In this document: piece after piece, positions 1-44,162 of the stretch | How positions within the stretch are numbered: position 1 is the first letter of the stretch | How the letters are laid out: each line of letters begins with the position of its first letter | Notes under the pieces: model-generated | What the model was told of the DNA's origin: nothing | The model's input: only the letters and a program-made list of their open reading frames with translations | Database searches by the model: none | DNA from: Spirochaetales bacterium | Lineage (GTDB): Bacteria; Spirochaetota; Spirochaetia; DSM-27196; SLST01 | DNA: 44,162 bases | Assembly (NCBI GenBank): GCA_007130265.1 | Contig: SLST01000114.1 | Coordinates: 1-44,162 of the forward strand | Direction: 5' to 3' | Translations under genes and position numbers: made by a program

Positions 1-501
1 ACACAGCACGTTGGTTTCCGCGTGAACGAAGGCCTCGATCCGTACACGCTTGAACGATACCTCGTATTCCACCGTTACCGTGGCGTCCGAGAGCGACAGC
101 CGCTGTATCTGGTCGTAGAGCGAGCCGGCAAGCGGGAGAAACGCCTCATCGAGGCCGATCGACACATTCCCGCAGAGCTTGGGACACGGGTAGGGTGCAT
201 CGTATGCGGGCTCAGAGGCGAGCGCCCTGCGCGCGCTTTCCGGATCCGCGGCCAGGAGCTCCTTGAACCGATCGAACGCCAGGAGCTCGGCCTGTTGTGT
301 TCGTCTATCCCAGACGTCGAGCTTCGTGATGCCGAGCTCGATACGGTCAGGGCCTTCCGGTTGCCATACCATCGCGCCGAGATGGCCATTGCCAATAGGA
401 AACCCGTCCTCCCAGACTCTCGGCGGGATCTCGTAGACCAGGTCATGCTGCTGGACCATGCGCACCGCGCTCGTCTCAGAGCTACGGCTGTCTTCGGTCA
501 T
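1..501 (-). CDS. GH95-like (DUF5703-type) glycosidase, C-terminus off the left edge
   Basis: This gene is not in the ORF track because it has no stop inside the window. Read on the minus strand from ATG at 501 it is open to base 1 and begins MTEDSRSSETSAVRMVQQHD. Around residues 34-46 it has GFPIGNGHLGAMVW, the same N-terminal motif as GLPIGNGRMGTLLW and GLPLGNGRLGGPLW in the two full-length GH95-like proteins of this window. The start overlaps the upstream stop by one base (TGATG), which implies translational coupling to the 501-3128 gene. Only about 167 residues are visible, all from the N-terminal beta-sandwich region, so the catalytic (alpha/alpha)6 part cannot be judged. By family knowledge it probably removes L-fucose or a related deoxy- or galacto-sugar. 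No signal peptide is visible. The frame and paralogy are certain; the substrate is not. Confidence 0.82.
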   Translation of the reverse strand, partial: MTEDSRSSETSAVRMVQQHDLVYEIPPRVWEDGFPIGNGHLGAMVWQPEGPDRIELGITKLDVWDRRTQQAELLAFDRFKELLAADPESARRALASEPAYDAPYPCPKLCGNVSIGLDEAFLPLAGSLYDQIQRLSLSDATVTVEYEVSFKRVRIEAFVHAETNVLC

Positions 502-3128
502 CACGGGTTTTGCTCGCGCGAGGTGGCGGACGACGGTCTTGGCGACACGGTGTAGACACTGCCCTGCCGGGTGTCGAAGCGAAGCCGCTCGCCCTCCAGG
601 TCCCACACGCCGTCGTCCGACCGCACCTTCACCGGGACGCTCCAGGGGTTCGCCATCAGGCATTCCCCGCCAAGGGTGGAAGTGATCACCACTGGCGCAA
701 TCTCTCCGTTCTCCACCCTTGCCCGGACCCTGAACCCGTCTCTGGCGTAGAGCTCGAACTCCGCGTTGTGCTCCAGGTTCCAGGCCGGGAAGAGCCGGAT
801 AACGCCCCTGCGACCCGGAGCGCCACCGGAACACTGGAGGAGCCCCATCTGGAGTCCGGCCGCCGCGTTTCCGAGCCGTTGGGCGCTCATTGCGTTGATG
901 CCCTCCCGCGCCGTCAGGCGGTTCCAGTAGGGCGCTTTGCTCCCGTTCTCCTCGTAGTAGCAGTGCTCGTTCGGTGCGTCGACGCACCGCAGCTGCCCCA
1001 GGATGTTACGGACGAGCATGGAACCGTTGCCCATCCCCGCGAGCAGCCGCGGCCAGTACGACATCTCCATCGTGTACATCGCGTCATCGGGGTCGTGGAG
1101 GCTCAGCGTATAGTCCACCGTGTCGCGGCCGACCCGGTAGAGATCGGGGTCGACTTCCTTCGTCTGCATCGTACACATGTCCATGTAAACGCACGGCCAC
1201 ACGGCCGTGCGGCTGACCATGTGCGGGTACCCGTCTCCAAGCGCGGGTATCCAGATCTCCCTGGCATCGTCCTTCGGCGTCACGTCTGCGGCGTCCGGAT
1301 GCCTGTTCGTCGGCAGATCGGCCAGGTTCCTGTGAAGCTCCTCCCAGATCGGGATCAGCTCCTGATCCTTACCCAGCAGTCCAGCTACCTGGATCGCAAC
1401 CGGGTAGATACCCTTCATCGCGGTGAGCGACCCTGCCGAGTCGAAGGCGCCCCAGTACTCTTCGCCGTCAGTGGTGCCATGTATGTGATAGATGCCGTCC
1501 TGGTCCTTCCTGGTTCCCGGATAGGTTCTGAAGAACTCGGCAACCCCTCGAATCATCGGATACGCTGTCCGTTCCAGGAACTCCAGATCGCGTGTGTAGC
1601 AGTAGTAGAGGTAGTACTGGTAGGCGAAAAAGCCCATGCTGCAGAAGAAATGGGTGACATGCGCGAATCTGGGGAAATGGGGCGCCAGGTCGTAGTTGCA
1701 CCGGAACTGCCACCTCGATTCGAACAGGTGCCGACTGAGTGCCATCTCCCGCAGCTGCTCTGAGCACTTGCTGAAGACGTCGGGACCCCTCCCCAACAGG
1801 AAATCGCGGAGCTCCGCGGCGATGGCCTCCGGTAGTTTCTCCGGGCCGAGGACGTGAGTCGTCTCACCAATGAAGATGCCATCTGCCCCGAACTGCTGCC
1901 GCGCCGCTTCGGCGAATGCGGCCCGCGCGTTGGAGTACATCATCAGAAAGGGGTCCATCAGTTCGCGTCGCCCTGACGGCAGCACCGCATTGTACATGAG
2001 GTTGAGATTGCTCCACCACTGCATGTTACCCCAATGACGAAGGTCACCGCGCGTGCTGAACAGCAAACCGCCGAAGTTGGGGGCGAAGTCGCTGCCGCGC
2101 GAGCACGAGGCCATGATGTAGAAGTAGTACGTGTAGTGCTGCTCTATCTCGTCCGCGCCATCGAACCCCCAGAGCCGTACGTAGGAATCTCGCCAGAAAC
2201 GATGCCACCACGCGATGTGTTCACCATGCAGCGCTCCATAGCCAGATTCGGCGGCACTCTGAGCCTCACGAGCTGCGAGCGCGACGACGTCTACGTCACG
2301 ATCGAACGTCGCGGCACTCGCCACGGAGACCACGAACTCCCCCGTGCCCGGTGCGAGGCAGAGTCGCATCTCAGTCTCTGACTCCGCGCCGAAGCCCACC
2401 ATCTGAAAGTCCGAGCGAACTGCGTTGTCGCGCCGGTGGGCGTCCCTTCGGATACCGTTGACGTCGCCCTGGAACCGTCGGTTCGGGAGCACCGGCGAAC
2501 GACCATTGTTCTCGCTGTTGATGCGTGATACACCGTGCCGCCCGGCGACGGCGAGCGCCACTGCGGACGCGCAGAAGTAGTCGTCCTCCATGAACACCTG
2601 GCGCAGGACAATCACGTCGCCGACACGGTGGAATGAGGAGACTGAGACGTGGTTGAGGTGGAGCACCTCCGGGTACCGCAGCATCTTCAGCTTCAGGCTG
2701 ATGCCGGTTGGTTCCTGCCTGCCATCCCGAATCCGGAACATAAACGCATCCCGTTGGGCTGCCGCGAATCCGTCGATCTCGACTCCTCTCGACCGGATAC
2801 CCGCGCGCGCGTCGTAGACGTCGAGATGCCAACGCATGCTCTCATCGAAGACATCGGGGCCGTAGTCCACGAAGTCGAAATCGACGAACGCACACGCATA
2901 ACCGTAGCCGCTGTGGAGCGTGTTGAACGAGGAGGTCGCTGGCCCGTTCGCGATTACGTCGGTTCGGTTCACCTGCATCTTCAGTGCGGAGGGCGAGGTC
3001 CACAGCAGCGTCCCCATCCTTCCGTTGCCGATCGGCAACCCGTCCTCGCTCCGTGGTACGGTTCCTTCGTATTCCAGGTCAGCATGGCGTACAAGCTCCG
3101 CAAGCCAGGAGTCATCGCGGTTGGTCAT
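501..3128 (-). CDS. GH95-like (DUF5703-type) predicted glycosidase
   Basis: The protein has about 875 residues if started at the ATG at 3128 (MTNRDDSWLAELVRHAD). That start is preceded by AGGAGGAACC at good spacing and overlaps the end of the lyase gene by 17 bp. The longer ORF start at 3224 lies inside the upstream gene and is rejected. The N-terminal motif GLPIGNGRMGTLLW is typical of GH95/DUF5703-like proteins. Further in, WWSNLNLMYN resembles the Asn-x-Asn catalytic region of GH95 alpha-L-fucosidases. The length matches the beta-sandwich plus (alpha/alpha)6-barrel layout. There is no signal peptide, so a cytoplasmic location is inferred. It is the second or third gene of a minus-strand operon with the heparinase-type lyase and is coupled to the next GH95-like gene through TGATG. 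The exact sugar (fucose, galactose or other) is unknown. Confidence 0.85.
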   Translation of the reverse strand: MTNRDDSWLAELVRHADLEYEGTVPRSEDGLPIGNGRMGTLLWTSPSALKMQVNRTDVIANGPATSSFNTLHSGYGYACAFVDFDFVDYGPDVFDESMRWHLDVYDARAGIRSRGVEIDGFAAAQRDAFMFRIRDGRQEPTGISLKLKMLRYPEVLHLNHVSVSSFHRVGDVIVLRQVFMEDDYFCASAVALAVAGRHGVSRINSENNGRSPVLPNRRFQGDVNGIRRDAHRRDNAVRSDFQMVGFGAESETEMRLCLAPGTGEFVVSVASAATFDRDVDVVALAAREAQSAAESGYGALHGEHIAWWHRFWRDSYVRLWGFDGADEIEQHYTYYFYIMASCSRGSDFAPNFGGLLFSTRGDLRHWGNMQWWSNLNLMYNAVLPSGRRELMDPFLMMYSNARAAFAEAARQQFGADGIFIGETTHVLGPEKLPEAIAAELRDFLLGRGPDVFSKCSEQLREMALSRHLFESRWQFRCNYDLAPHFPRFAHVTHFFCSMGFFAYQYYLYYCYTRDLEFLERTAYPMIRGVAEFFRTYPGTRKDQDGIYHIHGTTDGEEYWGAFDSAGSLTAMKGIYPVAIQVAGLLGKDQELIPIWEELHRNLADLPTNRHPDAADVTPKDDAREIWIPALGDGYPHMVSRTAVWPCVYMDMCTMQTKEVDPDLYRVGRDTVDYTLSLHDPDDAMYTMEMSYWPRLLAGMGNGSMLVRNILGQLRCVDAPNEHCYYEENGSKAPYWNRLTAREGINAMSAQRLGNAAAGLQMGLLQCSGGAPGRRGVIRLFPAWNLEHNAEFELYARDGFRVRARVENGEIAPVVITSTLGGECLMANPWSVPVKVRSDDGVWDLEGERLRFDTRQGSVYTVSPRPSSATSREQNP

Positions 3129-4728
3129 GGTCTGGTTCCTCCTCGATCGTCCATGTGTCGTCCTGGGAGAGTCCCGAAAGAGTCCCCGGGACGATCGCGC
3201 GCGCGCAGTCCGGGCCGATGTCATAACGCATGGACAGGCCGTTCCGGATCGCTGTCACCGCGAAGTCTGCTCCTGTTGGCCGCCGCTCGTCGCGCTCGAA
3301 TCGCCACGTCCCGGTTGCGTCGCCCGCCGGCACAACCTCCACGGCCGTTACCAGTCGGTGCGCCGTCGCGGCGGGCGCGACCATCCGCAGCAGGTTGGTC
3401 GGCCGGTAGTGGTCGTCAATCCCCTCAACGGCGATGACGGTCTGCACGGGCTCCCAGTTGAGCGGCACGATCCGGAGGTACGCCTTTGTGCCCTCGACCC
3501 ACACTACGCCGTCCTGGTCGCGCATGGCGAAGCGCGAATTGAGGCGGAAGCTCATCGCCCACTCATGCGCCATCTCGATCTCGTCGTCGATCAAGTAGAG
3601 ATCGGCTGACGGGGAACAGACCCGGCGCCGGTTGAGGGTGAACAGGCCTTTGTCCCAGGCGTTCGTGTTGTTGCTCGCCAGCAGGGTGACTCCGTCCTTT
3701 TCCAGGGCCGACGTCAGCACGGCTCCGGCGGCGTGCCCGGGCTGGTGGACCAGGAACCCGTCCGGGTGCTCGGGGTAGAGCAGGTTGTGCCGCGCCGCCG
3801 TCCCGATCAGCCTCGTCTCCGGGTGGTCGTAGTTCGTCACGCCCCGGTCGCAGGCGAGCGTCTCGCCCTCCACCTCGACGATGAACGAGCCTTTGTCCGC
3901 GTGGAAGTGGCCCCCGTACGTCGGTCCGCCGCAGAGGTGGAAGAGAACGTGTCCCAGCCGCTCGTCGTGTCGCACCGTGCTTACCTGTCCCACGTCCGGC
4001 AGGACGTCGAAGCGGGGTCTGACGATCGAGGTCGCGGTGCTGACGACCGGCGGCGCGACGATGAGGTGGAAGATATCTGCGCTGAGCTCTCCGGTCTCGC
4101 GGAGCGCCGCGTAGAGCTCGTTCCACTCCGCCCGGTCCGAGAGCCGGCTGTACGCCGCCGCGAGCCCGGCCGGGATGGGAGTATCGTTATGTGCGTCGTT
4201 GATCCCCAGGTACGTCACGCCGCCGCCGGCCGTCGATCGCATCGCCAGCGCGTAGTCGCCGGTGCGGATCAGGTCCGGGCTCGCGTACTCACCAAGCGTC
4301 TTCCCGTGGTGCCGGGCGAGGGCGTGCACGAGCGGCATCACGGTGCCGAAGGTATAGCACCAGTAGGCCATCCCCTCAAGCGTGCCGCCGTCCGGGTGCA
4401 CGTAGTTGCCGATCATCTCGTGCAGGTCGCGTTCGGCCTCCTCAATGAGACCGCGATAGCGAGGGTGCGTCGGGAGCACTCCCAACAGCCCGAAGATGCG
4501 CCCGGAGCTGAAGACGATGCCCTGGTTCATGTGACGGATGTACTCCATCCGCTTGAAGTCCGACTCGATCCGCGGGAGCCCCTTCATCACGATCGCGTCG
4601 CGGATGATCTGTTTGCCATGGCCGGTGAGGAAGCCGCCTGCCCAGTCGAGAACCACGGCGCAGCCGCGGCAGTATATCTCCTCCGTGAACGACCGGTGAT
4701 GCCACGTTGCTCCCGGGAAAACGCCCAT
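3112..4728 (-). CDS. Heparinase II/III-family lyase, C-terminal part (split by an in-frame TGA)
   Basis: The ORF has 538 residues and starts MGVFPGATWHHRSF. The TWHHR stretch is in the (alpha/alpha)n toroid of heparinase II/III and alginate-lyase proteins. The later segment with GGHFHADKGSFIVEVEGE is the start of the C-terminal beta-sandwich, which contributes metal-site and catalytic His residues. The ORF is in the same frame as 4738-5613: reading through gives W-stop-E-S-I-M-G-V-F-P-G. Together the two parts make about 832 residues, a normal size for a two-domain lyase of this family. The first ATG of this half has no convincing ribosome site of its own, so independent translation is doubtful. 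The family acts on uronic-acid polysaccharides; the substrate here is unknown. No signal peptide is visible on either half. Confidence 0.82.
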   Translation of the reverse strand: MGVFPGATWHHRSFTEEIYCRGCAVVLDWAGGFLTGHGKQIIRDAIVMKGLPRIESDFKRMEYIRHMNQGIVFSSGRIFGLLGVLPTHPRYRGLIEEAERDLHEMIGNYVHPDGGTLEGMAYWCYTFGTVMPLVHALARHHGKTLGEYASPDLIRTGDYALAMRSTAGGGVTYLGINDAHNDTPIPAGLAAAYSRLSDRAEWNELYAALRETGELSADIFHLIVAPPVVSTATSIVRPRFDVLPDVGQVSTVRHDERLGHVLFHLCGGPTYGGHFHADKGSFIVEVEGETLACDRGVTNYDHPETRLIGTAARHNLLYPEHPDGFLVHQPGHAAGAVLTSALEKDGVTLLASNNTNAWDKGLFTLNRRRVCSPSADLYLIDDEIEMAHEWAMSFRLNSRFAMRDQDGVVWVEGTKAYLRIVPLNWEPVQTVIAVEGIDDHYRPTNLLRMVAPAATAHRLVTAVEVVPAGDATGTWRFERDERRPTGADFAVTAIRNGLSMRYDIGPDCARAIVPGTLSGLSQDDTWTIEEEPDHDQPR

Positions 4729-4737
4729 GATGCTCTC

Positions 4738-4740
4738 TCA
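4738..4740 (-). other. In-frame TGA splitting the lyase gene
   Basis: The minus-strand codons around the break are TGC GAC ACA TGG TGA GAG AGC ATC ATG GGC. Both sides are in one frame and both belong to the same protein family, so this is a single nonsense codon and not a gene boundary. Glycine is the expected residue. TGA is used as the ordinary stop of other genes here, for example 3112-4728 and the operon partner at 501. This argues against general reassignment. Confidence 0.8.
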
Positions 4741-5613
4741 CCATGTGTCGCAGTGCGCCGCGGAGAGCGCCATCCGCGCGGCCATGCGGCTCATCGCCGG
4801 GTTGGCGTCGACGAGCCCCACGAAGGCGAGGAACTCCATATCCGCGGCGGTGGACGTACGCTTCATGTCGCGGTTCCTGCACCAGCGTCGGTCCGGCTTC
4901 GGCACGAAGTAACCGATGTCGGCCTCCGGGGTCGAATCGAGCAGGCGTTCCGCCGCCTCACGCAGGCCTGCGAAGACCTGCGCCATTGGGCCGCCGGCGA
5001 TCTTCGCGCGCAGCTCCGCGAGGTCCTGATCGTCGAAGGTGATGCCGATCTCAGGTCCCGCGTCGCGCGGCTCCGTCTCGAGCGAACCGTGCCAGTCCGG
5101 CGTGTAGGGGCTCGTGCGCGCCTCCATCCGGTCCTGCGCCTGACGGTTCGAGAGACCGAGCCACATCAGGCTCACCCCCGCGGGTCTCGGCTCGGTCACT
5201 GCGAATGTCAGCCGGAGCCTCGACATGCGCGATCCCTTGAACCGTCCGTCGAACTCGTCGTTCGTGTCCGGCCCCGTGGTATCGATCAATAGGCAGTCCC
5301 CGCCGTCCACGACCGCGCTCACGGTCATGCGAACCCAGCTCGGAAGCGAACCGAAGACCCGGAAGACGTCGTAGTCCGCGACCGAGAGGTCACAGTCCCG
5401 CTCCATTGTCACGACCGGCTCGCCCGGCTCCGCACGGTCGATTCTGACTTCAGCCGCGCACCAGCCCTGCGTTACCTTGGCGCGCGCCGCGCTGCTGACC
5501 GCCACCGTGTAGCGATCGACGAGCGACAGCTTGTTCCCGGGATGCTCGCTCGACCCGCCGTCCCAGAACGGCTCGATGATCGCCTCCGCCTCATTGATGG
5601 GCGCGATTCGCAT
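4738..5613 (-). CDS. Heparinase II/III-family lyase, N-terminal part (ends at an in-frame TGA)
   Basis: The ORF has 291 residues from ATG 5613 (MRIAPINEAEAI), preceded by GGGGGAT. The first ~190 residues look like a beta-rich accessory domain. The segment from about residue 195 (FDDQDLAELRAKIAGG) is the usual helical entry of heparinase/alginate-lyase toroids. The ORF stops at AHCDTW-TGA, and the same frame continues directly into 3112-4728. The missing codon sits where related lyases, from memory, have WGE, so GGA to TGA is the simplest explanation. Alone, this half lacks the catalytic toroid core and the C-terminal sandwich and should be inactive. It is the first gene of the minus operon. 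No signal peptide is seen. Confidence 0.75.
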   Translation of the reverse strand: MRIAPINEAEAIIEPFWDGGSSEHPGNKLSLVDRYTVAVSSAARAKVTQGWCAAEVRIDRAEPGEPVVTMERDCDLSVADYDVFRVFGSLPSWVRMTVSAVVDGGDCLLIDTTGPDTNDEFDGRFKGSRMSRLRLTFAVTEPRPAGVSLMWLGLSNRQAQDRMEARTSPYTPDWHGSLETEPRDAGPEIGITFDDQDLAELRAKIAGGPMAQVFAGLREAAERLLDSTPEADIGYFVPKPDRRWCRNRDMKRTSTAADMEFLAFVGLVDANPAMSRMAARMALSAAHCDTW

Positions 5614-5636
5614 GGATGATCCCCCGTCTCCCCGGC

Positions 5637-5645
5637 ATTCTACCA
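5637..5645 (-). promoter_or_regulatory. Extended -10 promoter of the lyase/GH95-like operon
   Basis: Read on the minus strand, TGGTAGAAT fits the extended -10 form TGn-TATAAT with one mismatch in the hexamer. No good -35 lies 17 bp upstream, as expected for extended -10 promoters. Transcription would begin about 5630, giving a leader of roughly 17 nt before ATG 5613. Confidence 0.4.
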
Positions 5646-5904
5646 GAGTGGCCGGGGCGATGCATCACCGCGGATAGAGCAGGCCTCCTGTCTATTGGTT
5701 GTTCGGTGTCTTCCTATGGGCCGGACCTGCGCCCTCGCTGCCCGATCATCGGCTCTACGGTCATGTGCCCATTGCCCCTCACCCCCGACGCAGCTATGCG
5801 TACCGGGTACCGCCAAGGTCACGATGTCTGTCGCTTTGCCGGGCGCTCGAGAGCCCGTCCGTACCGCGAAACCGGTGCGATCGAGCTGTGCGCACAACCG
5901 CCCG

Positions 5905-5932
5905 TTGATGGGCACGTCAGAAACAGTATACC
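5905..5932 (+). promoter_or_regulatory. Sigma-70-type promoter of the GH78 operon
   Basis: TTGATG and TATACC are separated by 16 bp. A start near 5939 leaves a short leader, with AAAGGAG (5944-5950) placed 9 bp before the ATG at 5960. Confidence 0.5.
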
Positions 5933-5959
5933 GTAGCTGAACCAAAGGAGTTCGCAGGC

Positions 5960-8758
5960 ATGGCCCCAATCGATCCTCTGAAGCCGGTTCGACTTCGCTG
6001 CGAGTACCTGGAAGACCCCCTCGGGATCGATGCTCTGCAGCCCAGGCTTAGTTGGGCACTCGCAGGCGGTGGTCCCGGAGCCCGCCAGAAGGCGTACCGC
6101 ATCACCGTAGCGAGCGACCGTGAGCGGCTGTCCGCCGGCGACGCCGACCTGTGGGACACCGGCCGTGTCGATTCGGACGAGACAGTGCACATTCGCTACG
6201 ATGGAACGCCTCTCCACAGCGCGCAGCGATGCTGGTGGCGAGTTGATCTGTGGGCCAACGACGACCGGCCGGGTGCGCCATCTGACCCCGCCTGGTGGGA
6301 GACAGGCCTGATGCGACCGTCCGAGTGGATCGCTCGCTGGCTAACCGCGGATTCGCCGACGCCGCTCCTGCGCAGGAGGTTCCGTCTCGAGCGCCCCATC
6401 CGTTCGGCACGACTCTACATCTGTGGGCTTGGGGCATACGAGTGCTTCATCAACGGAAAGCAGATCGGTCACCCGCCCATGGCTCCGCTGCTCAGCTACT
6501 ATCCGCGCTGCGTCTATTACGATGCGATCGACGTTACGCATCTGCTCAGACCGGGTGAGAACGTCGCGGGTGTGTGGCTCGCCCCCGCATGGTTCGGCGA
6601 TCCGGAGATGGCTGCGGACATGGGGACCGGCAGTGCAGCGTGGCGACGTGATGGCGCTTCGTCGCCGGCCCCGCCTGAGATACGCACCGCCCTGCTTGCC
6701 CAGCTGCTGGTTCACTCTACGGACGGCACGAGCTGCGTTCTTGCCACTGACGAGCACTGGCGCACCAGCCATTCGGGCCTCCGGCCGGTTGCCTCCTACC
6801 GGCACTACTGTTTCGGGTTCGGCGGCGAGGTCTTCGACGCAGCTCGCCAGCCACACGGGTGGACCCACCCGGACTATGACGACGCCGCGTGGCGGCCCTC
6901 ACGCGTTATCGCCCCGCTGTCGGTATCTGTGCGCGCACGGCCGATGCAGCCAAACGCCGTGCTCGAGCGAGTGGAGCCGGTTCGCAGCGCCGAACTTCCT
7001 GTCCTGGGTCCGGACGGGGTCCGGGCCGCCTCGTGTGATGCCGCAGTACGCAACTGGGGTACCTCCGCCACCGTGCCGTTTCTTCGAGAGCGGCTCGAGT
7101 CCACCGTACGTCAGGCGGCTGACCTGCCTGAGGTTCCGCTTCGCCGGGCGGTTGAGCTGGACTTTGGACGCCACGTCAGCGGGTGGGTGGAAGTGGAGGT
7201 CAGTGGCGCAGCCGGCGACTGGGTGAGCCTGTTCGGCCTCGACTGGTACCGGTTGCGCGGCGAACCCGGAGAGACCGTGCGGCTGCACTTCATGCACCGT
7301 GCCTTCCGCTACGTTACGCTCTTTCTGTACGGCGCCTCCGGCGCGCCGGTCGTGGAGTCGGTATCGGCCGCTGCAGTTCAGAATGCGATTCCCGTCAGCG
7401 GCCGCTTCGTCTGCTCAGATCCGGAGCTGAACCGTATCCACGACGCGGCGTTCAGGACCTGGTCGTCGCTACTTCTTGGCGGCATGCCCATGGACTCGTG
7501 GCAGGAGCGTTTCGGAACAGCGTTGCCGCAGAATTTCGAGCCGGCCGTCCTCTGGTTGGAGAGCGGCGCTTTCTATACCAAGTGGCTTCGTGATCTTCTC
7601 GACGCGCGAAGGCCGGACGGCTATATCTCCACGAGCGGCGGACCGGTCGCGATGGACTATTGGAGCAGCCCGGCCGGGCAGTGCACTCCCGTCATGGTAC
7701 CGTGGCTCATGTGGCGTTACTACGCGGATCAGGATGTGATTCGCTGGATGTACCCGGCTATGCGTGACTGGCTCGCCTTTGCGGCGCCTCCGGAGCACGA
7801 GCTGGATGCCACCTGGAAACCGCCGGCGGACCACGGCCAAGCCGAAGTTTGTGTGGGTGACCATGGACGGTTCACCGCGCGCTGGTACGATGACCGCGGA
7901 GGCGACCTGATCGACACGCTGTTCATCATCCGTCTCCACCAGATTGCCGCCGAGCTTGCCGGGGTGATCGGGGAGGATGTCGACGTTCAGCGCTACCAGG
8001 CCATCATCGAGCGACTCACCCGGAAGGTCAACCGGCCAGAGTTCCTCAACGCCAGCACGGGACTCTATCTGGACGGTGACCAGGGATGTCATGCCGTCGC
8101 GCTCGCCTGTGACGTCGTTCCCGCGGAATCACGTCATGCCGCGTCCGATGCATTGTTCCACGATATCCTGACTACCCGCAGCGGGCACCTCAACACGGGT
8201 TTCTACGGCACCTCGTTTCTGTTCGAAGTCCTTGATAAGCTCGACCGGCCTGACATCGCGCACCGGATCATCACCGCTCCTGATGCGCCGAGCTGGGCGA
8301 GCATGCTGCGCCACCCCGCAACACCCGAGCCGCTGACGGTGCTGCCTGAGTTCTTCACCGGCGGCATGATTCCGCATCCGGGCTGGTGCAGCGTGGGGAA
8401 GTGGTTCTATCAATCGTTGGGAGGGATCCACCCGGATCCATCCGCACCGGGCTTCCGGCGGGTCCTCATTCGCCCCCGGATCCCGCCTGGTCTGGCATGG
8501 GTACAGGTTGAGTACGATTCGATCCGTGGCCGCATCTGTGTGCACTGGTCACAGGTGGACGGCGTGGTCGATCTGACCGTTACCGTGCCGCCGAACGTCA
8601 CGGCGCTTGTTGAGGTTCCCGGATCACCGGTGGGCGCGGCGTCAACGGCTCGAGACGGTTGTCCGGAATATGCGGATTCGGGTAGTTGTTCATACGAGGT
8701 GGGGGCCGGTCGCCACTCATGGAGACTGGATCTGCTATCCCGCGGGGACGAGCGATAG
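5960..8758 (+). CDS. GH78-family alpha-L-rhamnosidase
   Basis: The 932-residue protein has the full GH78 layout. An N-terminal Ig-like domain (CEYLEDPLGIDALQPRLSW) is followed by a carbohydrate-binding sandwich (ARLYICGLGAYECFINGKQ, about residues 150-170). The (alpha/alpha)6 barrel contains DSWQERFGTALPQNFEP, the equivalent of the family's PQRDERLGW region. Later come DDRGGDLIDT and GFYGTSFLFEVLDKL, and the C-terminal sandwich includes HPGWCSVGKWFYQSLGGI. The usual WERWD segment is replaced by a shorter LTVLPEFF stretch, so it is a divergent member. It hydrolyses terminal alpha-L-rhamnose from oligosaccharides. There is no signal peptide (MAPIDPLKPVRL), so it should act in the cytoplasm. A ribosome site, AAAGGAG, lies 9 bp before the start. 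It is the first gene of the plus-strand glycosidase operon, 37 bp ahead of the GH35 gene. Confidence 0.92.
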   Translation: MAPIDPLKPVRLRCEYLEDPLGIDALQPRLSWALAGGGPGARQKAYRITVASDRERLSAGDADLWDTGRVDSDETVHIRYDGTPLHSAQRCWWRVDLWANDDRPGAPSDPAWWETGLMRPSEWIARWLTADSPTPLLRRRFRLERPIRSARLYICGLGAYECFINGKQIGHPPMAPLLSYYPRCVYYDAIDVTHLLRPGENVAGVWLAPAWFGDPEMAADMGTGSAAWRRDGASSPAPPEIRTALLAQLLVHSTDGTSCVLATDEHWRTSHSGLRPVASYRHYCFGFGGEVFDAARQPHGWTHPDYDDAAWRPSRVIAPLSVSVRARPMQPNAVLERVEPVRSAELPVLGPDGVRAASCDAAVRNWGTSATVPFLRERLESTVRQAADLPEVPLRRAVELDFGRHVSGWVEVEVSGAAGDWVSLFGLDWYRLRGEPGETVRLHFMHRAFRYVTLFLYGASGAPVVESVSAAAVQNAIPVSGRFVCSDPELNRIHDAAFRTWSSLLLGGMPMDSWQERFGTALPQNFEPAVLWLESGAFYTKWLRDLLDARRPDGYISTSGGPVAMDYWSSPAGQCTPVMVPWLMWRYYADQDVIRWMYPAMRDWLAFAAPPEHELDATWKPPADHGQAEVCVGDHGRFTARWYDDRGGDLIDTLFIIRLHQIAAELAGVIGEDVDVQRYQAIIERLTRKVNRPEFLNASTGLYLDGDQGCHAVALACDVVPAESRHAASDALFHDILTTRSGHLNTGFYGTSFLFEVLDKLDRPDIAHRIITAPDAPSWASMLRHPATPEPLTVLPEFFTGGMIPHPGWCSVGKWFYQSLGGIHPDPSAPGFRRVLIRPRIPPGLAWVQVEYDSIRGRICVHWSQVDGVVDLTVTVPPNVTALVEVPGSPVGAASTARDGCPEYADSGSCSYEVGAGRHSWRLDLLSRGDER

Positions 8759-8795
8759 ACGTGCCGCGAATGTGTGCGGCAAAGGAGACGGTGTC

Positions 8796-10538
8796 ATGAC
8801 GCTATCGATCCAAGGCAATGATTTCGTGCGGAACGGCAGGCCCGTCCGGCTGCTCTCCGGAGCTTTGCACTACTTCCGCGTCGTACCCGAGTACTGGCGC
8901 GACCGCCTGATCAAGCTCCGCGAGATGGGGCTCAACACCGTGGAGACCTACGTGCCCTGGAACCTGCACGAGCCGCAGCCGGGCGAGTACTGCTTCACCG
9001 GCGACGTCGACATCGAGCGTTACCTTTCGATCGCGCACGAGGTAGGCCTGATGGCGATCGTGCGGCCGGGGCCCTACATCTGTTCTGAGTGGGACCTGGG
9101 TGGACTCCCCGCCTGGCTGCTCCGCGATCCGGCGATGCGCCTGCGGTGCTGCTACCGGCCGTACCTCGATGCGGTCGACCGTTACTACGACGAGCTCCTG
9201 CGGCGGCTCGTGCCGTTCCAAGCCTCCCGCGGCGGCCCGGTCGTCGCGATGCAGGTGGAGAACGAGTACGGCAGCTACGGAAACGACCGTGCGTACCTCC
9301 GCCATCTTGCCGAGGGCATGCAGCGGCGAGGAGTCGACGCCCTGCTGTTCACGTCCGACGGCCCCACCGAATGGATGCTCGAGGGAGGGACGCTGCCCGG
9401 GGTGTTGAAGACGGCCAACTTCGGCTCACGAACGGACGAGGCGTTCGCGAAGCTTCGCGAACACCAGCCGGACGGTCCGTTGATGTGCGGCGAGTTCTGG
9501 AACGGGTGGTTCGACCACTGGGGCGAGGAGCATCACAGCCGGAGTGCAGACGACGCGGCGCAGGAACTCGAGCGGATGCTCTCGCTCGGCGGGTCGGTCA
9601 ATTTCTACATGTTCCATGGCGGCACCAACTTCGGCTACATGGCCGGGGCCAACCACACCGGCTCACGGTACCAGCCGGACGTGGGGAGCTACGACTACGA
9701 CGCTCCGCTCGACGAGGCAGGCGCGCCCACCGCGAAGTTCCACGCCTTCCGGGAGGTGATCGCGCGATACGTCCACATGCCCGAGCTTCGGCTGCCGCCC
9801 CCAATCCCGCGTCGGTCCTACGGCACCGTCCGCCTCGAATCCTCTGCCCGCGTGTTCGATCAGCTCGACCGTCTGTCCACTCCGATCCGCGAACCTGCTC
9901 CGGTGCCGATGGAGCAGCTCGGGCAGAACTATGGGTTCGTCCTCTACCGGACAACGGTTCGCGGGCCGCGTGAAGCGTTGCCGCTCGTGCTCCAGGACGT
10001 GCACGACCGGGCGCTCGTCTTCGTAGACGGCGAGTACCGGGGCGTCATCGATCGCGACGGCACCGAGCCCGCAGTGGAGCTCGCGTTCGGACCCGGCTCG
10101 TTCCGGCTGGACATTCTTGTGGAGGCGATGGGCCGTGTGAACTACGGACCGCAGCTCCACGACCGGAAGGGCATCACGCACGGCGTTCGCCTGGGCAACC
10201 AGTTCCTGTACGACTGGACCATCTACCCGCTTCCTCTGGATGATCCCGACGATCCGGCCTATGGGCCATGGGCGCCGGCTCATAACGATCCGGCGCTCCA
10301 CCGGGGCAGCTTCACGGTGGACGCTCCGGCCGACACCTTTCTCGCGTTGCCGGGCTGGACGAAGGGCGTTGTCTGGGTCAACGGGTTCAACCTCGGGCGG
10401 TACTGGGACGTTGGTCCTCAGCGCACGCTCTACGTACCGGCGCCCAAGCTCAGGCGGGGAGAGAACCGCATCGTCGTGTTCGAGCTTCATGAGTGCGGTA
10501 CCGACGTCGAGCTGCGGGACAGTCCGGATCTCGGCTGA
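8796..10538 (+). CDS. GH35 beta-galactosidase
   Basis: The protein has 580 residues from ATG 8796, chosen because AAAGGAG precedes it and the family motif starts at once (MTLSIQGNDFVRNGRPVRLL). The earlier start at 8607 in the track lies inside the GH78 gene. Typical GH35 motifs are in order: SGALHYFRVVPEYWRDRL, GLNTVETYVPWNLHEP, RPGPYICSEWDLGGLPAWLL and VENEYGSYG, with the acid/base Glu at about residue 157. CGEFWNGWFDHWG follows, with the nucleophile Glu at about 233, then FYMFHGGTNFGYM. C-terminal beta-sandwiches follow with WVNGFNLGRYWDVGPQRTLYVP. It removes terminal beta-galactose. No signal peptide is seen. Its position between GH78 and a GH95-like gene suggests sequential trimming of a rhamnose/galactose-containing oligosaccharide. 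Confidence 0.95.
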   Translation: MTLSIQGNDFVRNGRPVRLLSGALHYFRVVPEYWRDRLIKLREMGLNTVETYVPWNLHEPQPGEYCFTGDVDIERYLSIAHEVGLMAIVRPGPYICSEWDLGGLPAWLLRDPAMRLRCCYRPYLDAVDRYYDELLRRLVPFQASRGGPVVAMQVENEYGSYGNDRAYLRHLAEGMQRRGVDALLFTSDGPTEWMLEGGTLPGVLKTANFGSRTDEAFAKLREHQPDGPLMCGEFWNGWFDHWGEEHHSRSADDAAQELERMLSLGGSVNFYMFHGGTNFGYMAGANHTGSRYQPDVGSYDYDAPLDEAGAPTAKFHAFREVIARYVHMPELRLPPPIPRRSYGTVRLESSARVFDQLDRLSTPIREPAPVPMEQLGQNYGFVLYRTTVRGPREALPLVLQDVHDRALVFVDGEYRGVIDRDGTEPAVELAFGPGSFRLDILVEAMGRVNYGPQLHDRKGITHGVRLGNQFLYDWTIYPLPLDDPDDPAYGPWAPAHNDPALHRGSFTVDAPADTFLALPGWTKGVVWVNGFNLGRYWDVGPQRTLYVPAPKLRRGENRIVVFELHECGTDVELRDSPDLG

Positions 10539-10578
10539 GCCGGTGTCATCCCGGCATCCGGAAGCACGGAGGTGAGTG

Positions 10579-13140
10579 ATGGTGGAAGAAGACCTGCAGT
10601 CGTCTCGTCGCGATGAAGAGACGGATCACGGGACCGACGTTGCAGCCTACCTTCGCAGGCACGATCTGGTGTTTGAATCGCCACCGACCGAGGGGTGGGA
10701 AGGGCTCCCACTGGGCAACGGCAGGCTTGGCGGTCCTCTCTGGGTCCGCCCCGAAGGCCCGGTCTTCCAGATTAACCATACCGACGCCTATGAACTGCCC
10801 GATCCGGAGCGCCGAGACGAAGGGTGGGCGGTGCTCCGTTCCTGCGGGCGGCTCTTTGTCGAGCACGCCGTCGCCCCGTACGACTGGATTGCGATGAACC
10901 ATTTTGAGGGCCGTCTCGCCTTGGGAACCGCGACCGCGAGCCTGCATGCGCGAACCGCCTTTGGGGACTTTGGCACCACCGCGTACGTTCACGCCGAGCA
11001 TCCCGTTGCCGTCATCGAGCACCGCGCGGCGTACCGCGACGCGGTAGGCGCAACCGGGGCTCCCGTGCGCGTATCGCTCGAGCGATGGGGTAGCCGCGTG
11101 TTTGGCTGGTGGTACAACACGATTCACGCGGGAGCCGGCATGGGGCTCGGTCCGTGCAGGGCGTGGGTGGACGGCAAGGACGCCTGCCTCGAGCTACCAT
11201 TGCGAGGCGTACGCGTTGCCGTGCGCTGCCGGATAGTCGGCGCGAAGGTGGCGGCACGTGTTGTGCACGACCACCGTGTAGAACTGGAAGTGGCCGGCTC
11301 AGCGGTGCAGGATTTCCGGATTCTGCTTGCCTGCCTGACCAGCCACGAATCAGACGATCCAACCGCCGCGGCGCGCGATGCGATCGCGACGGTTGAACGG
11401 ATGCCCGAGGCCTACGACGACCACAGGCGATGGTGGGGTTCATACTGGAACCGCTCCTTCCTCCACGTGAGCGAGGACTACGTCGAGAACCTGTACTACC
11501 TTCACCACTACCTGATGGGTAGCTCGGCGCGAGGGCACTACCCGCCGCTGTTCAACGGAGCGCTCTGGATCTGGAACCGCGACGTTCGCAACTGGGTCAA
11601 CCCGCATCACTGGAATCAGCAGATGGCTCATTGGTGCTTGCCTGCCGCCGACCGTTGCGACCTGCTGGCGCCATACCTTGACACCTATCACCGCCTGATG
11701 CCTCACGGCCGGGCTCTGGCTCAGCGCCGTGGGTTCGGAGGCATGTTATGGAATGAGATGCACGATTTCGCCGGACGGCAACTCGGCGAACAATCTGAGA
11801 ACATGAGAGACAATCTGACCCCGGCCTCGCAGATTGCCCTCTTCTTCTGGTGGCATTACCGGTTCACCGGCGACCGCGAGCGATTACGCATTCAGGGTTA
11901 CCCGTATCTCCGCGATGTTGGCGACTTCTATCTCGATTGGGTTCGCTGGGACGAGGCCAGGGAGGTCTATGAGCTTCCTCTTGCCTGCACGTACGAGGAA
12001 TATGACCGGTTCGAGGAGGGCCGAATCCCCCGTTTCACGGATAGTGTCACGAATCTTGCGATGATCAGGGCGCTGTTCGCCGCACTGCTCGCTGCGTCGG
12101 AGGATCTGGAGATCGACGAGCCGCGCCGCGATCGGTGGCGTCACGTGCTCGACCGTCTCCCTCCCTACGCGCTGAACGACCGTGACACCGAGCGCGGAGT
12201 TACCCTCGGGAGCGGCTTGCTCGACGGCCGCGAGCTTCCGGCGAAGGAGAACCACAACCATGGGCCACTGTTCTGTCCGGTCGTGCCTGCCGGCGACCTC
12301 GGCCTGAAGGACGAGGGGTCCGTCGTTTTTGAGGCTGCATGCAACACCGTCCTGACCTATCCGCCGGCCGCGAACTGCATTACCCCCACCGTAGCAGTCG
12401 CCGCGCGACTCGGCCTCCCCGATGAGGCGCTACGACGAGTCGACGCCATGGTGCGCAACCTTCAGCTCTTCCCGAACGGGCTGTTCTTCAACCTGGACTG
12501 GTGGTTTACTCATTCGCGCTACAGCCCCACGTCTCTCGACGGATGGGCGAACGACCTGTCGTGCGTAACCCACCAGCGCGACTATCTCGACGACCGCGGC
12601 GCCAAATATCGCGGCGTGCACGTCCGTGCCAGCCAGGATGAAGGCGTGCAGGAGCATCACACCGACACGCCGGCCTGGCCGTTCACCCAGCCCGGCTTGG
12701 AGTCGCACGGGCTTCTCGCCTTTGGGCTCCAGGAAATGTTGCTCCAGAGTCACGAGGGCGCGATTCGCGTATTCCCCGCGGTGCCCGACTCATGGGCGGC
12801 CGAGTTCGTGTTACTGGCGGCAGGATGCTTCCGGGTGGAGAGTCGCCGCGAGCCGTTCGGGTTGCCGGTGTACGTCTCGATCACGAGTCTCCACGGCGGG
12901 ACGTGTCGCCTCATCGTGCCGTGGCCGGACGGAGCGCAACTATTCGAGGGCGACGTTGCGGCTTGCCGGGAGGAGGCCGATGGCCGGTCTGTTCTCGTGT
13001 GCGCTTCCCCGGGAGATCGATATCTCTTTGGGCCCGTCGGCTGCGGCAGACCGGACACTGCCTCTCCTCGCGAGATCGTCACGAATGATCGGCCCAAACG
13101 CTACCGCGAAGCTACGATCGGGAAACAACGGAACTACTGA
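10579..13140 (+). CDS. GH95-like (DUF5703-type) predicted glycosidase
   Basis: The protein has about 853 residues. The ribosome site GGAGGTG (10568-10574) is close to both GTG 10576 and ATG 10579; ATG is preferred. The N-terminal GLPLGNGRLGGPLWVRPEG matches the two minus-strand GH95-like proteins. The barrel part differs from the 501-3128 paralogue: instead of SNLNLMYN it has NPHHWNQQMAHW, followed by GGMLWNEMHDF. It is therefore a distinct subgroup and may have another specificity. The C-terminal part ends in a typical glycosidase sandwich (GAIRVFPAVPDSWAAEFVLL). There is no signal peptide. It lies 40 bp downstream of the GH35 gene in the same operon. The substrate is not deducible beyond a fucose-like or galacto-configured terminal sugar by family analogy. 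Confidence 0.85.
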   Translation: MVEEDLQSSRRDEETDHGTDVAAYLRRHDLVFESPPTEGWEGLPLGNGRLGGPLWVRPEGPVFQINHTDAYELPDPERRDEGWAVLRSCGRLFVEHAVAPYDWIAMNHFEGRLALGTATASLHARTAFGDFGTTAYVHAEHPVAVIEHRAAYRDAVGATGAPVRVSLERWGSRVFGWWYNTIHAGAGMGLGPCRAWVDGKDACLELPLRGVRVAVRCRIVGAKVAARVVHDHRVELEVAGSAVQDFRILLACLTSHESDDPTAAARDAIATVERMPEAYDDHRRWWGSYWNRSFLHVSEDYVENLYYLHHYLMGSSARGHYPPLFNGALWIWNRDVRNWVNPHHWNQQMAHWCLPAADRCDLLAPYLDTYHRLMPHGRALAQRRGFGGMLWNEMHDFAGRQLGEQSENMRDNLTPASQIALFFWWHYRFTGDRERLRIQGYPYLRDVGDFYLDWVRWDEAREVYELPLACTYEEYDRFEEGRIPRFTDSVTNLAMIRALFAALLAASEDLEIDEPRRDRWRHVLDRLPPYALNDRDTERGVTLGSGLLDGRELPAKENHNHGPLFCPVVPAGDLGLKDEGSVVFEAACNTVLTYPPAANCITPTVAVAARLGLPDEALRRVDAMVRNLQLFPNGLFFNLDWWFTHSRYSPTSLDGWANDLSCVTHQRDYLDDRGAKYRGVHVRASQDEGVQEHHTDTPAWPFTQPGLESHGLLAFGLQEMLLQSHEGAIRVFPAVPDSWAAEFVLLAAGCFRVESRREPFGLPVYVSITSLHGGTCRLIVPWPDGAQLFEGDVAACREEADGRSVLVCASPGDRYLFGPVGCGRPDTASPREIVTNDRPKRYREATIGKQRNY

Positions 13141-13225
13141 TGCTGCCTGCGGGCGTCGGCCATAGCGCAGAGCTGTGATCCACGGTACACTGCGCACGGA
13201 ACAGCACGGTCACGCCGGAGGTGCG

Positions 13226-14107
13226 ATGATGCGACCGGAGATCCGCAAGCAGGGTACCGTCGATTGCGACATGGTAGAGACGACTCCCGTGGTCCATCGC
13301 GGCGAGCTCTACCGCTTCGAGTACGTTCGGCCGGGATACTGGAACAACGAGACCGGCAACTCCTACTTCAGATTCGTCCACGTGAATAGCGGCCGCCTGT
13401 CGCCACCGTTCGCTCATGGTTATCACCTGGGGAACGTGATGGCCGAGGGCGACACGCTCGTGGTGACCGCGACCGACGTCTGGGACGGCGAACGGATCGA
13501 CCTGTTCATCTCCAGAGACATGGAGCATTGGGAGCGGCGCAGTGCGCTCCACCTTCCGGGCTACGGGTTGTTCAACACGAGCATGTGCAAGGCCCGCGAC
13601 CGGTACGTGCTGATGTTCGAAGTCGGCAAACCTACTGAAGTGGCCGGGGTGCGGTTCACCGCTCGTTTTGCAGAATCTGCCGACCTGCATACCTGGACCC
13701 TCACTCCGCCCGAGTGCGTCTATTCCAGGGACCGGTACACCGCGCCGCACTGCCTGCGGTACCTCGAGCCCTACTTCTACAACTTCTACCTCGAGGCGCT
13801 CCCCGGTCGCTGGGAGCAGTACGTGGTCCGGTCGCGCGATCTGGTCGAGTGGGAGGTGAGTCCCCGCAACCCGGTGCTGGCTTCCGCAGAGGAGGACAGG
13901 AGACTGCTGAACACCTCCCTGCCGCAGGACCTCAAGGACCGGATACGTAGCGCCGAAAACATCAACAACTCGGACATCGACTTCTGCGAGTATGACGGCC
14001 GGCTGGTGATCACCTACTCCTGGGGGAACCAGTCGGGCGTGGAGCATCTCGCGCAGGCCGAGTACGATGGTTCAGAGGCCGATTTCCTGCGCGGCTGGTT
14101 CGACTGA
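13226..14107 (+). CDS. GH43/GH32-like beta-propeller protein
   Basis: The protein has 293-294 residues from the ATG ATG pair at 13226/13229, behind GGAGGTG (13217-13223). The longer start at 13175 has no ribosome site. Propeller repeats carry MVETTPVVHRGELYRFEYVR, ISRDMEHWERR, FNTSMCKARDRYVLMFE, SRDRYTAPHCLRY, VRSRDLVEWEVSP and NNSDIDFCEYDG. The regular S-x-DL-x-W blade motif is characteristic of the five-bladed GH43/GH32/GH130-like superfamily. A paralogue lies at 23168. The catalytic acids cannot be fixed without a structure. No signal peptide is seen. It is the fourth gene of the glycosidase operon. It could be an arabinosidase/xylosidase-like enzyme, a phosphorylase-like enzyme or a non-catalytic binding protein. 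Confidence 0.75.
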   Translation: MMRPEIRKQGTVDCDMVETTPVVHRGELYRFEYVRPGYWNNETGNSYFRFVHVNSGRLSPPFAHGYHLGNVMAEGDTLVVTATDVWDGERIDLFISRDMEHWERRSALHLPGYGLFNTSMCKARDRYVLMFEVGKPTEVAGVRFTARFAESADLHTWTLTPPECVYSRDRYTAPHCLRYLEPYFYNFYLEALPGRWEQYVVRSRDLVEWEVSPRNPVLASAEEDRRLLNTSLPQDLKDRIRSAENINNSDIDFCEYDGRLVITYSWGNQSGVEHLAQAEYDGSEADFLRGWFD

Positions 14108-14183
14108 GTAGACGGGCGTACGGTTGTACCGGATCCGCCACGGGCCCATCATGACTGCGACTCAAGCGTTGCGGGAGGTCACT

Positions 14184-15419
14184 ATGGCAGCTACCAACTA
14201 TCCGATCGGCTTCTGGAACTACGTGAGTGCCGAAAGGCAGGGACCGGAGGCGGTTCGCGACTGGGCCGATTGTGGTATGACGCTGGCGATGGGTCCCGAG
14301 TACTCGCCCGGGTCCGAGGCTGCGCGAGAGAATATGCACGGTATCCTCCAGGAGGCCGCATCCCATGGCATCCGCGTGATCCACTGCCATGCAGACACCA
14401 CGTGGCGCTCCATGACGGCGCACGGCAGGGACGAATACCGTCGGCGGGCGGAGGTGGCCGTGGCGGAGTTCGGGGGCTACGGCTCTCTCATGGGGTTTCA
14501 CGTCGGTGACGAGCCGGACCTGTTCCGGAAGATCGATTACCCGGACGTCGTCGCGAGTTTCCAGGTCCTGAACGAAATCGCTCCTCGCCACCACCACTTC
14601 TCGAATTTCCTGCCCTGGTGGCTTGGGATCGAGCGCGAGATCTACTGTCCGGAGTCCACCTACGAAGAGCACCTGGAGAAGTACGTCACCGAAGGTGGGA
14701 TCCGGCAGCTGTGCTACGACTGCTACGCCCAGATGAAACCGGCTCAACACGGGTGGGATCAGTTCTTCCGCAACCTGCGCTTCTACCGCGAACTCGGCCG
14801 CAGGCTGAACGTGCCCGTCTGGACGACGCTGCTGTCGGCAGGGCATTACGACTACAAGGCCCCGAACGAGCATGAGTACCGGTGGCAGCTTCACGCCGCT
14901 GCGGCTCACGGCATGCAGGGAGTGCTCTGGTTCGTCTTCTACCTTCGCGAGGGCGGTGGAGATTACCACGGAGCGCCCGTGGACGAACACTGGGAACGCA
15001 GCCAGTCGTTTGAGTGGCTGAGCAGGGTCAACCGTACGTTCAACAAGAGCGTCGGTCCGAAGCTGATGGAACTCTCTCATGTCGAGACCAGACACGCAGG
15101 TCGTTCCTTTGGAGGATGGCCGTCACTAGCGGCAGGCGACGACATCGTGCGTGCGGTTTTCGCGCAGACACCGTTTATCTACTCCCGCTTCACCGCGCCG
15201 GGCGGCGTCCCCTATATCCTGTTGATGAATAACTCACCCGATACTGCCACCCATGCCTACTTGCGAATCAGCAGCGCGGTGAAATCGCTGCATCGAGTCG
15301 CCTGGGAGGGCGAGGAGCGAGAGGAGGCATTCGACGCGAGGTACGACGCGTTCTCCGAGTTCGGAAAGTGGTTCATGCCGGCCCAGCTCGAGCTGTACCG
15401 CGTGTCGCTGGTGCGGTGA
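14184..15419 (+). CDS. Predicted TIM-barrel glycosidase-like protein, family not recognised
   Basis: The protein has 411 residues from ATG 14184, behind GGGAGGTC; the upstream ATGs at 14124 and 14151 lack such a site. The sequence is barrel-like. It opens with NYPIGFWNYVSAERQGPEAV, and MGFHVGDEPDL (a strand ending in a DEP motif typical of acid/base placement) is followed by WTTLLSAGHYDYK and GVLWFVFYLREGGG. The last ~100 residues form a small beta domain (GGVPYILLMNNSPDTATHAYL), as in many GH-A clan proteins. There is no signal peptide. It sits between the propeller gene and the broken DUF6259-like gene in the same operon (15-bp gap downstream). The context points to a glycoside hydrolase, but no numbered family is claimed. 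Confidence 0.65.
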   Translation: MAATNYPIGFWNYVSAERQGPEAVRDWADCGMTLAMGPEYSPGSEAARENMHGILQEAASHGIRVIHCHADTTWRSMTAHGRDEYRRRAEVAVAEFGGYGSLMGFHVGDEPDLFRKIDYPDVVASFQVLNEIAPRHHHFSNFLPWWLGIEREIYCPESTYEEHLEKYVTEGGIRQLCYDCYAQMKPAQHGWDQFFRNLRFYRELGRRLNVPVWTTLLSAGHYDYKAPNEHEYRWQLHAAAAHGMQGVLWFVFYLREGGGDYHGAPVDEHWERSQSFEWLSRVNRTFNKSVGPKLMELSHVETRHAGRSFGGWPSLAAGDDIVRAVFAQTPFIYSRFTAPGGVPYILLMNNSPDTATHAYLRISSAVKSLHRVAWEGEEREEAFDARYDAFSEFGKWFMPAQLELYRVSLVR

Positions 15420-15434
15420 GCCCCGGGCGAACGG

Positions 15435-17999
15435 ATGGTCTGCCTCGAGAACAACGATGTGCGGATCGGGTCTGGCGCCGGGACCGGTAGACACAGTAGC
15501 CTGGTGAGCAAGCCGCGAGGGCGCGAGTACGTGACGAACTCGCAGGCGAGCGCGCCGTTCGGTGTCTGGCGCAGTTCCCGCGAGCCGTACCGGTTCGGCT
15601 CGCGGGCCGAAGGCGGAGCCTGCGGCGAGCCTCCGAACCCGACGGCCATCTGAGACGGCTGGATGGTCACCGGTACGCTCGCAGAGATCTCGGCCGACGG
15701 CGACCGTGCGGCCCTGAAATACCGCGTGCCGGCTTCGGCTCTCCTGGCCCGTGTGGCCGTGGAGCTGAACGGCAGGGAATGCCGGTGGACGCTTGCCGTG
15801 GCCAGCGATGGTCCCAACCCGGTTGAGCTGATGGCCGACTTACCGCGCTGGGAAGGGATCAACCTTTGGCGTGACGCGGGCGCCAGCATGGTCGCGATGA
15901 ACCGGGGCGGGTACGTGGGCAGTATCTGGCGCCATCGCGGCGGTCTGTACGGCGATGCGTTTCAGCAGAGCGCCCAGTTCGGGTGTCTGTACGAGCGCTC
16001 GACCGCGGGCTTCCTGGGGTTCTACGTTGACGATCCGGAATTTCGTGCCAAGGAGATCCTCTTCGTCGAACCGGACATCGTTGTCCGATGGTTCCCACAG
16101 GTGGGTCTGGCTCCTGGAGCGTCGGTCGTCTTCCCGACAACCGTGCTCATGCTATACGACGGGTCGTGGCACGAGACTGCGCAGGCGTGCGGCGGATGGT
16201 ATCGTACGATCGTTCATCCGGACTCGGTGCCGGAGCGGGTGCGGTCTTCTGAGTCGGACTCCGGTGCCTGGATGGAGGAGCGCGGCGACGAGTACGAGAC
16301 CCGGCCCGGTCCTGCCGGCGCGGAGATGCCCCCGGCAGCGATGGACTCGTTCGACGACCTACCGACCCACTACCAGCGGACACTCGCGCTTACCATCGAG
16401 TTCGCCTTCCTCTGCCGGCAATCGCGGGTCCCGGCGCTTGGCGACGAGGGGTCGCCGCTTAGTCCGCAGCCCCGCCGCCATACCGACGGCTGGAACGAGA
16501 TCAGAGAGGACCTTGGCGGGACGGCCGCGCTGGCCAGGGGGGGGTAGAGGCCATGCACCGGACGGGTCGGCGGGTGACACTCTACGTGGAAGGGCTCATC
16601 GTGCCGGACGACAGCGAGCTGTTCGAGCAACTACCATCGGCCCGGGACTGGGTTGTCCTCAACGCCGACGGGACAACGAACGGCCTCTACACGAGACAAC
16701 GACTCGTGGACACGGCCACTTTGTGCGGCCTTCCTGTCTGAGAGATAGTTCTCGGCGAAGATCGACGGGGCGATATCGCCGTGAGCCGGATGACGACCCA
16801 TTCGGTTGTAGAACACCTCGATGTGTTCCTGGATAGCCGCCTGGGCCTCGATCCTGGTCCGAAAGCGACGGTGGTAGACCAACTCCTCCTTCAGTGTGCC
16901 CGAGAAACTCTCCACCGGGGCGTTGTCGTAGCACTTGCCCTTGCGCGACATGGAGGGTCTCATCCCCAGCGCCACGACGGCGCGCTGGTAGCTCGTAGCA
17001 CAGTACTGGCTGCCTCTGTAAGAGCGATGGATGCGGCCCGGCTCGGGCCGGCGGCATCGAACCGCCCGATCGAGCGCCGCGTGGGTCAACTCCTTGGTCA
17101 TCCGGCTTGCCATCGGGTATCCGCCGCGATGAGGCGACGCAATCCTGATGCGCTTCTTTCCACCGAGGCGCCGGTCGATCTGAAGCATCGCCATTTCAAC
17201 CGTGCGCTGCACCAGGCATTCCGTATGGAGCTCTCGCGAGCCCTGTGCGAGGCAGCACGGCCGATGCGCGTTGCGCTTCCCGCCTACCGGCTCCACACCG
17301 GAGCAGCCGGCTCGGGTCCTTCGCTTCGGGTCGCGCCGCTCTGGTTGGTGCCCGGAGCCGACGAGTCGCCGTGGCTCGCGGTGTTTGCGGCCGTAGGCCG
17401 GACGATCAACGACCGGCAGATCAGGTCTGATCCATGCGCCACTCCAGATGGTGTCGTGTGCTGGCACGTCGCCGGCGACGACGAGGATGTCGTCATAGGC
17501 GTCCGGCCGGGAGTCACCGACGACGAATCACACCGGCTTCGGGTCTCCCCGGACCAGCAGCCCTCCGCGGTCACCGTCTCGCTCGCCTACCGGCCGAGCG
17601 AGGCGTGGCTTCACGACCTGGATCGTGGCTCGATCCGTTCGCTCGAATGGAACCAGGCGGATGGCGTCGTCGGCTTCCGCGCTGACTCGTGCTGCTTCGT
17701 AGCCGTCTTCCGACGGCGGTCCTGTCCGGTTCCCACCTGGATCGACATGCCGGGAGTGGTCCGTGCCGGTACTCGTGCTACTCTTGATATCTCCGCGATC
17801 GGCCACACCGCACCGGTGTCCGCGACGCTCAGTGTGCCCGGACTTTGTCGCGCGACCCGGCACGAGTTGAACGTTCCCGGAAGCCGTAGGCTGGGTGTCC
17901 CGGCCGGCAGGACACCTGGCTGGTATCGTGCGGAACTTGCCGGGCCCGGGATCTGCAGTTCGGTGCGCCTGTTCATGGTCACCGGACACGGGAAGCGAG
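15435..17999 (+). pseudogene. Wrecked DUF6259-like glycosidase gene (nonsense, frameshift, IS insertion)
   Basis: The pieces line up as one gene. Part 1 (15435-15653, MVCLENNDVRIGSGAGTGRH) ends at TGA and continues in the same frame as part 2 (15663-16547, via DGWMVTGTLAEISADGD). Part 2 ends at TAG just after a run of eight G (16537-16544). The protein resumes in the next frame as part 3 (VEAMHRTGRRVTLYVEGLIV, to about 16706), as if one G were missing. Part 3 is cut by an IS3-family fragment (16707-~17140). Part 4 (from RNPDALLSTEAPVD at about 17145 to SVRLFMVTGHG near 17990) is the C-terminus. Some middle codons are gone. Glycine-, Trp- and Asp-rich beta segments and the YVEG barrel motif suggest the DUF6259 group of barrel glycosidases. 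It is the last gene of the GH78 operon and is non-functional as written. Confidence 0.72.
16707..17140 (-). mobile_element. Truncated IS3-family insertion sequence (transposase OrfB fragment)
   Basis: On the minus strand the 278-residue ORF 16631-17467 contains a clear rve/integrase core fragment: GYPMASRMTKELTHAALDRA, YRGSQYCATSYQRAV, SMSRKGKCYDNAPVESFSGT and HIEVFYNRMGRHPAHG. The D(D)E-region Glu (APVES) is present but the N-terminal part of OrfB and all of OrfA are missing. The left boundary is near TGGACACGGCCACTTTGT (16707), which looks like an IS3-type terminal inverted repeat. The right boundary is about 17140, where the disrupted host gene resumes. About two bases are out of frame just before GYPMA. 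The rest of the ORF on either side is antisense host sequence. The element is dead. Confidence 0.78.
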
Positions 18000-19021
18000 G
18001 GGTTCGGGGCAGGTCCAGTCGATCGCCGGTGCACCATCGTCGGCTCCAGCAGGATGGTCTCCGGCGGGTCGCTCAGCTCGCCGGAGATCCGCTGGAGAAT
18101 CCGCTCTGAAGCGATCCTGCCTACCCGCTCGGGGGTCTGCTCGAAGGTAGTCAGAGACGGAAAAATGCCGACGATACTCGGCAGGTTGCCGAAGCCGAAG
18201 ATCGAGAGGTCCTCCGGAACCCGCAGCCGGCACTCCTGGGCTGCACGGTAGACATGGTAGGCAATGTAGTCGTTGAAGGCGAAGACCGCGGTGGGACGGT
18301 CGATCTCGCGCAGAAGACAAAGGGACTCCTCGTAGCCCCCGTGCACGCGGGATATACGCACGACTGTACAGCGGGCTTCACCGTGATCGTTGACCCGGGA
18401 GATGAACGGCTCGCCGCGTCCGCCGTCCTCCGTCAGCCCTCCAGCCTCGCTCATGTAGCAGATGTGGCGGTGACCGAGCCCCAACAGATGATCAGCCGCC
18501 AGGCGAGCCCCGAGCGCATTGTCTGTGACGACCGCGTCGCGGTGGACCGCTTCGACCGCCCGGTCGACCAGGACCACCGGGATGGACAGATGGTCGATGT
18601 AAGTGTAGAAGGACTCTGAGAGATCGTCACTGCACATGATGATCCCATCCACGCGTTGGTCCACGAGGCGGTGTACCTGTGCGGCATCATGGTACCGAGC
18701 ATCGTCATGCCTTGGCCAGACAATGATGGGCAGATAGTCGGCGGGTATAAGGGCGTTGTGGATTCCAGCGAGCACCCTGCCGCGGAACAAAGGGTCGTCG
18801 GTGATATCAAGAAGAACCCCAACAATTCCCGACCGCCCAGTCTGCATGGTTCGTACCGCGAGGTTCGGCCGGTAACCCAACTCGCCGGCGATTCTTTCGA
18901 TGCGTTCGCGAGTCTGCGGTGAGATCTCCCCCTTATTGCGGAGTACCCGCGACACGGTGCTGGCGGACACGCCTGCAGCCTGCGCTATCGATCTGATACC
19001 AATGCTCTTGTCGAATCGCAT
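17528..19021 (-). CDS. LacI-family transcriptional repressor with an aberrant C-terminal tail
   Basis: It starts at ATG 19021 (MRFDKSIGIRSIAQAAGVSA), behind AGAAGGAAAG; the ORF start at 19129 is upstream of the promoter. Residues ~8-30 form the LacI helix-turn-helix (AQAAGVSASTVSRVLRNKG). The hinge/effector domain follows, with GIVGVLLDITDDPLFRG, DGIIMCSDDL, VDRAVEAVHRDAVVTDN, HLLGLGHRHICYMSE, TAVFAFNDYIAYHVYRA and PSLTTFEQTPERVGRIA. A normal LacI protein would end near residue 340, shortly after EPTMVHRRSTG. This frame instead runs on for about 155 residues, antisense to the pseudogene's 3' end. The native stop has therefore probably been lost. It is divergent from the importer genes and likely represses both them and itself through the sites at 19041-19092. 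Confidence 0.85.
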   Translation of the reverse strand: MRFDKSIGIRSIAQAAGVSASTVSRVLRNKGEISPQTRERIERIAGELGYRPNLAVRTMQTGRSGIVGVLLDITDDPLFRGRVLAGIHNALIPADYLPIIVWPRHDDARYHDAAQVHRLVDQRVDGIIMCSDDLSESFYTYIDHLSIPVVLVDRAVEAVHRDAVVTDNALGARLAADHLLGLGHRHICYMSEAGGLTEDGGRGEPFISRVNDHGEARCTVVRISRVHGGYEESLCLLREIDRPTAVFAFNDYIAYHVYRAAQECRLRVPEDLSIFGFGNLPSIVGIFPSLTTFEQTPERVGRIASERILQRISGELSDPPETILLEPTMVHRRSTGPAPNPSLPVSGDHEQAHRTADPGPGKFRTIPARCPAGRDTQPTASGNVQLVPGRATKSGHTERRGHRCGVADRGDIKSSTSTGTDHSRHVDPGGNRTGPPSEDGYEAARVSAEADDAIRLVPFERTDRATIQVVKPRLARPVGERDGDRGGLLVRGDPKPV

Positions 19022-19034
19022 TGTCTTTCCTTCT

Positions 19035-19063
19035 ACTATGGAGTACTTTCGGCCAGAGCGCAA
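19035..19063 (-). promoter_or_regulatory. Promoter of the LacI-family repressor gene
   Basis: Read on the minus strand: TTGCGC (19063-19058), 17-bp spacer, CATAGT (19040-19035). The -35 box lies inside the perfect palindrome GCGCAAGTACTTGCGC, which indicates autoregulation. Confidence 0.45.
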
Positions 19064-19092
19064 GTACTTGCGCAAGCGTGTGCAAATACTTG
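19041..19092. promoter_or_regulatory. Three-site LacI-type operator array
   Basis: The central site is a perfect 16-bp palindrome, GCGCAAGTACTTGCGC (19058-19073). Flanking it are GAGTACTTTC (19041-19050) and CAAATACTTG (19083-19092). The shared core (A/G)(A/G)TACTT recurs at 19042, 19063 and 19085, about 21-22 bp apart, which is two helical turns. The array touches the repressor's own -35 on one side and abuts the importer's -35 on the other. Confidence 0.6.
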
Positions 19093-19121
19093 TTGACAGA
19101 TGCCGGCTCGCGTAGTAGGAT
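19093..19121 (+). promoter_or_regulatory. Promoter of the LplB/YtcP-type importer operon
   Basis: TTGACA (19093-19098), an exact 17-bp spacer, then TAGGAT (19116-19121). The predicted transcription start (about 19128) is only a few bases ahead of the chosen ATG at 19132. The message would be nearly leaderless unless another start is used. Confidence 0.6.
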
Positions 19122-19131
19122 GCGCGCAACC

Positions 19132-20082
19132 ATGACTGAAACGTCCGTGGAACAGACCATCGTTCACCGACGGAAGTCCTTCGGTCGATATTTCGCCGTG
19201 AACAAGGCTCTGTACGCGATGCTCGTTCCGGGCCTGCTCGTGCTACTCGTCTTTCGTTACCTGCCGATGTACGGTCTGATCATTAGCTTCCAGCATTTCC
19301 ATCCGGCCGTCGGAATCGCCGCAAGCAGATGGGTCGGTTTCGCCCATTTTGTGAACTTCTTCAACGATCCGTACTTTGTCCGGCTCATCCGCAACACGTT
19401 CCTGCTCGGTCTCTATACGCTCATCATCGGATTTCCTGCGCCCATTGTCTTCGCCATACTGCTCAACGAGCTGCGAGTGCATACCTTCAAGCGGGTCGTC
19501 CAGACGATATCCTACATGCCTCACTTCCTTTCCATTGTCGTGGTGATTGGCCTGTTGCGACAGCTCACCAGCATGAGCGATGGCGTCATCAACGACATGA
19601 TCGAGAGCTTGGGCGGTGCGAGGATCCACTTCTTCGCTCGGCCCGAGTGGTTTCGCCCGCTCTACATTACTTCCGTGATCTGGCAGGGAGTTGGCTTCGG
19701 CTCGATTCTCTATCTTGCGGCCATTGCTGGCATCAACCCCGAGCTCTACGAGTCTGCCGTTATGGACGGCGCCAACCGTTTCGCACAGATATGGCACATC
19801 ACCCTGCCGTCGATTCTACCCACGATCACAATTCTTTTCATCTTGGCGGTCGGGGGCATACTCGGGAACGATTTCCAGCGGGTCCTACTCATGTACAGCC
19901 CGTTCAACTATGAGACGGCGGACGTAGTTCAGACCTATGTCTACCGGGTGGGGCTCGAGAGCCCGAGCCCGAACTTCAGCTACGCGGCCGCCGTAGGACT
20001 CTTCATGGCGGTCATTTCGCTCGTCTTCCTGATCGTCACCAACAGGCTAGCGAAGACGGTTGGAGAGTCGTCGCTGTGGTAG
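19132..20082 (+). CDS. lplB: LplB-type ABC sugar permease
   Basis: The protein has 316 residues from ATG 19132 (MTETSVEQTIVHRRKSFGRY). The longer ORF start at 19021 would include the promoter. About six membrane spans are visible, the first being ALYAMLVPGLLVLLVFRYLP. The permease-type EAA loop reads ELYESAVMDGANRFAQIWHITLP near residue 225. It resembles LplB/YtcP/YtePQ-type inner-membrane subunits (CUT1-like). In Bacillus-type relatives these import large oligosaccharides, including rhamnogalacturonan and alginate fragments. It is the first gene of a three-gene operon with a second permease and a binding protein. No ATPase gene accompanies it, so a shared MsmX-like ATPase elsewhere is inferred. 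Confidence 0.9.
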   Translation: MTETSVEQTIVHRRKSFGRYFAVNKALYAMLVPGLLVLLVFRYLPMYGLIISFQHFHPAVGIAASRWVGFAHFVNFFNDPYFVRLIRNTFLLGLYTLIIGFPAPIVFAILLNELRVHTFKRVVQTISYMPHFLSIVVVIGLLRQLTSMSDGVINDMIESLGGARIHFFARPEWFRPLYITSVIWQGVGFGSILYLAAIAGINPELYESAVMDGANRFAQIWHITLPSILPTITILFILAVGGILGNDFQRVLLMYSPFNYETADVVQTYVYRVGLESPSPNFSYAAAVGLFMAVISLVFLIVTNRLAKTVGESSLW

Positions 20083-20101
20083 AGCCTACCATGGAGCACG
20101 A

Positions 20102-20977
20102 ATGAGATTATCCCGACGATTTGACCTATTTGACGTCGCGAACACTCTCTTCTTCGTCGCCGTCAGTATAGCGTTCCTGTATCCCATTCTCAGAACAGTC
20201 GCCGTTTCGTTCAGCGATGCCGCTGCGCTACGCCACCAGCGAATCGGCCTGTGGCCGGCCGGATTCTCGACGGATTCGTACGCCACGCTCCTGTCGGACG
20301 GACGGATCATGCGGTACTACCTCAACACGGTCAACTACGCCGTGACAGGCACGATTCTGATGCTCACCTGCACCTCGCTCCTTGCGTACCCGTTGACATT
20401 CCGCGATTTCCGCGGTCGTACGCTCGTCACCATCATCCTCGCCGTCACGATGTTTTTCGGCGGCGGGCTGATCCCGTTCTACCTCGTCGTGCTCAGACTT
20501 CGACTCATCGACACTATGTGGGCGCTGGTCATCCCGCCGGCCGTGCAGGCGTGGAACGTCTTCATATTCCGGACCTTTTTCGCGACGATACCAGATTCGC
20601 TGCGAGAGTCTGCGCACATTGACGGCGCTGGCCACTTCACTGTACTCGCGCGCATTGTGCTGCCGCTCTCCAAGCCGTTGTTGGCGACATTCACGCTCTT
20701 CACAGTCGTCGCTTTCTGGAACGATTTCTTCAATCCGCTCATCTTTTTGCGCAGTGAGAGCAAACAGCCGGTTCAACTCTTTCTCCGACGCATCCTGATT
20801 CTCGTGGACTTACGCGATCTGGACAACATGCACATAATCGAGGCGATGCGCAATATTAGCAGCCGAACGGTGCAGGCGGCTGCGGTGATGATCACGATTA
20901 CACCGATCCTGTGCGTCTACCCGTTCCTGCAGAAGTACTTCACCAAGGGGCTTCTGATCGGTGCGATCAAAGCATAG
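20102..20977 (+). CDS. ytcP: YtcP-type ABC sugar permease
   Basis: The protein has 291 residues from ATG 20102 (MRLSRRFDLFDVANTLFFVA), behind GGAGCACGA and 19 bp after the first permease. The span pattern is typical of the CUT1 MalG/YtcP side. The second half carries the EAA loop SLRESAHIDGAGHFTVLARIVLPLSKP. Near the C-terminus is the YtcP-type ending FLQKYFTKGLLIGAIKA, which is nearly diagnostic of the group. It should pair with the LplB-type subunit to form the inner-membrane channel. The upstream ORF start at 20060 overlaps the first gene's end and has no ribosome site. Confidence 0.9.
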   Translation: MRLSRRFDLFDVANTLFFVAVSIAFLYPILRTVAVSFSDAAALRHQRIGLWPAGFSTDSYATLLSDGRIMRYYLNTVNYAVTGTILMLTCTSLLAYPLTFRDFRGRTLVTIILAVTMFFGGGLIPFYLVVLRLRLIDTMWALVIPPAVQAWNVFIFRTFFATIPDSLRESAHIDGAGHFTVLARIVLPLSKPLLATFTLFTVVAFWNDFFNPLIFLRSESKQPVQLFLRRILILVDLRDLDNMHIIEAMRNISSRTVQAAAVMITITPILCVYPFLQKYFTKGLLIGAIKA

Positions 20978-21050
20978 CCGGTGTTTCGGTCGAGTCGCGT
21001 GAAGCGTCGCGTTGCGGCGGGCGACTCGAACCAATACCAAGGAGGACGAT

Positions 21051-22673
21051 ATGTCCAAACGCATCCTTTTTCTATTTTTGGCAGCGATACTTCTCGTCGG
21101 GTTCGGTGCCGCGGCTCTAGCAGGAGGTCGGCAGGAGGCCTCCGTGACCGAGCTTCCAGCCGGTCCACTGCTTCCATGGACCGGCTCGGAGATCGTGTGG
21201 AGCGGATTCGGTGCCGATCTTGGGATGGTGAACGATCCCTCGACGCCCGTCTATGCAGAGTATCTGCAGGGAACCGGCAATGCGCGAGTTGAGTGGGAGA
21301 CTGCGCCGTGGGGCGACTACGACACAAAGCTAACCCTCTACATGAGCTCCGGCGACCTGCCGGACATCGTCTGGGCGCGTGACTCGGTCACCAAGGCGTT
21401 CGAGCTTGGAGATCTCGGGATGTTCCTGGACTGGAACCAGTTCCTCGATCGGATGCCCAATGTTGAGCGCTATGCAGAGGAGTACCCACACTTCAACCAC
21501 GTAGTGACAGAAGACGGCGAGCGGTTCGCAATAAACGACCTGGCCAACGCCGAGTACATTGGGGAGGGGTGGTTCTACAATCCCGTGGTACTCGAGCGCG
21601 CGGGAATCCCGGGACCGCCGGAAACGATGGAGGAAATGATCGAGCAGATCAAGACGATCAAAGAGCGCGTTCCGGGAGTCGACGGCTATCTCTCGTACTG
21701 GGGCATGGGCTACGTGCTGAACGCCTTTGGCAGTGCGATGAACGTGCGGCCGGCGAACGTGCGGCAAGGGATCGCCTACGATACGGATCGCGGTGAGTGG
21801 ATTCACCATCCGACGATGAACCCGGACTACCGTCTGCTCCTTGAGTACCTGCATGAACTCTACCAGGCCGATGCGTTCAACCCGGATGCCATTGCCGTGG
21901 GCGTGGAGGACGAACGGGTGAACGAGCTCCTGGAGGCTGGCAACTACGCCTTCATCTACTGGTACTACTTCGAGCTCGAGAACAAATGGGGCGAACACGG
22001 TGAGGAACCTCCGGTTGTCGGGATGAGACCGCCGTCCCATCGGGGGCACACTTACTACCATATCACGGTGCCGCATGACGCGGTGGGCAATTGGGGCTAT
22101 ATGTCGCCACGCGATGTCAAGATGCCCGAAGTGCTCGCTTCGTACGTAGATAACATCATGTCCTTCGAGAGCTACATGCTTTTCACCTGGGGGATCGAAG
22201 GGCTTACCTATGACATCGGTCCTGACGGAGCTCCGCGATTCCTCGATACCTACGATGCCGCAGGCAGACGAGACCTGGGAGTGGGCAATTTCTGGGACGT
22301 GCGCTACATCAAGTTCGACGACCGGTACGGAAACTGGTTCGCCAGTGCTATGCCTCCGGAAAGCGCCGCACACGCTCCCGCCGTGGAAGATGTTCGTCGT
22401 CTCCAGCGCGGCGAGATGGTCCCGATCTGGAACTGGTCACGGCCGCTCATGACGCCTGAGCAGAACGCAGAGATTGCCAGAATCATGACGCCTATCAACA
22501 CTTTCATCGAAGAAGAACAGCTGAAGTTCATCACTGGTGCGAGGTCCATGGAAGAGTTTGACCAGTTCGTCGCGCAGATAAACCGCATGGGCAATCTCGA
22601 CCGCGTGCTCGAATACTACAACGGTGGTCATCAGTGGCTTATGGGTGATCGCCGGTACCCGCGGATCCCGTAA
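21051..22673 (+). CDS. LplA/YtcQ-type extracellular solute-binding protein
   Basis: The protein has 540 residues from ATG 21051, behind a strong AAGGAGGA. The N-terminus (MSKRILFLFLAAILLVGFGA) is a signal peptide. The following ALAGGRQEA is the spirochaete-style junction without an obvious lipobox cysteine. The mature protein has family-1 binding-protein features: WGDYDTKLTLYMSSGDLPDI, WGMGYVLNAFGSAMNVRP and ARIMTPINTFIEEEQLKFIT. The length and the last motif match LplA/YtcQ proteins that serve LplB-YtcP channels. It would capture an oligosaccharide in the periplasm. It lies 73 bp after the second permease and is followed by a strong hairpin at 22710. Confidence 0.9.
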   Translation: MSKRILFLFLAAILLVGFGAAALAGGRQEASVTELPAGPLLPWTGSEIVWSGFGADLGMVNDPSTPVYAEYLQGTGNARVEWETAPWGDYDTKLTLYMSSGDLPDIVWARDSVTKAFELGDLGMFLDWNQFLDRMPNVERYAEEYPHFNHVVTEDGERFAINDLANAEYIGEGWFYNPVVLERAGIPGPPETMEEMIEQIKTIKERVPGVDGYLSYWGMGYVLNAFGSAMNVRPANVRQGIAYDTDRGEWIHHPTMNPDYRLLLEYLHELYQADAFNPDAIAVGVEDERVNELLEAGNYAFIYWYYFELENKWGEHGEEPPVVGMRPPSHRGHTYYHITVPHDAVGNWGYMSPRDVKMPEVLASYVDNIMSFESYMLFTWGIEGLTYDIGPDGAPRFLDTYDAAGRRDLGVGNFWDVRYIKFDDRYGNWFASAMPPESAAHAPAVEDVRRLQRGEMVPIWNWSRPLMTPEQNAEIARIMTPINTFIEEEQLKFITGARSMEEFDQFVAQINRMGNLDRVLEYYNGGHQWLMGDRRYPRIP

Positions 22674-22709
22674 CTCCTGGGAGATGCTCGGACTCGAAGA
22701 GCAACAGCA

Positions 22710-22741
22710 AAGCCGGCGCCTCGTGAGGCGCCGGCTTTCGA
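22710..22741 (+). terminator. Hairpin terminator of the LplB/YtcP importer operon
   Basis: AAGCCGGCGCCT-CGTG-AGGCGCCGGCTT forms a perfect 12-bp GC-rich stem with a four-base loop, about 37 bp after the binding-protein stop. Only three T follow, so termination may be partial, or the hairpin may mainly protect the 3' end. Confidence 0.75.
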
Positions 22742-23155
22742 TAGGAGTCGGCCTTGAACAGCTCTCTTCCTGTGCCCGAGGTTCACTGCAAGTCCATGGC
22801 TTTCAGCCGAGACGATGGCCGCTCAAGGATACAACGTTGGCCAGGCGTGCCTGGTGCTGTCCTGTCGTGGAGCAATTTGCACCCATCGACCTTCCAATAG
22901 CCTAACGTTGTACCTTTGGGGTGCCCGCCCAAGAGCAATTTCGAAATCGGACTAACAGAGGCGCATGTTCGCCTCTAACGGTGCGCCGCGCCCCCCCACA
23001 CGAGCGAAGTATAGCGCGGACAGACGCTTGGTACGCAAGAACAGCTCCCGCTGAAGGGACACGGCAAGTCAAGCTACTATCGCTGGGTTCCAGCCGGATA
23101 TTGCTGCGATGACTCCGGGAGCGTGGCGGAGGAACCGGATGTGTGATAGGGTCGA
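22742..23155. other. Gene-free stretch of about 410 bp
   Basis: No ORF here looks real on either strand. It contains two small inverted repeats: CCAGGC-GT-GCCTGG (22841-22854) and AGAGGCG-catgtt-CGCCTCT (22957-22976). No transposase, RNA gene or clear promoter could be assigned. It may be what remains of deleted genes. Confidence 0.45.
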
Positions 23156-23167
23156 GTGGAAGGGGTG

Positions 23168-24067
23168 ATGGCTATGGGTCGTGTTCAGTATAGGGAGAAT
23201 GGTCTGGCGGGAAAGGCCTTCGCTACCAATGGCCGTCTCGTCCGGAGTGGCGTTGAGTCTACCGACTTTCTCGAGATGACGCCGTTCGTGTTCGCCGGCC
23301 GACGATGCATACTCGGAAGTGCCCACGGCAAAGCGCCGGCGAATCCGTATGAAGGTAGGTGTCTGTGGATCGAGGATGTGGCGAGTTCGGAAGTGGTGAC
23401 TGCATTCGCCGAGGGGTACGGCCTGGCAAGCGCGTTCGTTGACGACGAGACAGTCTATGTCTATGCGATCCCGAACGATAGCCGCGGCTCTGACCGAATC
23501 GACTGTTTCAGGAGCCGTGATCTGGAGCACTGGGAACCCTCCAGCGTTCTCGTGGCGCTGGAGGGAGAAGAGCTGTTCAACCAGAGCGTGTGCCGCGCCG
23601 GTGATCGGTACGTCATGGCGTACGAGAGCCGGGATACTCATTACCCGCCGTTTACCATCTACTTCGCAGAATCCCAGGACTTGATGGCATGGTCACGGAT
23701 ATCCGGACCGGTGTACGGAACGGACCGGTACACGGCGTGTCCCACCATCAGGTACGTGGATGGGATGTTCTACATGCTGTACCTTGAGCATCTGAAACCC
23801 CGCTGGTGGTTCGAGACCTACCTTACCAGATCCTCGGATCTGGTGAACTGGGAACAGAGTCCCCTCAACCCGGTACTCGCTCCGGTGGGTCCAGAGCACA
23901 TCAATGCGAGCGATGCCGACCTCATGGAGCATTCCACCAATGGCCGTCCCGTGGTGAGCGTGTACTATGCCACGGGAGACCAGAAGACCTTCGGGGCTGT
24001 CACGTCGGCAGACTACGCGGGAACAGAGCAGGAGTTCTTCGCCCACTACTATCCGGCCTCTCCATAG
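23168..24067 (+). CDS. GH43/GH32-like beta-propeller protein, paralogue of 13226-14107
   Basis: The protein has about 299 residues from ATG 23168; the GTG at 23156 and ATG 23174 are alternatives, and GGAAGGGG lies just upstream. Motifs match the first paralogue blade for blade: STDFLEMTPFVFAGRR, FRSRDLEHWEPSS, LFNQSVCRAGDRYVMAYESR, YGTDRYTACPTIRY, TRSSDLVNWEQSP and INASDADLMEH. The identical order of DRYTA, SSDLVNWE and N-x-SD motifs shows common descent. No signal peptide is seen. It stands alone behind a gene-poor stretch, so its promoter is not clear. It is an enzyme or sugar-binding propeller of unknown substrate; the second copy suggests related but distinct substrates. Confidence 0.75.
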   Translation: MAMGRVQYRENGLAGKAFATNGRLVRSGVESTDFLEMTPFVFAGRRCILGSAHGKAPANPYEGRCLWIEDVASSEVVTAFAEGYGLASAFVDDETVYVYAIPNDSRGSDRIDCFRSRDLEHWEPSSVLVALEGEELFNQSVCRAGDRYVMAYESRDTHYPPFTIYFAESQDLMAWSRISGPVYGTDRYTACPTIRYVDGMFYMLYLEHLKPRWWFETYLTRSSDLVNWEQSPLNPVLAPVGPEHINASDADLMEHSTNGRPVVSVYYATGDQKTFGAVTSADYAGTEQEFFAHYYPASP

Positions 24068-24158
24068 GTCCCATGCCAGTCACGGTTGACCGGGCGTTAC
24101 GCGTGTCGGCGGAGTACTGGTTCCACGAGGATCTCGCTGCCCCTCCTCGTCAGGCACC

Positions 24159-24515
24159 ATGGAAAGGATATGCCGCCGGGACGTCTGCGTTGCGTCGGCA
24201 GAACCTGACTTCATCTGGACCGATGACGACTTCAGGCGCCTTCGTCACATGCCGGTACGCGCCGCATGTTTCTGCACGAGATGTCTCGAAAGGTCCGCAG
24301 AGGAGTGCGGCAGCTCCGTTGACCGGGAATCGCTTCGGAGGGCGTTTGCCGAGGGGTGCCTGCACGAAAAGTTCCAGACGAGGTAGGTGTGGCTCGAGCA
24401 CAACCGCGAGGCTATCGCGAAGGTGCTATGCGCGGTCGAAGCGTCGGTGCATGACGTGCAGCCGGATACACTGATGGCAAAAGCAAGCGCGGCACGACTC
24501 GGGGAAGCAGGGAGA
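24159..24515 (+). pseudogene. Relic of a glycosidase-like gene with an in-frame TAG
   Basis: ORF 24159-24386 reads PDFIWTDDDFRRLRHMPVRA and CFCTRCLERSAEECGS, then HEKFQTR and TAG. The same frame continues as VWLEHNREAIAKVLCAVEAS and HDVQPDTLMA. The DDDFR...H...CFC..C pattern and the following helix resemble the middle of barrel-type glycosidase-like proteins, as I recall them from Firmicutes and spirochaete sugar loci. CAG to TAG would explain the break. The N-terminal domain and everything after about 24515 are missing. No start or ribosome site is evident. It lies in a 587-bp gap that otherwise holds no gene. Confidence 0.55.
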
Positions 24516-24654
24516 CGGACCGGAAGCGGGCGAACGGATCGCGCGGAACCAGCCTCTCGAGTGCGTCGGTGCCCGCACCGGTGGCGATGCCGTCGCGCGC
24601 AGGGGCAGACTGGGCGACATTGGCATGGATCGGTGAGAAAGAAGAGCCCGGAGA

Positions 24655-25728
24655 TCACCTCCAGGCGAGCTCCTCCGATAAATCGAGATACGTCTTGATG
24701 GCCTCACCGGGGACGTTGAACGGAATGTGGTTGCCGATGCACATCATGTAGCCTCCGGACATTCGGCCCGTTTCCACCATGGAACGTACCATCCGCTCGA
24801 TCTCGTCGCGGTCGTTGCGCATGAGGATACGATTGTCACCCTCGCCGGCGATGAAGCAGTTCTCATAGCGGCGGGCGATCGATCTGTAGTCCGTATACGG
24901 CTCGCTGATGATGCCTCGGGCGCCGCACGACATCACGTCATCGACGAAGGCGTTCACGCATCCGTCAACCATGAAGATGACCTGCTTGCCGGCATCCTTC
25001 AGGATCGACCAGAACTCCTCGTAGCGAGGGAAGATGTGCTTGCGCATCCAGGCGGGACTGCACACCGGTCCGCTCGAGAGCACGATGTCGTCATGACAGA
25101 TGACGAAGTTGACCGGGAGCCGCGCAAAGGCGCGGAAGACCCTCCGGTTGATCTCCGCGAACTCCTCCATGATCCGGTCGAACTCCGGCTCGAGGCAGAT
25201 GCTGAGAAACGGCTCGTACCCGAAGACGAGGAGCGGCCACATAAACATCGTGTTGTAGAACCCGACCGAGGCAGGTGAGCCCTCCGGAGCCTTGTCCCCC
25301 CACTCCGCCGGGTAGTTTTTGCGGTACCGCTCGTAGACAACCTGTTCGGACCGGAAGTCACCGTCCACCACGACCTGCCACCCGGTGAAGTCACCCTGTT
25401 CGAGCGGGCTGAACCGGAGCATCGTCTCGTGATCGGGGAACCGGTGCGATGCGATGTCCTGCTGCCAGTGATCCCGATACGAGTCGCCCCAGCGGCCCTT
25501 GCCCAGGTCCTTTTGCTCCTCCGGGCGGGGCCGCGGATCGTCGGTCTCGGGGACCGGTAGCCGCAGTTGCGGATACAGCTCGCTGAGCTTCAGTCGGCAT
25601 CGCCGAGGATGAGCATAGTAATCGATCCCGGTGAGATAGCTCTCTGCGTCGGGGTTCGACCAGTGCTCCCAGTGCGTCATGCGCTTCGGTCCGAGCCCCA
25701 TGTAACTCTCGTACACCGGATCGTTCAT
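24655..25728 (-). CDS. Uroporphyrinogen decarboxylase-like (URO-D/MtaA superfamily) protein
   Basis: The protein has 357 residues from ATG 25728 (MNDPVYESYMGLGPKRMTHW), behind GGAGGAG; the 25779 start lacks a site. It has the URO-D barrel pattern: SICLEPEFDRIMEEFAEINR, FVICHDDIVLSSGP, FMVDGCVNAFVDDVMSCGA, GIISEPYTDYRSIARRY and the closing GGYMMCIGNHIPFNVPGEAI. Members outside haem synthesis often act as methyltransferases (MtaA/CmuA-like) or have unknown roles. They recur in sugar-degradation loci of spirochaetes and relatives. True HemE residues cannot be verified by eye. A role in demethylating a methylated sugar or its product is only a guess. It lies 140 bp downstream of nothing on its own strand and has its own promoter. 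Confidence 0.8.
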   Translation of the reverse strand: MNDPVYESYMGLGPKRMTHWEHWSNPDAESYLTGIDYYAHPRRCRLKLSELYPQLRLPVPETDDPRPRPEEQKDLGKGRWGDSYRDHWQQDIASHRFPDHETMLRFSPLEQGDFTGWQVVVDGDFRSEQVVYERYRKNYPAEWGDKAPEGSPASVGFYNTMFMWPLLVFGYEPFLSICLEPEFDRIMEEFAEINRRVFRAFARLPVNFVICHDDIVLSSGPVCSPAWMRKHIFPRYEEFWSILKDAGKQVIFMVDGCVNAFVDDVMSCGARGIISEPYTDYRSIARRYENCFIAGEGDNRILMRNDRDEIERMVRSMVETGRMSGGYMMCIGNHIPFNVPGEAIKTYLDLSEELAWR

Positions 25729-25750
25729 CGCTCCTCCAGTCGGCATCGCC

Positions 25751-25779
25751 ACCGTATTAAGGCGCCGGTCCGGTGTCAA
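25751..25779 (-). promoter_or_regulatory. Promoter of the URO-D-like gene
   Basis: On the minus strand TTGACA (25779-25774) is followed by a 17-bp spacer and TACGGT (25756-25751). TAATAC at 15-bp spacing is an alternative -10. The ATG at 25728 is about 22 bases downstream. Confidence 0.4.
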
Positions 25780-25868
25780 GCAGCCGCGACACGCGAAGCT
25801 CCATTCGTGCGTCCAGTTACCCGGAAGCTCGAAAGGCCTCCGGCTTCACCGGCCGCTCCGACGGTTGT

Positions 25869-27461
25869 TCAATAATCGTCCAACACGCGAGGATCGATCG
25901 CCGGCATCGTCTCGAGCTTCCAGATATCGACGGGCACGTCGTTCTGTTGCGCCCGTCCCGGCGTGCTGCGGCCGTCGGCGACGAGCTTCTTCAGACGAGC
26001 GAGCATGGCTTTGACTCGGTCCGGTTCCTGCGCATGGAGGTTCGTAGTCTCCCCGGGGTCGGCGTGCAAATCATAGAGTTGCACGAGCGGCAGACCCTGT
26101 TCCGCCGCCTCGCGGTCAGGGTGGGTCCATCCTCCTGAACCGGGACACAGCACCAGTTTCCACTCCCCGTCACGGATCGCAAACTTGCCGTCGATCGAAT
26201 GATGCACGACATGGTCGCGAACCGGCTCGTCGGGATGCCGGAACAGAGACAGCATGCTGAAGCTGTCTTCGCCGGCGCTGTCGGGCAGAGCGTCGCCGAC
26301 GATATCGGCACAGGTAGCCATCAGATCCGAAAGACAGACCAGTTGGCCACAGATGCTGCCGGGTTCGATGGCTCCCGGCCACCGGGCGATACAGGGGATA
26401 CGGTGTCCGCCGTCCCAGGCATCGGACTTGTAGCCTCTGTACGGGCCGCTGGGGAAGTGGCCCTGCGGTTCCATTGCCGACTCGTAGTTGCCCCGGCCAT
26501 CTTCCTTCGCTCCAACGTAGTGCGCGCAGCCGTTATCGCTGGTGAAGACGACGAGGGTATTGTCGGCAACCCCGTGCCTCTCGAGGGAGTCGAGGACGCG
26601 TCCGAACACATCGTCGGTCTCAATGACCAGATCGGCGTAAAGATTGGCGAGTCCACTTCGGCCAATGAACTCCTTGTTGACCGATAGCGGCGTGTGCGGA
26701 GACGTCATAGGCAGATAGAGAAAGAACGGCTCTTCCGCGGCGGCCCGTTCGCCGATGTAGTCATCCGCCTTCTTCGCCCAGGTTGGCAGGAGCTGCTCGA
26801 AGTGCCAGTAGGGCATGGCGGGGCCACGCCAGCTCGCCAGATTCTGAGCCATCAGACGCTCCGGGATGAACTCCGACGGGATACCTACCGTCCGATCGTT
26901 TTCGATGAAACAGTATGGGGGCCAGTTGGGAACGTCCACGCCAAAGTAGTAGTCGAACCCGCGCTTGGTAGGCCCGCCGGTCGTCGGCTTCGAGAAGGCC
27001 TCGCGCCAGAGAGCCTTCTGCGCTGAAGTCGCTTCGAGATCCTCGGGGAGCCTGTCGGGTTGGGTGAAGGCCGGGACTTCCGGGCGGAAGTCCTCCGGTG
27101 TCGCCTCGAAGTCCCACCCCTGTCCCAGATGCCACTTGCCGATGCACGCCGTGTGGTACCCGTGCGTCTTGAGAAATCCGGGTACGGTCAACCGGGTTCC
27201 CGCGATCAACGGATCCCCATAGACGCCGACGATTCCTCTCTGCAGCGTGGACCGCCAGTTGTAGCGCCCGGTAAGCACGCTGTAACGCGACGGCGAGCAC
27301 ACCGCCGAACTGGAATGAGCATCGGTGAAGACCATGCCCTCTGTGGCGAACCGGTCGATATTCGGCGTCTTGATCATCCCGTCCGGGTTCAGGCACGAAG
27401 CATCACCGTAGCCCATGTCGTCGACGAAGAAGTACACGATGTTGGGTTTTGAGTGCATCAT
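25869..27461 (-). CDS. Type I sulfatase (formylglycine-dependent), cytoplasmic
   Basis: The protein has 530 residues and starts MMHSKPNIVYFFVDDMGYGD, with the metal-binding Asp pair at once. The sulfatase signature is SAVCSPSRYSVLTGRY. Cys at about residue 55 is the one converted to formylglycine, and the CxPxR rule is met. Further motifs are [33 protein letters not shown] and GGHRIPCIARWPG. The C-terminal sub-domain contains HHSIDGKFAIRDGEWKLVLC. No signal peptide precedes the catalytic core. It is closely related to the divergent neighbour at 27603: both have the unusual TGRYNWRS and end with STPGxxQxN. It removes sulfate esters from sugar residues; which carbon is unknown. The ribosome site AAAGGAACT is upstream. 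It needs a formylglycine-generating enzyme not found in this window. Confidence 0.93.
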   Translation of the reverse strand: MMHSKPNIVYFFVDDMGYGDASCLNPDGMIKTPNIDRFATEGMVFTDAHSSSAVCSPSRYSVLTGRYNWRSTLQRGIVGVYGDPLIAGTRLTVPGFLKTHGYHTACIGKWHLGQGWDFEATPEDFRPEVPAFTQPDRLPEDLEATSAQKALWREAFSKPTTGGPTKRGFDYYFGVDVPNWPPYCFIENDRTVGIPSEFIPERLMAQNLASWRGPAMPYWHFEQLLPTWAKKADDYIGERAAAEEPFFLYLPMTSPHTPLSVNKEFIGRSGLANLYADLVIETDDVFGRVLDSLERHGVADNTLVVFTSDNGCAHYVGAKEDGRGNYESAMEPQGHFPSGPYRGYKSDAWDGGHRIPCIARWPGAIEPGSICGQLVCLSDLMATCADIVGDALPDSAGEDSFSMLSLFRHPDEPVRDHVVHHSIDGKFAIRDGEWKLVLCPGSGGWTHPDREAAEQGLPLVQLYDLHADPGETTNLHAQEPDRVKAMLARLKKLVADGRSTPGRAQQNDVPVDIWKLETMPAIDPRVLDDY

Positions 27462-27602
27462 AGTTCCTTTCTCCGTGACGTGAGATCCTGGGTATTCTCC
27501 TGGGCGCGCAGGTTTTCGTCAAGTGGAGCTACACCACCGACGGCCCTCCAAGCCGTCGGCGCAGACATGTACAATCCCCAACCAACGTAGTAGGCTCGGG
27601 CC
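27462..27602. promoter_or_regulatory. Divergent promoter region between two related sulfatases
   Basis: 141 bp separate the start codons of 25869-27461 and 27603-29105. On the plus strand TACAAT (27570-27575) is a good -10 with a poor -35. On the minus strand CTTGACG (-35) is followed at 17 bp by GAGAAT. The shared region suggests co-regulation of the two enzymes. Confidence 0.35.
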
Positions 27603-29105
27603 ATGAAGAAGCGGCCGAACCTGATCTATGTCCTTGCGGATGATCTGGGCTATGGCGACGTCTCGTGTCTCAACGAGCGCGCCGCATGGCGGACTCCAGC
27701 GTTCGATCGTCTTGCCGCCGAAGGAATGAGTTTCACCGATGCGCATGCGTCCTCTGCAGTGTGTACACCCTCGAGGTACTCGATCCTGACTGGACGGTAC
27801 AATTGGCGATCGCGGCTCAAGCAGTCGGTCATGGGCGGATACTCGCCACCGTTGATCGAGGATGGACGATCGACGGTCGGCTCAATGCTACGCGAGGCAG
27901 GGTACCGGACCGCCTGCATCGGCAAGTGGCACTTGGGTATGGACTGGGCCCGCAGCAGAACGGTTCCAGAGGCGCCTCAGTTCGGTCACACGGAGGGCGT
28001 CGAATTCGACCGCCCTATCTCAAACGGGCCGGTAACGCGTGGCTTCGACTATTTCTACGGCATTGCCGCCTCTCTGGATATGCCGCCGTATGTGTACATA
28101 GAGAACGAAAGGGCAACCGAAGTCCCGGATCACGACTCCGAGAATACCGGCCAGCAGGTATGGCGTGAGGGTCCCACCGCGCCGGGATTTCGGCACGATG
28201 AAGTCCTTCCACGCCTGACGAAGAAGGCGCTTGAGATCATCGATGCGTGGGCCGACGAGCCTTTCTTTCTCTACTTCGCGCTGCCAGCGCCACACACCCC
28301 AATACTCCCGGTGGGTGACTTTGTCGGCAAGAGTGGGACCACGGCCTACGGCGACTTCGTGCTGATGTGTGACGACGTGGTCGCCCAACTGACCTCCGGG
28401 CTCGAGGAAAAAGGCATCGCGGAGGACACCATCTTTGTCTTTACGAGCGATAACGGTTGTTCACCAATGGCCGACTTCAAGGCGCTTGCCCGGTACGATC
28501 ACAACCCTAGCTATGTCTTTCGTGGCGCCAAGGCCGACATCTACGAAGGTGGGCACCGGATTCCACTCCTCGTTCGCTGGCCCGCTCAGATACGGGCCGG
28601 CAGCCGCTGCGACCAGACAGTGTGTCTCGCGGATCTCTACGCGACCATGGCGGAAGTTACCGGGACATTCGTCCCGGACGAGGCGGGCGAAGACAGCGTC
28701 AGCAATCTGCCACTCTGGATGGAGTCGGCGGGCGATGCTTCCTTGCGGGAGGCAACGGTACACCATTCCATCGACGGATCCTTCTCGCTTCGCAAGGGCA
28801 GGTGGAAGCTCGAGCTCTGTCCGGGATCCGGCGGGTGGAGCGAGCCGCGACCGGGCGAGGAGCCTCCGGGCTCGCCGGAGTTCCAGCTCTACGACCTGGA
28901 GTCAGACGTAGGAGAGCGGCGGAATCTCGTAGATGAGCACCCTGAGGTCGTCGATGAGCTCAGGGCCCTTCTTGCTGAGTACGTTGTGAACGGTCGAAGC
29001 ACGCCCGGCAAGCCGCAGAAGAACACCGCACCCGAGTGGTGGGAACAGCTGAAATGGATGGAGCGGGACTATTCCACGCCCTTGAGCGAGAGCTCATCCG
29101 AATAG
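27603..29105 (+). CDS. Type I sulfatase (formylglycine-dependent), cytoplasmic
   Basis: The protein has 500 residues, [20 protein letters not shown], and the signature [19 protein letters not shown] has Cys at about residue 54. Also visible are [33 protein letters not shown] and [13 protein letters not shown]. The C-terminal block [20 protein letters not shown] is shared almost motif by motif with the divergent sulfatase at 25869. There is no signal peptide; the core begins at residue 5. The ribosome site is weak (AGGCTCGGGCC). Its 3' end overlaps the convergent oppF-like gene by 37 bp. The substrate is presumably a sulfated oligosaccharide delivered by the adjacent Opp-type importer. Cysteine-type maturation is required. 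Confidence 0.93.
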
Positions 29106-30112
29106 TGACACGCAGCGTAGTGGTCCGGCGAGACCTCGCGCCATTGAGGTACTTCAGTCCGGCAACGGTCGGTCGCATGCCCGCACCGGGGATGGAACGG
29201 GCAGCCGGAGGGTACTGCAGCGGGGTTCGCTACCTCGCCGGGCAGTACGATTCGGTTCGTTCTCCAATCCGGATCGGGACGCGGAACGGCAGAGAGCAGG
29301 GCCTCGGTGTACGGATGCTTGGGGTTGACGAATAGCTCTTCAGTACGGGCCATCTCCACGGTTTTGCCCACGTACATGACCATCACCCGGTCGCTGATGT
29401 GTTCGACCACGCTCAGGTTGTGCGCGATGAACATATAGGTCAAGTGGAACTCCTGCTGCAGATCCTGCAGCAGATTCAGAATCTGCGCCTGGATGGAGAC
29501 GTCGAGAGCGCTCACCGCCTCGTCGCAGACGATCAGCTGTGGATTCGTGGACAACGCCCGAGCGATGCCGATCCGCTGCCGCTGGCCGCCGCTGAACGCG
29601 TGAGGGTAACGGTTGAGGTGCTTGACCTCGAGTCCGACCACCCCCATCAGATAGCGAACCCGATCCTTCAGCCCGTCTCCGGATGCAAGCCCGCTGACCC
29701 GCAGTGGCTCACCGACGATATCCAGGATCGTCATACGTGGATCGAGCGAACTGTAGGGATCCTGAAAGATCATCTGGGCATGCCGTCGAATGCGGCGAAG
29801 CTCTCGATTGTCGAGTGAGGTGACATCCACCTCTTCGCCTCCATTCAGCCTGAACGTTACTCTGCCGTCGGTGGGCTCGATCGCACGCAGAATACACCGA
29901 CCAAGTGTGGTCTTGCCGCAACCGCTCTCTCCCACAACCCCGAGAGTCTCGCCGCGGTTGATGAAGAGGCTGACGTCGTCGACAGCTTTCACATGACCGA
30001 GCACCTTCCTCATGAAGCCCTTCTCGATCGGGAAGAACTTCCTCAGGTGCTCTACCTGCAGAAGTCGCTGATCCTGACCGGTAGTCGGCGCTGCGTTCAC
30101 TTCGGCGCTCAT
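29069..30112 (-). CDS. oppF: Opp/Dpp-type ABC transporter ATP-binding protein (OppF-like)
   Basis: The protein has 347 residues. Walker [10 protein letters not shown] is at 61-69, the Q-loop is [12 protein letters not shown], the signature [15 protein letters not shown] is near 173-187, and Walker B is [12 protein letters not shown]. The C-terminal oligopeptide-type cysteine cluster ([14 protein letters not shown]) marks the OppF group. Its start overlaps the oppD stop in ATGA, and it is the last gene of a four-gene minus-strand operon. The 3' end runs 37 bp into the convergent sulfatase gene. In this setting, with two binding proteins and five sulfatases around it, an oligosaccharide rather than a peptide substrate is inferred. 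Family-5 Opp-like systems are known to import sugars in some bacteria. Confidence 0.92.
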
Positions 30113-31209
30113 AGCTGGCTTCCCTCGGCTAGCGGTTCTTCATGCGGCGCCCCTGCAGACCTCCGTCGACGTGTCTTGCGAAGCTGCTTCGAAGTCTCAG
30201 TCGGTCTCGACTCCTGTCCTTCACTGTGCAGGAAGCATCGAACCCTGTGCCCGTCACCCATGTCGACCAGAGCGGGCACTGCCACATCGCAATGTCCGGC
30301 CTTCCGGTCCGGGCACCGATTCCAGAAACCGCACCGCCATGGTGGGTTGATTGGTATCGGGACAGTTCCGCTTATGGCATCCAGACGAACGCGGGCCTTC
30401 CGTCCGAGCATCGGTATACTTTTCAGAAGCCCGCGCGTGTAGGGATGGAGCGGAGAGTGGAAGATCTGCCGGGTAGTCCCTTGTTCCACGACACGGCCCA
30501 GGTACATCACCGCGACCTCGTCGGCAATCTCGGCGATGACGCCAAGATCATGCGTGATGTAGAGTATGCTCATCCCGTACAGATCCTGCAATTCGCGCAT
30601 CAACTCGAGTATCTGTGCCTGGACTGTCACGTCGAGCGCGGTGGTCGGCTCGTCGGCGATCAGCAGTGTTGGACGGCACGACAATGCCATCGCGATCATC
30701 GCTCGCTGCCGCATCCCACCGGAGAACTGGTGCGGATACTCATCTATTCTCTGTCTGGGATTACTGATTCCCACTCGTTCGAGCATCTCAAGCGTTATCT
30801 CCCTGGCTTCCCGGTCGTTCGGCGTCCGGTGCAGCAGAATCGCCTCCATGATCTGGTTGCCGATTGTGTGGACCGGCGATAGGCTGGTCATGGGCTCCTG
30901 GAAGATCATCGATATATGCCTGCCTCGGATCGAGCGCATTCTTTCGCCACTCTGATCGAGTGCCGTGAGGTCGACCGGCTCCTCCTCATCGGTCTGCAAG
31001 AGGATCTGTCCTCCGACGATCTGCCCTGGATTGGGGACGATCCGGAGGATACTCTGCGCGGTGACGCTCTTACCGCAACCACTTTCGCCGATGATACCGA
31101 GCGTACGCTTTGAGGCGACGTCGAAGCTCACACCATCGACAGCCTTCAGAACTCCGTCATCGAGGTTGAAGTAGGTACGCAGGTTGTTCACTTCTATAAC
31201 GCTACTCAA
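30109..31209 (-). CDS. oppD: Opp/Dpp-type ABC transporter ATP-binding protein (OppD-like)
   Basis: The protein has 366 residues if started at TTG 31209 ([18 protein letters not shown]), which is preceded by GAGGGGAG. A GTG at 31239 is an alternative that overlaps the upstream stop in GTGA but lacks a good ribosome site. The ORF-track start at 31806 runs through the permease gene and is wrong. Walker A is GESGCGKSV (41-49), the signature is [15 protein letters not shown] (161 on), and Walker B is [12 protein letters not shown]. The C-terminal cluster has [15 protein letters not shown]. It is the partner ATPase of the OppF-like subunit, coupled to it by ATGA. It powers import through the OppB/OppC-like permeases. 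Confidence 0.9.
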
Positions 31210-31235
31210 AATCTCCCCTCGTTTCGCGTCCCGGC

Positions 31236-32369
31236 TCACTTGTACGGATCGGCAGCGTCGCGCAACCCGTCGCCCAGAAAGTTGATCGCAAGCACCGCAA
31301 CAATTACGAAGAGCGCCGGTAGGAGCAGCCACGGATGAAGCGCGACCGTCTGTACGCTCTGTGCGCTCTGGAGCAACACTCCCCAGCTGACCGCAGGCGC
31401 TCGTAATCCAACCCCAATGAAGCTCAGCGCCGTCTCCCCAAGAATCATCGTGGGAATGCGCAGCGTCATGTTCACAATGAGGTAGCTCATGAACGAAGGC
31501 AGGAGATGTTTGGCGATGATCCCGGCGTCCGTCATGCCCGCGATCCGTGCAGCCATCACGAAGTCCTCCTTCCTCACCTGGAGCAACTTGCCTCGCACGA
31601 CGCGAGCCTGTCCGGTCCACGCCATCGTCGCGAGCACGATGGTGATCCCGAAGTAGACCCGCACTATCGGCCAGTCCGGCGGCAGGGCTGCTGCAAGCGC
31701 GAGCCAGAACGGTATCTGCGGAATCGCCAGCAAGAACTCGATCAGCCGTTGGATAACCATATCCACGTAGCCGCCATAGTAGCCTGCGAGTCCCCCGAAT
31801 ATGCACCCCAGGACGAATGCGATCAACACGCCAATCAACCCGACTGACAACGAGAGCCGCGCGGCGTACAGATTCCGGGTGAACAGGTCACGGCCCATGC
31901 TGTCGGTTCCGAACAGGAAGATTACTCCCCCGGGTTCGACACCGAACAGGTGGATATCGGTCTCGACGAGACCCCAGAAACGATACGGTGTCCCCCGGGT
32001 GAAGTAACGGATTGGGTAGACTTCTGAGGTATCGTCCTCGTAGACGCGTCTGAACGTCGCGCGATCGAGGGTTCCGCGGTACCCATAGACGAACCCACCG
32101 GGGTAGAACCGTCCATCCTGGTCGAAGAACCGGACGCGCATCGGTGGGCTGTAGATGTAGTCCGAGAAGCGTTGTGTGGGAGTGTACGGAGCGAGAAACC
32201 CACAGAAGATCCCCACCAGGTACATGAAGGCAATCACTACCAGTCCAGCAATGGCAAGTTTGTGCTTGAAGAACTTTCTTCTAATCAGCACCCACTGGGA
32301 TGCCATGTAGTACGATTCTTCCTGCGTTGCCTCTTCTGCCGTTGTGAGCACTTTCGATTCGTCAGTCAT
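31236..32369 (-). CDS. oppC: Opp/Dpp-type ABC permease (OppC-like)
   Basis: The protein has 377 residues from ATG 32369 (MTDESKVLTTAEEATQEESY), behind AAGGA; the TTG at 32387 is an alternative. The N-terminal cytoplasmic tail leads to a first span (LAIAGLVVIAFMYLVGIFCG). An unusually long loop of about 100 residues (60-160) follows before the family motif FGTDSMGRDLF. The EAA-type loop is DFVMAARIAGMTDAGIIAKHLLP, and the C-terminus NFLGDGLRDAADPYK is typical of OppC/DppC. Long first loops are common in Opp-like systems that carry sugars or large ligands. The start overlaps the oppB stop by 8 bp. Confidence 0.92.
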   Translation of the reverse strand: MTDESKVLTTAEEATQEESYYMASQWVLIRRKFFKHKLAIAGLVVIAFMYLVGIFCGFLAPYTPTQRFSDYIYSPPMRVRFFDQDGRFYPGGFVYGYRGTLDRATFRRVYEDDTSEVYPIRYFTRGTPYRFWGLVETDIHLFGVEPGGVIFLFGTDSMGRDLFTRNLYAARLSLSVGLIGVLIAFVLGCIFGGLAGYYGGYVDMVIQRLIEFLLAIPQIPFWLALAAALPPDWPIVRVYFGITIVLATMAWTGQARVVRGKLLQVRKEDFVMAARIAGMTDAGIIAKHLLPSFMSYLIVNMTLRIPTMILGETALSFIGVGLRAPAVSWGVLLQSAQSVQTVALHPWLLLPALFVIVAVLAINFLGDGLRDAADPYK

Positions 32370-33345
32370 ATCGAATCCTTGGATCAAGCGCTGCGAGCAA
32401 TATGTCGGAGATGAACATGCCGAGGATCGTCAGTGCGCTGAGCAGCATGAGAATGGATGCGGAAAGATACATGTCCTGACTCAGGAGCCCCTGGAGCAGC
32501 AACGGTCCAACGGTCGGTAGATCAAGTACGAGCGCGACGATCGTCTCGCCCGACACGATCGCCGGCAGGACCCAACCGATCGTACTGACGATCGGGTTCA
32601 GGGCAATTCGTACTGGGTACTTGAACAGGATAGTCCGCTCGTCCACACCCTTGGTTCGGGCGGTTATGACGTACTGTTTGGACAGCTCGTCGAGAAGCGT
32701 TGCACGCATCACCCGGATTATGCTCGCCGTGCCGGCGGTGCCAATGACGATGACCGGAATCGGGAGGTGTTTGATGAGGTCCCAGACCTTCCCCCAACTC
32801 CACGCTGCCCGCAGGTACTCAGGCGAGAAAAGTCCGCCCACGCTCATACCGAGGTAGCGATAGGAGACAAACATCAGGATCAATGCCAGCAGGAAGTTAG
32901 GTACGGCAAGGCCGACGAATCCGACCACGGTCGCAGCGTAGTCACCAATGGAGTACTGTCGCGTGGCAGAATATATCCCGATGGGAATCGCGACGGCGTA
33001 CGTGAACAGGAGGGTGATCAAACTGATCGTGACCGTCAGGGCAAGACGTTCACCAATAAGCGCAGCTACCGGACGGTTGTACTGAAAAGAAATCCCGAAG
33101 TTCCCTCGAAGCGCGGAGCTGATCCAGCGGAAATACTGAACGTAGACGGGCCGATCCAGCCCGTACGCCGCCCGCATGGCCGCAATCTCCTCGCGGCTCA
33201 CTTCCGCGTCCATCTCCTGTCTCGAAGCTATATAGGTTGATAAAAAGTCACCGGGCGGAAGCTGAATGACCATAAACGACACGATCGACACAAGAAGCAG
33301 GAGAACAAAGGTGTAGAGCACTCTTCGGACAAGATAGCGGGTCAC
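32362..33345 (-). CDS. oppB: Opp/Dpp-type ABC permease (OppB-like)
   Basis: The protein has 327 residues from GTG 33345, behind AGGAGGCGAG. It starts with the signature MTRYLVRRVLYTFVLLLLVS, followed by QLPPGDFLSTYIASRQEMD, YGLDRPVYVQYFRW and GNFGISFQYNRPV, all typical of OppB/DppB. The EAA loop appears as YVITARTKGVDERTILFKYPVRIALNP. The C-terminus ILLAALDPRIRYD is standard. It is the first gene of the oppBCDF-type operon and is divergent from the first family-5 binding-protein gene, with which it shares a back-to-back promoter. Confidence 0.93.
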   Translation of the reverse strand: MTRYLVRRVLYTFVLLLLVSIVSFMVIQLPPGDFLSTYIASRQEMDAEVSREEIAAMRAAYGLDRPVYVQYFRWISSALRGNFGISFQYNRPVAALIGERLALTVTISLITLLFTYAVAIPIGIYSATRQYSIGDYAATVVGFVGLAVPNFLLALILMFVSYRYLGMSVGGLFSPEYLRAAWSWGKVWDLIKHLPIPVIVIGTAGTASIIRVMRATLLDELSKQYVITARTKGVDERTILFKYPVRIALNPIVSTIGWVLPAIVSGETIVALVLDLPTVGPLLLQGLLSQDMYLSASILMLLSALTILGMFISDILLAALDPRIRYD

Positions 33346-33421
33346 GGACGCTCGCCTCCTGGAGCACTGCTCGCCATTCGGTCACAGGCAGTTATCACTA
33401 TTTGCGGAAACGGACCTGGGG

Positions 33422-33450
33422 ATTTAAGCATGACTCAGGCCGGTTGTCAA
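33422..33450 (-). promoter_or_regulatory. Promoter of the oppBCDF-type operon
   Basis: On the minus strand TTGACA (33450-33445), a 17-bp spacer, then TTAAAT (33427-33422). The -35 is one arm of the palindrome GTCAAGCTTGAC (33446-33457), whose other arm provides the -35 of the divergent promoter. Confidence 0.6.
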
Positions 33451-33452
33451 GC

Positions 33453-33481
33453 TTGACGGTATGCCGATACTGGCCTACAGT
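33453..33481 (+). promoter_or_regulatory. Promoter of the first family-5 SBP gene
   Basis: TTGACG (33453-33458), a 17-bp spacer, TACAGT (33476-33481). The same promoter, with the shared ATACTG..CTAC core, occurs at the same distance upstream of the second SBP gene (38961-38989). Transcription from here gives a leader of about 233 nt. Confidence 0.65.
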
Positions 33482-33501
33482 AACGATTGGACGGTGCTGT
33501 C

Positions 33502-33708
33502 ATGCCGACTGTCAGGCAAATCGCTAGACATATGAGCTTCGCTGATCGCAATTCTGCTGGCTTGTTACCTTCTTCTGTCAGAGTGATGCTCATGGAATCC
33601 AGCACGGCCTCATCCTATTTGTATATATCAAAAGGAGATGCAGACGGGAGCATTGGCTGCCGTGACGACGAGGGGGCATCGAGTTTCCTCGTCGAGATGT
33701 TCCAGTAG
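33502..33708 (+). CDS. Possible 68-codon leader ORF upstream of SBP1
   Basis: From ATG 33502 the frame runs 68 codons (MPTVRQIARHMSF...) to TAG at 33706-33708, ending 12 bp before the SBP ATG. The equivalent ATG and stop exist upstream of the second SBP, again 68 codons. The C-terminal parts match strongly: GDADGSIGCRDDE and LVEMFQ here against GNADGSIDCRDGE and LVEMFE there. The DADGSI...D pattern resembles an EF-hand or dockerin-type loop with one ligand missing. The middle is not conserved at protein level because one-base indels shift it between the copies. It may be a small protein, a leader peptide or a non-coding conserved leader. Confidence 0.3.
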   Translation: MPTVRQIARHMSFADRNSAGLLPSSVRVMLMESSTASSYLYISKGDADGSIGCRDDEGASSFLVEMFQ

Positions 33709-33720
33709 AGGAGGGACACG

Positions 33721-35709
33721 ATGAAAAGGTTTCTGTTGATGCCGACTCTGATGGTGCTGCTCGCGCTGTCCGCTTTCGGCGGGGCGCAGCCGGAAGAAGT
33801 GCAACCGGCCACAGCACCCGGAGTTGATGCGGAAGTGTGGGAGACCCCGGCGGTGTACGCAACCCCTGGGGATTTCCAGCGAGAGACCGGCGCTCAGTTG
33901 CCGCCGTACAATGAAGCGCCTGTCTTCCGGGAGCGAGTCGAGACGGGAGAACTGCCGCCAGTCGAAGACCGGCTGCCGGTAGAACCGCTCGTCGTGCGGC
34001 CGTGGAACCAGATAGGCACGTACAGCGAACGGGAGATCAGCGGGGACTCGGGAGATATTGCTTGCGCGAATGCACAGCATCTTCTGGAGATCATCGCGCC
34101 GGACTTCGCCACGCCGGTCCCGAACGTGTTGAAAGGGTACGTCCTCTCAAGCGATGCACGCAGCATAACGCTGCACCTTCGGGAAGGTCTGCGTTGGTCC
34201 GACGGCCATCCGCATACCGCCGACGACTTTGTGTTCTGGTATGAGGACGTTCTGAACAACTCGCAGCTCACACCCGCAAGACCGGCGATCTACACCTCGG
34301 GCGGTGAGTTCATGGATCTGACGAAGATTGACGACTACACCGTGCGGCTCGACTTCGCAGAGCCGTATCCGGCCATTACTGACGTCCTCGCAAGCGACCA
34401 ATGGTGGCAATACCCCATTCCGCCAAAGCACTACATGCAGCAGTGGCATATCGATTACAACCCGGATGCAGACGAGCTTGCGCGCGAGGAAGGGTTTGAG
34501 ACGTGGTACCAAGCATTCCTGATGCACAATACTACCGGGGCAGGCCAGCAGGACGTCGATCGTCCCGTTGTCTACCCGTGGAAACTCGTATCGATCGACA
34601 GCGCACAGAACCAGTATTGGGAGAGAAACCCGTACTTCTGGAAGGTCGATATCGCCGGCAACCAGCTGCCCTACATCGGACGCCTGAACGGTGTGCAGGT
34701 CGGGGATGCCCAGACCAAGCAGCTGCGCGTTATCTCCGGAGCCTTCCAGATTGGAGGCATCCTTCAGCCGCTGGCCTCTTATCCTCTCTATCTGGACAAC
34801 GCTGAGCGGGGAGATTACCGCGTGATGCTATGGGACGATCCTCGCGGCGCTTTTCGCGGTGCAGTTACGCTGAACCAGACGTCCAAGGATCCGGTGAAGC
34901 GTGAACTGTTCAGTGAGCTGAGGTTTAGACAGGCGCTGTCACTTGCGATCGACCGAGACGACGTGAATGAGACCTTGTTCTTCGGTCTGGGGGAACCGCG
35001 GCAGCCAGCCCCACCACCACCGGCCAGCCAATTCTACGAAGAGTGGATGAGGGATCACTACGCTGAGTACGATCCCGCCCGGTCGAACGCGCTGCTTGAT
35101 GAGATGGGGCTTCAGTGGGATGGCAGGCGGCAGTACCGTCTCCGACCTGACGGAGAACCACTCTCCATAAATCTCCAGTTCGTTGGGCAGTTTGATGGTA
35201 TTGCTCAGCTACTGCAGGAGTATTGGCAAGCGGTCGGGGTTAGAGTGGCTCTGCGAGAGGTCACCGGTGCAATGTGGACCCAGCTCGTGGACGCCAACGA
35301 TACGGATCTCGGAATTTGGTCAGTCGAGAATACTGACTTTGGAATGAGGCGAACTGGAGCGTCACCGGCGCGGCCACCGTGGACAGGAGCAAACGTACCT
35401 TGGGACCTCTGGTATGTCACGGGAGGAGCATCCGGTGAGGAGCCTCCCGAGGCTGTTCGAGAGCTGTACGCTTTGATCGATGAGTGGACACTGACGATTC
35501 CCGGCACTGAAAGGTACGTTGAGCTCGGAAAGGAAATCTGGAGAATCAACATAGAGAATCTTTTCATGATTGGCGCGGTCGGCCTTGTCCCGTACCCGGT
35601 CATCATCTCCAACAGTCTGGGTAACACAATGCCGGACGAGAGTCTCTGGAGCCCGAGTTTCCAACAGTGGGTTCCGTACATGGCTGAACAGTGGTTCTTC
35701 GTCGATTGA
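33721..35709 (+). CDS. Family-5 extracellular solute-binding protein (OppA-like), copy 1
   Basis: The protein has 662 residues from ATG 33721, behind GAGGAGGG. The N-terminus MKRFLLMPTLMVLLALSAFG is a signal peptide; the expected lipobox cysteine position reads SAFGG, not SACGG. The SBP_bac_5 core is clear: LRWSDGHPHTADDFVFWYED, FAEPYPAITDVLAS, RNPYFWKVDIAGNQLPYI, RFRQALSLAIDRDDVNETLF and YDPARSNALLDEMGLQWDG. At 662 residues it is longer than typical peptide-binding proteins, like carbohydrate-binding members of the family. It is divergent from oppB, implying it feeds that channel, and is nearly identical in layout to the copy at 39229. Two binding proteins with one permease set suggests recognition of two related ligands. 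Confidence 0.92.
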   Translation: MKRFLLMPTLMVLLALSAFGGAQPEEVQPATAPGVDAEVWETPAVYATPGDFQRETGAQLPPYNEAPVFRERVETGELPPVEDRLPVEPLVVRPWNQIGTYSEREISGDSGDIACANAQHLLEIIAPDFATPVPNVLKGYVLSSDARSITLHLREGLRWSDGHPHTADDFVFWYEDVLNNSQLTPARPAIYTSGGEFMDLTKIDDYTVRLDFAEPYPAITDVLASDQWWQYPIPPKHYMQQWHIDYNPDADELAREEGFETWYQAFLMHNTTGAGQQDVDRPVVYPWKLVSIDSAQNQYWERNPYFWKVDIAGNQLPYIGRLNGVQVGDAQTKQLRVISGAFQIGGILQPLASYPLYLDNAERGDYRVMLWDDPRGAFRGAVTLNQTSKDPVKRELFSELRFRQALSLAIDRDDVNETLFFGLGEPRQPAPPPPASQFYEEWMRDHYAEYDPARSNALLDEMGLQWDGRRQYRLRPDGEPLSINLQFVGQFDGIAQLLQEYWQAVGVRVALREVTGAMWTQLVDANDTDLGIWSVENTDFGMRRTGASPARPPWTGANVPWDLWYVTGGASGEEPPEAVRELYALIDEWTLTIPGTERYVELGKEIWRINIENLFMIGAVGLVPYPVIISNSLGNTMPDESLWSPSFQQWVPYMAEQWFFVD

Positions 35710-35723
35710 TTGGTTCATATTCT

Positions 35724-35749
35724 ACCGCTACCGGCCGGCCGGTAGCGGT
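35724..35749 (+). other. Perfect 26-bp palindrome behind SBP1
   Basis: ACCGCTACCGGCC-GGCCGGTAGCGGT is a perfect inverted repeat 15 bp after the SBP1 stop. No T-run follows, so it is unlikely to be an efficient intrinsic terminator. As RNA it would form a very stable stem that could block 3' exonucleases and raise SBP1 levels relative to the sulfatase genes downstream. Confidence 0.65.
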
Positions 35750-35920
35750 GTGTGCAGTCCCGTGCGGTGCTGGTCTCAATGAGAGGCCAATGGACGACGA
35801 TCAACGAAATGTGTCTGAGGGAGCGTTGATACCGCATAGTAGAACCTCCGGAACGCATCTCTTTGTGATTGGGGCAAAGACGATCGGCCAAGCGCGATCA
35901 TTCCGTATGAGGAGGTTTCT

Positions 35921-37363
35921 GTGATCAGCCGCCTACCGAATATTGTTCTGATCATGTGCGATGATCTCGGTTACGGGGACACTGGGTTCAACGGTAACGA
36001 GGTAATACGAACCCCCAATCTGGATGAACTTCGTTCCGAAGGAGCACGCTTCACCAGGTTCTTCGCCGGAGGTCCTGTCTGCTCTCCTACACGTGGCACC
36101 TGCCTGACGGGACGCCATTATTCACGCTATGGCATCACGCACGCGAACAAGGGGCGTCTTCCGACGCAGGAGATATCGCTGGGCGTGGCCTGTAAGCAGT
36201 GCGGCTATCGGACCGGCCATTTCGGCAAATGGCATCTTGGCACCCTCACCACGGATATCCCCGACAGCAGGAGAGGCGGTCCAGATCATCTGCATGAGTA
36301 TTCACCACCATGGTTGCATGGGTTTGACACCTGCTTCTCCACAGAAGCCAGAGTGCCAACCTGGGACCCGATGGTGACACCAGATGAGATTGGTCCGAAA
36401 GGGCAAAAGCACGGAGTGCCCGGCTCACCTTTCGGCGCTTTCTACTGGAATCAGGAAGGAACTATCGCAAAAGACAACCTTCGAGGCGACGACTCAAGGG
36501 TGATCATGGACAGGGTGGAGCCCTTCGTGCGCGAATGCGCTTCCGCCGACGAACCCTTCCTCGCGGTCGTCTGGTTTCACACGCCGCACACGCCGGTTGT
36601 TGCCGGCCCCGAATACCGGGCTATGTACTCGCGCTTCAGCGATGACGAGCAGCACTATTACGGGTGCGTTACTGCGATGGACGAGCAAGTAGGCAGACTT
36701 AACCGCTTGCTCAAGGAGCTTGGGCTCGAGGATAGAACGATGCTCTGGTTCTGTTCGGATAACGGTCCTGAAGGTTCGGAGAACGTCTCTCAGAACGGAC
36801 GTAACAGGGGCAGTACCGGAGGCCTCAGAGGACGCAAGCGTAGCCTCTTTAACGGCGGTATTGGCGTGCCGGCATTGCTGAAATGGCCTGGGCCCGTTTC
36901 TCCAGGAACCCAATACGATATGCCCTGCAGCACCCTGGACTATTTCCCGACGATCACTGAACTCATTGGCTTCACCGTGCCCGACAACAGACCCATTGAC
37001 GGCATCAGCCTCCTACCACTCATAGACAGCCAGTTGTCGATACGCCCGAAGCCGATTCCTTACCGCTTCATGGAAAGGAGGGACTCGATGTTCGGATCGC
37101 CGACACACGCCCTCATAGACAGTCAGCACAAATATCTAACGAACTTTTCGGCTGATGGGTCCGAGGACATGCTCTTCAACATTGACTCGGATGTCAATGA
37201 ATGTACAAGTATCCTGAGTGGCTGTCCGGACCGTGTACGTGAGATGCGCGAACACCTGCAGAGCTTCATCGAGTCCTGCCGAAGAAGCCACTACGGGCAC
37301 GACTATCCAGAGCCGAGCGAACCCATAGAAGACTTTCAGGAGATCACCGGGACGTGGCGATGA
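35921..37363 (+). CDS. Type I sulfatase (formylglycine-dependent), cytoplasmic
   Basis: The protein has 480 residues from GTG 35921 (MISRLPNIVLIMCDDLGYGD), behind GAGGAGG. The signature GPVCSPTRGTCLTGRHYSRY has Cys at about residue 54. Other motifs are GHFGKWHLGTLT, FHTPHTPVVAG, WFCSDNGPEGS and RGRKRSLFNGGIGVPALLKW. The catalytic core starts at residue 5 with no signal peptide. It is a different subfamily from the 25869/27603 pair. It lies 211 bp downstream of SBP1, after the palindrome, and 149 bp before the next sulfatase, so the three genes may be transcribed together. It cleaves a sulfate ester on a sugar of unknown identity. Confidence 0.93.
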   Translation: MISRLPNIVLIMCDDLGYGDTGFNGNEVIRTPNLDELRSEGARFTRFFAGGPVCSPTRGTCLTGRHYSRYGITHANKGRLPTQEISLGVACKQCGYRTGHFGKWHLGTLTTDIPDSRRGGPDHLHEYSPPWLHGFDTCFSTEARVPTWDPMVTPDEIGPKGQKHGVPGSPFGAFYWNQEGTIAKDNLRGDDSRVIMDRVEPFVRECASADEPFLAVVWFHTPHTPVVAGPEYRAMYSRFSDDEQHYYGCVTAMDEQVGRLNRLLKELGLEDRTMLWFCSDNGPEGSENVSQNGRNRGSTGGLRGRKRSLFNGGIGVPALLKWPGPVSPGTQYDMPCSTLDYFPTITELIGFTVPDNRPIDGISLLPLIDSQLSIRPKPIPYRFMERRDSMFGSPTHALIDSQHKYLTNFSADGSEDMLFNIDSDVNECTSILSGCPDRVREMREHLQSFIESCRRSHYGHDYPEPSEPIEDFQEITGTWR

Positions 37364-37512
37364 GGAATCGTCATTACTGAGCGGTGTCGCGCCACGAGGC
37401 CGTGTGCCGCTCGCGAAGCTTGGGAGGTCTCACCGTACCAGAGATGAGTCGGTCTGAGAGTCCATCTGCGTTGACTGGCGGACCGAACTCATTTATAGCA
37501 TGGGAGGAATAC

Positions 37513-38838
37513 GTGCCATCACCTAAGCCCAACTTTCTCTTCTTCTTTCCTGACCAGCAACGTCCTGATTGGCTGGGATTCGGGCCCGGGCTGGACGTAC
37601 AGACGCCTACGCTCTCCAGGATCGCCCAGCGTGGCGTTCGTTTTGCCGAGGCACTGACGCCAAGCCCGCTGTGTGCACCGGCTCGCGCTTGTCTTGCCTC
37701 CGGACGTGGATACCGTGACTGTGGCGTTTCCGACAACCGCAGCGACTATCCACTTGAACTTCCGACATACTACCAGGTGCTACGGGACGTCGGATACCGC
37801 GTCGCTGGGGTTGGTAAGTTCGATCTGCACAAAGACACTTCTGATTTCGCACAACTTGATTGGTACATGGACGGATCTCGGCTACTCTCCGAGTGGGGTT
37901 TCACCGAGGGCGTAGATAACGAGGGGAAGATCGATGGTAGCATGAGCTACCGACAGGCGGGTCGGGCCAAGGGCCCGTACATGAAAACCCTCGCTGACCG
38001 TGGCCTGGCCGAGGCCTATCTGGCAGAACACGACCGACTGGGTGATGGCCCTGGTGCCTACACAACGATCGTCCCGGACGACCTCTACTGCGACAACTGG
38101 CTCGCAGAAAACGGGAAGCAGATCCTTCAGGGTTTCCCGGAAGATCAGCCGTGGCATCTAATCGTCAACTTCACAGGACCTCATAGCCCAATGGACGTGA
38201 CCGAGTCAATGCGTCGAAGTGTTGAGCATCGCACCTATCCTCATGCTATAGCAAACGACCGCCACGATGCAGACGCCATTCTGAGGGTTCGACAGAACTA
38301 CACGGCCATGGTGGAGAACATCGATCGGCTCATGGCCGAGATGATTGAGATTGTTCAGGGACGTGGCGAACTTGAGCGAACCATGGTCATCTACTCCAGC
38401 GACCACGGCGAGATGCTGGGGGACTTCGGTCTATTCGGCAAGGGCATCTGGCGGTACGCTGCCGCTCACATTCCGCTTGTCATTCAGGCACCCGGCGCCC
38501 AAGGCGGTGCGGTATCGGACGCGCTGGTCGACCTGACTGATGTTACTGCAACCATACTCGACTATGCGGGATGCGAGCCGCTGCCGGAGATGACTGGCAG
38601 GAGTTTGCGGCGGGTGCTTGAGTTCCCCGGCCAGCCTCACCGCGACGTCGCCGTATCAGCTTTGGGCGACTGGCGTCTCGCCTACGACGGAAGAAACAAG
38701 CTTGTCCTCGAGAAAGGAAGAGCTCCGCGGCTGTTCGACCGCCAGCATGATCCGTTTGAACAGATCGACTGCGCGACCGAACGTCCCGAGACAGTCGCCT
38801 ATCTTGGCCGATATCTCTGCGAGGTGTCGAAGACCTGA
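37513..38838 (+). CDS. Type I sulfatase, choline-sulfatase/DQ-type subgroup, cytoplasmic
   Basis: The protein has 441 residues from GTG 37513 (VPSPKPNFLFFFPDQQRPDW), behind GGGAGGAAT. The ORF-track start at 37384 has no site and adds a non-homologous tail. The N-terminal metal motif is D-Q rather than D-D, as in choline-sulfatase and phosphonate-monoester-hydrolase-like members. The signature is SPLCAPARACLASGRGYRD, with Cys at about residue 54. Later come GKFDLHKDTSDF, FTGPHSPMDVT and IYSSDHGEMLGDFGLFGKG. No signal peptide is seen. Its subgroup differs from the other four sulfatases, which suggests a different sulfate position on the same glycan. The 3' end is followed by the promoter of the second SBP copy. 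Confidence 0.92.
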   Translation: MPSPKPNFLFFFPDQQRPDWLGFGPGLDVQTPTLSRIAQRGVRFAEALTPSPLCAPARACLASGRGYRDCGVSDNRSDYPLELPTYYQVLRDVGYRVAGVGKFDLHKDTSDFAQLDWYMDGSRLLSEWGFTEGVDNEGKIDGSMSYRQAGRAKGPYMKTLADRGLAEAYLAEHDRLGDGPGAYTTIVPDDLYCDNWLAENGKQILQGFPEDQPWHLIVNFTGPHSPMDVTESMRRSVEHRTYPHAIANDRHDADAILRVRQNYTAMVENIDRLMAEMIEIVQGRGELERTMVIYSSDHGEMLGDFGLFGKGIWRYAAAHIPLVIQAPGAQGGAVSDALVDLTDVTATILDYAGCEPLPEMTGRSLRRVLEFPGQPHRDVAVSALGDWRLAYDGRNKLVLEKGRAPRLFDRQHDPFEQIDCATERPETVAYLGRYLCEVSKT

Positions 38839-38960
38839 CACCCTCGCAGCGAAAGCCTCGATTGCCGTCTCCGGCCTCCGACTCCCGAAACCGGAGCGGG
38901 TGCCGTGCCGGTTCGATCAGCCGCGCCCTGCGCGTCGAACACCGTCAGCGGACGTCGCGA

Positions 38961-38989
38961 TTGACGGCACCTCTATACTGCTCTACTAT
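38961..38989 (+). promoter_or_regulatory. Promoter of the second family-5 SBP gene
   Basis: TTGACG (38961-38966), a 17-bp spacer, TACTAT (38984-38989). It is homologous to the promoter at 33453. The distance from the last -10 base to the SBP ATG is 240 bp in both copies. Confidence 0.6.
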
Positions 38990-39009
38990 GGCGAGCAGAT
39001 GGTGCTGCC

Positions 39010-39216
39010 ATGCCGATTGTCGAGCGAGCCGATAGAAACTGCTGCACAGCTGATTTCACACTTCAACCCGCTATCGACTTCTCCTGCCAGAGCGGTACAG
39101 ATCGAGGCCAGCACGACTCTATCCCATCTGCCATATCCACGGGAAATGCAGACGGCAGCATTGATTGCCGTGACGGCGAGGAGACCTCCAGTCAACTCGT
39201 CGAGATGTTCGAGTAG
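39010..39216 (+). CDS. Possible 68-codon leader ORF upstream of SBP2
   Basis: The frame starts at ATG 39010 (MPIVERADRNCCTADF) and ends at TAG 39214-39216, 12 bp before the SBP2 ATG. Length, start position and C-terminus (GNADGSIDCRDGEE, LVEMFE) match the leader ORF of copy 1. The central third differs in frame between the copies, so this reading is uncertain. No strong ribosome site is visible before the ATG. Confidence 0.3.
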   Translation: MPIVERADRNCCTADFTLQPAIDFSCQSGTDRGQHDSIPSAISTGNADGSIDCRDGEETSSQLVEMFE

Positions 39217-39228
39217 AGGAGGGACACG

Positions 39229-41217
39229 ATGAAAAGGTTTCTGTTGATACCGGCTCTGATGGCACTGCTCGCGCTGTCCGCTTTTGGCGGGGCGCAGCCG
39301 GAAGAAGTCCAACCGGCCACAGCACCCGGAGTTGATGCGGAAGTGTGGGAGACCCCGGCGGTGTACGCAACCCCTGGGGATTTCCAGCGAGAGACCGGCG
39401 CTCAGTTGCCGTCGTACAATGAAGCGCCTGTCTTCCAGGAGCGAGTCGAGGCAGGAGAACTGCCGCCAGTCGAAGACCGGCTCCCAGTCGAGCCCCTTGT
39501 CGTGCGGCCGTGGAACCAGATAGGCACGTACAGCGAACGGGAGATCGCGGCCGACTGGAGGGATCTTGCTTCCGCGAACGCACAACACCTTCTGGAGATC
39601 ATCGCGCCGGACTTCACCATGCCGGTTCCGAACGTGCTGAAAGGCTATGATCTCTCAGATGACGCACGCAGCATAACACTGCACCTTCGAGAAGGTCTGC
39701 GTTGGTCCGACGGCCATCCGCATACGGCAGACGACTTCGTGTTCTGGTATGAAGACGTTCTGAACAATTCGGAGCTCACGCCTGCACGGCCCGCGGTCTA
39801 TTTTTCTGCCGGTGTGTTCATGGATCTGACGAGGATCGACGACTACACCGTTCGGCTCGACTTTGCCGAACCGTACCCGGTCATCCTCGACGTTCTCGCG
39901 AGTGAACTTTGGTGGCAATATCCTATTCCGCCAAAGCACTACATGCAGCAGTGGCATATCGACTACAATCCGGATGCAGGCGCGCTTGCGCGCGAGGAAG
40001 GTTTTGAGACCTGGTACCAGGCATTCTTGATGCACAATGCCACCGGCGCAGACCAGCAGGACGTCGACCGCCCAACGGTCTACCCATGGGTACTGACGTC
40101 TATCGACAGCGCCCAGAACCAGTACTTCGAGAGGAACCCGTATTTCTGGAAGGTTGATATCGCCGGCAATCAGCTGCCCTATATCGGCCGCATGACTGGC
40201 GTGCGGGTCGGTGATGCTCAGGTCAAGCAGCTGAGAGTCATCTCGGGCGACTTTCATCTAGGGGGGGTGTGGCAATCGGTCGCTAACTATCCGCTCTATC
40301 TCGATAACGAGGAGCGCGGAAACTATCGAGCGATGCTGTGGGAAGATCCACGCGGATCAATGGATACTGCGATCAGCCTCAACCAAACCTCGCCGGATCC
40401 GGTCAAGAGGGAAATGTTCCGAGATCTTCGGTTCCGACAGGCGCTCTCGCTTGCCATCGACCGAGAGGAGATGAACGAGACGCTCTTCTTCGGCCTGGGC
40501 GAACCGCGACAGGCCGCACCACCGCCCGCAGCGAGCGATCTCTTCGAAGAGTGGATGCGCGACTACTATGCCGACTATGATCCTGCAAGAGCAAATGAGT
40601 TGCTCGACGAGATGGGACTCCAGTGGGACGCCCGACGTGAGTTTCGTCTCCGTCCGGACGGACAGCCGGTCACGATAAACATGCAGTTCGTCGAGCGGTA
40701 CGATCCCATATCGCAGCTGCTGCAGGAGTACTGGCAGGCGGTAGGCGTGAGGGTCACACTCAGGCAGGTGACCGGCGCGATGTGGACCGAGCTTGTACAG
40801 GCCAACGAGACCGACATGGGGCGCTGGGCGCTTGAGAACACCGACTTCACGATGCGGCGCACCCGTGCTGCAGTCGCACGGCCGCCGTGGACCGGCGCCA
40901 ACTATCCATGGGGTACATGGTACACGACGGATGGTGCGTCAGGTGAAGAGCCACCGGAGACCGTCAAAGAGTTGTACCGCGTGATTGACGAGTGGTCGAC
41001 GACGGTGGCTGGGACGGATCGCCACATCGAGCTGGGCAAAGAGATCTGGCGAATCAACATTGAGAATCTTTTCGTGATCGGAGCGGTCGGTCTCGTTCCG
41101 TACCCGGTTATCATCACCAATAGTCTGGGTAACACAATGCCGGACGAGAGCCTCTGGAGCCCAAGCTACCAGCAGTGGGTGCCGTACATGGCCGAACAGT
41201 GGTTTTTTGTTGATTGA
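39229..41217 (+). CDS. Family-5 extracellular solute-binding protein (OppA-like), copy 2
   Basis: The protein has 662 residues, the same length as copy 1, from ATG 39229 behind GAGGAGGG. The signal peptide MKRFLLIPALMALLALSAFG again has SAFGG at the lipobox position. Core motifs match copy 1: LRWSDGHPHTADDFVFWYED, RNPYFWKVDIAGNQLPYI and RFRQALSLAIDREEMNETLF. Differences from copy 1 concentrate in stretches such as GVFMDLTRIDD, GDFHLGGVWQSVANYP and ENTDFTMRRTRAAVARPP, which may line the ligand site. No permease is adjacent, so it probably shares the oppBCDF-type channel. It is followed by a strong terminator at 41243 and then a fifth sulfatase. Confidence 0.92.
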   Translation: MKRFLLIPALMALLALSAFGGAQPEEVQPATAPGVDAEVWETPAVYATPGDFQRETGAQLPSYNEAPVFQERVEAGELPPVEDRLPVEPLVVRPWNQIGTYSEREIAADWRDLASANAQHLLEIIAPDFTMPVPNVLKGYDLSDDARSITLHLREGLRWSDGHPHTADDFVFWYEDVLNNSELTPARPAVYFSAGVFMDLTRIDDYTVRLDFAEPYPVILDVLASELWWQYPIPPKHYMQQWHIDYNPDAGALAREEGFETWYQAFLMHNATGADQQDVDRPTVYPWVLTSIDSAQNQYFERNPYFWKVDIAGNQLPYIGRMTGVRVGDAQVKQLRVISGDFHLGGVWQSVANYPLYLDNEERGNYRAMLWEDPRGSMDTAISLNQTSPDPVKREMFRDLRFRQALSLAIDREEMNETLFFGLGEPRQAAPPPAASDLFEEWMRDYYADYDPARANELLDEMGLQWDARREFRLRPDGQPVTINMQFVERYDPISQLLQEYWQAVGVRVTLRQVTGAMWTELVQANETDMGRWALENTDFTMRRTRAAVARPPWTGANYPWGTWYTTDGASGEEPPETVKELYRVIDEWSTTVAGTDRHIELGKEIWRINIENLFVIGAVGLVPYPVIITNSLGNTMPDESLWSPSYQQWVPYMAEQWFFVD

Positions 41218-41242
41218 CGCCATGACCCAGTCTTGACGTCAG

Positions 41243-41273
41243 GCGGGAGCGCATACAGCGTTCCCGCTTTTTT
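41243..41273 (+). terminator. Rho-independent terminator after SBP2
   Basis: GCGGGAGCGC-ATACA-GCGTTCCCGC forms a 10-bp stem with one G-U pair, followed directly by TTTTTTG. It lies 26 bp after the SBP2 stop and 44 bp before the sulfatase start. Expression of the last sulfatase would need read-through or a further promoter. Confidence 0.85.
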
Positions 41274-41316
41274 GTTTCCTTGCCGCGACAGTGCGTACGT
41301 GAAGGAGAACGCTGAG

Positions 41317-42579
41317 ATGCGACCACCGAACATCGTGATTATCCTTGCCGACGACATGGGATACGGGGACCTTGGCTGTTACGGCAATACGATGATCAAG
41401 ACCCCTAACATTGACGGCCTCGCGTCGGCCGGAATGCGATTCACTGATTTCCACTCAAACGGCGCCGTGTGCAGCCCAACGCGAGCGGCGCTCCTGACAG
41501 GCAGATACCAGCAACGCTGCGGGATCGAAGGTGTGGTAACGGCCGCCAACCATCGGGATGTCGGGATGGCGCTCTCCGAGTATACCTTCGCGAAAGGTCT
41601 TAAAGAGGCAGGATATCAGACGGCACTCTTTGGAAAGTGGCACTTAGGATACGACCGGCAGTTCAACCCGGTCCGTCACGGGTTCGATGAGTTTCGTGGA
41701 TTTGTCTCCGGGAATGTCGACTACCAGTCGCATATCGACCAGGCCGGCGTGGAGGATTGGTGGTTCGATGCCTCGCTCGCACCGGAAGACGGGTACACAA
41801 CGGACTTGGTGACGCGCTACGGTGTACGCTTCATAGAAGGACACCGAGAAGACCCTTTCTGTCTCTATCTTGCCCACGAGTGTCCGCACTATCCTTACCA
41901 GGGACCCGATGATCCGGCCTTTCGCACGCCTGGTCATCCGGAGCCAGTCCAGGGGCCACGGGAAGATAGAGCTGCCGCGTACAAGGAGATGATCGAGGCG
42001 CTCGACCAAGGTGTCGGCGAGGTGATGAGAGCTCTCGACCGCTCGGGACTTCGCGAGAACACTTTGGTCTTCTTTTTCTCCGACAGCGGACCCGCGGGTC
42101 CGGGATCTGCGGGAGGACTGCGCGGGCGAAAGGGAAGCGTCTGGGAGGGAGGCCATCGAGTTCCGGCGATTGCCTGCTGGCCGGGCCGAGTAGGGCCGGC
42201 GACCGAGACCGATCACCCGGCGATGGGGATGGACCTCTTCCCCACAATGCTCGAGCTTGCCGGCCTGGCTCCACCGGAGACACCAAGACTGGACGGCGTG
42301 AGTCTTGCGCCTCTTCTCACGGGTGCGGGCAGCATGACTGAGAGAGATCTGTTCTGGCGATGTGGCAACGGGAAGGCCGTGCGCCGAGGCGACTGGAAAC
42401 TCGTTGTATCGCCGGAAGACGGCCCGTCGAGCGCGAACACGGAGCTCTTCAATCTCGCGGTAGATCCGGCAGAGGCGAACGACATTGCCGGTAGCGAACC
42501 GACGATCACGGAGGAGCTATCGCGCGCTCTGGAGGCGTGGGAGGCCGACGTATCTGCCGGTGTTCGGCGGTTGACGTAG
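41317..42579 (+). CDS. Type I sulfatase (formylglycine-dependent), cytoplasmic
   Basis: The protein has 420 residues from ATG 41317 (MRPPNIVIILADDMGYGDLG), behind GAAGGAGA. The ORF-track start at 41233 lies upstream of the terminator and is rejected. The signature GAVCSPTRAALLTGRYQQRC has Cys at about residue 52. Also present are LFGKWHLGYDRQF and GRKGSVWEGGHRVPAIACW. The second metal site normally reads SDNG, but here it is FFFSDSGPAG, with Ser in place of the Asn ligand. The short length and arylsulfatase A-like layout are otherwise normal. There is no signal peptide. The unusual ligand residue could alter metal affinity or activity. The gene follows SBP2 after a terminator. Confidence 0.92.
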   Translation: MRPPNIVIILADDMGYGDLGCYGNTMIKTPNIDGLASAGMRFTDFHSNGAVCSPTRAALLTGRYQQRCGIEGVVTAANHRDVGMALSEYTFAKGLKEAGYQTALFGKWHLGYDRQFNPVRHGFDEFRGFVSGNVDYQSHIDQAGVEDWWFDASLAPEDGYTTDLVTRYGVRFIEGHREDPFCLYLAHECPHYPYQGPDDPAFRTPGHPEPVQGPREDRAAAYKEMIEALDQGVGEVMRALDRSGLRENTLVFFFSDSGPAGPGSAGGLRGRKGSVWEGGHRVPAIACWPGRVGPATETDHPAMGMDLFPTMLELAGLAPPETPRLDGVSLAPLLTGAGSMTERDLFWRCGNGKAVRRGDWKLVVSPEDGPSSANTELFNLAVDPAEANDIAGSEPTITEELSRALEAWEADVSAGVRRLT

Positions 42580-42753
42580 CAGGGCATGCGGAGGGTCTCT
42601 GAGCCAGGATGGTTCGAGTGGACCCTCTTCACCCATCGCCATCACGCGCAGTGCCAGGGTTCTTCCTCCTGGCTTCGCAGACTCGCATCGCCGTTCCGGC
42701 CGCAGAGGCCGAGCTCTTCTGCGAACCGGAGGCTCACTGGAGCAATGCCTCCC

Positions 42754-43533
42754 TCAGCTGCAATGGGCGCGCAGAACATCCAGGGTGCCGGTCCCCGTGT
42801 CGCGCACGGCAGTCACGTCGGCGGCGCAGGTGACGAACAGAAAGCCCTTCTCGAGCCAGTACTCACCCATCGCGCCGCCGGCGATTCCCGGCACCTTGCC
42901 GGTGCTGTCGCAGGCATCACGGACCCGCAGAATCGCATCCTCGTGGCTGCGACGGCCGGCGGTGGTTGCGAGATCGACGCCCATGCTGAGCGCCAGATCG
43001 CCGGGACCGATCCAACAGCCGTCCACGCCGTCGACCGCGAGGATCTCCCGAGCGGACTTGACCGCCTCTGCCGACTCGATCTGGACGGCCAGGAAGAGCT
43101 CGCGGTCTATCCACGATTCGTAGTCGTCCGCTGTGTAGAGCGCGGTGCCGAATCCGCCCTGTGAGCGGCTTCCCCGGGGCGGAAAGCGTGCGGCACGCGC
43201 GGCGGCGCGGGCCTGCTCCGGGGTATTCACCATGGGAACGACGATCCCCATCGCGCCACGGTCGAGGACAGCGCCTATGGCAAAGAAGTCGTTGATGGGC
43301 ACACGGGCCATGGGAACCGCCCGGCCAAGAGCGATACTCCGGAAAGCGACGGTCATGGTGTCGAGGGTCCAGTTCCCGTGCTGGCCGTCTACGAGCACAA
43401 AGTCCCATCCCTGCCGAGAGTAGATCTCTCCGGCCAGAGGCGCCCCCAGGGCGATCGCCGCCCCGAGCGCCGGGCGACCTTCGAGCATCCGGTTCTTCGC
43501 GGTGTTGGTTACCTTTCCTTCGATGTCCGCCAT
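42754..43533 (-). CDS. HpcH/HpaI-family aldolase (RhmA-like)
   Basis: The protein has 259 residues from ATG 43533 (MADIEGKVTNTAKNRMLEGR), behind GGGGAGG. It has the class II HpaI/RhmA barrel: DFVLVDGQHGNWTLDTM, with the catalytic His after DGQ. PMARVPINDFFAIGAVLDRGAMGIVVP is followed by LAVQIESAEAV, the metal Glu, and IGPGDLALSMG, the metal Asp. These enzymes cleave 2-keto-3-deoxy sugar acids to pyruvate and an aldehyde. RhmA acts on 2-keto-3-deoxy-L-rhamnonate. With a GH78 rhamnosidase in the same window, a rhamnose-acid step is a sensible guess, but fuconate- or uronate-derived substrates are equally possible. The Q replacing the commoner E in DGEH marks a subgroup seen in some members. Confidence 0.88.
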   Translation of the reverse strand: MADIEGKVTNTAKNRMLEGRPALGAAIALGAPLAGEIYSRQGWDFVLVDGQHGNWTLDTMTVAFRSIALGRAVPMARVPINDFFAIGAVLDRGAMGIVVPMVNTPEQARAAARAARFPPRGSRSQGGFGTALYTADDYESWIDRELFLAVQIESAEAVKSAREILAVDGVDGCWIGPGDLALSMGVDLATTAGRRSHEDAILRVRDACDSTGKVPGIAGGAMGEYWLEKGFLFVTCAADVTAVRDTGTGTLDVLRAHCS

Positions 43534-43650
43534 CGCAGCCTCCCCTTCTCGCCGCCGGGACGACGAAAGCGCAAGCCTACCACAGAATGCGGCTTGCCGC
43601 GAAGGCGCAGGTTCATCCGGATTACTGAGCTCGGTCGGCCGTGCACGGCC

Positions 43651-44162
43651 TCAGGTGACAGGAAAGGTGATGCGAAAGGTCGTCTCACCATTCTGCGTGA
43701 CCGCGGCTTCGCCGCGCAGCTGTGCGGTGAGGATCCGGATCAGCGTCATCCCGAGCGAACCGGTGCGCTCAAGGCTGAAGCCATCGGGCAAGCCGGCGCC
43801 GGTGTTCGTCACGCGAAGGACGGCGTACTCACCCTGTCGTTCCAGTCCAATGGTCAGTGAGTTGTGGTGAGGCCCTGTAAGCCCGTGCTTGAATGCGTTG
43901 GTAAGCAGTTCGTTCAGGATGAGTCCCAGCGGCACCGCTTGCCCGATGTCGAGACGAATGCGTTCAGTCTGCTGGACGATCCGAACCTTCCGTTGGTCTG
44001 AGGCAAAGGATACCGCGATCATCCCGAGAAACTCGTCTATGTACTCTCTCATATCGACGTCGGAGAACGAGTCCGTCCGGTAGAGCTTGTCATGGATCAT
44101 GGCGATCGAGCGGATTCGGGACTCCGTATCTTGCAGCACCTTCGATGCTTCCCCGGCGGCCT
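43651..44162 (-). CDS. HisKA_2-type sensor histidine kinase, C-terminus (N-terminus off the right edge)
   Basis: The frame is open to the window end and stops at 43651. At the start of the visible part, ESRIRSIAMIHDKLYRTDSF resembles the HisKA_2/HWE-type segment that follows the phospho-His. The HATPase domain has an N-box NELLTNAFKHG, G1 NTGAGLPDGF and G2 GSLGMTLIRILTAQ. The phosphorylatable His and any PAS or membrane sensor lie outside. The GTG at 44139 in the ORF track is an internal codon, not the true start. It is transcribed towards the aldolase gene with a 117-bp gap. Whether it senses substrate for this locus cannot be told. Confidence 0.85.
   Translation of the reverse strand, partial: AAGEASKVLQDTESRIRSIAMIHDKLYRTDSFSDVDMREYIDEFLGMIAVSFASDQRKVRIVQQTERIRLDIGQAVPLGLILNELLTNAFKHGLTGPHHNSLTIGLERQGEYAVLRVTNTGAGLPDGFSLERTGSLGMTLIRILTAQLRGEAAVTQNGETTFRITFPVT

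Follow-up and report, generated by a model that had tools for sequence, protein, structure and literature searches.

Introduction

Desulfation of glycan fragments after their import has been proposed for Streptobacillus moniliformis: an ABC importer of this bacterium binds and imports unsaturated GAG disaccharides, one of which is 6-sulfated, and both its sulfatase Smon0126 and its unsaturated glucuronyl hydrolase are predicted to be cytoplasmic (PMC5430744). Similarly, scavenging of partly degraded products by means of export-free CAZymes has been proposed for Bacillota of fish guts (PMC11077953). In two Kiritimatiellales strains, signal peptides were found on 354 of 521 and 339 of 480 sulfatases, and 141 and 106 sulfatases, respectively, were predicted to be soluble cytoplasmic proteins (PMC6388578); in Pontiella agarivorans, 96% of the sulfatases are exported, as judged by a count of signal peptides (PMC10880615). 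Among binding proteins (SBPs), SPH1118 of Sphingomonas sp. A1 is a pectin-binding protein of cluster C, which takes unsaturated trigalacturonate as a ligand and whose arginines also hold MES by its sulfo groups (PMC9314435).

The locus studied here occupies positions 25869 to 42579 of a window that is the whole contig C596 (44,162 bases), part of a 4.47 Mb genome in 616 contigs (86% complete, 5% contaminated). Another genome of the same order (G018) shares a contig with Spirochaetaceae bacterium GEM2.Bin48, which supports the phylum first guessed for this DNA. As in S. moniliformis, predicted cytoplasmic sulfatases are encoded beside an ABC importer. The two systems differ in composition: that of S. 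moniliformis, whose substrate is host GAG, combines Smon0121-0122, one ATPase in two copies (Smon0120), one SBP (Smon0123) and one sulfatase, whereas the window encodes OppBCDF, two SBPs and five sulfatases. The Kiritimatiellales (anaerobes) also have many S1 sulfatases, but most of theirs are exported, compared with 2 of 50 in the window's genome. Sulfated glycan catabolism by SusCD-type PULs of Bacteroidota likewise uses S1 sulfatases; in the window's genome, in contrast, these enzymes are not exported and an ABC importer replaces SusCD. No SusD (PF14322) was detected in the window's genome or in ten relatives (0 of 11 genomes), and a Bacteroides control was positive.

Given the precedents in S. 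moniliformis and fish-gut Bacillota, the locus varies a known import-then-desulfate concept. The first-pass annotation of this DNA had called the coupling undescribed, which went too far: a published system already combines a predicted cytoplasmic sulfatase with uptake of sulfated disaccharides by an ABC transporter (PMC5430744), and export-free sulfatases are the rule in the order of the window's genome and in the two other phyla that we sampled. The novelty lies in the form that the concept takes here, with an Opp-type importer, several sulfatases, duplicated receptors and recurrence in a spirochaete order. No report of Opp-type import of sulfated glycans was found in the open-access literature searched.

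Results

Gene content of the locus

The features of the locus are as follows.

25869 to 27461, minus strand: sulfatase 1, without signal peptide (Pfam and PDB match, C55-S-P-S-R, SD-like sequence; nearest solved structure of S1_15 type)
27603 to 29105, plus strand: sulfatase 2, without signal peptide (Pfam; paralogue of sulfatase 1, 45% identity)
29069 to 30112, minus strand: OppF-type ATPase (ABC_tran and oligo_HPY, NCBIfam)
30109 to 31200, minus strand: OppD-type ATPase (GTG at 31200 is the likely start codon; the mechanical ORF extends to 31806)
31236 to 32369, minus strand: OppC-type permease (BPD_transp_1 and OppC_N; likely ATG start at 32369)
32362 to 33345, minus strand: OppB-type permease (Pfam)
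33453 to 33481, plus strand: sigma70-like promoter TTGACG-17-TACAGT, upstream of SBP-A, within a duplicated leader
33721 to 35709, plus strand: SBP-A, family 5 (cluster C), with signal peptide (PF00496; nearest to 5ipw and SPH1118; fold)
35921 to 37363, plus strand: sulfatase 3, C-S-P-T-R, without signal peptide (Pfam, motif, SD GAGGAGG)
37513 to 38838, plus strand: sulfatase 4, C-A-P-A-R, divergent branch (Pfam, motif, SD GGGAGGA)
38961 to 38989, plus strand: second copy of the promoter, TTGACG-17-TACTAT
39229 to 41217, plus strand: SBP-B, 82% identical to SBP-A and duplicated with a leader of about 300 bp
41317 to 42579, plus strand: sulfatase 5, C-S-P-T-R, without signal peptide (Pfam, motif, SD AAGGAG; nearest solved structures are carrageenan sulfatases)

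All gene assignments between 25869 and 42579 were confirmed by Pfam. The five type I sulfatases that had been called from the letters are all real: they scored 118-202 bits with PF00884 (cut-off 25), carry a Cys-type CxP/AxR motif and contain the residues of S1 (formylglycine) enzymes, C/S-x-P/A-x-R with D-D(Q), GK, H and D-N(H/S). Sulfatase 4 has variants at the metal- and sulfate-binding positions (GKFDLH, SDHG). These genes flank, as had been described, a complete oppBCDF set (minus strand, 29069-33345) and two family-5 binding proteins with signal peptides. OppB, OppC, OppD and OppF were identified by matches to PF00528 with PF19300, to OppC_N, and to ABC_tran with oligo_HPY; together with the SBP_bac_5 (PF00496) proteins SBP-A and SBP-B, whose N-termini read MKRFLLxPxLMxLLALSAFG, they make up an Opp/Dpp-type importer. 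Sulfatases 1 and 2 are divergent, and SBP-A, sulfatase 3, sulfatase 4, SBP-B and sulfatase 5 form a co-directional run on the plus strand (33721-42579).

The sulfatases of the locus and of its relatives lack export signals

Export signals were assessed from the distance between the start codon and the catalytic core and by a Kyte-Doolittle hydropathy scan of the N-termini, in which 42 of 60 SBP5 proteins and none of 94 Opp ATPases reached 2.0 or more. The core strand (PNIV or PNFL) lies 3-5 residues after the start in all five sulfatases. Sulfatases 1, 3, 4 and 5 each have an SD-like sequence ahead of the short start (GGAGAAAGGA at 27461 for sulfatase 1); sulfatase 2 (27603) has a weak one only. 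Longer open frames begin upstream of sulfatase 4 (37384 instead of 37513) and sulfatase 5 (41233 instead of 41317), and they do not resemble signal peptides, their best 10-residue Kyte-Doolittle means being 0.63 and 1.27. No signal peptide was found in any open frame ahead of the core strand (0 of 5 sulfatases). The claim that these enzymes have none thus survived the search for better starts, and SD sequences support four of the five short starts. A cytoplasmic location of the five sulfatases, as predicted from their N-termini, is strongly supported.

The export signal is also absent from 48 of the 50 sulfatases of the window's genome with a readable N-terminus. Of the other two, L010 is of a membrane-anchored type and L014 is a lipoprotein of Ser type encoded on a short contig (C211). 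L014, in which SSPAR replaces CxPxR, is the sole lipoprotein-type sulfatase seen in this genome, and may be a contamination of the MAG. An export signal is likewise missing from all 45 sulfatases sampled from relatives, 23 of them in the genus and 22 in the order of the window's genome. Two genomes of other phyla, a Latescibacterota (G041) and a Caldilineaceae (G042), contain 55 and 43 sulfatase matches; in a sample of 32 sulfatases drawn mainly from them (one sequence comes from a third genome), 31 lack an export signal and the other, L283, carries a hydrophobic segment at its N-terminus. Cytoplasmic sulfatase expansion is therefore not confined to Spirochaetota. These counts rule out that the absence of export signals is peculiar to the locus or, with the Latescibacterota and Caldilineaceae samples, to Spirochaetota. 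The contrast first drawn with phyla that export their sulfatases is thus right, but not as a local feature, since it holds genome-wide and in all the relatives' sulfatases sampled.

Sulfatase relatives and maturation

Among solved structures, S1_15-type enzymes are closest to sulfatases 1 and 2, galactan and carrageenan sulfatases are closest to sulfatases 3 and 5, and GlcNAc-6-sulfatase, choline-sulfatase and phosphonate monoester hydrolase are closest to sulfatase 4. These similarities hint at sulfated galactan-type substrates without fixing them. The window's genome has 57 PF00884 matches. It encodes an anSME (TIGR03942, contig C243, 399.9 bits for a cut-off of 349.45) and FGE-type proteins (PF03781, contig C361 and others); sulfatase maturation in the cytosol is therefore available.

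The binding proteins resemble sugar binders and have diverged at their ligand loops

The nearest sequence neighbours of the SBPs are 5ipw and SPH1118, the latter being the closest characterised relative of SBP-A and SBP-B (E value 2e-76). SPH1118 is also the best fold match (TM 0.82) of an AlphaFold model of SBP-A (pLDDT 85.8, pTM 0.83), followed by the galactoside binder MelB and by chitin-oligosaccharide binders; NikA and peptide binders rank behind the sugar binders. The cut-off of none of the NCBIfam oligopeptide equivalogs was reached (SBPs at best with Opp4A, 79 bits for 650 required; OppB with Opp4B, 239 for 450). The substrate of SPH1118 is unsulfated pectin. Transfer of the SPH1118 ligand to SBP-A and SBP-B was considered and rejected, because its ligand arginines R57, R438, R466 and R496 are replaced by A114, F/Y491, G516 and T545 in the window's proteins (its W594 falls outside the alignment), and ligand loops vary clade-wide. 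The absence of these arginines suggests that SBP-A and SBP-B probably bind a different ligand.

At the nucleotide level, the two SBP genes are 97% identical at the 5' end, and identity falls to 63-73% across residues 361-600, where much of the ligand-loop region lies. The likeness of the 5' ends, leaders and promoters, combined with the divergence over 361-600, suggests that specificity has diverged and that regulation is shared. Differences between SBP-A and SBP-B cluster at ligand-aligned sites (17 of 36, versus 95 of 544; p = 8e-5); since ligand loops are hypervariable across the clade, this is a hint that the two proteins bind different ligands, not a proof. An Rfam scan of the window, made to see whether the duplicated leader is a known riboswitch, gave no match.

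Opp and sulfatase genes co-occur in relatives

The neighbourhoods of 21 SBP5 loci, picked by SBP rank alone, were searched for sulfatases. Six contained one, compared with 1.6 expected from genome-wide sulfatase density (p = 0.003); the sulfatase count is a lower bound for three of the genomes, so that the expectation of 1.6 is slightly low. In G005, a sister species, contig C173 carries on one strand, as overlapping genes, a sulfatase, OppD, OppF, SBP5, OppB, OppC and two sulfatases. Two contigs of the window's genome, C141 (OppF, SBP5) and C371 (OppB, OppC, two sulfatases), match this operon at 90-99% identity; the window's genome therefore has a second Opp-sulfatase system, shared with G005. 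Spirochaetaceae bacterium GEM2.Bin48, of the same order, has OppBCDF followed by a sulfatase in a single run (L208/L052), and in G003 (L216) a sulfatase gene is transcribed divergently from oppBCDF-SBP5. A close orthologue of the exact arrangement was not detected; the best SBP outside the window's genome is 42% identical.

These data bear on the possibility that the substrates of the cytoplasmic sulfatases enter through other importers (the CUT1 genes at 19021-22673, or others), Opp being a mere neighbour that imports unsulfated sugars or peptides. A family-1 SBP and two permeases do lie 3-8 kb from the locus, other sulfatases of the window's genome are located 0.4-3.5 kb from non-Opp ABC permeases, and most SBP5 relatives outside the order have no sulfatase nearby. 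However, the co-directional, overlapping Opp and sulfatase genes of G005 and of the window's genome, the single run in GEM2.Bin48 and the enrichment of sulfatases near SBP5 genes argue against coincidental proximity, and we consider this explanation unlikely. In conclusion, the Opp-sulfatase link is real, neither universal nor exclusive: the conserved co-occurrence foreseen in relatives was found and upholds a coupling, but not an exclusive one, as other ABC families also adjoin sulfatases.

Discussion

Probable import before desulfation

The locus probably encodes a catabolic unit for fragments of sulfated glycans in which import comes first. As sulfatases without export signals are encoded beside an Opp importer, still-sulfated sugars are probably imported before they are desulfated. 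Oligosaccharides released outside the cell would be captured in the periplasm by the two cluster-C SBPs, which probably differ in ligand preference. Still sulfated, they would cross the inner membrane with OppBC as the channel and OppDF as the source of energy. Inside the cell, the sulfates would be removed by the five Cys-type S1 sulfatases, which anSME, and perhaps also an FGE, would have matured in the cytosol, and export-free glycoside hydrolases would complete degradation in the cytoplasm. The import-first layout initially proposed thus remains the best explanation and its prediction of cytoplasmic sulfatases stands; we infer the order of events, the identity of the ligand and the passage of a sulfated oligosaccharide through Opp. 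No secreted depolymerase is encoded in the window; the fragments may be produced by other organisms or by secreted enzymes encoded elsewhere in the genome.

Sulfatases can also serve sulfur supply. In the Pseudomonas ats system, sulfate esters are imported and then cleaved by a cytoplasmic arylsulfatase. The locus could likewise free sulfate from small imported esters for sulfur rather than carbon, and the structures nearest to sulfatase 4, which include choline-sulfatase and phosphonate monoester hydrolase, would fit such a role. This is improbable, as four of the five sulfatases are nearest to glycan sulfatases, the SBPs, of about 640 residues, have fold neighbours that bind oligosaccharides, and some 50 sulfatases per genome far exceed the need for sulfur supply. 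Export of the sulfatases to the periplasm by a mechanism that leaves no trace at the N-terminus is very hard to credit: no computed result supports it, the core strand begins at residues 4-6 in all five, four have SD sites, and the pattern is nearly uniform across 95 sulfatases of the order.

Desulfation inside the cell keeps the freed sulfate and sugars private, and it demands importers able to take up sulfated oligosaccharides, which are bulky and highly charged; no characterisation of such a specificity in Opp-type systems was found in the literature searched. The duplicated SBPs and the conserved Opp-sulfatase operon provide concrete proteins for testing it. More tentatively, import-first desulfation might represent a second strategy of general occurrence, alongside export in Bacteroidota and PVC bacteria, used by Spirochaetota, Latescibacterota and Chloroflexota with ABC glycan importers and about 40-57 almost wholly cytoplasmic sulfatases per genome, the Opp type being one dedicated route. 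If the three phyla do follow this pattern, a large group of scavengers is overlooked by those models of glycan turnover in marine and sediment settings in which desulfation is taken to be periplasmic or extracellular.

Other genes in the window

A second glycan cluster (501-22673) encodes two GH95-like proteins, a GH78 alpha-L-rhamnosidase, a GH35 beta-galactosidase, a LacI regulator and a family-1 ABC importer. A heparinase II/III-like gene (3112-5613, minus strand) has one in-frame TGA (4738-4740) with an open frame on both sides, which may be a nonsense mutation, an assembly error or the boundary of two genes. No signal peptides were seen on the GH95-like, heparinase-like, GH78 and GH35 genes of the window. 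A gene 89 bp downstream of sulfatase 1 (24655-25779, minus strand) encodes a uroporphyrinogen-decarboxylase-family protein that matched no NCBIfam model and may serve as a methyltransferase for O-methyl groups. An HpcH/HpaI-type aldolase adjoining sulfatase 5 (42754-43533, minus strand) scored below every named equivalog cut-off and possibly acts on a 2-keto-3-deoxy sugar acid. Beside the LacI gene, overlapping frames without Pfam match (15663-18109) look like a decayed gene.

Follow-up and report, generated by a model that had tools for sequence, protein, structure and literature searches.

The oppB/SBP1 intergenic region of a Spirochaetales bacterium: a predicted SBP1 promoter and a probably incidental palindrome

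The oppB/SBP1 locus, its palindrome and its duplicated leader

The window analysed here is positions 1 to 44,162 of contig SLST01000114.1, which comes from a fragmented Spirochaetales assembly (4.47 Mb in 616 contigs). Within it, the transporter gene oppB and SBP1, a gene for a solute-binding protein, are divergent and separated by an intergenic gap of 375 bp, and a paralogue of the latter, SBP2, is found further along the plus strand (Table 1). Genes were called by a script with a simple codon model. In an orthologue search carried out for footprinting, the closest relatives of SBP1 outside the window had at most 45% identity.

The identity between SBP1 and SBP2 is uneven: it is 93-96% in the first 300 nt, drops locally to 65-70% within nt 1050-1800 and is back at 87% at the end, a pattern that would reflect either recombination between the copies or patchy selection. 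In the region 25869-42579 of the window, the oligopeptide-type transporter and the two binding proteins are surrounded by five sulfatase genes (PF00884), suggesting that a sulfated substrate is taken up. We also note that a 5.7-Mb genome of the same class (G054) has, above strict cut-offs, 36 genes closely related to oppB and 19 homologues of SBP, which is an unusual expansion of this transporter family.

Table 1. Coordinates of the genes and sequence features discussed, numbered along the window
Feature	Position	Strand	Remarks
oppB-type permease gene	32362..33345	minus	PF00528 and PF19300; first gene of the divergent transporter operon (oppBCDF)
TTAAAT, proposed oppB -10 box	33422..33427	minus	Unsupported; T at position 2
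TTGACA, proposed oppB -35 box	33445..33450	minus	Hexamer present; unsupported as promoter
Perfect palindrome GTCAAGCTTGAC	33446..33457	none	Only perfect copy in the genome
TTGACG, SBP1 -35 box (predicted)	33453..33458	plus	Member of the enriched class; identical in SBP2
TACAGT, SBP1 -10 box (predicted)	33476..33481	plus	Score 14.9; T1, A2, C3 and T6 kept in SBP2
SBP1 leader, ~233 nt	33488..33720	plus	Homologue of the SBP2 leader (70% identity across 268 nt from 33453)
SBP1, solute-binding protein family 5	33721..35709	plus	PF00496
SBP2 promoter TTGACG-17-TACTAT (predicted)	38961..38989	plus	Score 15.2; duplicate of the SBP1 promoter by alignment
SBP2, SBP1 paralogue with 82% identity	39229..41217	plus	Pfam and alignment

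The first-pass annotation had described a perfect palindrome between the two genes, the arms of which would supply the -35 boxes of divergent promoters. Its reading of the letters is accurate: the 12-bp palindrome GTCAAGCTTGAC is perfect and lies where it had been placed, and the hexamers named as promoter elements, with 17-bp spacers, are present on both strands. The window contains 22 perfect 12-bp palindromes compared to 17.4 ± 4.1 expected from dinucleotide shuffles, and 9% of shuffled copies of the 375-nt gap carry at least one (P 0.09). As this count is within chance, we take the palindrome at oppB/SBP1 as unremarkable. Two outward-facing TTGAC words with two bases between them already fix 10 of the 12 palindrome bases, and the centre between such words is self-complementary by chance in one case in four. 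The palindrome itself is probably incidental. Taken alone, pairs of TTGAC words back to back with 0-8 bp between them (GTCAA-N0-8-TTGAC) are seen in only 0.27% of shuffled gaps.

The similarity between the SBP1 and SBP2 leaders begins exactly at TTGACG (33453) and extends to the start codon. The two -35 boxes are identical, and the -10 box of SBP2 keeps four of six bases (T, A, C and the last T). The SBP2 equivalent of the palindrome, GTCGCGATTGAC, has nine of the 12 bases in common with it and is not palindromic, the left arm being only partial. The alignment and this equivalent sequence confirm the earlier remark that SBP2 retains the plus-strand promoter and not the palindrome. The leader had no Rfam match, and the folding z-scores of -0.40 and 0.69 are not beyond chance; a known or notably structured leader RNA was rejected on both grounds.

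A promoter class calibrated on the same genome

Promoter patterns were calibrated on approximately 0.87 Mb of sampled contigs from the same genome, where coding sequence was the reference for 250 upstream regions, and on counts of patterns across the whole genome. The pattern TTGACN-17-TAnnnT (that is, TTGAC-N18-TAnnnT) has a density of 3.62 per 10 kb in upstream regions and 0.07 per 10 kb in coding sequence, an upstream enrichment of approximately 50-fold with a sharp spacing optimum. Across the whole genome, it has 214 matches versus 22 for the reversed control pattern. This is clearly the main promoter class of the organism. A strict class site is missing from most upstream regions, so weak promoters must be common.

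The class constrains its -10 box closely. Among 19 class sites, position 2 is A in 17, C in one, G in none and T in one, and position 6 is T in 17, C in one and G in one. The oppB candidate is the one site with T at position 2; once the window is left out, the class sites of the upstream regions (250 in all) contain none. Sites were also scored with a matrix trained iteratively on upstream regions, the window's own regions being excluded. This matrix may favour its starting pattern, and the strict class counts are independent of it.

The site upstream of SBP1 scores 14.9 and its SBP2 counterpart 15.2, both higher than the 90th percentile for genuine upstream regions (14.1). Of 600 coding stretches, each 375 nt long, none reaches 14.9, and base-shuffled copies of the gap attain the score of the SBP1 site in 1% of cases. 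Because it belongs to the main class and is kept in the SBP2 copy, the predicted SBP1 promoter is very probably genuine, and the first-pass proposal of TTGACG-17-TACAGT is upheld by the genome's own class together with the duplicate. We infer that this promoter is active and that transcription starts near 33488.

The promoter proposed for oppB on the minus strand, TTGACA-17-TTAAAT, did not hold up: its -10 box misfits the class and its score is at background. Every register of the minus-strand TTGACA site scores 3.3 or less, compared to a median best score of 6.6 for a coding stretch. TTAAAT has T in place of the near-invariant A at position 2, the trained matrix rejects its A at position 3, and the shifted register TAAATC has a C at position 6. 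Class -10 boxes at 16-18 bp are found on the plus side only of the oppB/SBP1 gap. A search of the minus side of the gap returned no significant promoter for oppB, the best site starting at 33519 (P 0.18), and a sigma-54 promoter was rejected since its best site is mismatched at 4 of 11 specified bases. We infer that the minus-strand site is inactive, and oppB may require an activator or use a weak promoter. Calibration against the genome's own strict promoter class thus splits the original claim into a believable half and the other half.

A shared -35 element between secA and a divergent gene

GTCAA-N0-8-TTGAC has 18 sites in this genome. One of them lies where secA and a gene for a putative lipoprotein diverge (L117, G000:C357, 7626-7705): in this gap, a single GTCAATCTTGAC forms both -35 boxes, and class -10 boxes are present on both sides (TTGACA-18-TAGTAT and TTGACC-18-TACATT). 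The putative lipoprotein gene had no Pfam match. Across the order, GTCAA-NN-TTGAC is found in 24 of 30 secA upstream regions (L248-L277), and in 21 of these 24, from five families, each side has its own TAnnnT box at a distance of 16-18 bp. When the secA gaps are aligned, TGTCAATCTTGACC is the sole part with conservation of at least 90%. In two genomes (G012 and G023) the secA and lipoprotein promoters have moved apart, each with its own TTGAC, which fits two -35 boxes and not an operator.

In a further genome (G006; L199 1501-1512 and L251, both on G006:C4), the lipoprotein gene and secA lie approximately 500 bp further apart, with a TTGAC for each side and similar sequence preceding both copies, as if an insertion had duplicated the promoter. 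After separation of the promoters, secA keeps AATCTTGACC (L251, L257, L260, L274 and L276), of which a -35 box needs only TTGACC. The central TC of the shared element is likewise invariant at secA, an extra constraint for which we have no explanation.

At secA, one 14-bp element able to be both -35 boxes persists across families, making this divergent promoter a compact natural test of polymerase exclusion. Both secA and oppB/SBP1 carry GTCAA-NN-TTGAC between divergent genes. However, the secA gap has a class-type -10 box on either side and shares its element across five families, whereas at oppB/SBP1 only one -10 box fits.

Interpretation and comparison with known promoters

We favour, with a probability of about 0.62, the explanation that the gap holds an ordinary SBP1 promoter and a chance palindrome. 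The right arm of the palindrome would provide the -35 box of a sigma-70 type (housekeeping-sigma) promoter from which SBP1 is transcribed with its ~233-nt leader, and promoter and leader would have been duplicated along with the SBP gene. The left arm would be an incidental TTGACA that, with the two central bases, completes the palindrome by chance. Transcription of oppBCDF would come from a different or weaker promoter inside the same 375-bp gap. A divergent SBP/oppB pair from the same genus (L100, G005) carries two distinct promoters of the class type, TTGACA-16-TACACT and TTGACA-17-GATAAT, whose -35 boxes lie 72 bp from each other, so a shared palindrome is not needed. Against the favoured explanation, oppB needs some promoter and none better was found on its side, back-to-back TTGAC words are rare in shuffled gaps, and weak promoters must, as noted, be common. 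A further point against it is the genome-wide excess of TTGAC-N18-TTnnnT (37 matches versus 10 for the reversed control), from which it follows that a minority of such sites may work.

Alternatively, both arms could be -35 boxes of genuine divergent promoters, with bound polymerases excluding each other and the genes competing. The minus strand does offer a perfect TTGACA with a 17-bp spacer, and at secA a shared -35 architecture does exist and is conserved, both in this genome and in the order. Nevertheless, we consider this reading unlikely, given that TTAAAT misfits the class and that the comparable divergent SBP/oppB locus in G005 has no shared -35. Equally doubtful is a related reading in which the two arms act as a pair of -35 boxes, like the secA element, with a weak promoter on the oppB side; polymerase exclusion would then couple production of the binding protein to that of the channel, with no regulator. 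Overlapping polymerase sites and competition at oppB/SBP1 may exist.

The first-pass annotation had also suggested that one regulator bound at the palindrome could control channel and binding protein together. In favour of an operator for a dimeric regulator acting in both directions, the palindrome is perfectly symmetrical and sits centrally between divergent genes that are linked in function, and probable LacI-type operators of similar form (GTCAACGTTGAC) exist elsewhere in the genome. We nonetheless regard such an operator as very improbable. The palindrome is lost in SBP2, its centre is GC whereas that of LacI-type sites is CG, and the opp cluster has no adjoining regulator gene. A regulon defined by the 12-mer was rejected because the sequence is single in the genome and the perfect copies inspected in four relatives (G006, G009, G012 and G019) are inside genes. 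With the 12-mer unrepeated at promoters in the genome and relatives checked, nothing points to the suggested regulator.

LacI-type elements were observed at other loci. Both GTCAACGATGAC and GTCAACGTTGAC are found where a gene for a LacI-type regulator and sugar-permease genes diverge (L139, G000:C417, ~1275-1315), and the 12-mer GTCAACGTTGAC recurs in an intergenic position adjoining a gene that resembles GH42 beta-galactosidase (L133, G000:C7, 3412-3423); gene names at these two loci were assigned by reading translations. These sites are probable operators of a LacI-type regulator and look like a different motif from the oppB/SBP1 palindrome. In the window itself, the gap between a LacI-type gene and a divergent permease gene (19057-19121) contains GCGCAAGTACTTGCGC, followed at some distance by a similar TGCAAATACTTG, as well as TTGACAGATGCCGGCTCGCGTAGTAGGAT. 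The last of these would be a class promoter, and the region as a whole a probable operator plus promoter.

Least credible is the notion that the leader, palindrome included, is a remnant of coding sequence (frame V-K-L-D-G) in which the promoter-like words are codons: the frame is open for approximately 29 codons in both copies, with similar peptides and codon scores (0.08 and 0.17) inside the coding range, but 31% and 19% of open intergenic stretches score as high, and we rejected the remnant because it has no Pfam match over the cut-off and because changes between the copies are even over codon positions (13, 8 and 8; different from the SBP coding pattern, P 0.0003), so that the leader is not a hidden gene under selection.

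With an ordinary promoter and a chance palindrome as the preferred explanation, the picture of the oppB/SBP1 locus is little changed, consisting of a promoter of the common class plus an incidental palindrome. The predicted SBP1 and SBP2 promoters resemble the sigma-70 type promoter (TTGACA-17-TATAAT) in having TTGACG, a 17-bp spacer and TAnnnT, with no essential difference; the long leader of SBP1 is a mild peculiarity.

A limited literature search found no published report of a conserved palindromic shared -35. The Pr/Pc promoters of plasmid pLS20 are overlapping divergent promoters of which polymerase binds only one (PMC4207663), and divergent promoters with overlapping polymerase sites are what they would have in common with oppB/SBP1. 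For Pr/Pc, however, a regulator is known, the starts are mapped and DNA looping occurs, whereas the arrangement at oppB/SBP1 is a sequence-based prediction. In bacterial bidirectional promoters, the -10 element is shared and the starts are mostly 18 bp apart (PMC10268837, PMC12825309). The likeness is that symmetry allows two mutually exclusive orientations of the polymerase; at oppB/SBP1, in contrast, this symmetry would be at the -35 and the starts would be approximately 73 bp apart.
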